Below, piece by piece: positions 1 to 64,000 of a DNA stretch of 64,000 nt. The notes under the pieces were generated by a model, which worked only from the letters and a program-made list of their open reading frames with translations, was not told the DNA's origin and searched no databases. Source of the DNA: Adineta ricciae. Lineage: Eukaryota; Rotifera; Eurotatoria; Adinetida; Adinetidae. Position 1 is the stretch's first letter; each line of letters starts with the position of its first letter. Made by a program: the position numbers and the translations under genes. The stretch spans positions 310,001-374,000 of the forward strand of contig CAJNOJ010000030.1 of the NCBI GenBank assembly GCA_905250025.1, given 5' to 3'.

Positions 1-1403
1 CAACATATTCTCAAACACTAACACAATTCATGTGAATGAAATCGCTTCTCATTGGTCAGTCGATTCGATTGTCCAGTGAGTTTCATCGAATTTACTATTT
101 GAGATGCATATCTATGCAAAAATTTCATCAATATCCATCCCGTTTGTTTATTATTATCTATTCCATACTGCTTAAAGGCAGGGAGAAAAAAAAACTGACA
201 AATGATGAATACTCTTTCCATATCGTAATTATATAGATGAAGTTGAAGATTAACGTACGAACTTTCCTCGATAATAATACGTGTCAAGTGCATAATTCTT
301 ATACATATCTATCGATATAAATAGTGTGGGAAGAAGAAAGATACCAACCGTAAATGTCATATATAAAGTCCAGAATTTCAAGAGACGATCAATTTAGCGA
401 CAAGCTACGACCTGACTAGAATGCAATGAACTAGAAGGGCAAAATTAGAGGAAAAATCCAGCTAATTCTCGTGATAGATAATAAACACAGACGATGTCTA
501 ATCAAAGTGTATTTTTTCATCTAACAATATACTTGTCTTGTTCAATGACAGTTGACAGACGTGATGATAGAAAGAAAAATGATCGAGTCTTGAAACCCAT
601 CTGAATTAGTCCGATGAAAAGGAAAGAACATTAGAAATGACATTGACAATAATAAAACGAAAAATACTCACTGTTTATTCTTAGTCAAGGTTCTTGACTA
701 AACTGATAATACATCGAGCAAAGGATATGTATGTATGTATGTTTCTTATCGATATTTAACTGCACAGATGATCTGTAAACATCGATACCGATCGATGATA
801 ACAACATGCAACTGTTATGTTCGAGCAACTGAAGTAATTGTTAGAGCACGAGAGACGCTCAAATGCACATTCGAAGAACAAACGACACGAGAATGAGAAT
901 AGTATTTTTACTCGTGGTTGTCTTTTTCTCCTCCTCCTTCTCATCTTCCCGCTGTTGATCTTTAAATTTTGAGCATACACGCACGGAAAAGACCTGCTCT
1001 CGTGTCATCCCTCTATTTCCTTTGTTTGATGATACGCATACATACATGTAAATACCATTCTAAATTATAGTAATATGCTCATTTTTATCTTTGTTTGATC
1101 TCGGCGTATTTCTATTGGAAAAACTCAGAAGAAACAAAAAAAAAGAACGATGACAAATGTCGATGATATAGTACATGCATAATAATTACTAATATAATGT
1201 TTTTTTCATAAATAGCTAGTGAAACTCAGAATGATTATATGGTAACATAAGAATGTATCATCGCATTCAATTTCATAACTGTATTTATGCTTTGATTTAT
1301 ATACAAAACAATTGAACAGAAACGTTCTTTGATCGAATATCGAACAAGATATCTATTCATGACGAAGTGATGTTCTACATAGAAATATGAAAATGAACAA
1401 GAT
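1..1403. other. intergenic, no gene seen
   Basis: AT-rich sequence with only short overlapping ORFs in unrelated frames. None has a recognisable domain or splice-linked continuation. It lies downstream of the leftward claudin-like gene, so it probably holds that gene's 3' end. Confidence 0.5.
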
Positions 1404-2405
1404 TTAGGCAGTACGTATAAGAGGACCAACGATAGTTTCGCTGGTTAAATTGACAATTGGTTTGAAAGGTGGACCAACAGGTTCTCCGAATCGATAATAA
1501 GCAGGTGGTGCACTATGTATAACAGGCACACCTGTCGCACGAACAATAGATGGTTGCGGTAGTGCACCGACGATTCGAAGTGTGGACGGTGGTCGATCGT
1601 ATGGTATTACACGTTGAGTGAGATATTGCGAAAGCAAAGATGGTTCTGTTCGAGGACTGTACGGTACCGGTGGTAGAACTGGTGGTCGGAATCCGTATGC
1701 TGGTCCGAGCATTCGTTGACCACCAATAATTGGATTTCGCATGTTTATTGTTTTGCTGCTGAGATTAGTTCCTATATTACCGTAGCCAGACTTCCTATAT
1801 AACAAAGCGGCACCTAGAAATAGAAGCGCTGCTAAAAATTCTAAGATTATTGTTGGTACCATAAGCCAAAAACCATAACGTTTATTGTAATAATAATCTC
1901 CTCGTACATTCGAATAGTCATTCGATTGTCGCCCGAATATTGGTAAACCAATAACAAGAAAAATAAATGCCATTATAGCTAGAGCTGCTGCTAAGTACGC
2001 CAAAAGAGGTAATATCGCAGCCGCTATTGCTGTTGCAAGACCTAATGAAAGTAGAATCATTCCAGTTGTTATTAAACCTTGTGCCGTGCTGATAAAATTC
2101 GGTCGAGTTCCATTGAAGACTTGCGCTTCAGCCGTTGACCAACGTTGGCAAACCGTATTATACAAAGGTGTTTGTTCTTGACAATATGCCCACAGACCAT
2201 AATACTCTGTAATAGAGCCACTGTAACGTTGGAATGTATGCCAGTCAGGTACACCAAAACCGATCCATCCTAATCAAGTAGAATTATCATACAGCAAAGA
2301 AATAGCAATGACTTTATTTGTCTAGTTCATACCGAGAATGAAAGCAATCAATGAAAGAAGAATTCCGAGAACCAGTAAAGCTTTCCATCTACTCGAAGCG
2401 TCCAT
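1404..2405 (-). CDS. claudin/PMP22-like tetraspan membrane protein
   Basis: Two exons: 2405-2333 and 2269-1404, with a 63-base GT..AG intron, giving 312 residues. Exon 1 encodes MDASSRWKALLVLGILLSL, the first membrane segment. The extracellular loop carries W (GWIGFG), then GLWAYC and a second Cys ten residues on (TVCQRW), which is the W-GLW-C-C signature of the claudin/PMP22/EMP superfamily. Three further hydrophobic helices follow (near LITTGMILLSLGLATAIAAA, YLAAALAIMAFIFLVIGLPI and LMVPTIILEFLAALLFLGAA). The last third is a Pro-rich, probably cytosolic tail of about 120 residues, longer than in a typical claudin. By family, such proteins act at cell-cell contacts or modulate channels. Assignment to a specific claudin type is not possible from sequence alone. 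The start is the first Met before helix 1. Confidence 0.75.
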
Positions 2406-3415
2406 TAGAAATAATATCCTATTTTACTAGATGAAAGAAAGGGAGAGAGAGAGAGAGATAGGGGGGACTTGATATATGTTGCCTGATTGTAACTATATGT
2501 GCGTGTCGTCACTTATATTGACAAAAAACTACGGAATAATATAAAAATCAATGTAATAGTACGTTAGAAAAAAAATTGCCAAGGAGAAACCACAGACTAC
2601 TAATATGCAATAGTCATTCATGCATGTCGAGCAGTATATCAACAAAAACAAAATATAATATATCTAGAAACAATACTTTAATGAGAAAAAAAAAACCACT
2701 AAGAATTGTTTTTCCCTCGTGTTATGATAAGTATTAGATAGGTGGAAAAAAATATATAATATTTTGAGCCACCATAGTATAGTCAAACGAAAAACAGCCT
2801 TCACTAGTCATATTATTTCGTACGATAAGTAATGGTAGCCTTGACGAGAAGAACGTGTCTATCGCATACTATATGATTAATAATTAAGTTACCTTAAAGA
2901 TAAACAAGAAAAACCAGTACTTTGGGCAAATCTTTACGAAATATATCGTTCGATATGAATTACAAATTACTCTGACCATTTCTTTATGTACAGAGAGATA
3001 TGCAACTATCAAGCACGACACTAAATGTCACAGAGTTCTTTTGCTTTCCGCTTCGAACAACAACAGGTAGGTATTTTCGTTTTTCAAGGTTATTCTTAAT
3101 GGCTAATAATATCTATTTAATTAGATCCAAGAACATGTTAAATGTGTTTTTCTGTGACAACTCACATATAACTTAAAACGTAAAATCTCAAATGTATCGA
3201 GCAGATTAATCATATGGTATCTACTTTGTGCATGAATATAACTTAGATGAACGAAACAAACTTCTACTAGCTATACTTCGGTTAATCTTCAGCGTCATCT
3301 ATCGAACTGTTCAGTACATAGATAATTCTCATTCGTCAATGGAAAAAAAAGCAGATGATACTGACGAGCAGATTGATTTGGATTTGATTTAATAATCGTG
3401 ACTTTTAGCTTAGCC
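2406..3415. other. intergenic between divergent genes
   Basis: About 1 kb between the starts of the leftward claudin-like gene and the rightward Asterix gene, so it should hold both promoters. A GA dinucleotide run lies at about 2438-2458. No ORF with a recognisable domain was found. Confidence 0.5.
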
Positions 3416-3927
3416 ATGGATAATCGTCGACAAGCTCGCATTCATAGGTAGAAATCTTCTCTTTTTTTTCATAGCACTTCTCATCAAAATCTTCTCTTCT
3501 CAAGATTTCGACCCGCACTGATCACACAAATCGATGATGCATTACCTGATTACATGAATTTGATGGGCATGATCTTTTCGATGTGTTCATTAATGCTTAA
3601 AGTAAGTTATTCTGTATAATGAAAGAATATCTCAAGTGAAATTTTCAGATCAAATGGTGTGCATGGATTGCCATTTTTGCTGGTAAAGTCATTTGAACAA
3701 ATCGTTCATTTCGAATGAATCATTTCCTTTCGTTTAGCATTAGTCGGTTTCGCTAATTCTCGTACTACAGACGATGCCAAGCAAGTTCTCAGCAGTTTTA
3801 TGTATGTCCAAACGATTGTGTAACATTTGCTCACTCATCAAATTTTGTTTTCAGGCTGTCAATCTCTGCAGTTGTTGTTACTTATATGCAAAATCCAGCA
3901 CCGATGACAATACCCTTTATGCAGTAG
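3416..3927 (+). CDS. WDR83OS: PAT complex subunit Asterix (WDR83OS homologue)
   Basis: Five small exons: 3416-3447, 3505-3601, 3649-3682, 3738-3801 and 3855-3927. All have GT..AG introns of 46-57 bases and together give a 99-residue protein. The core reads [19 protein letters not shown], then [20 protein letters not shown], then [20 protein letters not shown] and NPAPMTIPF. This follows human Asterix (PDYMNLLGMIFSMCGLMLK, KWCAWVAVYCSFISFANSR, YLQNPQPMTPPW) along its whole length. Asterix partners CCDC47 in the ER PAT complex, which chaperones multi-spanning membrane proteins during insertion. Two to three membrane-associated helices are visible. The start is the Met opening the only frame that splices cleanly into the conserved core; the N-terminal 20 residues are not conserved. 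A polyadenylation-like AATAAA lies shortly after the stop. Confidence 0.93.
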
Positions 3928-4041
3928 AAAATACGGCTGTTTTTTTTATGCTACATTCATTTATCTGTCTGTTTATTTTCCAGTAGAAATAAACGAAAAA
4001 TAAATATTGTGTTTTGTGTGTCTGATTTTGTTTTCTTTCGA

Positions 4042-4650
4042 TTATTGATCCGGTCCACCGAGGAAAATAGGCGAAGCTAATAGTTGATTTAGTGTATTTT
4101 CCAAATTCTGTCGAGCTTTCTTGTTCTGTGATTGTAAAAATCGAACATTATTTCGCAATGTACGTTGTTCATTACTTTCATTTCGGTTCCGTCGATGAAC
4201 TTGTTCGCTTAATTCTTGAAATTTCACCGACTCTCGTTCGAGTTCATTCTGTAATTGTTGACATTCACCTTCTAAGGTATTAATCTTCGCTTCTAAATCC
4301 TTCTTTTCTTGCAATCGATATAAATTTTGTCTCATACCATATGCCATGCTGCTTGGATATAATTCTTCGTAGGTATTCATCCATTGTGTATATTCATTTT
4401 TAACTCGTTCGAGGAGAAGGCCACGTTCGAGACAATGAACTTTGGTAATGCGAATCAATTCATTGAATAGGTCGTCATAGATCCGACGACGTTTCGGACA
4501 AAGGCCGACTTCTAATGCGTAATCATTGTAGAGTAATTTGTCAAAATATTCTTCTAATTGTTTTACATCTTCATGTGTACTTGGAACAGAAGATGGAATG
4601 AATGATTGATCCTCATGACGACCTAATGTTAACTGAATTTTACGATTCAT
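4042..4650 (-). CDS. DNALI1: axonemal dynein light intermediate chain (p28/DNALI1)
   Basis: Single exon, 202 residues. The middle carries the p28 family hallmarks: VPSTHEDV, then GLCPKRRRIYDDLFNELIR and CLERGLLLERVKNE, then SSMAYGMRQNLY. These align with human DNALI1 (STPSTRMDV, GICPVRRELYSQCFDELIR, CAERGLLLLRVRDE, SSVAFGMRKAL). A coiled coil fills roughly residues 110-190. The protein is a light chain of inner-arm ciliary dyneins, consistent with a ciliated animal. It lacks the long basic N-terminal extension of the vertebrate protein. It converges with the Asterix gene (114 bases between stops) and is divergent from the small ORF at 4790. No intron is needed. Confidence 0.9.
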   Translation of the reverse strand: MNRKIQLTLGRHEDQSFIPSSVPSTHEDVKQLEEYFDKLLYNDYALEVGLCPKRRRIYDDLFNELIRITKVHCLERGLLLERVKNEYTQWMNTYEELYPSSMAYGMRQNLYRLQEKKDLEAKINTLEGECQQLQNELERESVKFQELSEQVHRRNRNESNEQRTLRNNVRFLQSQNKKARQNLENTLNQLLASPIFLGGPDQ

Positions 4651-4789
4651 CTCGTGTTGTGTTTTATTAGTTACTAAATGAGTCTGCTTTCAAACAATAC
4701 GAGAAAGGTAGATTGTACTGTTGACTAAAGATATCGTTGTCAAGTAATACATTGAAAAGAGAGAAATTTATGTTTTCATTTCGATTCAG

Positions 4790-5050
4790 ATGTCACAACG
4801 AAAGCAGCAAACTGAAAACTTTTCTCTAAACGAAGATCTGATCATGTTAAATAAACCCTTCGAAAACCGCTATACAAATGAAAATCAAGAATATCGCCAA
4901 ATGGCTGAATCACGTTCAAAAACGCCTCCTATATTTGATGACTGGAATAATCATCGATCTCAATCTCGTCACAACTATTCGCGTGATCATCGTTATCGTT
5001 CAGAATCTAGTCGAAGTCCATCGTCATCCTATTCAGCTCAACGTCGATAA
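4790..5050 (+). CDS. small Arg/Ser-rich hypothetical protein
   Basis: 86-residue ORF, 139 bases from the divergent DNALI1 start. The ATG directly follows a good acceptor-like tract (cgattcag), so a 5'-UTR intron is possible. The C-terminal half is rich in Arg, Ser, His and Tyr (SRDHRYRSESSRSPSSSY), resembling short RS-type disordered segments. I do not recognise a family. The compositional bias argues that it is coding, but there is no domain to confirm it and another frame (4878-5102) is also open. Confidence 0.4.
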   Translation: MSQRKQQTENFSLNEDLIMLNKPFENRYTNENQEYRQMAESRSKTPPIFDDWNNHRSQSRHNYSRDHRYRSESSRSPSSSYSAQRR

Positions 5051-7882
5051 AACTATACTATTCATCAACCAATTAGATTCATGCATATGTAGGCCAATGT
5101 AACCTCATCATTGTGTCATGAAATTATCAGATGAAAATGCAGATATTATCTGTTACTTATTAATGCTTTGTAAAATCCCTGAGATTCCTATTGTTAATCA
5201 AGATAATAGAATGTCTTCGTGCTACTATTCATAATTTAAAGTACCTCTTAAGAACGAACAAACAAAAAAAATGCATTTATTTTCACACAAGCGTACGGCT
5301 ATGGTCGTTAGTAAAATGAAAAAGAAAGGGACGGGCTTGTTTTTTCCTCTCTGATTAATCAATACAACATTACATATAGGATATCCACTGTGCTTTTATT
5401 CGATTATATCGTCGTAAATAAAGTCAACTAGAAAAACATGTTCTGCATATCAGTCCGCATGGAAACTGTGTCTGCAGAGATTGTCAACACGACGTTGTTA
5501 ATCGACTTAAATCTTTGTCGATAATTAGCTCGCATATTTCCGTCTCATGAATAATTCGTTCTGAAGAAAACTCTTTGCCAATCAATACATTCAATAAACA
5601 ATCTATATCATCAGAAATAAATCTTCGGAACTTTGTGACAATGAGATAATGTTTACGTTTTTCTCACCCAATAAGAACAACAACAAATCAATAGGAGGAT
5701 ATCTAGGTCGTAATTAGCAAATGAATTCTCTCACATTGAAAAGGATCTAAAAAAGGAAAATCATATTTATTCAAGTGAATAATTCTTCTGATCGATGAAT
5801 GCGCTCTATTGATCTGAAAGGATGGTTGTCTCTCTGTCATAGATAATATCCGAAAGTGCGTACCATTTCCGTAAAATTGATCTGGATAAAAGCGTCACGC
5901 TTTGCCACAAAACTCCCTGCGACATGAATGACATATTTTTAACGAGAATTTAAAAAAAGAACAGCAAGAATACTTCTATTTCAATGGCAAACTTGCTATA
6001 AATATAACACCACCGTTTTTAATTGGTAGAACAAGAAAAGCAATCGTATTAACAATTTATGACGTATATTTTCAATGTGCGTCCTTTGTTTGTATTTTGT
6101 TTAGTTATGTACATATTGATTTGTAGTTTGAAGTGCTTTTTCCTGAATATTGAATTATTCTTCATTTATTTGTTTATACATTGTTATCTTAATTTCATTT
6201 TGACTTTCAATATCGATTGCCGAATGGCCTTTTCTATGTGTTTTTGACAAGTTCGGAAATACCAATAGCTATTTAGCGTATTGTTCAGACGAATCTCGCG
6301 CTATTCTATTACCCGCCATCAATGGGCAGCCTAAAGGGCTTTTAACTGAAATGGATAGAAATCTGATCGACATATTCGGAAATACTTGGACAAATTTAAT
6401 CAATAATGATTCTTATTCTTCGAGACAAAAATAACGAAGTATCGCTGGTGTTAAGATTTGATTTTCATCGTTATGTTTGGTAATCAAATTCTTCTGCCTG
6501 ATCACGAATGATTTGTCAGCAGCGAATGAGAAATAATGCCGTATATTAATCGTTCTCGCGCACATAAAACGCAAATTTTAATTAAAATAATCATCTCGAA
6601 ATAAATGTAATCAAAAAGATCTTAGACAATTTTAGTCTTTGTCTTCTATTATTAATCAAACAATAATTCTGTACGAGCACGCAAACACTTCCTTTTGAGA
6701 AAAGAAAAGGTCTGAAAACAAAACGTAATTTGCCTCGCTTTTTCTTCTTCTTCTTCATGAATAACATATTTTCTAATAAATAATAGGCAACGTATTTCTT
6801 TTGACTTTTTTTTTTCTTCTTCTTCTTTTACGTTATAAAATTTAATCAATAATCTCGAGTAATACTCCAGAAGGAAAAGAACTCTTCTAAAACAATCTAA
6901 TTATATCATTCTAGTTTTTCTTTTTTTTACCGTTCATTGAATAATTCGAGTGTTGCAGCGAATCTTACACGAGCATATCGTTCTGAGATATCACCCGATA
7001 AGAAAATGGTCTTGTCTCATTCTTGTGCAGTTCTTTTCATTAACAATTCCATTTCCATAATAAATGTGCTGTTCAAAACTAAATGACATTTTCTAGTTTT
7101 ACACAAGAAAAAAAGGTAAAAGATACTAGGGGGACTTTTCTTTTGAGACTAATTACAAAGTTATTTCTTCGTTTCAGTCACCTATTTCGAAAGAAGAAAG
7201 AAAGGTCTTGAAATTGATTAGCGTAAATCTCCTAATTAGAAAGTTGAATAAAATTCGATGTCAGATTGCATCTGTCTGTGACAATGTAATCATTAAATAA
7301 GATAATGAGAAAAAGAAAAGGGTCGGTATGGACTATGATGATAAAATAAGCTTGATTATTACAGATTACTCGCACTTATCCATGTGTTATCAACACAGTT
7401 CATTTGTAGTTGTGAAAAGTACTTGGTAGACTTTCGGGTTTTTTTTTCTCTCTTCACTTTTCTTCCTTTTTTTATGTTGCTTTTCCCTTTTCTCTTTTGA
7501 AAGCGTACGTGAGCGACCAAGCGAGCGTGATTATTGTTAAAACTTGTCAATAACGGGCGACAAAAGGAAGATAAAAGAGAGAATAAGAGAAAGCGAAAGA
7601 GAGGGAGGAACGCAAGAGGAGAGACGAGAAAGTCGATCGCCTATTCTCGTTATCATCATTGTCGCTCGTTGGCTTGTCTTCTGTCGACAAGTTTACTCAA
7701 TTCATTTCTTCGTTTTCTTTCTTTTTTTTAACAACTAATATACGTGTTATCCTAGAATTTTTCGATGTCTCTTTGTACGACATATTTCATAAAAACTAAT
7801 TCGGATTAGTGGTAACGTCTTGGGAAGAAATACGTGCGAACCGTATGTGTGTCTATATGTGTACGCATATCTGGAATCGTCG
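5051..7882. other. long intergenic region upstream of the glutamate receptor gene
   Basis: About 2.8 kb of AT-rich DNA with short spurious ORFs only. It contains pyrimidine-rich stretches near 6730-6835 and 7440-7500 and a purine-rich stretch at about 7556-7640. No RNA gene or domain was found. Presumably it carries the receptor gene promoter and 5' UTR. Confidence 0.45.
7556..7640 (+). repeat. purine-rich (GA/AAG) tract
   Basis: About 80 bases that are overwhelmingly A and G on the + strand, interrupted by a few pyrimidines, located some 250 bases before the receptor start codon. Confidence 0.5.
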
Positions 7883-10800
7883 ATGCTCGTCGTGTCATTG
7901 TCAGAGACAATCTCATTAGTCATCATCCTTATTTTGATTGTCTACGAAATCGACAATGGTGATTGCAATCAGGATGATAATTACCATAATTATCCACCGA
8001 AGTTTCGTGCTCCACATAGTCCATCTTACGAGTATATCTACATACCAGGTAAGAGAGTTGATTTAACTGCGGAGAACATCTGTCGTTTCCTTTTTTAAGG
8101 AGATATTTTACTTGGTGGCTTTTTTCCAATTCATCAACCACCATCGAACGATTTGGGATCTATGCAATGTACAGCGATTAAACGAGAACGCGGTATTCAA
8201 CGTCTCGAAGCGATGCTATTCGCTCTCGATGTAGTCAATACTCGATCGTCAGGTTTAATGTCAACCGTACTTGCTAATAGTAATATTCGTTTCGGTGCCC
8301 TTATCTACGATTCCTGTGATTACGAATCCTATGCTGTTGAACGTGCCTTCAATATGCTCTTGCCATCGGTTCATCAGTGCATTCGATTGCATCATCGTAA
8401 TGAATCGTCATTGATAGCTGGTGTTATTGGCAGTGCATCAAGTATTGTCTCAATGGCAATTGCTGATATTCTTCGTTTAGCTGAGGTAGAAAAAAAAAAC
8501 GTTTTGTTTAGATTGAAAAATCCCATCGAAAATATCTTCTCCTCATGGAAATATTTTATTGATTAAATTTACACTGAAAGATTCTCGAGAGAAAACAAAA
8601 CTCACTCCTATCGATTCTCCCTGAAATATTTCGCTAGATAATAAAATCCTGCCTATTGACTAAACTTATTAATAAATTAAAGTAGATTTTCTTCTGGTTG
8701 ACTTCAAGTCATTCTTTTTTCTTTTGTTTTTAATAGATTCCACAAATATCTTATGCATCAACAAGTACAGAATTGAGTGAAAAACCACGTTTCCAGTTTT
8801 TTTCTCGGGTTGTACCACCGGACACATATCAAGCTGAAGCTGTAAGTAGGCATTTTCTTCTTTCCATTATTTACACATGTAATTTTCTTTGCCTTGTTCA
8901 GGTAGTCAGTATTATTCAGTTCCTCAACTGGACGTATGTTGCTGTTATTAAAGAAACTGGCTCCTACGGTGAACGTTTGACTGATGATTTTAAGACAAAA
9001 CTAAAAAATAAAAGTATTAGCAAGGCAGAAAACAGACTTATCTGACAGGCGTTTTTCTTCTGTTTAGCTATATGTGTCGCAGGAGAATTATCTGTTAATG
9101 TTAAAGATGCCAATACTTATGTGCGTGTCATTCGCGAACTCTACGAAGATGAAAAATATCGTTTCGTTGTTGGAGTTATCATTTTTGCTCAAGAAGATTC
9201 TGTTAGGTAAATGAATTTGATATAAAGAAATCTCAATCAAAGAAATCATCGTTATAGACAAATACTCAATCAGACAGCTTCGAAAAATGAATTAAATGGT
9301 CGATGGGTTTTTCTCGGAACGGACGGTTGGGGAAAGAAATGGTACCCCGTAGAAAATTTTGGACGTGCAGCTATTAATGCTATAACTATCGCACCAAAAT
9401 TATATCCTATAGCTGGTAAATCAGATTGAACACGTTTTGATCTTATATCTCTTTGTAGCCTTCGATGAATATTTCACCAAGTTGATTCCGTCGAAGAACA
9501 CACGAAATCCCTGGTTTATTGAATATTGGGAAGAAACCTATAAATGTAAATTCCAACATTCTCCCAGCACAATCTTCAATCAAAACTATACACGTTCTTG
9601 TTCCGGTGTGTACTAAATCAGGTTTTTATGACATCGATGATGATTGACAAAAGCTTTTCTAAAAAAAACAAATGAGTTCCTAACCTTGATTACTTCGACA
9701 TAACACGACTAAGTCTCTCTTCGATGTAGAAAACACAATGTCATCTCGATGTAGTCAGTAAATATACAGATACGTACGCATCGTTCATGTCAATGTTTCT
9801 CTGAATTACTTACACATCTTCACACAGATAAGAATGACTTATAGTGTCAGGAAAGCGAATATTTCCGGTCATGTTAATCATCATGCACTCTCAAACGTTC
9901 TATCTTATGCAAATACTGCTTTTGATGACAGACAAAGACGCTCTCGCTCACTTTTGTCTGCCAATTATTTTCAAATGATAATCAACTCATGTTATTTCGA
10001 GATTGAATTAAGTGATATTTATAGAAACCATCATTTCCTTTGATATTTCTTAATTAAATGATAAAAATTTGCTTTTTTTTCTAATCTAGATAATTACAGT
10101 ACATATGCGAATTTATCGGTTCACTATTTTCAAGAAGGTTACGTTCATTACGTCGTCGATGCGGTGTTTACTCTTGTAATCGCGATCAAGAAACTAATTG
10201 ATGAAAAATGTTCCAATCCATCCAGACACAAACCTTTATGTAAAGAATTTTATCCATTCGATGGCACGAGACTACTTTCAGTTTTACGAAATGTTACCTT
10301 TCGAAATGGTAACATTCGTTTTTATCGAAGAAAACGCTTTTTTTTTGGAAACATACTTCTAGATTTATCCAAACGAAGTATCAAGTTTACACCGAATGGC
10401 GATGGAATCGGAACATATGATATATTTCAATATCAAATTATTGATTCGAATAATAAACTGAATTACCGAACAATTGGTGAATTTAGTGATAGTGATCAAG
10501 TTAATGAAAGGTCAGTTGAAATAAGAGAATATGAGATCGATTCCGCTTCTCTCGGAAGCAATTGCTATGATGAATTAAGACGAACTACGACATTTTTGTA
10601 ATGTTAGAAGAAATGCAATCTCTAGAAGTGCTCAACGCTTATTCTTAGATCGAACTTGTCATACAGACTAATGTCAAAAATTTATTGACTAATGAGCTTT
10701 TCTTGGCAGAAAAAAAATCTTCAGCCGGTAATGGTGCCACTTGTTAAATGTGTTTATATTGACTAATACTTGAAATAAACAGACAATCTATAAATGTCTT

Positions 10801-12684
10801 TTTGTGTATAACTCAATAGTTATTCTCTTGAAAGCGATGACGTCTTCTTTATATTCTCTGTTGTTTGCTGTATGTCGACTATGACCTGACGAGTCTATAA
10901 CATGATGAAAGAGGAGAACCGGGGCTTGTCTGGAATTCATTTTCATTAGCTGAATTCAATTGATTGCATCGTTGAATTTCTGATTGTTTTCTTTTTCATA
11001 GAGTTCGGATAGATTTAAACACGCTGAAATGGTTTAAATATTATCCACAACATTTAACTTGGTCAGAAATTGATGTCACACCTCGATCATTTTGCAGTGA
11101 ACCATGTCGTCCGGGTGAAATACGCACCAGTACCGATTCTCAACAATGCTGTTGGACGTGTCGTGCATGCGATTTTTATCACATCGCTGTCAATGAAACT
11201 CTGTGTATTCCATGTGCTGAAACCGAAATTCCCAATACAAACTTTACGCATTGTGTTCCATTACAAGAACAGTACTTATCCATCAAAAATGGCATAGCGT
11301 GGCCAGCAATTATCCTTTCATCGATTGGTCTTCTCATGACAATTTATACAATTGTTATCTTCATACGTTTTTCTGATACACCAGTTATTAAAGCATCGTC
11401 GCGTGAATTGAGTTATTTTCTTCTATTCGGTATTTGTGCATGTCATCTATGTGCCTGGCCGCTTGTTCTTAAACCAACTGCAATAACGTGTTTTTTCATT
11501 CGTATTGGTGTTGGATTGAGTTTAACAATATGTCTTGCCGCATTGTTAACAAAAACGAATCGTTTAGCACGAATTTTCAACAATAAGCAACGCGTTCAAC
11601 AGCCATCATGTCTTTCTCCACGTTCTCAACTAGGCATCTGTGCTGGCATTGTTAGTATTCAGTTGATCGGCGTTCTCCTATGGATAGTTCTGTCTCCGCC
11701 TGCTGCTCTTCCAAAAACTGAATCGAAGCATAATCAAAGAAGTTTACTTGTTCTTTGTCGAACCGATAGTGTTCACATTGCTGGTTCACTTGTCTACAAT
11801 ATGTTACTCGTCATCTCATGTACACTTTATGCAATCAAAACTCGACAAATACCTGAAAATTTCAATGAAGCCAAACACATTGGTTTTGCCATGTATTCTA
11901 TATGTATCATTTGGTTAGCTTTCATCCCGATCTTCTTCGGCCTTCGAAGCAGTGATAATTGGTTTCGTGTAAGTTAATTTTGTCATTCTCGTAAATGTCG
12001 AATTCGTCTTTTTCTTTCTCTTTCAAGATCCAATTCGTTACTCTTGCTATTTGTTTAAGTCTATCAGCGACTGTTATACTTCTATGTTTGTTCGCACCGA
12101 AATTATACATTGTTCTTTTTGATCCGTCCAAGAATATTCAGTCAAAATTCAAAGCCTCCATGACAGGAAAGAAGCTTCCTCCGATCTCAGCAGCAGCACC
12201 ATCATCAGCAGCAGCGACAAGTCAATCGAAAGAAAATAATCATGTTAACAAAGTAGTAGTAACAACAACTGCGAATACACGTCAACGACGATTGACACCA
12301 TCGGAATATACAACTGAAGTGACGTTTTGCAATTCCAAAGCAGGAAGTTTCTCTATGAGTATTCACGAAGAAATGACGCAAACTGATAGTTGTAATGAAC
12401 AAAGGGCGTTAATCAATGGTATATGCACAGATATGGATCGACAAGAAACGCCTCCGAAGGATGATGAAAAAACGGATTTAATAGCGAAACCCAAACAAAG
12501 ATTAAGTGTCAGTTATTTACAATGTTCATCGAGTCGACGCAATTCGACAAGTCTATTACTATCCAATGAAAATCCATGGAAAAGAATGAGTAATGTTCGA
12601 TATAGACTTGAAAAACCAGATGAAACAAAGCAAGATTCATCGAATTCGCGACATGTCTGCGAACAACATATCACCTTCGTTTAG
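7883..12684 (+). CDS. metabotropic glutamate receptor-like class C GPCR
   Basis: Eleven exons: 7883-8048, 8100-8485, 8737-8841, 8902-9013, 9068-9206, 9258-9415, 9459-9605, 10090-10308, 10363-10510, 11002-11968 and 12028-12684. They total 3,204 bases, 1,067 residues, in frame throughout. An N-terminal hydrophobic signal (LVIILILIVYEI) precedes the Venus-flytrap domain, which has GDILLGGFFPIH, IKRERGIQRLEAMLFALD, IPQISYASTSTELS, FFSRVVPPDTYQAEA, FLGTDGWG and GTYDIFQYQ. A Cys-rich NCD3G segment (CSEPCRPGE, CCWTCRAC) leads to seven helices with ASSRELSYFLLFG, AALLTKTNRLARIF, KTRQIPENFNEAKHIGF and IIWLAFIPIFFG, all mGluR hallmarks. The cytosolic tail is Ser-rich and ends in TFV, a class I PDZ-ligand pattern. 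The Met at 7883 is chosen because it starts the signal peptide; an in-frame Met at 7820 is possible. By family it couples glutamate or a related ligand to G proteins; the ligand is inferred. Confidence 0.92.
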
Positions 12685-13377
12685 ATCGATGCTGGCTTTT
12701 CTTCGAATGTCATTTATTCTCTCTCTCTCACTCTCACTCTCTCTTTCCTCCTTTGTGTATCAATAAAGAACGACTGAAATCATCCGAATATCATCAGAAC
12801 AAAAAGCCTTGATGTTAATTGAGAGAATCGATCAATGGCAAATGATCGTTGATGTGTCTTTCATTAGAATGAATCAGCTTTGTTGATTTTCTCGATAGTT
12901 TAAATAAACACACACCGAATGATTATTCATTGTTGTTGTTAAATATTCACCAAATGACAATTCTTTTTATAGATTTTTAATGCATTCTGTTCTTGAATTA
13001 TAAAAACAAGGCGAATCAACTCCACCCGTTAAAAAATCGCTATTTCAGCAATAAGAAAGACTTACAAGAGAACATCGACTGAAATAATGAAAACAGAAAC
13101 TAGCCAGCGAAAGCCTATCAAACAAAAACGAATTCCTTTCTTCTATATATACAACGAATGTGAAGAATGCATTTTTTTGTCCACATATTTCTCTGAATTC
13201 TCTCACTATTTCTCTTCGCAGCTACCACATAACGATTGTTTTTATTACCTTCTTTTCTTTTTTTCTTCTTTCTCTCTCTCTGGTTTACTCTCTTATTCTT
13301 TCGCAGTTCTCCTATAAATATTCTGAATTATGTCAGTATGTGGAGTATACTCTCATACATTTCAAATTTGATCAATC
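12685..13377. other. intergenic between receptor and calcium-sensor genes
   Basis: Contains a CT-rich microsatellite (about 12717-12750) and a likely polyadenylation signal (AATAAA near 12760) for the receptor. The remaining 600 bases show nothing coding and probably include the promoter of the next gene. Confidence 0.45.
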
Positions 13378-14338
13378 ATGGGTAACAAGGGCGCAAAGAA
13401 AGGAAAACCATCATCTGAACTTACAGCCAAGGGTTTGCATAAATTTCTGCTTTCCCAGCATGCTCTTAACAGTGTCATTCTTTAGAAATTGCCATGCTCA
13501 AAGCAAACACCAAGTATAGTGAAAAAGGTTTGAAAGTTCATTTGTATTTTCGTTCTTACGTGCATCATCTCTTATAGAAATTCGTGAATGGCACGCGGTA
13601 TGTGGTCGATGAGGATATGAACTATAGACATTCGTGTTTTCATTAGGGTTTTCTTCGTGATTGTCCTAGTGGCAAATTGGACAAGAAGAAATTTGTCGAG
13701 GTTTACAAACAATTTTACCCTCAAGGAAAAGCTGATTCTTTCTGCAAGTAAGTTACACATCTTCACTATATGTGTTATTAGTCTTCTTTATTTGTAGACA
13801 TGCATTTGCCACATTCGATTCGAATAACGATGGCACAATTGATTTTGATGAATTTATCTTAGCTATTGCAGCTAGTAGCCAAGGAAATCTGGATGATCGT
13901 CTCGAACTTGCATTCGATATGTAAATTAGACGAGATATTTCTCATCTATGAATGTCAAATCGGATATCTCTTATAGGTATGACATATCTGGTGACGGACA
14001 GATTGATCAAAAAGAATTGACTACATTGATCTCAGCTATGGTGATTGATTAGTTTTTGAAAAAGTACATGTGTAGAACGAGATTCTTGTTTCAGTATGAT
14101 CTTGTTGGTGAAACTGATCGTAAAGGCGACAAAGATCCGAAGAAACGGGCTGGTGATATCATTGCAAAACTCGATGTTGGCGGTGACAAGAAATTAAGCA
14201 AACAAGAATTTATTGCTGGGTGAGGAGAGACGTTGTTAATGAAATTTCATTGCAATGTTTTGATTGTTTTTTTCTTCTCGTCTTTTTAGATGCAAAAACG
14301 ATCCAGTCGTTCGTCAACTTCTCGCTCCAAATGCTTAG
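13378..14338 (+). CDS. neuronal calcium sensor (neurocalcin/frequenin-type) EF-hand protein
   Basis: Eight exons: 13378-13432, 13486-13527, 13578-13597, 13647-13747, 13798-13920, 13977-14040, 14095-14219 and 14290-14338. They encode 192 residues, the usual length of the family. It begins MGNKGAKK, a likely N-myristoylation site. EIREWHAGFLRDCPSGKL matches the degenerate first EF hand with the NCS-specific Cys-Pro. EF2 (DSNNDGTIDFDEF) and EF3 (DISGDGQIDQKEL) are canonical. EF4 (DVGGDKKLSKQEF) has Gly at loop position 3 and Lys at position 6, where Gly is usual, so its calcium binding may be weak. These proteins are calcium-myristoyl switches acting on membranes in neurons. The subfamily (frequenin, neurocalcin or KChIP-like) cannot be fixed by eye. 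Confidence 0.9.
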
Positions 14339-16829
14339 AATCTTCATAGACAACTGATTAATCGAACATTTCTTTTATTATCATTTTGACATTTTTCATA
14401 ATAAAAAATACGCTAATGTATTAAAAGAATCTCTCAAAGATTAGTAATGAAAGGATTGATAAACTATGTTGATGAAGCGAGATAAGCAAACGATGTGGAC
14501 ATTGCTCTCATATCTGATGAGAAATAGGAAAATATTTTATTTTTTTTTCTCCTTAACAATTATCTTCTATGGAAATCATGATTGAATAGTACTTCGAAAT
14601 GGATATACCCCAAACTACGGGAACAAACATTGCGATTCGATTAGCTTGTAAATGTATTACTACTTCTCGTTCGATCACTTAACTAAAGCCAAGATGAAAT
14701 TAAATTTGTAATTATATGATTGGTTAGATTATTGACGTTCATTGCCTTTTATTTTTCTATTTTTGTCCGGTTTTTTTTTTCTTATTAGATCATATCGTAA
14801 TTCGATAGTAGGTCTGTTCGAAGTTCATCGACAGATAAAATGCGCACATACAGAACAAAGAAAGAGAAAAGGAGAGAAAATTCAGAATGTTTCACTTATA
14901 TATTAGCGATTTTGTTTGATCAATGAAGAAAAAATTCGAACTGTTGAGAATTTGAAACTTCGCTCGAAATCTAGTCAGTCAAAATTATTTGATTAACATA
15001 GTTTATAATCGAATAAATATATCAATCTTAATAAACAACAATTTAGTTGAGTATATCCTTCTTTACCTTCAAGTATCATCACCAATACAGACAATCAATT
15101 AGAATGCATACGCCCTAACGAAGAAAGATTCTTCTTTCGAATAGAAGAAGAATCGATCTTCATCTAGCCACTTTTTCTTATACACGCGTCAATTGATATT
15201 CCGAAAGATAAAAATTCTACTTAGTCTAGTCTAATGTCTTGATTCTCCTTTTTTTTTATCTGATATAGTACTGATGATTTGTCATTGATTGGATTATATA
15301 TCTCGTCTAGAATCAAAACAAACAAAAAAATGTCTCCAGTAAAATCTCGAATAGAATATTCGAAATGAATTCGCTGCAAAGAGGATTCAATGATGTTTTC
15401 CGATTATCGAAGAACTATCGTCAACGACTTGAGATCAGTATGTGATATATTCACCTTTTGTTCTGTCTAGTGTGTAAAAGAATTTCCAATGTATTATGAT
15501 AATCAATTGAACATGAAAGAAAAATTCATCGTTACGACTAGAGACATTGTCATCTTGAATAATTATCAATATTATTGTCATAATGCGATAATTAAGGGCT
15601 GTCAAATCTATGGATGAGAAAGTGAGACCTTGTCTTCGTCCTACATTCTGTGACAGACAGATGAGTCTGTTAGGATTTGTAATAAGACTGGGAGGAAGAG
15701 TGGAGGTTAGAATCATTGTCCTTCGTCTCGTTTTACACGCATCAGAGCACAAGACAATACCGATCTTTTCCTCATTATTTCATTCATAATTAATATCGTC
15801 TCATGTTCAACACTTGAATTTTTCCACTTAGACATCATACTTTTGTCTTGTATTGTTTTTCTGTCATGAATTCAGCCGACGTATGATGAAATTTCGTCAC
15901 AGATCAAGTATGCGTGTCGATGCAGATCAATAGCAGGGTGTGATGATCTATTCTTGTTCAAGGTTCGACTTAGCCGGATAATGGGAAGACTCAGCTAGTC
16001 TTATCATCCTCTGATCTTTCAAATCAGTGTCTTAATTGAGAATATCCATATGTAAATAAATATATGTTGACACTCAATAACAATCCCCCACGAGGAAAAC
16101 ACCTCGAGAGAGGTCATCGACGAGAAAGATCAGCTTTTCCTGTTGCCTACAGGAGATCGATAATGATATAAAACTAAGCTTTACAAGTCATCATCTTTAA
16201 GGATAAGAAAAAGCGGGAGTAAATGAAGTTGGTCTTGACAGACGTACTATTAAGAAATAAAACGGATCGCTTTCCTGCGCTAATTATCCGTATTTCCATA
16301 AAAACAATAGATATTTCTTTCTTTTTAGAAAAGAAAATTATTAGGTGTGTTCAGGAATTTTTTCCTTTTTTCTCTCATAAACGTTGCGAGTGGGTAGATG
16401 AATAACAATAAGACAACTCCATGTCGTTGAATAGAATGTGTCCTTGTTTTGATTTGTCTCGGACAGAGATATTCTCCCTTCTTTTTCTGCTTCTCCTTTC
16501 TCGTTTTTTTTTTGATCCGAGATAGGAAAATAAGAATAATCAAAAAGAAAGACGAGACAAACATTGTCGATACAAATGACTCAAGTTAAGGCGGAATGTT
16601 ATTGCTCCTTCGTCTTCTCTCTTTCCTCTTAGGTTTTTTAAAAGCAGAGTTCTTCTTCACGATTTACTTATTTATATCATCGTTTAGTTTTTCTTCGCTC
16701 AGATATATATTCATCTTCATTGATTCTACGACATTCATTCTAGGTTCTATTGACACGACATATTTAGTTTGATAGTGATAAACAAAGTACTTTTTCTACA
16801 ATTGGAACTTAATTAAAAGATTATGTTCA
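14339..16829. other. intergenic, no gene seen
   Basis: About 2.5 kb, AT-rich. The longest ORF (15435-15752, minus strand) has no domain and no splice context. A short inverted repeat (cgagg/cctcg, loop of six) sits at 16091-16106. Nothing else could be assigned. Confidence 0.45.
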
Positions 16830-18086
16830 ATGAACGATCAGCAGGAATATCCTCAATTATCAACTACTAATCTAACCATTCGATCCAATGATACCGTCAT
16901 ACCCATACCGACATTATCCTCCACTCTTCCTAGTCAAATCGCATTTGTACTATTTCCTTGTATGGTCTTGACCGGTGTCATTTGTAATACCTTGATATTT
17001 GTTATCATGCGACGTCGACGTATGTCTCATCTTTCAACATGTTACTATATGGGTATCTTGGCTATAGCTGATACGAGTGTCTTACTACTTGGTCTGTCAG
17101 TCATGTGGATTTATTTTGTTAATCGAAAATGGTCGTTACTATTGCAGTCAACCTATGCTTGTAAATTTCTTTCACTTCTATTCTATACTGTTTCGGATAC
17201 AAGCGTTTGGATCGTTTGTATGATGTCGGCTGACCGTTGCATCGCTGTGACACGTCCATTACATGCAAGTTCGATATGCACTGTCCAACGTGCTCGAATA
17301 TCTGTTTGTATACTTGTTTTATGTGTATTGATGATCAACATACATTTCGTATTTACACATTATTTATCATCAGCTAATGAATGTACAATTCATGAGCACT
17401 ATGAATTTTTCATTCATCGAGTCTGGCCATGGATTGATGCTGCAGTTTATTCGGCCGTTCCATTTATATTTCTCCTAACAATCAATTTAGTTATTGTTCA
17501 TAGCTTGTTTCAAGCACGTCGTTCAACATCAAGATTACAAATATATCAATCACAACGAAATCGTAATAAAAATAAACTGTCGACGTCAATGTCAAGAAAA
17601 TTGACAACGATGCTTTTAGCTGTAACTGTTTTCTTTTTATTAACTTCGTTTCCCATGGTTTGTTTACAACTCTATACGAACATCCATCAACAACATAACA
17701 GTTTATTTGCACAATCATATCTCAAACCGCTTTGTGAAACACTACAGTATTCAAATCATTGCGTAAGTTGATGCATTTCGGCACGAGCGAGTTTCGACAT
17801 TTTCGTCTTTTAGATTAATTTTTTTCTCTATGCGATCACGGGTAAAGCATTTCGGCATGAATTAAAACGTCTATTTCATAGTATAGCAATAAAAATGCAT
17901 CTAGCTGAGGAATCTGTTGACATACCCATCGATCGACGTTATCTCGGACGAACGATGCAGCGCCATATGAGCGACATTACGACAAGTCAACGACGAATTT
18001 CAACTGCGACTGTTCAACTTTTACGATGCGGAACATCTCTCGACTTATCGACAAGCAATGGGAACATTAAAAAACGTCATATCTAA
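16830..18086 (+). CDS. rhodopsin-family (peptide-type) GPCR
   Basis: Two exons, 16830-17762 and 17814-18086, separated by a 51-base GT..AG intron; 401 residues. The extracellular N terminus carries N-glycosylation sequons (NLT, NDT). Helix 1 has GVICNTLIFVIM, helix 2 MGILAIADTSVLLL, helix 3 ends SADRCIAVTRPL (DRC in place of DRY), and helix 7 reads NHCINFFLYAITGKAFRHEL. The N-x-x-x-N-F-F-L-Y-x-x-T-G form in helix 7 is typical of invertebrate peptide receptors related to FMRFamide, myosuppressin and sex-peptide receptors. The disulphide Cys before helix 3 (YACKFLSLLF) and a loop-2 Cys (NECTIHEHYE) are present. The ligand is unknown. The tail is Ser/Thr-rich. The intron falls inside helix 7, exactly after NHC. 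Confidence 0.85.
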
Positions 18087-18484
18087 TCAGAGAGAAAATA
18101 AACAAAATCGTTTATGAAATATACGATTAATTATATGTGCTATTCAGACAATCGGATGTCCTTCATCATGCTCTTTGAACCGGTTGTGTCGTTGATTGAG
18201 TTGATTTTCCTGTACATGTCATAATGCATATTTCTTTCTATTTAAGCAAATTGAAAAATAAAAACTGACATTTTTCTGTTGCAAATACGTACATTCTATC
18301 GCTAGTTTTATGACTTAATCGAGAGTCGACTAAGCAATCGTCCTTAACCAAGGACGCCGAGATTTTCTCGTCTGAGAATGATCACTCAGACAGTCTCTTG
18401 CAAACTATTAGCATGTCAAATCTATTCTAAGACTCAACGAGAATATCTAAGGTCATCGAAGATGTGTTCTTTGTCGGTACTCAG

Positions 18485-18494
18485 TATATAAAAG
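18485..18494 (+). promoter_or_regulatory. TATA-box-like element
   Basis: TATATAAAAG followed by GC-containing sequence is a strong TATA match on the + strand. No convincing + strand gene follows; the next coding DNA is on the other strand. It may therefore be chance or mark an unseen short transcript. Confidence 0.25.
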
Positions 18495-18900
18495 GCGCGT
18501 ATGACTTGCTTGATTCTTAATTAATATCATAGAAAATCAGGTTTTTGTCGGTAGGACTAAATAGAAGAGCCGCATGATCTTTAGATTTACAATTTCATGG
18601 GTAAAAATGCAGACGCAAACAAACAAGATTAATATCTTGATCAGAAGGATTATTAAGAATAGAAAACGAAGAAAAATTCTTCATCCATATTTGTTTGATA
18701 GAAGATTCTTCGTTTTTTTTTGCAGCTGTTATCTATCTAAAAATCACACGATAAATTCCATCATTCATTGGTATAAATATGAGATTGACATGTTGTTTGG
18801 ATGGTACTAGTCAAGGACAAAATACAAAACTGAGCTCATTCTTTTTTCCCGTTGTATATTTCAAATCGCGGTAACTAACAAGAAAAATAGAAAGTGTTCG

Positions 18901-21900
18901 TCAAGAGATGAACGTCTTTTTGGTTAATGTCGCACGTTCCTAGAATGACATCGACAGAAAGAGATAAATATATATTGAAGAATTTCGGTAATTACCTTGC
19001 CGTCAGGGTTGATTAATGTTGTGACAATATGTGAACCTGTATGCCATGTTGATACAGACGTAGCAATTAGATCATCATTATTTTTCAGTTCAGATTCAAA
19101 TGCTTTGGCTAAGATCTAAATGGAATCGATTGAAGAGGATCAAAGGATGGATGCCAAGGTTGTGCGGATTACTTTAAGTGAATGATTCGCTTTGAGAGGA
19201 GCATGTTCAGGAAATGTGAAATGTATTTTCTCGCCCGTATTGTTTTCTTGACATATTATCCAATTAGTAAGATCAATATTTTTTGACTGACTGGTGTTAT
19301 CGACAACGATGTAATGTCCTTGCGCATGACATTCAGATATACTAATGGGGCCTTTAGCAGACTTTTGAAATGTTACACGAGATTGAAGTGCTAGAAAAGA
19401 AAGATACAAAACAATGAACTCTACTTGCTTATAGTGTTTCAAAAGTTCCCAGAACTAATTGTTATGATATTCTATTGGAAATCTTCGGCTTTCTAATCTA
19501 CTTTTCGTACGCTCTGTGGGATTAAGTAATATGTGCTGAATTAGTAAGCTTGATTATCATTCTCGCTAAGATACTCTATCTGTTGTTCGGTTACACGACT
19601 CTGAATACATCTAAGTATTTATGAATATGGTGGCTTCCTTTCAGGTGACTAAGCTTACCGACGCTCAATCTCGAAGATTCCTTCTTGATTAACTTTTTCT
19701 CAATGCATTCGACTATTCGGTAGAATTATTACCTGCCGCAAGCGCTACTCGCTGGCAAGTAATGACTCGGAAATCTCTAAATGCAGGTTAATCGAATGCT
19801 ATTTCCGGAAACTTTTCGATCACGCAAGTAGATCAAAAGATAGTTCTATCAATAAACATACGTCCATCTGAGTCTTCTGTAGTTGTTGTAACTGTATTGA
19901 CGTTGTTTAACCAAGTTGATGGTATCTGTTGATTACTCTTTTGAATAGTCAATGACGGCATACTAGTTGGATTCGGAGAACTTGGTTTCGAAAGTAGATT
20001 TGACGAAAGATCAGTTTCTATCGATGGGCATAGTTGTGCATCGTTGGGTGTTGATGTCGATAGACGAAATGTAATTTCATCACAATTAATATTCATCGTA
20101 ATAGGTAATGACACGCCACGTTCACGTTCACAGATCAGAAAAATACTTTCTTCAGGACTTGAACATGTTTTATTTTGTAGTTGTTTGTGTTCCGTCAGCT
20201 CCACTTGTTTCTGTGGCCGAGCTATGGATGAGGGACATGTTTGATAGCTATCTGCTTCAGAAATATCAAATGCGAGTTCGTTTGCTGGCTGGTTGAATGC
20301 ATCGAGTGTGTCTGATCGTAGTGGTATACCTGTAGTTAAAATTTCAGTCGGAATCGAATTCATAGTTTGATCGCGATGAGGTTGGAATGATAGTGGACGT
20401 CGTAGAGAATCAGACACTGGTGCAGCAATCTAAAGAATGAAATAGAAAGAAACAGTGATTGTTATATATATATATGTGTGTGTGTGTGTGTTTAGAAACA
20501 TGATCTAGAACGATAGTCAGCTTCTTCACATGTGCTCTCATCTTTGAACTATTATTTGGTCTGTAATGAGTATGTGTTTATTTAGAAATAATTAATCAAA
20601 ATATGTCTACCACCTCCCATACGAACGCGATGCGCATTCACATGTGTTCGATATAGATCATAAGCTTGATTAATTTCAAATTGCATGGTACACACCCATG
20701 ACGAATGAATAATATGTGATCATCTTTATGAGAGAATTTAAGATAAGTTTTGTATCTTACTCGCGTTCTAACAACTCCTTTGGTTTCATCATCTGCATCG
20801 TAGTCGATTGGTAAATTTGTATCACCCTCATCTGTTGTTGTTCGCCACAAACCAGGATATCCTGGTATAATATAAACATCATCAAGTTGCTGCTTCGCTA
20901 GTGCTGGTGAACTTTCATGGCTCGATGGTGTAGTCACAAGATCATAACGATGATAACGTTCGTCATGAGTACTTATACTACTACTTGTTTCTGTTGTTTT
21001 ATCACTAATACGATGAATATTTGTTAGGTCATGTTCTTCGAATTCTTCATCAACATCTTCGTCAGTACTACTTGTATCTAAATTTTTTAATCGACATGGC
21101 GATGAACGATACAGTCTTCGGTAGAGTATGTCGTCTGATTGCGATGTTAGATTATCCGATGCATCGAGTTCAGTTAAGTCATCGTCTTTGAGTGCCGATC
21201 GATGAGCTACAGGTAGTGGTTGGAGAAAAGGTTTTTCTTCTCTAATGGCATAGTTCGGCATGTCTTCTGATATTGGTATGACTGGTAAACGATCTTGCGA
21301 AGAATCATGCATTTGATGTATTGCATAAGAAACGTAGCGATCTGAACTGGTGATAGGAGATGATGTCGTTGAACTTGTGGATTTCTCCTGTGGATGAAAA
21401 TGTTGATCAAGTGATAAGGGTGAAGCAATACTATGACCGCGTAAAGCATGAATTAATTCGAAAGAATTCGGTTCGGTATTTGTCGGAGATATTCGCCCAA
21501 GATCAACGGTTAGATTCGGTACAACATTTTCATATTCACTATTCGTTGATGCCTAAATAAGATAAACATAATGATTTTGTCCGCAGTGACACACATGAGT
21601 CGACATACCAACTGTTGTAACACATCATTATCAATCTAAATGGAAGCAAACAGCTAGATTAGTTTCACATTCAACATATAATTATCTTACTTCTATAGTT
21701 ATCGGTTCCAAAACAGCTGGATCTTCACTGATGCGATCAGTTATTTCGGGCTGTGATGAAACCTTTTCGATGATGTTATTCATCACTTTTTGAACAATAT
21801 TTTCAGAGCTTTGATGATGATCGACAGCAGGTTTCAGTTCAATCTAACGGAAAGAAAGAAGATTTTAATATAGATAAAAAAAAAATAGAATTTTACCATT

Positions 21901-24900
21901 TCCTTCGTTGCTAAAATATCGGTATTCTCCAGAGTAATTGCACTGGTGGATGACGGAGGAAGTTGGCTGGTGTCTTCCATAGCCAGTTTCTATATTGTAC
22001 GAATTAGAAACGAGATGAAAAGAATGAACATTACGTACTTTGGAAGTTATTGCTGTGGGACTTGCTCGCTCTTCTGAAGCTAAAGTCGGAGATTTTTCAA
22101 AAGGGGCAATCTGTTCGACTTCTTTCAATACAGAAGCTCCAATAGGTACGATCTGGAATTCCGAAGTCTAAATAAAAAATTGTACAGAAATATTAGTTTT
22201 GTTTTCAATAGAATTACTTTGTTGATCACTGGTTGATCGCATGCCAAAGAAAAAGAAGTAGAAGACACCATACTTGCAAGTGTATCGTCAACGCTGACAA
22301 ACGATGGTGTCGCATCGTCTAATCTCTCGTCAGCAATCGAAGTATCCTAAATATACCGATTGAATCATGCTCATACAGAAGAGAGGACATACCGTTAATT
22401 CAATGGATGCATATTCAATTTCAGAGATATCTTCTTGACTTCTCATGTCGATTTTGTCGCCAGGTATAACATTTATTTCTAACGCCTCTAAATCTGTTTG
22501 GATAGCCGGTGTCGTTGAGCTTGATGCATCATTGATTATAAAGGGCACGTCAGTGTCATTTACGGCATAAGGGGCGAAACCAGTGGTAGTCTCTTCCGAC
22601 GCATTAGTACTCGCCGATGGAATAACATTGACTGCTTGCATTTCTTCGATAGGCAAAAGAACCTGAAACTGTGGACTTAATTTAGCAATACTCCCTCGTT
22701 GTTATCTCACCGGTTCTGCAACTGATGGAGTTTTAACATCGTTAGAATTTCGTTGTTCTGTATTTGCTTCAATCTCATTCAATAGAATTGCTCCTTGTGC
22801 GGTTTCAGCTGGCAGTGTATTTGTCGATTCTGTTAAATTTATTGCACTATCATTCAATTGTTCACTGGAGGACGGAGTAGGTGACTTCTACAAAGTTGAT
22901 TGTAAGAGTACTGGCACTAATGACATACAACTTTCATTACCTTCAAATCTTTCGTGAAAATTGATTCGGCGGAAAGAGTCATTGGTAGATTCTCTTGTTT
23001 TTGTGTTGATGAATCGTTCGTTACTGACTTATGATTTTCATGTGTTTGGATAATTTCATTATTTCGAGTAGTATCATACTGGTGAGAGTGATCTGTTTCT
23101 TGATCGTTCATTTCCACTGGAGTCTTCATTTGCATGCTTGTTACGACATTCTGGATAGCTTCCATATACGACGTAATCGGTGTCGAAATGGTTTGACGAA
23201 GAGCAGTCAAAATAGATTGCTCAATACTTTCAGAATCAATTTCTGGTGGATTCTATTATAAGAAAATAACGCAAAGAAAGCAGATATGCACAAAGATCTT
23301 AATAAGTGTTAACGTACTTCTACGAATTGTGTATGATCACCTAAATATCCATGATAGACATCACTACTTATGTAGCGATTACTGATCAGGTCTGACAATC
23401 GATCGATGGGACTGACAATTGTTGGCAACGACCGTGGTATTGTGATCGCTTCATCTTCTATGATATTACCTGGTGATATGATAATTTCATTTTGATTTGC
23501 TTCATTCTCTGGCACTACTTGAACATCAATTTCTATATTGACAGGACGCTCTTCAGCAGATGAAGCATCCTGTTGAAATAACTCAATTGTGGCGACGAGT
23601 TGAGGATTTAGAGCATCGTTCGTGATATCTAGTGGTTCATTTTGACCAATTTGAAAGTCGCCTGAGTCCAGTGAGGTTGTTCGTCGATCAGCAAGTTCTG
23701 AAGAACTTGATGATGCTTCGATCGAACTGATCGATTTGATTTGTCGCACACGAAATTTAGTTCGGGCCTTTAGTGGAGCAAGTTGAAGCTTAGCCGTACT
23801 GACTTCTGGAATATGCGGTGCATCAGGAATGGTTTCTGCAAGCGGTGGCTGGCTCAATAGATGTTCTTGAACAACACCTTGGATGGCGGAAACAAGTACT
23901 TCAGCAGAAATGGATGAACCATGTTTATCGGATTCATACATGTGCTCCTGTTCGATCAGATTCATTGATGGCTCAGAGGGCACGCCTTCTTCCATTCCAT
24001 GGTGATTATCATCATCTGGGACGTCTATCACTGTTTCTTCCTGAGTTTTTTTCATTTGATTTTCACTTATCGAACTCATCTTATTAGTCGTGGTACTTTC
24101 GATTACTAACGGTATTTGCTGTTGTCGTTCAGTTGTCAATGCCATCGTCGCAGTTTGCTTAGTATCATTTGACAATGTCAGAGTTCTGTCTTCGTCCATC
24201 GGTTCAGTTTCCACTTCTTCTTTGATCTGTTCAATCGAAGGTGGTTTCGAAATGTCCGTTGGTGGAGTCATTTCTTTATCCAGATCTATAATAGCAGTGA
24301 TAATCTTACTGTAAGAATCACCACGAATCATGTCCTTTCTTTTCGCTCGTTGTATACATGGTTTCTTAACGAGTCCGGGCAGTTTTTGCGTTTCAACATG
24401 TTTCGGTGGTATCGTTGGTGAATTATCCGAAGAAACTTCATGATCCACCACATTTTTGTTTGAACTCATACTACTCAACGTAGAATGTATGGGTGACACG
24501 CTTGCGAGAATGTCTGAAATATCATTAATTAATGTGTCATATTTCGTAATAGTATTTTCAAGCATTTCAATAGGCCTAGCGGCAACGACAGATAGATCAA
24601 CTGATGGCGAACGTTCTCGTTCGGGTTTTGTTTCTGTAGGCATTATTGCTGACTCCAATGTAGACGTCATAATCGGTGTTAGATGAGTACCTTTCTCGGT
24701 AAGCATTAAAGATGTGTTCGATTTTTCAACCTTTTCTAGATTAACATCGTCTTGATCGGTGTCATTGACTAATGATGAGTGTCGGGATGCAGAAGGTTTT
24801 GGTGACGACGATAGTGATGGAATACGATCAGTAGGTGGTGTCATCCTAGCAGTATTTTCATACGGCGACTCAGAACGATCAGTAACCAGATATGCAGATG

Positions 24901-27701
24901 AAGATGGTTGTGGCTGAACATCAGTTATTTCCTTCGACGATGAATAATTGGAATCCGATAGTTGGTTTTCAAATGACGACGACTTTTTAGATGAAACAGA
25001 GAAAAGGTTAGATGGAGGTGCTGGAATTGGATTGGCGCGATCAAATGAATTCGATGTTAGTATACTGTTTACAGGATTAAAACGAGTTTCGCTCGTTCTA
25101 AATTCATTGTCCGTAGATAAATCTATTCGCCTCGATACCGATGGAAGTGGCTCAACATTCGTAAAGATTGGAGTCGTTAGGCGATGCATAGATCTCCTGG
25201 GACTTGGTTTTGGAGCAAACATAGATAGATAGGCATCTGTATAGTCTGAGCTCGGTGGTGTGATGGATTTTCGACGTCGAAGTCCTCGTATGTGACTAGC
25301 CTCGTAAAAAGTCTTCGCCTTGAAACTTCGGGTTTGAATAACATCACCTTCATTCCATTGTTGTGACCATGAATGTTCAACGATGGACGTCCATGGTATA
25401 TTAGAACTAATTGTCAATGGACGTCGATGTCTACCATAGACTTTGTCGAATATGGTCGTTTCCGTTTGAGCTGACTCCACTGATCTGAATGGTACAGAAG
25501 GCGTGAGAATTGAATAGTTATTTCTGAGAGCTACAAATAGAATAAATAGTAAAAAACATGCAACATAGTGATTATAAATGTTCTTCTGTTACCTGGACCG
25601 CTGTTAGTTTTCGTGCGGAACCGTGGATATGAATCTGTACATGGCCTTTCACTCTGTAAATGATTGAGTGGTTGCGTTGATAATGGTGCAAAACTTGCGC
25701 TAGAATTTACACATACGAAAATATTATGTAAAGGGTGAAATAGAACACTATGTACAGCGTACCTGTGCTCTTTTCCGTCAAGTAATTTTCGATAACCAAC
25801 AATTTCTGAATGAAGAGATGATTTTGTTGACATTAAATCAGTATAATCCCGATCTAGTTCATCGAGACGTGTTTGTAAATCTTGTATTTGATGATAATGT
25901 TCGTTCGTTGCACGAATTTGACCATCTCGTTCTGCACGAATCGAATTTTCCAACTCTCGAATACGATTTTCAATACTTCCATTCTACAACAATCAAAGAA
26001 CCGAAACTTGTCTCTATGTAAAAGAGAAGAAACACAACTAAATTACCCTTTGTCGCATTGCCGCTATATCTTGTCGAGATTCCGATATCAATACTTCTAA
26101 TTTTCGAAATTCATCTTTGCTACGAACACTTTCTGTTTGTTCAATTGCTCGACAGGATTGTACGTCTTGAATCTAGTAGAACAGAAACAGTGAGCGCTTC
26201 GAGTTCGATTTATTCCTACTGCTTGCGCGACTTTCCATTGATACCACGCTTCTAATTCATTTCGTAGATGATAATTCCGTTGATCATATTCTGTGCGGAT
26301 AGTTTTAATCGCCGCCGATAATTGATGTTCAAATAGATTGGTTGGATCGAATGATACATTGATTAAACTCATTTGTTTAATTTGTTCGATTTTTTGTGCG
26401 TGAAGACGTTTCAAAAGCTCAATCTCCTCTTCGAGTTTTTCTTTTTGATTTTCTAATTGAACTCGTGTAATGATTTCATGATCTAATTCTTTGGTTATCT
26501 GTTGAATATCTAAGATAAGATCTTGAGAGGTCATTCGATAACGTTTCTGTTCTTCTTGTAAATCATCTAGACAGACAAAGTGCGTACGCGTTTGATTATC
26601 ATGATAAAATATCAAGAATTATCTGCCCATATCAATGTTCGCCTTGGATTCTGATGAAAGGAACAAAACTTACTTAGACGACGATGAAATAGATGGAGAT
26701 CTGCTTCGTTGTCGCATATCTGCTTTTGTAACTGGTCGATTTTTCGTCGATCAGAGCCTTTTCCAACTAATGATGTAAATCTAGAAAAGCCAAACCGAAA
26801 ATTTCGCTTTCGATTACAGCAGAGATCTGTTTCTTGTTTTTGAACATACTTGTCTTTTAATTGTGTAAGCTCTTGTTCGGCGTGTCTCACGCGAAGGTCA
26901 GCTTCGATACGATCTTTTTCTGTATCATCTATGATATGGCATGCTTCACGTACTTCGATTTCGTACATTTCTTTCAATCGATGTTTCTGCGAAGACCATT
27001 GTGAACTAAAAGTAGTTGTTTTATTTAGAAATCATCCCCCGAAAGAGGATTTCATAAAACAAAATCTACCGTATTTGATCGATCTCGAGTTGAAGTTTCC
27101 GGTTTTGACCTTCTAAAAATCGTACGCGTTCAACGTAGGCAGCAAAGCGGTGGCTAAGATAGTTCATATCATGTACGTCCGGCTTCTCAGTTTCTCTAAA
27201 AACAATACACAATTTGAAAATCATTGAACGATTATCGATGATATTAGACAGAAATTATCTTCGATGTGTTTGTTTTCTCTTTCAATAACAACAGACAGAT
27301 CTGTCTATCATCTTCCGCAGATTTCCTCTTTATTCCTTCGTGGAAATCAACCCTTCGTTCGCTTCTTTTATAATCAAAGTAACAATTAACATCATTGGCG
27401 ACAGACACATTGTCTAAAACATAGTAACACATGCTGACAGACCCGATTGACTCTTTCTTCTCATCCTATTCCGTATTGAATTACATGCTTAGGAAGGAAG
27501 AAAATGAGTATTGCTATGATAATCAATAAGTAAACAGATAATTAATTGAGCGAGTTATGTAAGATGATTTTGATCATCGAATCTATCCTGCGACGCTTAC
27601 CGAATTGCAATAACAGTCGTCGTTGCTTTGCTACCATTCGATTTCAGTGGGATACCGAAGGAATTCACTGTTTCTGCAAATATTGTATGTTTGGATGACA
27701 T
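18901..27701 (-). CDS. giant intermediate filament protein with lamin-tail domain (copy A)
   Basis: I resolve 22 exons from 27701-27601 down to 18939-18901. Their sum is 6,480 bases, exactly 2,160 codons including stop, which supports the model. The head is 34 residues. The rod (27195-25763, about 360 residues) starts with LSHRFAAYVERVRFLEGQNR and ends with SEIVGYRKLLDGKEHR, the two IF consensus ends, and has the long lamin-type coil 1B. About 1,640 Ser/Thr/Pro/Glu-rich residues follow; the largest exon is 25479-23318. A lamin-tail domain then closes the protein (19390-19173, 19115-18996): SRVTFQKSAKGPISISEC, IVVDNTS, DLTNWIICQ, FTFPEHAPLKANHSLK and ATSVSTWHTGSHIVTTLINP. No CaaX box is present (ends KKTFIS), so a cytoplasmic rather than nuclear IF is likely. 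An ordinary invertebrate IF protein is 500-600 residues. Exon 8 (107 bases) may be alternatively spliced. Confidence 0.88.
20463..20491. repeat. AT/TG dinucleotide microsatellite in an intron of the giant IF gene
   Basis: A run of AT followed by TG dinucleotides lies in the intron between the exons ending at 20761 and starting at 20429. The matching site in copy B (near 51710) has only a few TG units, so the tract is variable between copies. Confidence 0.85.
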
Positions 27702-29652
27702 TCTCGTCGAATAACTTGTAAGCAATTGAAAAGTGATCGAATCTTCTTCGTTGCAAACGGATAATGAAGAAGATTTTACAAGTAATTAAACTAAAACAAT
27801 ACATGTTTCAAAACAATTTTCAATCGAACGTCTATTCTACTCGCCTTGCTTGCTAGAAAAAATTTCAAAGCTCGAGATGTATCCATTGGAAAAGTGTAGA
27901 AGCTCTGATCTTCGTCAAAAAATCGTCTATATAACGAGTCCTATTTCTTTTCGAGAAAATCGAGAAAAATAGATAACATCTTTCTTCTCTTTCTTCTCAT
28001 CAAGCGATAGATGTCTTATTTATATTACAAGTGACATATCTATAGTGTCGAAGCAAACAAAGTTAGTTCGAATTTCGTTAAGAAAAACAATACATTTGTC
28101 TATTTCTTCATACACAATTCTATCCATATGATTTAGTTGCATTCTGATAAACTAAGTAAATTATTTGCTTTACTTTCCTGAGGATATACAATCAAAAGAA
28201 AGAGAGAGAGAAAAAGAGACGAAGAGAATAAGCAAAAGTTGTTTTCCAACATTTATTCAATGGTATTGACATGCCGATATGATAATCGAATGCAGTTCAT
28301 TAACGCACACCGCATTTCAATGATTTATGTCTCTATATTTCCAATAGATGATTGAAAGACTTTCTTCACTTGAGAAAGAAAACATCCAGTTGGCATATCG
28401 AGATGTTTCTTATACTGTAAAAGAACTTTATTCGATGACAGATGACGATATGATAGATGAGTTACTTGTCCACATGAAAAAAAGGGAGAATTCAGTACAC
28501 TAACTCAAAATAAAGACCCAGGTTTTTCTCCGAAGGAAAAAGGGATTGCGGCTATTAGCCAGGAAATGATCTTGACAACATATTTAACATGTCAATATCT
28601 GATTGGAAAGAGTAATCTTAATCGTTATACATCGAGCTAATCTCGAAAAGAATTTTCCAGACGGAAGTAGTTTGAGAGCAGAAAAATGCCGATATTCTAT
28701 CTGATATGATTCCGTTCTAGACAAGTTCTTACACCGCGCGTGAAAACTCAATACTCTCGAGTAAATGTACGAATGTTTCCTTCATAAATATACAAATATT
28801 GCCCTATAACTAACTCATTAGTTCCAGTTTAGATGACATACCGTTAAGATATATGTGGTTAATCAGCGTACACATTCATTTATTGGGTCATACCAACAAC
28901 AGCAGCAACTTTGCGTTGTATTTACTTGTTTGGTTCTATTAGGACAACACTTTTCTCTTTTTCAATCTACTAATGATTGTCGTCGTAAGGATATGTAGAA
29001 CGTTATCAAGATATAATAAAATGCGAAAGGAAGTTGTTGCTTGTCGCCTTTCCTTCGAAGGAAACGTCCTCTCTATTCTATATTCTCCTATCATCTTTCA
29101 CGCCTGCAACTGTCCTTCTTCCACTGTTTGTTCTGTAGATGAAGGCAAGATCAACATAATTGTATGTCTTCAATTGAGAAGACATTGTCTATTCATTGGT
29201 ATGGAAACAAATAAGATAGCTATTGTAGACAAAAAAAAGGTCTAATCTCTTTTCTTTATTTCGTATATAGATCATCATTAATATGACAAATATTTTCTTT
29301 ATTTTATTGCGTCATTTGATAAAAATATTTATAGATGTTATACTCTCAAAATAAATCCAGTATAGGAAATTGTTTTATAAATTGATTGACAGAGATAAAT
29401 CTGTCGTCGATTCGAGATTAACAAGTGCTCGAACTGTACTAGTTGATCATCGATGAATTTAATGAGACAAAATTAAGAATAATAATTCAATTCTATCGAG
29501 TGCCTTATAGTACGTGTAAGTGTTTATATTTATTTCGATTACAGATAAAATCTAACATATACATTTCTTACTAAAAACAATCAACATAAACAGATCCATT
29601 TTGAGATGACGGTCGAAAAATAACACGTACAGTTCGATGTAACACTTTTATT
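27702..29652. other. intergenic between IF genes 1 and 2, unusually conserved between copies
   Basis: Upstream region of the giant IF gene and downstream region of IF gene 2. It contains a GA-rich stretch near 28197-28222 and a short ORF at 28348-28503. The stretch from about 28560 to 28800 differs at only a few positions from copy B (59770-60010), much less than the adjacent coding tail. Confidence 0.5.
28348..28503 (+). pseudogene. short ORF, frameshifted relative to copy B
   Basis: 51-codon ORF starting MIERLSSLEKENIQLAYRDV, directly after an acceptor-like ccaatag. In copy B the same frame runs 70 codons. Here a run of A's is two bases longer (aaaaaaaggg against aaaagagg), which shifts the frame and brings a stop. 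Three amino-acid changes precede the shift. The predicted peptide is charged and helical with no recognised domain. It could be a decayed exon or simply non-coding DNA. Confidence 0.25.
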
Positions 29653-31367
29653 TTAATTCTGTGAGGTGAATTCGCGACGGCTTGATGTATGTGAATACGA
29701 TCCACTAGCACCTCCTTGTCCACCGCTATAGCTAGCACCCGATCGACCAGGACTACCAACGATGCTGCCTATTCCTTGATTGGTTGCACTTGTGCCACTA
29801 CTGGTGATAAACGTACGTGAAATAGTGGTATGACGACCACCACCTGAATAAGCAATTGAACCAGCGACACCGCCACCTGTTGCTCGTTCAGCTTCCATTC
29901 GTCGTGCTTCTTCGACAACGTGATCAACGATCTGTTTAAGACCATCACGATTGTTTGTTCCTTCCAAGAGTTCTCGGTATGTGTTGATTTCTTTCTCTAA
30001 TGATGTCTTCATGTTTGTGACTTCTTCGTATTCTTTCTTCAATTGTTCTAATTTACGACGTAATTCATCGATTTCAGATGCACGTTTTTGTATTAATCGA
30101 CTTCCTAAAAGTAATGAAATAGAAAGGAGAAATGCATCGAAAATTTCTGCATACCGTCGTCTCGTTCTTGATCGATATGTAATTGAAGTTCTCGGATGCG
30201 ATTATTCAATTCTTCGTTGCGTGCTTTCATGTGTGCAACTTCGTTTCGTGTGGTTAATAATGTTGTACGCAGTTTTTCTTCTTGAATGCGTTGTTGTTCG
30301 CTTTGAATTGGATCAAGGTCTGGTTTTTGATGACGAAGAATCAATTCGTTATACGACATCATATATCGATTATGTAAATCTGCACGTTGTTGATCATTTA
30401 AAGCTTCGAATTCGTTGCGAATATCTCGAATAGCTTGTGCTAATTCGTTACGGAAGAAGTGCGATGGATCCAAGTTAACATCGACAACTGTTTTCGAGCG
30501 TAATTCGTTGAGATCAGCCTCGTGCATTTGTTTCAACATGGCTAACTCATCTTCTAAAGCCATCTTTTCTGTATCGAGCGAACTTTTAACGAAGGTTTCA
30601 TTCTGAATTTCGTTTTGTAGGCGAGCAATTTCCGATGCTAAGCGTTGAGTTTCGGCTTTGTATCGTCGTGCTTCGTCTTCGAGATCGGCTAGACGACGGC
30701 GAAAGAGATTGATTTGTGCTTCATTTTCAGCGATCTGCTGTTGAAGACGATCGATGGCTGAACGGTCAGTTTCTCGACTGTTTAAAATTTCTTCGTAACG
30801 TTTACGATAACGACCAGCTTCTTTTTCAGCATCACGAGCTTTAACTTCAGCTGCTGCCCGATCGCGTGTTGTGTCATCGATAAGTTTCTTTGCTTCGCTC
30901 ATTTCAACTTCATACATTTCCTTGATCTTGGATGAACCTTGCCCGGCTTTGTTTTGAAGGGCATCTAATTCCAATTGTAATTTGCGATTTTGTGCTTCGA
31001 GGAAACGAACTTTTTCAACATATTGAGCAAATTTATCGTTCAATTGGCACAATTCACGTTTTTCTTTTTCACGTGTTTCATTCACAGCAACTAACGCTGA
31101 TGTACCACGATTTGGTCGTAATGGAATACCAGCAAAATTGCCAAGACCTGCAATTGATGCTAAGTTGGATATTCCACCACCAATGCTTCCAGCACTGAAA
31201 CCACCGCTGCCACCACTTGTCGAGTAAGATTGGTACATGCGGGTCATGATACCTGGTGGGCCACCTGCACGACGTTGAACATTGGTTGTTCGGGGTCCGA
31301 TTTGCGATTTGTAGGAGCTGTAGGAAGAGCTGCTGCTCTTGGTAAAATCGTTGTCGAAGTCTTGCAT
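29653..31367 (-). CDS. cytoplasmic intermediate filament protein, Gly/Ser-rich ends (IF gene 2)
   Basis: Two exons, 31367-30155 and 30104-29653, with a 50-base intron; 554 residues. The head is Ser/Gly-rich and keratin-like (GGSGGFSAGSIGGGISNL). The rod opens LNDKFAQYVEKVRFLEAQNR and closes with EKEINTYRELLEGTNN, and coil 1B has the long form seen in lamins and protostome IFs. The tail is Gly/Ser-rich (GGGVAGSIAYSGGG) and has no lamin-tail domain. Upstream, an acceptor-like site at 31403 suggests a 5'-UTR intron. The start Met (MQDFDNDF) is the first after that acceptor. It lies about 2 kb upstream of the giant IF gene on the same strand. By family it forms cytoplasmic filaments by coiled-coil dimerisation. 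Confidence 0.92.
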
Positions 31368-31684
31368 TATATTGCTTGTAGTACTTGTGTCGAGGAAATG
31401 ATCTGAAGGGAGAAAGAAGATATTCAATGTGCAAAACAAGAGAACACACGCACACACTCGCACTATGTCGAGAAAAGGAGAAGAAATGAGTGTCGTATGA
31501 AGAAACATGTCCTTTTATTGATCATTTCTTTTCGTTCTTTGTGTTGTATGATTCGATGAGAAAGAACAAAATGGAGAAATATTCTATGTTCGCCTGTACT
31601 GTACCCTTTCTTTCGCTCGGTCGTGCCCGTTGTCTTGCACACACACATTTAATTATTTTTTTGTTTGGTATAAAAAAAGGAGCA

Positions 31685-31716
<32 letters not shown>

Positions 31717-32115
31717 CTTACTTTGCGGTTAGTTACCTACCGCACATACGAGACAAACAATATAATACATCCTAAAGACACCGACATCGATGAAGTGAAA
31801 GTGTAGAAATTGAATACTATTCGTTCTGTGTATGTTTGACCGATTCAGAGCAAATAGTATGTCTAGTTAAAATAGAGAATTCTTGATATCCATGCAAATA
31901 ATAAGACAGGCAAGATAAAGGACACGCTCACAATCGATAAATATCTCGCTCACAACGTACACCTGAAGTTGTATTTACTGGTGAATCAGATATGCAAATA
32001 TATATTTATTGATGCTAAGATTATATAGGGAAGGCGAAAGAAATATGATTATTCAAACTGAAAATATTATTTTTGTCAATCGGTTTCGTTTTCACTTGAC
32101 GTATTCGAATGCGTA
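31368..32115. other. intergenic between IF genes 2 and 3
   Basis: Holds the putative 5' UTR and intron of IF gene 2 (acceptor at 31403 on the minus strand) and a CT dinucleotide run at 31686-31705. No other coding sequence was seen. Confidence 0.5.
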
Positions 32116-33639
32116 TTAGCCATTCAGACCATTGCCAGCAGAGGAATACGTTTTTGAGTATGTTACTTCACGAACATTATGTGAGCTACTTGGTAGAGAT
32201 GAATTCTTAATTAAGCGTAAATTCATCGAATCTAATAAAGATCTTCCTCGATGCATAATTTTCTCCGCTTCTTCAGCGAAATGCCGGAGACCGACTTGAT
32301 TAGTGCCACCTTCTAATAACGTTCGATACCGACGTATTTCTTCCTCTAATGTTGTGCGGTATTTTTCTAAATCGTTGATATAACCTTTCAAACGATCAAT
32401 CTCTTCCCGGTAGCGTTTTTGTTCATTGAGCAAATGTTGATCTTCGTGATATGTAGACGACTGAATCTGTTGACGTATATCCGCTATTTGCCGATCGAGA
32501 TCCTGATTTTCCATTTGTAAATTGTTTACTCGGCCACGTATATCCGCAATACTACGCGTGATCTCACGGATTTTTTCCGTTTGCCATTGAGATTCAACAG
32601 GTTGTTTTGGTTGATGATATTCAATCAGAGCACTCACTTTTGCTTGATAATAGTTTTGTAATTGTTGTTGCTGTTGATCAGTTATATTTTCGAATTGTTT
32701 ACGTATTTCACGTATAGCATTTGTCAATTCACTCTCAAAGAAAGGTGCAGGATCAACATTTGCGATGGCCACTTTCGAGCGAAGTTGTTCAACATCGAAT
32801 TTATGTGCTGTGTCCAATGCTTTCAGTTCTTGTTCGAGAACAGCTTTTTCTGCCATAAGTAATTGCTTTTGCGTGGCTTCATTTGCTATTTCAGTAATAA
32901 GATTAGCAATGTCAGCACGAATTCGTTGCAATTCCGCGTTGTAGAGAGCAATTTCTTCATCGTTATCGGCAATGATTTTTCGAATCAGTTCAATTTTTTT
33001 CTCTAGATCAAGAATTTTTTCTCGTAATTGCCGTAATTGATCTTTTGCACCATTGATTTGATCAGGTCGTTGAGCATTGGCCAAACGTTGTTCAGCTTGC
33101 TTTAAACGTGCTTCGGCTTCTTGGCGTTTGCCTTGACCAGAACGTATGTCATCGTCCATACGTTTTAAAGTATCTTGAGCTTCGCGTTTTTCACGCGCAA
33201 TGATTTCTTGAATGCGTTGTAAGCCAATGCCCTTCTTATTTCGAATATTATCCAGATCACGGCTGAGTTTTCGATTGACAGCTTCTAAGTAACGGATTTT
33301 GCCGATGTACTCTGCAAACCGATCATTCAATTCTGCAAGTTGTCGTTTTTCTTCGGTACGTTGACTGTTGAACGGAATCAACGCCAAATGTCCGACACTG
33401 GCACTTCGTAACGGCATGGCACTACTGGACATCGACTGCGACACGGTCATTTTCGATGTTACACTGCGATTTCCACCACCTAGAGTCTTCACTGGCCGAG
33501 TGACTATAACTTGCCGTGGTGTTATTGCGGACATGTAGCCGACAGCCGTATCTCCTGAACTATATGCATCATAGCTCGAGATCGTTCGTGGTTCGCCGGT
33601 ATAGGTTTCTTCGCGTTGAATATCGTAGATCGTTGGCAT
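32116..33639 (-). CDS. cytoplasmic intermediate filament protein (IF gene 3)
   Basis: Single-exon gene, 507 residues. The head has Ser/Thr/Arg-rich assembly-type sequence. The rod begins LNDRFAEYIGKIRYLEAVNR and ends EEEIRRYRTLLEGGTNQ. Coil 1B is of the long type with many Gln/Arg heptads. The short tail (about 60 residues) is Ser-rich and ends AGNGLNG, with no lamin-tail domain. The rod differs markedly from IF gene 2, so these are old paralogues. It is the third IF gene in a row on the minus strand, 476 bases before IF gene 2. The absence of introns, unlike its neighbours, could reflect intron loss or retroposition; I cannot tell which. Confidence 0.92.
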   Translation of the reverse strand: MPTIYDIQREETYTGEPRTISSYDAYSSGDTAVGYMSAITPRQVIVTRPVKTLGGGNRSVTSKMTVSQSMSSSAMPLRSASVGHLALIPFNSQRTEEKRQLAELNDRFAEYIGKIRYLEAVNRKLSRDLDNIRNKKGIGLQRIQEIIAREKREAQDTLKRMDDDIRSGQGKRQEAEARLKQAEQRLANAQRPDQINGAKDQLRQLREKILDLEKKIELIRKIIADNDEEIALYNAELQRIRADIANLITEIANEATQKQLLMAEKAVLEQELKALDTAHKFDVEQLRSKVAIANVDPAPFFESELTNAIREIRKQFENITDQQQQQLQNYYQAKVSALIEYHQPKQPVESQWQTEKIREITRSIADIRGRVNNLQMENQDLDRQIADIRQQIQSSTYHEDQHLLNEQKRYREEIDRLKGYINDLEKYRTTLEEEIRRYRTLLEGGTNQVGLRHFAEEAEKIMHRGRSLLDSMNLRLIKNSSLPSSSHNVREVTYSKTYSSAGNGLNG

Positions 33640-33785
33640 CTTTTTCTTCGACTGTGAGGAAGATTATGAAGTCGAATTTGTTTTATATACGCGCAAGTAT
33701 TCGTTGAATATCTCATTAAAAACGCTTCAATTCGAATATTAGAACATATTATTTTGTAGTTTTCATGAGAAACAGTCTGTTATAT

Positions 33786-36476
33786 TCAAGGTTGGCAAGT
33801 GGTAATAGAGTTTTTATTAAGAGTGGCGAGAAAAAAAACCGCAGTTGTTTTACCTGTCTCTGCTTTTGGTATTGGCCATGAAAGAATATTGGAATGTGAT
33901 GGTACCGGTTGACAAACTGAAAATAAAAGATTAGAAGTATGAATAGAAAAGTGATGTTTGATGTCAAGTTGAGATTCATAGAAAGATGTAAACGAGTAAA
34001 TTTGAGGAGAAAAATCGAAAAATGAAGTTTTGTATCCTACTCTACCTGCTCCTGTTGGAATGTTCGATGGTTTCTTCACGATTAGATCGAGATATTCACA
34101 TTGATCGTGCCATAATGAATTCAATAATAAATGATATTGTTCAAGTGATGCTAATGGGGAAAAATGATCAATACCGACAATTTCATCACCCACATTTAAA
34201 TCTGGACAATAAGTTGAATCGATAATTGATGAGATCTTGATTTTTCCATCATCTGTTTGGTCTATTTCGAACCCGTAATGCCCAATATGGTTGCCTTGCC
34301 GTTGGACAGATAATTCAAAATTGTTGGAATTGAATTCCTTCACGTTCGGATTTTCATCGATTGGCGACAATTGTTTTTGTTTTTGTTCCACTTCTTCGAT
34401 TTGTTCGAGGATCTTATGATATTGACTAAGATTCATCAAGTAACGTTCATATAATTCTTCGAAATCTTCATCGATATCACTTGTTATTTGCCGGTAATTA
34501 TTCTCATCATTCGTCGGATTTTCACTTTTTATAACTGATCTATCCTGAGTTAAATTCAATACACTTTCCGCATTGATCACGCCATCGTCTTGTTCCTCAA
34601 TCAGTTGTTCATCATACGAAAACACTAAGTGATATAAACAAGCAGGATTTTGGTTGATTTCACATGACGTTTTCGACTCGTCGACGTCTAATGACTCTAA
34701 CTCTTGTATTTTATTGATATGATTGAGTGTTTCAATTTGTTCGAAGAAATTATCCGAAAATATACTCGATTGAATCGATGATGTTAGTGCATCGTGGTAA
34801 CAACTATCATCCGGTGATGTGATGGTCTTCATTCGATCATCCTGTTTGACGATTTCATGGGAATCGATTGTTTGAGGATGAATGCAAGTTGTTGCTGGAT
34901 TTGGCACAGAAAATAGCGAATGAAGTTCGGTATCGATCGAAGATTCTTTGTCCATATGATAAGTCAGCGCAGCTTGTTCGTCGACATCGATCAAACTGTC
35001 GATATCGATAGTATCGTCATCTGCTTTGATGGCTAGTGGCTCGAGTTTTGGTGATGATGAATTGACCTAGAAGGAATAAAAAGCATTTCCAAACGAATAT
35101 GTTTAATCAGTCGATAGGCGTACATCATTTGTTGGTTTGGTGGATGGTTTCGAAGCGTTTTGTTGTAAGAAATCCAGATCGAATGCTGAAATGATATCAC
35201 TTGCTTTCTCCATGGAGATTTTCTGTTGGATATCATCGAAAAGTGATGTTTCATCTTTCGATGTCATCTCTGTTGAGTTTACTTTGTTATAATCAAAACG
35301 AACGTTGAGTAACAGAGGTGATGGACTAACACTCGTTCGTTCGCCAACTGATGTTCGAAAACTACCTCGAATAGCATCCTTCTCATTGGAACTCGAAGGT
35401 GTTGGACGATTACTTAAACCTGTCGACAGAAATGTTGCCATAAATAGTGTTTGATCATTCTTATCAAGACGAAATTTTGGTAGCGGACATTGATTTTGAT
35501 TCAACGATGATGTGGATGATAAACTCCACGGCGGTGTTTCATTCCAAGCGTCAATCATAGGTGTATGGAAAATGTACTGGTTTTCTTGCAAACGACGTGT
35601 TTTCCTATCGATCTCACCGTATAACTCACGAATTTGATCGTGACTGTAACTAGGCATGGACAATGGGAGAACGGGAGAATTCGCTGCTTCGTGGGCGATT
35701 TCACGGCCACGAAGAATCATGGCATTGGTGTCAGGTCGTTTAACAATTTGACGGCGATAAATGAAACAGGCATCCGTGAGAATTTGTGTTGATGGATTTT
35801 GATGTACTGGACCCAACTTCTGTGCTAATTTATTTAAACCGCTAAACGTTCATAGGTAAGTGATGGATTAATTCAAACTATTCATTTACCTTTCTCTGTT
35901 TGATTGCATATCGACATGATCTGTTGGTGATTGTTTGACTAATGGTCGATCTTCATTATTTTTCACTGTTAAAATTTTGTTTTCTTTAGAGAAAAGACGA
36001 TGCAACCGAACAAGAATAGAGAAATTACACTTACGATCCGTTTCATTTGTTTTCTTCGGAATTGATTTGCGTTTTTTGATCGAAAACGATTTCTTTTTAT
36101 TTGAAAATAAACTCAAAAGCTTCTTTGATTCACTATGTACAATTGCTGTTGATGTCTGCGTATCGTTTGATTCTTCACGACGAGACAAGTTTTCGAATTC
36201 ATGTAATGTTAACGAACCTAAATGCTGAACCGTGGCGTTGTTAAACACCGAACGATCTGCACAACGACAGATACCGATTTGAATTGTCTTGTTCTGTCGG
36301 CGTAAAGCCGTAAATTCAGATTTGACACGATCAATCGATAATGCGACAGGCGGTTTGATGATATTGGTGTCATTGAGAAAGATTAACACGTCACCTAAGA
36401 AGAAAGTTTTATTAGAGATGAACATCGATCGATTGATGGCAAGGACGTACACACGACACCAACCGACTAGATACAT
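33786..36476 (-). CDS. PDZ-domain protein, otherwise disordered
   Basis: Four exons: 36476-35890, 35841-35124, 35066-34046 and 33916-33786. They sum to 819 codons with stop (818 residues) in one frame. A clear PDZ domain lies in exon 3: NNFELSVQRQGNHIGHYGFE has the carboxylate-binding GHYGF loop, followed by KISSIIDSTYCPDLNVGDEI and LDLIVKKPS. A second, partial PDZ-like half opens the protein (GDVLIFLNDTNIIKPPVAL, then KTIQIGICR), without the N-terminal half of the fold. The rest is Ser/Thr/Asp-rich with a short coiled coil just before the PDZ (YHKILEQIEEVEQKQKQL). The start is uncertain: Met at 36476 or 36425, or a missed upstream exon, although the GH35 gene ends only 160 bases away. Likely a scaffold; family not identified. 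Confidence 0.7.
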
Positions 36477-36636
36477 TCAGATACTTCGAAAAAATGTCAA
36501 GGGAAGGATGATATCTGGCTAGAAATGCGATGGGTAATTAGAGTAATATACTTATTCTTAGAAAAGCAAAACGAAAAACAAAAGTCTACTAAATAACATG
36601 AATAAAAACGTAAAAAGATGTCTTAGAGATATCTCA

Positions 36637-38963
36637 TTAATATGCCGCAAGAATCGGTTTATCCACTAGCTTCACTTCTTGTCCATAATGATGCGTTTCA
36701 AACAGGTAAATATAGTTTATTCCTTTGACAAGAAAATGCTTCGGAATGTATAACGTTTTCTGTGGGCCAATTTTCCAGTATCTTCCTAAATTGTGTCCAT
36801 TAACAAATGCCACACCTTTACCCCAACGCGGACCGGGAGCGAGAAATGTGTCTTCGATTTCCTGACTTTCTTCGATAGTGAATGAGCCACGAAACAGTTT
36901 CGGGCCACGAGCAAGATGACTTGTTGTACTATCTTCACTTCGAACAAATGGTTTCCAATCAGTGACACCAGTCAGACCTCGATCGAATTCTAATAAAACC
37001 ATCAGCCATTTTTTCAATTCGATCTTCTTATCTAAGAGAACATTGTTCAATATTCCCTTTCGACTGTAGTCCAATCCAGTCCCATAATTGATTCGTCCGA
37101 GGTTTTCAACAAAAATTGTCAACACTTTCGTCTCAGCGGGAATTTCATTTTCAATCGCATACGATGTTTGATTGGCATAGTAAACATTTTCACCATCGAC
37201 TAAAATCGTCACACTGTCGGCGACTTCAGGTATCGAGATCGTATGTTGATCAGCAGCTTTAATCAATTCGGGAATTTCTTTATTGATATAAACAATATAA
37301 CCTTCGGTTATCGTAGTCTTCTTCAAATCTTCCATTCCTAGTGGACCAGTTTCGGATTGATACTTCGTTCCAATGGCAGAATCTTCAAGAATTTGTTCAA
37401 AAGATTTATAATCTGTTATTTTCACCTTTCCGTACGCGATCTTCTTCGGATCGGTTAAATCTTTTGGTTCAAACGTATCCGCTGCTGTCCGTTCATGGTT
37501 ATAAATCACCAATGTCGGATTCTGTTCATAGAATTTCTTCAGAACATTCCGTATCGCATGATACTTTCCTGTCATGTCACCCGATTCAGAAATCGGTGCG
37601 TTATAATCGTATGATGTGACAGTAGAGACATAATGTTTCATTTCGAAATGATTGGCACCAGCCGTAAATCCAAAATTCGTACCACCGCAAAACATATAGA
37701 AATTCACGGAAATTTCGTACTGCGCAGTCAAGAGAATTTCTTCGACATCTAATTCTAGTTCGTCCGCATTGTACGGTGTTTGATCACCAGTACGATGTGG
37801 TTTACCCCATTCATCAAACGCTCCTGTCCGATACTCCGTAATCATCACATGCGCTTCGGAACGAAATTCAATCAATTTATCAACGCGCGTTGTTACTTCT
37901 CGTTGGAAATTGATTGTCGCCCAGACGTTATCTAATGTTCCTTGTTGGAGAACTCGTGGAGCATCGGAAGTGAAAAAGATCTCATCTAAACCGTGCTTGA
38001 CATACATCGAGCGGAGTTTTTCTAAGTAAGCCTTATCTTGGGAATAACTTCCATATTCATGTTCGATCTGAAAAGCTATGATTGAACCACCAGTACGACG
38101 GTTGTATTGATATTTGGCTAAGATTGGAAAAAGAGCATCGTAATATCTTTCAACAGCCTTGATATAGCCGGGATAGTTACTACGAACAATCATTTCATCG
38201 TCGCTTAGTAACCAACTCGGTAAACCACCAAAATCCCATTCAGCACCAATGTATGCTAAAACAAGCAAAAGATACTCATGATTGTTCAACTTATTTTTTT
38301 TTTATAAAGCAAGGTGAAAAATAGTCTGGCGTTTTTTTTTATCATCGAGACACGGTAAATTAAATCATCATTTTCGACAAAATCATGTTCTCATGTTTTT
38401 GTCCTTCATTCACTACTCACGTTTGTCCCTCTAGTCCAACCTTGGTCAACTCAAATTCAAATTATGAGAAAATGAAACATTTAAATCAACTTACGCGAAG
38501 GACGGATGATTGTAAACATTTCATTTTGATGAACTAATTCCAAAAATTTAATCAAATTATCAAATTGATATTTGCCCACTTCACGTTCATGAACATTCCA
38601 CGGTACAAACGTTTCAACTGTATTCAAACCAGCGTCTTTCATCAATGCAATTCTGTCTGCCCATGATTGAGGTACAATACGAAAGTATTGCAAAGATCCG
38701 CTCAGAATACGAAATGGACGTAACACCGTTCTCCTTGGATCATCTTCTTTGTATAAACGTATTGACAAGCGTCTTTCCTCGCCAAGAATTAACGTTTGAT
38801 TTCCATATTCCGACGGACGAAGATGCGCTCGCAAAATCAGAAGAAACACAACTGACACTAAGATTAATCGATATCTTGGATTGGCTAATCGAGTAAGAAC
38901 GGTTCTTCCAAATGGTGATGCTCGGAATTTTCTTGTCATGTGCATTATATTTAACTTAATCAT
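36637..38963 (-). CDS. GH35 beta-galactosidase-like protein (GLB1L2/3-like), membrane anchored
   Basis: Two exons, 38963-38495 and 38255-36637, intron 239 bases; 695 residues. A single N-terminal hydrophobic segment (RLILVSVVFLLILRAHL) after a basic stretch predicts a type II membrane or signal-anchor protein. GH35 landmarks: [85 protein letters not shown] and VTSYDYNAPISESGD. The C-terminal jelly-roll has VENLGRINYGTG and NGHNLGRYWKIGPQKTLYIP, closest to vertebrate GLB1L2/GLB1L3. The acid/base Glu (EHEYG) and nucleophile Glu (ITEYRTG) are present, but the residue before the acid/base is His where GH35 enzymes have Asn (ENEYG). Activity is therefore uncertain. The family hydrolyses terminal beta-galactose. 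Confidence 0.92.
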
Positions 38964-39184
38964 TTTGATCTTACAATATACCAGTGTATGTTGTAGAATA
39001 TTCCGATGTATACGCTTTTATTTTTCCACGGTTCAATGAAGATGTGGGCGCGCACGCACACGTATCAACTGTATTCCCTGACAAAGTCGCGACAAAAAAA
39101 ACTTTTTCCTTTTTTCAACAAACTGTGCATAGAATGAAAGAAAAAGGAATAAAAATCATTCATCCTTAACGTTAACATAGTACG

Positions 39185-39711
39185 TTAACGAAATGCAATA
39201 GCTAAATCATATTTATGCTATTGACTTCAATGACAAATCTTTGTCGTCGCAAAGCACAACGAAATTACATTATATAGAGATATTTCACAAAAGAAATCCA
39301 GACACATAACTCACCATTTCGAACGCCGATCTTATACAATCCATTGGATACATTATAAAAGATTAATAATCGTTTGTCATTCGGATTCTTGCATAGATGG
39401 ATACTTCGTTCGCGACTGATATTGAAAATATAAAATTCAAGGAAAAGATTTCCATCATCAGTTAATTGAACGATTCCGTTGTTGTTATTATTATTGCTAT
39501 TGCATTGTTTCTTTTCTAATTGTCCATTATGACTTGCAAAGCCAAGATTACCTAAGCAAGAACAAATGAACGTGAAAGAAAACGAAAGCAGTGGAGAAAA
39601 AAAACTACCAGACAATGTACGTTTTCTCATTTCCGTTTTTAATAATGACACGAGTGCGATCTTGTCGTGTAAATCATAGTAACTATGCGAATTGTATTCA
39701 ATGCTTTCCAT
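39185..39711 (-). CDS. hypothetical protein, tentative three-exon model
   Basis: The first two exons look sound: 39711 down to a GT donor near 39609, then, after an intron ending cttgcttag, an exon running to a GT donor near 39316. They encode MESIEYNSHSYYDLHDKIAL, a run of six Asn, then QLTDDGNLFLEFYIFN and KRLLIFYNVSNGLYKIGVRN. A possible third exon after gatttag adds a few residues to a stop at 39185. The alternating hydrophobic pattern suggests beta strands. I do not recognise the family. It lies 222 bases upstream of the GH35 start on the same strand. The 3' end and even the gene itself are uncertain. Confidence 0.35.
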
Positions 39712-42692
39712 TGACCTCTGAATAACTAGGAGAGTCTAGTGAAGAATTCCTATATGTTCTCTGTTCAAAGACAAGTTAAAGTTTATAACAATGACATGAT
39801 GCTAAGCTTCTCATTTCTTTATGTACAGTATTAATCTTTACGAATATAAGAAAAGAAAAAAATAATTACAACGATCGGGCGGGCAAGGCGAACGAAACGA
39901 AGATGATCAACTGAATTGATTAAATCGGATCAACTCTTTCTTTCGATCGTCTGTAAACGAAGGCTAGTGTCATTGTTATTGTTGTTTCTATGATCAACTA
40001 CGAACGTACGAAGACTTCCGGGTCATATCGAAAGCGACCGAGAGAACGAAATGCGATATTTAGACATGTTTAACTTACTTTTAGCAATGCTAGTTCTTGA
40101 CTTCGAATGATCTTTTACATAAGACTTTGACGAACGTAAACTTCCATAAAAACTATGCCACGAAAGACAATCAACCATGGATATGTCACCGACAATACCT
40201 TAATTTCTGTATATACAAGACAAAAACATGCATATATATCTAGAGAAGGCAAGAGATAAAAGAGAAAGAATATCAATGAGAAGAACATACTAATATCGAT
40301 ATATCTGACTACTGTCTCTTCTCGTTCTCTTCAACATACATTAATACAAAGAAAGATGTTCAATTTTCTTGATGACGTTAAGATGTATCTGTCTCGTCGT
40401 GATAGAAAAAGAACTGATAAAAAGAAACGTTTGATAATCATAATTTTTCGTTCATGTTGTATAAAGCAAGATATATAAAAGCGTACTGAAGTGACTGACT
40501 GATCTCTTTCAAAAAAGCAGTCGAATAGATCGTATGAGGAGAAATCATAAGTGAACATATGTTCACCTTTTTTTTGCATCATCGAACATGGATATCCACG
40601 AAGACAGTGTCTTAAACGATCATGTCTCTTTTTTTACCTGAGACTTTCTCGTTCGATTAGAAGAAATGACATAGGAAAGAGATCTGAACGGATGTCCTTT
40701 CATTGATTGATCTATTTATCAACAAAAGATTAAACACATACATAGAACGTGTTGAGCTATAAAAGAAAGGCTCATGCGGATTCTTTTTATGTCTTATTGA
40801 TCCTCTCATATCAGAAAATTTTTCTTCGAAGATGTATATCAACAATTTAGATTCTAATAAGTAAATCTGATGACGAAAGACGCACACGTCTCGCAATGAG
40901 ATGACGACGGCAATTTCAACCGGTATTGTCATGTCGTCTATTGATCCATTGTTCTCTCTTGAAAAAAAAAAGAAAACGAACGCGAAGTGCGACGCTGAGA
41001 ACGAAAGTGTGTGTTATTCTTAGCCATCACCTCCATTGTTCAATTGGATCGAAAACAGACTACAAGAAAGACGATCGTATAATTTACTTCATTAAATTCT
41101 TCGACATACAAATAACATTCGTTCGATACTTGATAACCGCATTAGGAATACTAATAATGACGAATAGTACGAGTCTAATTAATATAATCTTGTATGTAAA
41201 CAAAGGTATGCGATGAAGAAAGAAAAAGAATCAGTTCAAGTGGCATCTTTTCGCCAATAATTGAAACTTCTCTTTCACACTTGAAAACTGTTGAATAATA
41301 CTTACAATCATTCGAACCGAATGAACGTAATCGAGATAATGGAAAATATTTCGTCGCTTTGAAAATGAATGAGGAAAACATTGCTTTGTTTTCCTCAATT
41401 ATTTGAAGACTTCTGTCTTCAGAAAAGAATTGTAATAAGAAAAGAAGAACGAAGTTTTCTTTCACGATGTGTGATAAAAAAAAAATAATCGAGGATACAC
41501 AACTGGCACTGATAACTTCTTATTTCAAGGTTCCTTCTCCTTTGACAAAGTTACACATAGGCGTCAGATGAATAATATGCATTTTATCGTCTTTTCTCTC
41601 TGTCTGCATTGCTCATCAATCGCGGAGAGCTTTATTAATAATACAACGAATTCCTTGTGAGCATACTTCTCAGATTTTATTCATCAATATGCATAAGCGG
41701 AAAGAAGATAAGTCAGAATTTTTTGTTCGCTTGGAGACTCAGCATAACATATGTGATTCATTTTCTGCTCGAGCTATTGTTAAAGATATGAACTGAAGTG
41801 AAAAATATTCATTCGAATAGATAAACGAACAGATTATATGTATCCCAATTGATCGAAAGATAAAGAAGAAATGAAAAAGAAATCATGTGTAATGATCTAT
41901 TTTGATTGATTAGACGTTCTTCACTGGTTCGTTAATCGAGACGTTTATATGACAACTGAAAACGACGTGTGTCGATCAAATCTTTCTGTCGAACATGTTC
42001 TCATAATCTAAGGGCCGTACAATATACTCGCGAACAAAGAACAATTCACCTTTCTTTTGCCATCATAATATAGGTGTTCAAACAGATTTTATCGATCAAC
42101 TTTGAACGTAAATAACCTGCTGCTATTGAACAAATCGTTCGTAATCTTTTGTCACACAATGTACTTAGAAAGACTGACTTGAATTTATCTTTCCGTAAGC
42201 CGTGGTACAATCGAAATACGACATGGACATATTGTTTTTACTTCTCTAACTGTATTATATTAGAAGTATTCGAATCGTCATAATGAAAACAAACGATTTT
42301 CTTTCAATGTATAGAATAAACGATCGCACCGATGATTAAAACGGAAAAAAAATGTGCAAAACAAACCGTCGTCGAAGTGGATTTTACAGCTACCTGTATT
42401 TTACCTCGGGTTACCTTGAATCGGAAAAAAACCTTGTGCTTAAAAGAGTTCATATTGGCCGCGTGACGAATATCAGCAAATGAAAGGTACTTGTCTCACT
42501 CGTATATATTTACAGAAAAACGAAGCACACAATCACAAATTGAAAATGGATAAATCCTCGATGAAAATGCTCAAATCAAAGTTTTTATTCATGTGTCCAA
42601 TTAAAGAAAAAAAAGAGACAGAGAGAGGAAACGATTTCTAGATATCTCTAAAATAATTTAACAATTAAAAACAAGAGTTTGTTCTTTTTCAC
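39712..42692. other. long intergenic region downstream of Jun
   Basis: About 3 kb of AT-rich DNA with no domain-bearing ORF. It has a TATA-like stretch (atatataaaagcg, near 40471) on the + strand with no gene after it. It may hold distal regulatory DNA or the upstream region of the hypothetical gene at 39711. Confidence 0.4.
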
Positions 42693-43583
42693 TTATAACG
42701 ATGAACCATTCATTAATGTACATCCTTGTGTATGATGATCTTGCAATTGTCTTTCTAATTTGGTTATATCCGCCTTGAGAGTGTCAGCAATGCCTACTAA
42801 ATCCTTATTCTTGCCTTGTAATTCATTGACGCGTTTTTGTAGCTCAGCAATGCGCGTTAACTTTCTTGTACGACACTTTTGTGCAGCTTGCCGATTTCGT
42901 TCACGTTTACGCTCTTTTTTTATTACATCGTTTGTGTCACCCGACTGTGACGATCTCATTGATGGCACATGTTGTAATTCATCTTTCATACGATTACTAT
43001 ATATATACGATCCTGTTGGACTTGATGGCGCCGTTGAATTCGATGAGTCATGTTCATTCATAGATGATGAAATCGAGCGGTCGCGCATTGCAGACATTTG
43101 TGAATTGCTTCGATTCGTACGATATGGAGAAATCAATTCGGAATTTGGTTGAGCAGTATTGGATACTATTAAATGCATATCATGCTGAAGAGGATGCGTC
43201 GATGGTTGAATAGGATGATTAATGTTAGTCATGGTTGAGTCAAACATTTCATGAAATGCTCTCGTACCTGCAAAAATGAATAATAATAGTAATTGCTTCT
43301 ATATAATTTCAGAAAAACAAATACCTGGTGACGGTTGTCCATCGTTATATGCTTGCGGAGTCACTAAAACATTGATCAAATCCGGTGTTGATAGAGAAAA
43401 CTTGTCGTTGGAGGTGAACGATAATGAATTATTTGCATACTGATTATTGATTGGTAAAGTCATCGGTCGTGCTGATATTTGCGGCACAACCGACATGTTG
43501 GTCATTGTTGGATGCATACGGCCAGGATAGGTTTCATACGATGAATTTAAATCATTTTCAACTTTGATACTATTGTCAGTCAT
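42693..43583 (-). CDS. JUN: Jun-type AP-1 transcription factor
   Basis: Two exons, 43583-43325 and 43267-42693, with a 57-base intron; 277 residues. The bZIP lies at residues 203-260: KKERKRERNRQAAQKCRTRK is the basic region (Jun pattern NRxAAxKCRxRK), followed by a zipper with Leu every seven residues (229, 236, 243, 250, 257). The end HHTQGCTLMNG matches the Jun C-terminal NHVNSGCQLM. Near residues 62-77, FSLSTPDLINVLVTPQ lines up with the Jun transactivation segment that carries two JNK-type Ser/Thr-Pro sites; here both are Thr-Pro (66, 75). Jun binds TGAGTCA as a homodimer or with Fos. Three such sites lie 231-277 bases upstream of the start, suggesting autoregulation. Confidence 0.88.
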
Positions 43584-43813
43584 TGGGTAAAAGTAGGAAA
43601 ATATTGGATCAAGAAAAAAGAAAAAGAAATAAAAAATAAAATAATATTTTCAATTTGCTTCAAATATGAGAAAACGTGTATTTATATATATATATAGGTG
43701 AATGTACAACTAGTCGTTTTGATCGACTGATTGCATTAATAAAGGAAGAAATGAAGAAACTGTGGGCGAAGAAAAAACTGAGTAGGTGCACACGACAAGC
43801 GAATACATAAAGA

Positions 43814-43860
43814 TGAGTCACAGGTTTTTATTGACTCAATTGTATTTATTTATTGAGTCA
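43814..43860. promoter_or_regulatory. cluster of three perfect AP-1 (TRE) sites upstream of Jun
   Basis: TGAGTCA at 43814-43820, TGACTCA at 43832-43838 and TGAGTCA at 43854-43860, about two helical turns apart centre to centre. The last continues as GAGTCAGC, a partial Maf-type extension. AP-1 is the product of the adjacent gene. Binding is inferred from the consensus. Confidence 0.7.
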
Positions 43861-44339
43861 GCCAGAAAAAAATCTCATTGGCTGAAATGGTAAATCTCAT
43901 TGCGATATCATATGAAAACAAAACGTATCACAAGGCAAACGAATTCTAAACGGATATTTATCAACTCCCAAACGCCATCTCTCATTATTTATATGTGTCT
44001 GTGTCCCTTGCACAAAACATGCTGAAAGTAGAAAGAGAAAAATGAACATACTCAATTGAGTTATTGTATAGTTTAAAAAAACGCACAGGTAACCGATTAG
44101 AAAGCATATATACGTCAGCTATTTTTACACATGTGACTGTGATGTATTATTTTTTCGTCGTTTTCCACCTCTCTTAGCTAGATGATAATGATAAGAAGGT
44201 GAATACTGTATATTTACTAGCCAATATATTCTACGTTATTTCTTCGATTGTCTCAGATATACCGTTTGTTTACATAGACCAATAATTGTCACATTTGATA
44301 AACAAATACGGAAGACTAGCTTTGCGAATTACGTAGTGC

Positions 44340-44347
44340 TTACGTCA
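44340..44347 (-). promoter_or_regulatory. CRE/ATF-like site
   Basis: Reads TGACGTAA on the minus strand, a common CREB/ATF and Jun-ATF site variant, in the Jun upstream region. A single 8-base match, so weak alone. Confidence 0.35.
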
Positions 44348-44571
44348 ATCATGTGTTCATCAAAGGAATGTTCATTTCGTCTGAGTGGAATAGTCGAATA
44401 GTTGACAGTTGCAGTAAACGAACTCAAAAGGTTACTATTCATCATTAAAACTAAAAGAAAGGTACATATGTAATGGTTATTTCGTCTTTTTGTTTTCTAT
44501 TAAAAATTCGAACGCACAATATGTCATTAGTCGTACATTAATTGCTTTGATTTCGTATTAATCGCAATATA

Positions 44572-44579
44572 TGACGTAA
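44572..44579 (+). promoter_or_regulatory. CRE/ATF-like site
   Basis: TGACGTAA on the + strand, a second copy of the same 8-base element 232 bases further upstream of Jun, close to the SLC35A 3' end. Confidence 0.3.
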
Positions 44580-44898
44580 ATCCTTTCGATAAAAAAAGGT
44601 CGAGAAAGATTTATTCAATAAATACTTGAAGGAAGAGAACAATAGGTTAGACAAAACCGTATATATATATATATTATGTATCGGAAAATAAAGAGCCAAA
44701 TCAGTCAGTAGTGAACAGATAATAGTAAATGGTTTGGTTTAGAAAGAAAAAAGATATCGACTAGGAATAGTAGATTTCAAGTTTTGCCGGTAAAATCGAA
44801 GCAAACCCAGATATGCAACATCGTTTGAAGCAAAAGGAAGGTTGAAATTGGATATATCACAAAAGTGATTGTTTTGTCTTGTAATTATCACTTATCAT

Positions 44899-46278
44899 CT
44901 AAACATATGCTTGTTCGGTAGTTGGTAATATCATTTTAGGTTTTTCCCAAGCATAGAGAACCGTAGCTGCTAACACAGACAATGTTCCCATGTAAAAAAA
45001 TCTAGTTAAACATAAGATTTTACTGACGAATGAGTCGAAAGAATTCACTTACGATGAAGGCGTGAAGTCATGGAGAAAAAAGTACGAAATTATGCATGAT
45101 AAAACGATGGATAGAGATGTCGCAAAACCTTTGACAATATTATCAGCATATTTAATTACATTGGCAATAATCAAACCACCAAATGCCTAGAGGACAAGAA
45201 ATCATAATTAGTCATCATTAAATATCCATTCATTTGGCTTACTTGAAGAAAAATGACTGTCCACACTATGTTTGTATATCCTTGAAAAAAGCCTTTCTCC
45301 ATCACAGCTTTTCCATCAAAACAAAATACAACGATCAATCCAAAGATGATACCAAAAATTGCTACAAAAGAAAATTTATATGATTTGACACGGCAAAGTT
45401 TCATCTTTACCTAACTGAATATTTTTCACCCATACGGACGACGAACTTGTCTTGAGAAGTTTTTCAAAGTAAACTCCGCTGAAACCGGACGTAATAGCTG
45501 ATAATAATACTGCACCAAAACCAATTGATTGTTGAAGCCATGTGACTTGATTTTGATTTGATGAACGTTTCGCTGACTCTTCACTTGTAGGCCACTAGAA
45601 AAATCAGAAATCATCATTTATCATTGAAGTACTTACAATTTTCATCTTACCGTCACAAGTGCAACACCAAGTGCAAGCATGAACAATGAAAACCATTGAT
45701 GTTTGTCTAGTTTCTTCTTGACCATATACACAGAAAACAAAGCAGTGGTGAGAATCTTCAGTTGATATGTGACTTGATATGTTGCAGCATTGAGATATGA
45801 TAATGCAATAAATAAAAGATTATTTTGAATGGAATAGATTCCACTCGGGATGGCTAATTTAGATGTTTCATATGGTTTCTGATAAATTTCTTCTTGAACA
45901 ACTCGACAAAATCGAGTGATTGAACATCCTATTTGAACCAATCATCGTGTCTTATTCAAAAATGTTAAAATAACGTACCATTTTCCCACCAAACGAGAAC
46001 AACAGATAGTAGTCCTTTGACAGCTTCCGCAGTAACAATAGCTGTCGACGACAGATATTTTTCGGTTTTTACTGTTCTTGAATAACGTAGAATAAGAACA
46101 AGGCTTGTATTTTGTAGCACAAGTGCAATAAAACTGATCCATACGCGCGGATCCTTTCTTGTCATCTTTAAATATAATACAGTGATTACGTGCACCGAAG
46201 AGTGTGTATCTTTTCGTTGAAATCAACGAGTTTTGTTAGTCGAGAAAGTTGGTCAGTGTGGATACTTACACGGCGCAT
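44899..46278 (-). CDS. SLC35A3: Golgi nucleotide-sugar transporter, SLC35A family (UDP-GlcNAc type)
   Basis: Seven exons: 46278-46270 (only nine bases), 46165-45979, 45928-45651, 45594-45411, 45361-45243, 45186-45053 and 45001-44899. They encode 337 residues in frame. Family motifs: [100 protein letters not shown], and [20 protein letters not shown] with [10 protein letters not shown]. The pattern of about ten hydrophobic helices is typical. The GFFQGY and late-helix sequences are nearer SLC35A3 than A1 or A2, but substrate cannot be fixed by sequence alone. It exchanges cytosolic nucleotide sugar for luminal nucleotide monophosphate in the Golgi. The tiny first exon (MRR) rests on good splice sites; the Met opening exon 2 is the alternative start. 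Confidence 0.9.
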
Positions 46279-47957
46279 TGTTTAAAGAAGAAAAGAAATA
46301 ATAATTTTGTGTTTCGTGCGTATTTTGTGTTTAAATGTGAGTGTGTTGATAGAAATTGTATATGTAAGAGGAAGTAGTAAGCAAATAACGTATACAGAAG
46401 TCCCGTGAATATACTGCTAAGAGTCATAGACATCCATGCTTAGGTAATAAAATTTTCACAATGATTAGATTGGATTCGTTTTAATAACAAGATAAAGACC
46501 AATAAAATATTTGTTAATAGCAACAGAACAACATACAGCGGTGGTGTTATTTGTCGTTTTTTCCTACCTGTTCTCCCATAGACGTTGTCTTTAAATCTGA
46601 AATGAGGCCGTAAAAGGTGTTATATGATTTATGCTATAATATGAAAGTTTATCACGTCTCATTCACAGTCTCCTACGGCACCAGACGCTTTCGAAACTGT
46701 CGACGTCTGAAAGGCTTCGTTTCTGCAGTGAATTTGAGAGTGCACAATTGGGTCTTCACTTTACTCGTCTAAGTATTGAAGTAACTATAGGACAATTGTG
46801 GTTTGCCACACTGTCACCCTTGATATGAACAATTTATCAAGGTGAGTTCATTGACAAATCAAACTTCGATTCAATATACATGCATACAAACATATAGACG
46901 AGTTAGTATAGCATTGCAATCGAATCAGTAACGAATGATATTTATTATTAGTACAGAGAATATTCATAGAGCGCGATTGAATTACAAATTTTTGTTGTTG
47001 TCAGATGTGAATTAAACACATCGATTCCATAGTCCATGCTTCACCGGCATTATACGATAACCTAGAAGATCTTCCAATAGATGTCTCCTATAATCGAGGC
47101 AGTTGTAAAGAATGCAATCAATGCCATATAACTATGCTACTCAACAATGTTAGAGAGAATGCCAGAACATGGAGATAATCTGAAATTGCAATGAATTCAA
47201 CTACATCAAGTAAAAAGAAATAAAGAAATTCGATATCAATATCTTCGAAACATGTTTTCGTGATTTTCATGGTCATTCTAGTAGAAAGTATTCATGAAAT
47301 GTTGATATGGAGTGTGTTAAACATTCATTGTCCACTAGTTGAATAACAAGTGATTCGTATAGAACAGTGGTGTCTAACCCGAAACTTGAATTCGAGTATT
47401 TAATTATTCCTGTGTTCACCGCCTCCCTACACATCGACCTTTCTCTCCTTCTCACAATGCTAGTCTTCGTTTAATTCTTCTTTGCGGCAGTGCCTTATTT
47501 TTGAAATAGTTCATATGTTGACTTGGTATGAATAACTTTCAATTGACATGGTGATACATTCGACAAAGTAATAAAAACTAGAAAAAGATATCTTATCCAA
47601 GTGACGAAAAACTTTCAAAGATCTCTGAATCGTTCAATTTGAGATTGAGGTAAGATTGCTTCTAGCTGATCAGATGTGTCATTGTAATCGATTCGTATAA
47701 ACGCCAATCAGTAGAATGGATCGAAGTAATTTCTTTCAAATATCACGTTGAATTTCGCGATGTTCAAAACATCGGTGAAAAGCTGCTTCATATCAGTGAT
47801 TCTCATGTATATGTATTTCTATGATTGCATATGCAATGCTTTTAGATGTGGTTTAGTACTCGATTTCAATGAAGAATAGTGTTGTATCTTTTTGATTTGC
47901 TCAGTTTTTGAGCATCTGTGAAAGGCGAAGCGTATGCGCATCATTGTCTTATTTTCT

Positions 47958-48010
47958 GATTGGTCAAAAGATGATGACCAACAGAATTTCAAATAAATTA
48001 TATAAAAAAC
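47958..48010 (+). promoter_or_regulatory. putative PABP core promoter (ATTGG and TATA-like elements)
   Basis: An inverted CCAAT box (gattggtc, 47958-47965) stands 30-odd bases before a TATA-like tatataaaaaa (about 47999-48009), some 430 bases before the PABP ATG. The arrangement is plausible, but no transcription start is visible from sequence. Confidence 0.3.
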
Positions 48011-48247
48011 TTGAAAATTTCTTATAAATTTCTGTAGAAAAAAATATTATTATACAAAATTATATTTTTTCCTCATAAATGAAGAAAATTCGTTTACAAA
48101 AAATGTTTTATGGAAAATTCTCTCTCATTAGCCTTCCTACATCGTACATCGTCACTGTCTTCTCCACCCACGTTAATCAGATTTTCTCTTTCGTCACTTT
48201 ACTAGTGTGTGTAGTCGTGTGTGTGCGTGTGCGCAGTCTCTTGTTGG

Positions 48248-48439
48248 TACAAAAAAAAGTACAAAAAAATCTATAAAACTTTTCTCAAATTTCACCTTTG
48301 TGTGAACCAAAAAAAACGTAAAATCTCTTTCAAAAGCAGAAAATACGTTAACTACCCAATCAACTCTATTAACTCTTTAAACAAAATATACATTCAAAAA
48401 AGTCGAAAAACCCAACAACAGTGCTGAATAACAAAAAAT
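48248..48439 (+). promoter_or_regulatory. A-rich 5' leader of PABP, possible autoregulatory element
   Basis: The leader contains repeated oligo(A) runs: eight at 48251, seven at 48263, eight at 48309 and several shorter ones up to the ATG. In animals, PABP mRNA carries an oligo(A)-rich 5' UTR that PABP itself binds to repress translation. The same arrangement here suggests autoregulation. Confidence 0.45.
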
Positions 48440-49892
<1,453 letters not shown>

Positions 49893-49893
49893 N
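49893..49893. other. single N, left junction of misplaced block
   Basis: One undetermined base separates the PABP linker (ending in ccgcaac) from the start of copy B. A lone N exactly at an abrupt change of gene content is the mark of an assembly join. Confidence 0.9.
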
Positions 49894-50149
49894 GATTATT
49901 AAGAATAGAAAACGAAGAAAAATTCTTCATCCATATTTGTTTGATAGAAGATTCTTCGTTTTTTTTTGCAGCTGTTATCTATCTAAAAATCACACGATAA
50001 ATTCCATCATTCATCGCTATAAATATGAGATTGACATGTTGTTTAGATGGTACTGATCAAGGACAAAAGACAAAATCGAGCTCATTCTTTTTTTTTCCCG
50101 TTGTATATTTGAAATCGCGGTAACTAACAAGAAAAATAGAAAATGTTCG

Positions 50150-53100
50150 TCAAGAGATGAACGTCTTTTTGGTTAATGTTGCACGTTCCTAGAATGACAT
50201 CGACGGAAAGAGATAAATATATATTGAAGAATTTTGGTAATTACCTTGCCGTCAGGGTTGATTAATGTTGTGACAATATGTGAACCTGTATGCCATGTTG
50301 ATACAGACGTAGCAATTAGATCATCGTTATTTTTCAGTTCAGATTCGAATGCTTTGGCTAAGATCTAAATAGAATCGATTGAAGAGGATGAAAGGATGGA
50401 TGCCAAGGTTATGAGGATTACTTTAAGTGAATGGTTCGCTTTGAGAGGAGCATGTTCAGGAAATGTGAAATGTATTTTCTCGCCCGTATTGTTTTCTTGA
50501 CATATTATCCAATTAGTAAGATCAATATTTTTTGACTGGCTGGTGTTATCGACAACGATGTAATGTCCTTGCGTATGACATTCAGATATACTAATGGGGC
50601 CTTTAGCAGACTTTTGAAATGTTACACGAGATTGAAGTGCTAGGAAAGAAAGATACAAAACAGTAAACTATACTTGCTTATAGTGCTTCAAAAGTTCCCA
50701 GAACTAATTGTTATGGCATTGTATTGGACATTTCCTGTCTTCTAATCTATTTTTTGTACGCTCTGTGGAATTAAGTAATATGTGTTGAATTAATAAGCTT
50801 GATTGTCATTCTCGCTAAGATACTCTACCTGTTGTTTGGTTACACGACTCTGAATACATCTAAGTATTTATGAATACGGTGGCTTCCTCTTAGATGACTA
50901 AGCTTGCCGACGCTCAACTTCGAAGATTCTTTCTTGAATAACTTTTTCTTGATGCATTCGACTATTCGGTAGAATTATCACCTGCCTCAAGCTCTACTCG
51001 CTGGCAAGTAATGACTCGGAAATCTCTAAATGGGGGTTAATCGAATGCTATTTCCGGAAACTTTTCGATCACGCAAGTAGATCAAAAGATAGTTCTATCA
51101 CTAGACATACGTCCATCTGATCCTTCTGTAGTTGTTGTAACTGTATTGACGTTGTTTAACCAAGTTGATGGTATCTGTTGATTACTCTTTTGAATAGACA
51201 ATGATGACATACTAGTTGGATTCGGAGAACTTGGTTTCAAAAGTGGATTGGACGAAAGATCAGTTTCTATCGATGGGCATAGTTGTGCATCGTTGGGCGT
51301 TGATGTCGATAGACGAAATGTAATTTCATCACAATTAATATTCATTGTAATAGGTAATGACACGCCACGTTCACGTTCACATATCAGAAAAATACTTTCT
51401 TCAGGACTTGAACATACTTTATTTTGTAGTTGTTCGTGTTCCGTCAGTTCCATTTGTCTCTGTGGTCGAGCTATGGATGAAGGACATGTTTGATAGCTAT
51501 CTGCTTCGGAAATATCAAATGCGAGTTCATTTGCTGGCTGGTTGAATGCATCGAGTGTGTCTGGTCGTAGTGGTATACCTGTGGTTAAGATTTCAGTCGG
51601 AATCGAATTCATAGTTTGATCGCGATGAGGTTGGAATGATAGTGGACGTCGTAGAGAGTCAGACACTGGTGCAGCAATCTATAGAATGAAATAGAAAGAA
51701 ACAGTGAGTGTTATGTGTAGATGTTTAGAAACATGATCTAGAATGATAGTCAGCTTCTTCATATGTGTTCTCATCTTTGAACTATTATTCGGTCTGTGAT
51801 GAGTATGTGTTTATTTAGAAATGATTAATCAAAATATGTCTACCGCCTCTCATATAAGAACGAGATGCACATTCACATGTGTTCGATATAGGTCATAAGC
51901 TTGACTAATTTCAAATTGCATGGTTCACACCCATGGTAAATGAATAGTATGTAATCATCTTTATGAGAGAATTTAAGATAAGTTCTGTGTCTTACTCGTG
52001 TTCTGACAACTCCTTTGGTTTCATCATCTGCATCGTAGTCGATTGGTAAACTTGTATCACCCTCATCTGTTGTTGTTCGCCACAGACCAGGATATCCTGG
52101 TATAATATAAACATCATCAAGTTGCTGCTTCGCTAGTGCTGGTGAACTTTCATGGCTCGATGGTGTAGTAACAAGATCGTAACGATGATAACGTTCATCA
52201 TGAGTACTTATACTACTACTTGTTTCTGTTGTTTTATCACTAATACGATGAATATTTGTTAGGTCATGTTCTTCGAATTCTTCATCGACATCTTCGTCAG
52301 TACTACTTGTATCTAAATTTTTTAGTCGACATGGCGATGAACGATAGAGTCTTCGGTAGAGTATGTCGTCTGATTGCGATGTTAGATTATCCGATGCATC
52401 AAATTCGGTTAAATCATCGTCTTTGAGTGCCGATCGATGAGCTACAGGTAGTGGTTGTAGAAAACGTTTTTCTTCTCTAATGGCATAGTTCGGCATATCT
52501 TCTGATATCGGTATGACTGGTAAACGATCTTGCGAGGAATCATGCATTTGATGTATTGCATAAGAAACATAGCGATCTGAACTAGTGATAGGAGACGATG
52601 TCGTTGAACTTGTCGATTTCTCTTGTGGACGAAAATGTTGATCAAGTGACAAGGGTGAAGCAATACTATGACCACGTAGAGCGTGAATTAATTCAAAAGA
52701 ATTCGGTTCGGTATTTGTCGGAGATATTCGCCCAAGATCAACGTTTAGGTTCGGTACAACATTTTCATATTCACTATTCGTCGATGTCTAAATAAGATAA
52801 ACGTAATGATTTTGCCTGCAGTAACACACATGAGTCGACATACCAACTGTTGTAACACATCATTATCAATCTAAACGGAAACAAACAACTAGATCAGTTT
52901 CACATTCAACATATAATTATCTTACTTCTATGGTTATCGGTTCCAAAACAACTGGATCTTCACTGATGCGATCAGTTGTTTCAGACTGCGATGAAACTAT
53001 TTCGGTGGTGTTATTCATCAATTTTTGAACAATATTTTCATGATGATTATCAGCAGGTTTCAGTTCACTCTGACGGAAAGAAAGAAGATTTTAAAACAGA

Positions 53101-56100
53101 CAAAAAAATAGAATATTACCATTTCCTTCGTTGCTAAAATATCGGTATTCTCTAGAGCAACTGCACTGGTGGATGATGGAGGAAATTGACTAGTGTCTTC
53201 CGTAGTCAGTTTCTATATTGTAAGAATTAGAAACGAGACGAAAAGAATGAACATTACGTACTTTGGAAATTATTGTTGTGGGGCTGGCTCGCTCTTCTGA
53301 AGCTAAAGTCGGAGATTTTTCATAAGGGGCAATCTGTTCGACTTCTTCCAATAGAAAAGATCCAGTAGGTACGATTTGGATTTCGGAAGCCTAAATAAAG
53401 AATTGTACAGAAATATTAGGTTTTTTTTCAATAGAATTACTTTGTTGATCACTGGTTGATCGCGTGTCAGAGAAAAAGAAGTAGAACACACCATACTTGC
53501 AAGTGTATCGTCAACACTGACAAATGATGGTGTCGCATCTTCTAATCTCTCGTCAGCAATCGAAGTATCCTAAATATACCGATCGAAACATACTTATACA
53601 GTAGAGATGACATACCGTTAATTCAATTGATGCATATTCAATTTCAGAGATATCTTCTTGACTTCTCATATCGATTTCGTTGCCAGGCATAACATTTATT
53701 TCTAACGCCTCCAAGTCCGTTTGGATAGCCGGTGTCGTTGAGCTTGATGCATCATTGATCATAATGGGCACATCAGCGTCACTTACAACATAAGGGGCAA
53801 AATCAGTGGTAGACTCTTCCGGAGCGCCAGTACTCGCAGATGGAATAACACTGATTGCTTGCATTTCTTCGACAGGCGAAAGAATCTAAAACTTTAGACG
53901 TAGTATAAGATTCCCTTGTCGTTATCTTACCGGTTCTGCAACTGATGGAGTTTTCACATCGACAAAATTTCGTTGTTCTGCTTTTGCTTCAATCTCATTC
54001 AATAGAATTGTTTCTTGTGTAGCTTCAGCTGGCAGCGTATTTGTCGATTCTGTTAAATTTATTGCACTATCATTCAATTGTTCACTGGAGGACGGAGTAG
54101 GTGACTTCTAAAAAGTTGATTGCAAGAGTACTAGTATTAATGACATATTATTTTCATTACCTTCATATCTTTCGTGAAAATCGATTCTACAGAAAGAATC
54201 GTTGGTAGATTCTCTTGTTTTTGTGTTGATGAATCGTTCGTTACTGACTTATGCTTTTCATGTGTTTCTGTAATTTCCTTATTTCGATTGGTATCATACT
54301 GAAGAGAGTGATCTGTTTCTTGATCGTTCATTCCCACCGGAGTCTTCATTTGCATGCTTGTTACGACATTCGGGATATCTTCCATATGCGACGTAATTGA
54401 TGTCGAAATGGTTTGACGAAGAGCAGTCAAAATAGATTGTTCAATACTTTCAGAATCAATTTCTGGTGCATTCTATTATAAGAAAATAACGTAAAGAAAG
54501 CAGACATACACAAAGATCTTAATAAGTGTTAACATACTTCTACAAATTGTGTATGATCACCCAAATAACCATGATAGACATCACTACTTATGTAGCGATT
54601 ACTAATCAAGTCTGACAATCGATCGATGGGACTGACAATTGTTGGAAACGGTGGTGGCATTATAATTGCTTCATCTTCTATGATATTAACTGGTGGTATG
54701 CTAATTTCATTTTGATTTGCTTCATTCTCTGGCACTAGTTGGACACCAGTTTCTATATTGACGGGATGTTCTTCAGCAGATGAAGCACCCTGTTGAAACG
54801 ACTCAGTTGTAGCGACGAGTTGAGGATTAAGAGCATCTTTTGTGATATTTAGTGGTTCATCTTGACCAATTTGAAAGTCGCCTGAATCTAGTGAGGTTGT
54901 TCGTCGATCAGCAAATTCTGAAGAACTTGATGATGCTTCGATCGAACTGATCGATTTGATTTGTCGCACATGAAATTTAGTTCGGATCTTTAGTGGAGCA
55001 AGTTGAAGTTTAACCGTACTAGCTTCTGGAATCTGCGGTGCATCAGGAATGGTTTCTGCCACCGCTGGCTGGCTCAATAGATGTTCCTGAACAACATCTT
55101 GGATGTCGGAAACAAATGCTTCGGCAGAAATTGATGAAACGGGTTTGTTGGATTCATATATGTGCTCCTGTTCGGTCAAATTCGTTGATGATTCAGAAGG
55201 CACGCGTTCTTCCATTATATGTTGATTATCATTATCTGCGACGTCTGTCGCTATTTCTGCGTGAGTTTCTTTCATTTGATTTTCACCCATCGAACTCGCC
55301 TTATTAATCTTGATACTGTCGATTACTAACGGGATTTCCTGTTGTCGTTCGGTTGTCAATGCCATCGTCGCAGTTTGCCTAGTATCATTCGACAATGTCA
55401 GAGTTCGATCTTCATCGATCGGTTCAGTTTCCACTTCTTCTTTGATCTGTTCAATCGAAGGTGGTTTGGAAATGTCCATTGGGGGAGTCATTTCCTTGTC
55501 TAGATCTATAATAGCAGTAATAATCTTACTGTAAGAATCACCACGAATCATGTCCTTTCTTTTCGCTCGTTGTATACATGGTTTCTTAATGAGTCCGGGC
55601 AGTTTTTGCGTTTCAACCCGTTTCGGTGGTAGTGTTGGGGAACTATCCGAAGAAACTTCATGATCGACCACGTTTTTGTTTGGACTCATACTACTCAACG
55701 TAGAATGTATGGGTGATACGCTTGCGAGAATGTCCGAAATTTCGTTAATTAATGTGTCATATTTCGTAATAGTATTTTCGAGCATTTCAATAGGTCTAGC
55801 AGCAACGTCAGACAGGTCAACCGATGGCGCACGTTCTCGTTCGGGTTTTGTTTCTGTAGGCGTTATAGCTGATTCCAATGTAGACGTCATAACTGGTGTT
55901 GGATGAGTATCTTCATCGATAAACATTAGAGATGCGTTCAATTTTTCAGCCTTTTCTAGATTAACATCGTCTTGGTTGGTGTCATTGACTAATGATGACT
56001 GTCGTGATACAGAAGGTTTCGGTGACGACGATAGTGATGGAATAAGATCAGTAGGTGGTGCCATTATAGCAATATTTTCATACGGCGACTCAGAACGATC

Positions 56101-58921
56101 AGTAACTAGATATGCGGATGAAGACAGTTGTGGCTGAACATCAGTTATTTCCTTCGACGATGAATAATTGGAATCCGATAGTTGGTTTTCAAATGACGAC
56201 GAGTCTTTAGATGAAACAGACAAAAGGTTAGATGAAGGTGCTGAAATTAGATTGGCGCGATCGAAAGAATTCGATGTTAGTATACTATTCACTGGATTAA
56301 AACGAGTTTCGCTCGTTCTAAATTCATTGTCCGTAGATAAATCTATTCGCCTCGATACCGATGGTAGTGGTTCAACATTCGCAAAGATCGGAGTCGTTAA
56401 GCGATACATAGATCTCCTGGGATTTGGTTTTGGAGCAAACATAGATAGATAGGCATCTGTATAGTCTGAGCTTGGTGGTGTGATGGATTTTCGACGTCGA
56501 AGTCCTCGTATGTGACTAGCCTCGTAAAAAGTCTTCGCCTTGAAACTTCGAGTTTGAATAACATCACCTTCATTCCATTGTTGTGACCACGAATGTTCAA
56601 CGATGGACGTCCATGGAATATTCGAACTAATCGTCAATGGACGTCGATGTCTACCATAGACTTTGTCGAATATGGTCGTTTCCGTTTGAGTTGACTCCAC
56701 AGATCTGAATGGTACACAAGGTGTCAGAATTGAATAGTTATTTCTGAGAACTACAAATAGAATGAATAGCAACAAATATGCAATATGATGAGTAGAAATG
56801 TTCGTCTGTTACTTGGACCGCTGCTAGGTTTCGTGCGGAACCGTGGATATGAATCTGCATATGGCCTTTCACTCTGTAAATGATTGAGTGGTTGTGTTGA
56901 TAATGGTGCAAGACTTGCGCTAGAATTTACACATAGGAGAATATTGTGTAAAAGGTGAAATAGAACACTATATATATCGTACCTGTGCTCTCTTCCGTCA
57001 AGTAATTTCCGATAACCAGCAATTTCTGAATGAAGAGATGATTTTGTTGAAATTACATCAGTATAATCTCGATCTAATTCATCGAGACGTGCTTGTAAAT
57101 CTTGTATTTGATGATAATGTTCGTCCGTTGCACGAATTTGACCGTCTCGTTCTGAACGAATCGATTTTTCCAACTCTCGAATACGATTTTCAATACTTCC
57201 ATTCTACAACAATCAAAGAACCAAAGCTTGTCTCTATGCAAAAGAGAAGAAACGCAACTAAATTACTCTTTGTCGCATCGCTGCTATATCCTGTCGAGAT
57301 TCTGCCATCAATACTTCTAATTTTCGAAATTCATCTTTGCTACGAACATTTTCTGTTTGTTCAATAGCTCGACAGGATTGTACGTCTTGTATCTAGTAGA
57401 ACAGAAACAGTGAGCACTTCAAGTTCGATTTATTCCTACTGCTTGCGCGACTTTCCATTGATACCACGCTTCTAATTCATTTCGTAGATGATAATTCCGT
57501 TGATCATATTCTGCACGGATTGTTTTAATCGCCGTCGATAACTGATGTTCGAATAGATTGGTTGGATCGAATGATACATTGATTAAACTTATTTGTTTAA
57601 TTTGTTCAATTTTTTGTGCATGAAGACGTTTCAAAAGTTCAATCTCCTCTTCGAGTTTTTCTTTTTGATTTTCTAATTGAACTCGTGTAATGATTTCATG
57701 ATCTAATTCTTTGGTTATCTGTTGAATATCTAAGATAAGATTTTGAGAGGTCATTCGATAACGTTTCTGTTCTTCTTGTAAATCATCTAGACAGACAAAG
57801 TGCGTACGCGTTTGATTATCATGATAAAATATCAAGAATTATCTGCCCATATCGATGTTCGCCTTGGATTCTGATGAAAGAAGCAAAACTTACTTAGACG
57901 ACGATGAAATAGATGGATATCTGCTTCGTTGTCGCATATCTGCTTTTGTAACTGGTCGATTTTTCGTCGATCGGAGCCTTTTCCAACTAGTGATGTAAAT
58001 CTAGAAAAGCAAAATCGAAAATTTCGCTTTCGATTGCAACAGAGATCTGTTTCTTGTTTCGAACATACTTGTCTTTTAATTGTGTAAGTTCTTGTTCGGC
58101 ATGTCTCACGCGAAGGTCAGCTTCGATACGATCTTTTTCAGTATCATCTATGATATGGCATGCTTCACGTACTTCGATTTCGTACATTTCTTTCAATCGA
58201 TGTTTTTGCGAAGTCCATTGTGAACTAAAAGTAGTTGTTGTATTTACAGATCATTCTCCGAAAGATGATTTCACAAAAACAAAATCTACCGTATTTGATC
58301 GATTTCGAGTTGAAGTTTCCGGTTTTGACCTTCTAAAAATCGCACGCGTTCAACATAGGCAGCAAATCGATGATTAAGATAGTTCATATCATGTACGTCC
58401 GGCTTCTCAGTTTCTCTAAAAACAATACACAATTTGAAAATCATTGAACGATTATCGATGATATTAGACAGAAATTATCTTCGATATGTTTGTTTTCTCT
58501 CTCAATAACAACAGACAGATCTGTCTATCATCTTCCGAAGATTTCCTCTTTATTCCTTCGTGGAAATCAACCCTTCGTTCGCTTCTTTTATAATCAAAGT
58601 AACAATTAACATCATTGACGACAGACACATTGTCTAAAACATAGTAACACATGCTGGCAAACCCGATTGACTCTTTCTTCTCATCCTATTCCGTATTGAA
58701 TTACATGCTTAGAAAGGAAGAAAATGAGTATTGCTATGATAATCAATAAGTAAACAGATAATTAATTGAGCGAGTTATGTAAGAAGATTTTGATCATTGA
58801 ATCTATCCTGCGACGCTTACCGAATTGCAATAACAGTCGTCGTCGCTTTGCTACCATTCGATTTCAGTGGGATACCGAAGGAATTAACTGTTTCGGCAAA
58901 TATTGTATGTTTGGATGACAT
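50150..58921 (-). CDS. giant intermediate filament protein with lamin-tail domain (copy B)
   Basis: Same architecture as the gene at 18901-27701. Exon 1 starts at 58921 (MSSKHTIF). The rod has the same start and end motifs (LDGREHR at its end). The long Ser/Thr/Pro-rich tail includes a main exon from about 56700 to 54538. The lamin-tail domain is at about 50640-50245 (SRVTFQKSAKGPISISECHT), with the stop at 50150. Splice sites match copy A except before the large tail exon: the second of two tandem acceptors (atcag in A) reads atctg here (base 56701). If the 107-base exon 8 is included, the large exon goes out of frame; if it is skipped, the frame is kept (EHR then SVESTQTE). Otherwise no stop or frameshift was noticed. 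Tail substitutions against copy A are numerous. Confidence 0.82.
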
Positions 58922-60859
58922 TCTCGTCGAATAACTTGTAAGCAATTGAAAAGTGATCGAATCTTCTTCGTTGCAAATGGATAATGAAGAAGATTTTACA
59001 AGTAATCAAACTAAAATAAAATATGTTTAAAAAGAAAACAGTTTTCAATTGAACGTCAATTCTACTCGCCTTGTTTGCTAGAAAAATTTTCAAAGCTCGA
59101 GATATATCCGTTGGAAAAGTGTAGATGCTCTGATCTTCGTGAAAAATCATCTATATAACGAGTCCTATTTCTTTCGAGAAAATCGAGAAAAATAGATAAC
59201 ATCTTTCTTCTCTTTCTTCTCATCAAGCGATAGATGTCTTATTTATATTACAAGTGACATATCTATAGTGTCGAAGCAAACAAAGTTAGTTCGAATTTCG
59301 TTAAGAAAAACAATACATTTGTCTATTTCTTCATACACAATTCTATCCATATGATTTAGTTGCATCCTGATAAACTAAGTAAATTATTTGCTTTACTTTC
59401 CTGAGGATATACAATCAAAAGAGAGGAGACGAAGAGAATAAGCCAAACTTGTTTTCCAATATTTACTCACTGGTATCGACATGCCGATATGATAATCGAA
59501 TGTAGTTCATTAACGCACACCGCACTCAATGATTTATGTCTCTATATTTCCAATAGATGATTGAAAGGCTTTCTTCATTTAAGAAAGAAAACATCCAGTT
59601 GGCATATCAAGATGTTTCTTATACTGTAAAAGAACTTTATTCGATGACAGATGACGATATGATAGATGAGTTACTTGTCCACATGAAAAGAGGAGAATTC
59701 AATACACAAACTCAAAATAAAGACTCAGGTTTTTCTCCGAAGGAAAAAGAGTTTGCGGCTATTAGCTAAGAAACGATCTTGACAACATATTTAACATGTC
59801 AATATTTGATTGGAAAGAGTAATCTTAATCGTTATACATCGAGCTAATCTCGAAAAGAATTTTCCAGACGGAAGTAGTTTGAGAGCAGAAAAATGCCGAT
59901 ATTCTATCTGATATGATTCCGTTCTAGACAAGTTCTTACACCGCGCTTGAAAACTCAATACTCTCGAGTAAATGTACGAATGTTTCCTTCATAAATATAC
60001 AAATATTGCCCTATAACTAACTCATTAGTTCCAGTTTAGATGACATACCGTCAAGATATATGTGGTTAATCAGCGTACACATTCATTTATTGAGTCATAC
60101 CAACAACAGCAGCGACTTCGCGTTGTATTTACTTGTTTAGTTCTATTAGGACAACACTTTTCTCTTTTTCAATCTACTAATGATTGTCGTCGTAAGGATA
60201 TATAGAACGTTATCAAGATATAACAAAATGCGAAAGGAAGTTGTTGCTTGTCGCCTTTCCTTCGAAGGAAACGTCCTCTCTATTCTATATTCGCCTATCA
60301 TCTTTCACGCCCGCAACTGTCCTTCTTCCACTGTTTGTTCTATAGATGAAGGCAAGATCAACATAATTGTATGTCTTCAATTGAGAAGACATTGTCTATT
60401 CATTGGTATGGAAACAAATAAGATAGTTATAGCAAGCAAAAAAAGGCCTAATCTCTTTTCTTTATTTCATATATAGATCATCATTAATATGACAAATATT
60501 TTCTTTATTTTATTGCGTCATTTGATGGAAGTATTTGTAGACCTTATATCCTCAAAATAAATCCTGTATAGGAAGTTGTTTTTCTAAATTGATTGACAGT
60601 GATAAATCTGTCGTCGATTCATGTTTAACAAGTGCTCGAACTGTACCAGTTGATCATCGATGAATTTAATGAGATAAAATTAAGATGAATAATTCAATTC
60701 TATCGAGTGCCTTATAGTACGTGTAAGTGTTTATATTTATTTCGATTACAGATAAAATCTAACATATACATTTCTTACTAAAAACAATCAACATAAACAG
60801 ATCCATTCTGAGATGATGGTCGAAAAATAACACGTACAGTTAGATGTAACACTTTTATT
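58922..60859. other. intergenic DNA of copy B
   Basis: Matches 27702-29652. It includes the ORF at 59557. The GA-rich run of copy A near 28200 is shorter here. Few substitutions are seen between about 59770 and 60480. Confidence 0.5.
59557..59769 (+). other. 70-codon ORF, open here but frameshifted in copy A
   Basis: Reads MIERLSSFKKENIQLAYQDV, then a helical acidic stretch (SMTDDDMIDELLVHMKRG), stop at 59769. The ATG follows an acceptor-like ccaatag. No domain was recognised. Its frame is not preserved in copy A, so either it is a dying exon or it never encoded protein. Confidence 0.25.
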
Positions 60860-60906
60860 TTAATTCTGTGAGGTGAATTCACGACGGCTTGACGTATGTG
60901 AATACG
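60860..60906 (-). pseudogene. 3' fragment of IF gene 2 (copy B), cut at the assembly join
   Basis: The last 47 coding bases of an IF gene 2 counterpart, encoding SHTSSRREFTSQN and stop, identical in protein to the end of the gene at 29653. The rest of the gene is missing because the block ends at the N at 60907. It is therefore a truncated contig end, not a true pseudogene. Confidence 0.85.
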
Positions 60907-60907
60907 N
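60907..60907. other. single N, right junction of misplaced block
   Basis: One undetermined base between IF gene 2 coding DNA on one side and PABP linker coding DNA (gcaatggctgcc) on the other. Confidence 0.9.
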
Positions 60908-61535
60908 GCAATGGCTGCCCAACGATCAGCCATGACTGGAATTGCATCACGGCCAGGTATGTCCATGTCCGCTCGTCCAACACCAGCACCAGGACAAATG
61001 ATGGGTAACAATCAAGTTCGAGCCCAAGGAGGTGTTCAACAACAGCCAGCAACAGCTTATACACGTACAGCACGAAATATGCCACCAAACGTATGTATTA
61101 TTGAGAAGGAATAGAATTTCGGAAAAGTAAAACCCATCGTTTCTTGTTTATTTGTAGAATCAAGCTTCATATCAAGGTTCAATTGTTGTCGCTGGTCAAG
61201 AACCATTAACACCAGCCGCACTTGCTAATGCAACACCACAAGAACAAAAACAAATGTTAGGCGAACGTTTATTTCCTTTGATCCAACATATGCAACCTGA
61301 ATTAGCTGGTAAAATCACTGGTATGCTTTTGGAAATCGATAACACCGAACTTCTCCATATGCTTGAATCTCGTGAATCACTCAAAGCTAAAGTACGTTCA
61401 TTTTCTTCCATGCTAAAATCCAGATCGAATCGTCTCTCTGTCTAGGTTGAAGAAGCTATTGCCGTACTTCAAGCTCACCAAGCTAAACAAATGTATGCAG
61501 CTAAACAAGCCGCATCAAACGCAGCAGCCACATAA
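60908..61535 (+). CDS. PABPC1: cytoplasmic poly(A)-binding protein, C-terminal part (linker and MLLE)
   Basis: Exons 60908-61090, 61158-61391 and 61446-61535 give 168 residues and stop. The Pro/Met/Gln-rich linker ([19 protein letters not shown]) leads to the MLLE (PABC) domain: [42 protein letters not shown] and [20 protein letters not shown] binds PAM2 peptides of Paip, eRF3 and similar partners. With the N-terminal part this makes 561 residues against roughly 630 in common animal PABPs, so some linker is probably lost in the gap. Counting the two N's as bases, the two parts are in frame. A 3' UTR with ATT and GTT repeats follows (about 61697-61730). Confidence 0.93.
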
Positions 61536-62163
61536 AAAAAATTTATAAAGGAAGCAAGCAAACACATTGACATTTACACACACATAGATCGTCTTTTTTT
61601 ATGTTCTTTCGTTTGATTTTTCTCATCTCATGCGTAGTTCGATTATCTAGACGCACCTTTTTTTGTTAACTCTCGGTTTTTTCTTTCCTGTTTCGTTGAT
61701 CATTATTATTATTATTGTTGTTGTTGTTATCAAGACGCGAAAAACATACCGCGATCTCGTTTCTAAAGGCTAAAAAAACCCGAATTCTCATTTTTCAGTT
61801 CAGAGATTAAAAAACTTAGACGAAAAGAAAATCCCTTTTCTATTTGTCGTTGTGTCCTTTGCTAATGTATGCGTATTATTATCATCAACCGTTCAGTAAG
61901 GCAGATCAAACATATATATGTACGTGTGTGTGTGTCTGTGTTTGAAGAGACAAAATAAAACGGAAAACCCCTTCCTTCCTTCCTTTCTATCTCTCTCAAT
62001 TGCTTCGTTTTTACTATTGATAATGATGATGTAAACCGGCTCATATTTATTCAGCGATCATCGAGCGGACTTGTTTAAATAAAAGCGAAACAACGGACAA
62101 TAAGCTTGGTGATTTGATCAGTTCGAACAATTGTTTCTTGTTGTGTCCTTTGTATTTAGTAAC
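61536..62163. other. PABP 3' UTR and upstream region of the hexosaminidase gene
   Basis: T-rich and repeat-containing DNA: trinucleotide ATT/GTT run near 61697-61730, TG run near 61924-61938, CTTC-type repeat near 61972-61985. No coding sequence was seen. Confidence 0.5.
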
Positions 62164-64000
62164 ATGAAGTGTCTACTATTCATCATATGTTTCGTAAATA
62201 TTCAATGTGATATTACTTATATCGAAGTAAAATATCCATTAACGGTAAGTTAAGGAACGAAATCGAGGAAAGTATTTAAAAAATGTATTTCAAGGGCAAA
62301 CTAGCTCCACCAAACGTAGTATGGCCACATCCACAAAAGATGGAAGTTTCCAACGATTTATTATACATTCGTCCGAACGATCTTCAAGTTGACTCGAATA
62401 TTGAAACTTGCGATATTGTTGCTAAAGCAATCGAACGATACAAACCATTATTCTTCCCACCAACACTTGATATGCACCAGCCACCAGCCGACGCAGAAAA
62501 TATTCTGCAAACGTTAACATTGAATGTTAAAAATAAAAGTCAATGTGAGAAGTATATTGAACTGACCTCCAGTGAAGCTTGTGAGTCATCAGCGTCCATC
62601 AAAAGACGAGAAACCTCATTGTTTCTTTTCCGCAGATAATCTAACCATTAAACAAAAGGTTGCAGTCGTTGAAGCCGAGTCTGTTTGGGGTTTATTGCGT
62701 GGTTTAGAAACGTTTTCACAGCTGATCTATATCAATGAACAAAATTATGTAGGTTTCAAACGACTTTAAAACTATTGCTTTCATCTTTAATTCATTCAGG
62801 TGGTGATAAATAGTTCGGTTAACATTACTGATAGTCCTCGATTTCGTCATCGTGGTATAATGCTTGATACCGCACGGCACTTCGTCCCTGTTCCAGTGAT
62901 CAAAAAGAATTTGGTAACTACTTTCAAATGTACACGATATATTGCTGACAACAGATTTTATTAGGACACTATGTCGTATAACAAAATAAACGTCTTTCAT
63001 TGGCATTTGGTTGATGATCAATCATTTCCATTCGAAAGTAAAACATTTCCGAATCTTTCTCGAGCGGTAATAACTAGCATTTCTCTTCGTCTATCCTCAT
63101 TTCGAATATTATCATCCTTTCAGGGAGCGTTTTCTCCTGATCATGTCTATACGCCTGTTGATGTTGCTGACGTTATTGAGCATGCTCGATTACGTGGTAT
63201 TCGTGTCATTCCTGAAGTAAAGCACCATCTCGGAGTTCTGCTTTCTCAATATCTTTCTCATCGATTTATTAGATTGACACACCCGGACATACATTCTCGT
63301 GGAGTAAATCTATGCCTGAATTGATAACGGTTTGTTGGGCACATGGTAAACCGTATCAAGCGATCTATTCTATCCAAGGTGAAATGGAAATCTTCAATCC
63401 AAGTGAACCACGAGTGTATTCAACGATGGATGCACTTCTTCGAGAAATCAAAGAACGATTTCCTTCGAATTACATTCATCTCGGTATGTAGAAAGAGAAG
63501 TTCATGTTTGATAAACAATGAAAGAATGTGTGCTTTGTGTTTGTTCACGAACAGGTATGGACGAAGTTTATGACAAATGTTGGTAAGTCACATTCCTTGT
63601 GTTTTGAACAGAACTTTCGAATAAGTCGACGAGCTACTTTCAGGCTGTCCAATCCGAATATTCGTCAATGGATGGTCGACAATAATATTTTAAGTACTAA
63701 GAGTCTTCAGAAATATTATGCTGACCGAATTCTTGACATCACTCGAAATATTAGTGTAACACCCATTGTTTGGCAAGATGTTTGGGATGAGAAAGTTGAA
63801 GTATGACTTACATTCATTGCATTACTTTTTTTATTTTACGCTTTTGTTTTCAGTTACCACCAGGTACGATTATTCAAGTATGGAAAGATTCAAGTGATAA
63901 TATAGAATTTGATTCGTGGGCATCGTATCTGAATCGAGCAGCAAATGAAGGCTACAATGTTATTTTATCAAGTCCTTGGTATCTGAATTATATCAGTTAT
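62164..64000 (+). CDS. beta-hexosaminidase (GH20), 3' end outside window
   Basis: Ten exons visible: 62164-62244, 62295-62580, 62636-62748, 62800-62913, 62965-63066, 63124-63216, 63273-63483, 63555-63582, 63644-63800 and 63854 onward. A signal peptide ([15 protein letters not shown]) starts the protein. GH20 landmarks: [112 protein letters not shown] and TIIQVWKDS, ending at [11 protein letters not shown]. This is the lysosomal HEXA/HEXB type, which removes terminal N-acetylhexosamine. The catalytic Asp-Glu pair is kept, but the residue before it is Met where most family members have Gly (HLGGDEV). The exon encoding the Asp-Glu is only 28 bases. HEXA versus HEXB type cannot be told. Confidence 0.92.

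Follow-up and report, generated by a model that had tools for sequence, protein, structure and literature searches.

False heterotype duplication and false chimeric gain are terms of the Vertebrate Genomes Project, exemplified in the zebra finch by three exons of ALDH2 that lie within ACAD10, and the hallmarks given for false heterotype duplication are gaps between the copies and half read depth (PMC9516828); discordant read pairs and heterozygous k-mers present in one copy are further criteria. In bdelloid rotifers, homologous copies on the same scaffold and breaks in collinearity were taken as signs of an ameiotic genome structure in the 2013 assembly of Adineta vaga; later authors noted that in bdelloids collinearity is often broken across a gap in a scaffold, and suspected errors of scaffolding behind some of these breaks (PMC5916493). 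The locus of Adineta ricciae described in this article is best explained, in the terms of PMC9516828, as a false heterotype duplication that brought about a false chimeric gain. It resembles the vertebrate cases described there in apparently holding both alleles in one scaffold, with assembly gaps between them and exons of one gene within another, and it differs from them in its bdelloid host and in gaps that consist of single Ns. With the linked homologous blocks described in PMC5916493 it shares homologous copies in tandem on one scaffold, at gaps; unlike those blocks, it is nested within a gene and presumably belongs to a different assembly.

The window analyzed is a stretch of 64,000 bases (bases 310001-374000 of scaffold C30, contig CAJNOJ010000030.1), and the genome searched comprises 130.5 Mb in 1033 contigs. 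Two Ns are present in the window, each of length 1, at positions 49893 and 60907; both mark scaffold joins whose flanks share no sequence overlap, and between them lies a block of 11,013 bases (49894-60906) that is coding on the minus strand. The joins divide a plus-strand gene for poly(A)-binding protein (PABP). Its 5' part (48440-49892) runs from the ATG through RRM1-4 to the start of the linker and consists of six exon pieces after removal of five GT-AG introns, encoding 393 residues in which four RRM_1 stretches are recognized. The 3' part (60908-61535), with two GT-AG introns spliced, encodes 168 residues that comprise the remaining linker, the MLLE domain (Pfam E-value 9.2e-30) and the stop, giving 561 residues in total. 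The initial annotation had reported this split, the domains on either side of it and the combined length, all of which are borne out by the sequence; position 49892 would represent the end of a contig within PABP. Among the matches listed, the closest annotated PABP to the left part is I4U23_025835 of A. vaga (97% identity over 99%), a single protein of 627 residues that is encoded on a 16.9-Mb contig. No near-identical A. ricciae protein for the split gene was found in the best 120 of 7,998 matches, in which the sole A. ricciae entry (P0075) is 91% identical.

Comparison with seven PABP homologs picked from these best 120 (two from A. vaga, one from A. steineri, one of the C15 type from A. 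ricciae, one from Rotaria sordida and two JGI proteins) places the one long stretch missing from the joined C30 protein, of 68-69 residues, exactly at the join, and these residues are present in all seven. The linker coding sequence spanning both joins is likewise unbroken in DNA alignments with the PABP genes of scaffolds C9 and C15. Since the residues are missing there relative to every homolog compared, approximately 205 bases at the junction were probably left unassembled between two contig ends, in agreement with the earlier suggestion that part of the linker lies in an unfilled gap. It had also been argued that counting both Ns as bases leaves the two parts in frame. The frame is indeed kept; because 68-69 residues are missing at that point, this is probably a coincidence, expected in 1 of 3 cases.

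The block itself carries host genes. Intermediate-filament gene A occupies 50365-58250 on the minus strand (exon limits approximate), with a lamin tail domain within 50365-50667 and rod pieces within 56751-58250. In Pfam scoring of single exons, one rod exon exceeds the cut-off (57.9 vs 40 bits); two further rod exons fall below it, as does the lamin tail (33.8 vs 34.3 bits). The long open frame of the same gene (54529-56808, minus strand, 759 codons) has no Pfam match. This frame is present twice in the window, the other occurrence being at 23309-25588 on the minus strand; the long region between rod and lamin tail is fast evolving, with 33-54% identity in 21 matches, and its dN/dS between the two copies is approximately 0.36. 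The final 47 bases of the block (60860-60906, minus strand) are the truncated 3' end of a neighboring intermediate-filament gene B, comprising its last 14 codons and stop, so that the block stops in the middle of an exon, as had been noted from the outset. That exon is complete at the position of the upstream copy of the block, where the uncut gene B (29653-31514, minus strand) consists of a rod frame at 30105-31514 and a 3' frame at 29653-30201, with PF00038 matches of 3.6e-37 (129.1 bits, above the cut-off) and 1.8e-09 (38.1 bits, just below it). Gene B has a Gly/Ser-rich tail, and genes A and B adjoin as a tandem intermediate-filament pair.

The borders of the block bear no abutting target-site duplication, and its ends carry no terminal repeats beyond shuffled expectation, consistent with the initial annotation. 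The longest common words are 4 bases between the flanks, 6 between the inverted ends and 7 between the direct ends; words at least as long were present in 197, 194, and 136 of 200 shuffles, respectively. Insertion of a transposon or other mobile element was rejected on these grounds and because the content consists of host intermediate-filament genes. A gene nested within an intron was also rejected, as the borders lack splice sites and both joins lie in the coding sequence of the linker.

With the block as query, BLAST gave a single match in the remainder of the window, in which bases 1-11013 of the block align end to end with window positions 18648-29699, on the same strand and with 93.34% identity, 31 kb upstream on the same scaffold; a self-comparison gave this match again. 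Global alignment of the two copies comprises 11,064 columns, of which 10,328 are matches, 673 are mismatches and 63 are gap columns, the latter distributed over 18 indel events. The initial annotation had called the block foreign, a description that does not survive this match; its factual claims hold where they were tested, and what it missed was the whole second copy. Genome searches with two segments that together cover 7,908 of the 11,013 bases yielded, among the best-scoring candidates, only the block, its copy upstream (at 91 and 95%) and homeologs of much lower similarity, with no further allele among these candidates.

Two further scaffolds, C9 and C15, are homeologs of C30 and place the upstream copy in context. 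Window positions 20040-27160 match C9:890429-900798 and positions 18992-27160 match C15:355422-368004, while gene B from 29744 onward matches C9 from 905980; PABP is found in one piece, with no N, at C9:942170-944738 and C15:406760-409326. The counterpart of the block thus lies approximately 40-50 kb upstream of PABP in both scaffolds, no matched piece of the block region is listed more than once in the sequence examined from C9 (80 kb) or C15 (70 kb), and the conserved pieces are collinear along C30, C9, and C15. This order puts 18648-29699 where it would be expected and makes the block within PABP the extra copy. In A. vaga, I4U23_007516 matches the long frame of the block (38% identity, with 60% of the query aligned); its locus tag is 11 apart from that of another PABP, I4U23_007527, and both are on sequences of 16,274,841 bases, which suggests that they are probably separate genes on one chromosome. 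To the right of PABP, a beta-hexosaminidase-like gene, assigned by a weak Pfam match in one exon (24.6 bits vs a cut-off of 27), is single on C30 (window 62293-64000) and present as two tandem copies on C9 (945814-951352) and C15 (410402-415899).

The divergence between the two copies on C30 is of the kind seen between alleles. C9 and C15, which are homologous scaffolds to each other, are 92.5-95.5% identical (first-listed match, 14 overlapping windows of 8.5-11 kb) and 94.5% identical over the region homologous to the block, and the 93.3% of the block lies within this range, toward its more divergent end. Across the gap-free frame of 759 codons, a stop-to-stop frame that closes at the same stop in both copies and in which some intron sequence may be included, block and upstream copy differ with a dS of 0.18 and a dN of 0.066. 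Mean Ks in A. ricciae is given as 0.135 for homologs and 1.267 for ohnologs, with a median divergence of 4.55% between homologous gene copies and a GC content of 35.6% (PMC5916493); the dS of the block is much closer to the mean for homologs than to that for ohnologs, though somewhat above the former. Six segments outside the block and its source were also searched against the genome (48400-49892, 14600-18600, 29750-33700, 61600-64000, 3000-7000, and 38000-42000). For all six, the best non-self match among the best-scoring candidates has 67-77% identity and is located on C9 or C15; none of the six has a listed non-self match of any length above 86%. Among these candidates the second haplotype of the region is therefore not seen elsewhere in the assembly, having been purged, collapsed or being homozygous, with the block as the sole piece of it recovered.

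Single Ns are a recurrent feature of these scaffolds: seven Ns, all of them single, occur in 264 kb from the three. At three of the seven, the flanks repeat each other over 221-1081 bases with 97-99% identity, i.e., overlapping contig ends were joined unmerged, and at the other four, including both Ns of the window, no flank overlap was found. One of the three is at C9:907790, where a stretch of 1,081 bases that occurs once on C30 is present on both sides of the N (C9:906712-908871, 97.3% identity); these are probably unmerged overlapping contig ends, by which the gene B homeolog on C9 is partly falsely duplicated. On C15, a contig of 2,002 bases between two single Ns (354974-356977) repeats 221-227 bases of each neighbor at 97-99% identity, again as unmerged overlaps, and its left end is, by extrapolation, near the position homologous to the left end of the block. 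Single Ns may mark joins with an estimated gap of zero or less, at which SSPACE would write one n; printed support for this rule was not found in the literature searched. The A. ricciae assembly ARIC003 was made from whole-genome-amplified DNA. The methods text of PMC7943196 mentions SSPACE in connection with R. magnacalcarata and R. socialis, does not state the scaffolding method of ARIC003, and gives 121 as the final k of the 'maxhap' assemblies. The block and its upstream copy match exactly over the first 121 bases of the block; an assembler k-mer signature is not claimed from this, as exact runs of at least 100 bases make up 9 of the 635 between the two copies and the run at the other end of the block is only 13 bases.

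Taken together, it is almost certain that the block is an assembly artefact, namely a contig of the second haplotype (haplotig), allelic to 18648-29699, that was misplaced into a gap in PABP. This reading is drawn from the end-to-end second copy and its allele-like divergence, from the uninterrupted PABP and collinear order of both homeologs together with the linker residues missing at the join, and from the single Ns that mark imperfect joins elsewhere in the assembly, three of seven with duplicated ends. The scaffolding or gap-filling error proposed in the initial annotation is very likely on the strength of the homeologs, the homologs and the second copy. In a genome that is diploid and degenerate-tetraploid, C30 would carry mostly one haplotype of the region, and the contig of 11,013 bases from the homologous chromosome would have been kept separate instead of being merged or purged. 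Scaffolding would then have put this contig into the unassembled gap of approximately 205 bases between two contigs whose ends fall within the linker exon of PABP, and a single N would have been entered on either side; the joins would have no reads behind them, and the PABP locus of the animal would be intact. Counting against a misplaced haplotig are the 6.7% divergence, at the more divergent end of the range, the dS of 0.18, somewhat above 0.135, and the lack of overlap at either PABP join, a lack that is shared by four of the seven Ns.

The principal biological alternative is a real ectopic insertion, in which a break in PABP on one chromosome was repaired by pasting in an 11-kb copy of nearby sequence, destroying that copy of the gene. 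Repair of many double-strand breaks is attributed to bdelloids, a subject discussed in PMC5916493, and an end-to-end copy whose source lies 31 kb away in the same orientation would suit such an event. Against it, both breakpoints are Ns, so that neither join is backed by base sequence; conserved linker sequence of approximately 205 bases is missing precisely at the joins; the divergence is allele-like, unlike that of a recent copy; and PABP is whole in C9, in C15 and in the annotated A. vaga protein. An ectopic insertion is therefore very unlikely, and the same holds for the form of it in which one A. ricciae chromosome acquired through break repair a copy of the intermediate-filament region of its homolog. 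An old, true segmental duplication, in which a paralogue came to lie in an intron of PABP or in a PABP pseudogene, could account for the 6.7% divergence, yet the joins are within an exon and not an intron, the block ends within an exon of gene B, and the block-region pieces have only single listings in the stretches of C9 and C15 examined; this origin is extremely improbable. That the block is an unrelated piece of foreign, contaminant or other chromosomal DNA had only the wording of the initial annotation in its favor. It is refuted by the copy 31 kb upstream and is also at odds with the weaker homeologous matches of the intermediate-filament genes in C9 and C15, leaving it next to no credibility.

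The probable misplaced haplotig has several consequences for how the scaffold is read. Intermediate-filament gene A appears on it twice, as a false tandem duplication, and one copy of PABP appears broken; gene B gains an orphan tail of 14 codons at 60860-60906, and homologous copies come to share one scaffold. Such cases can be detected without reads if blocks bounded by Ns are aligned to the scaffold that carries them. The artefact is most likely an ordinary one that carries no biological weight for A. ricciae, and it matters mainly because it can mislead those who use the gene models or tally gene duplicates in this genome.
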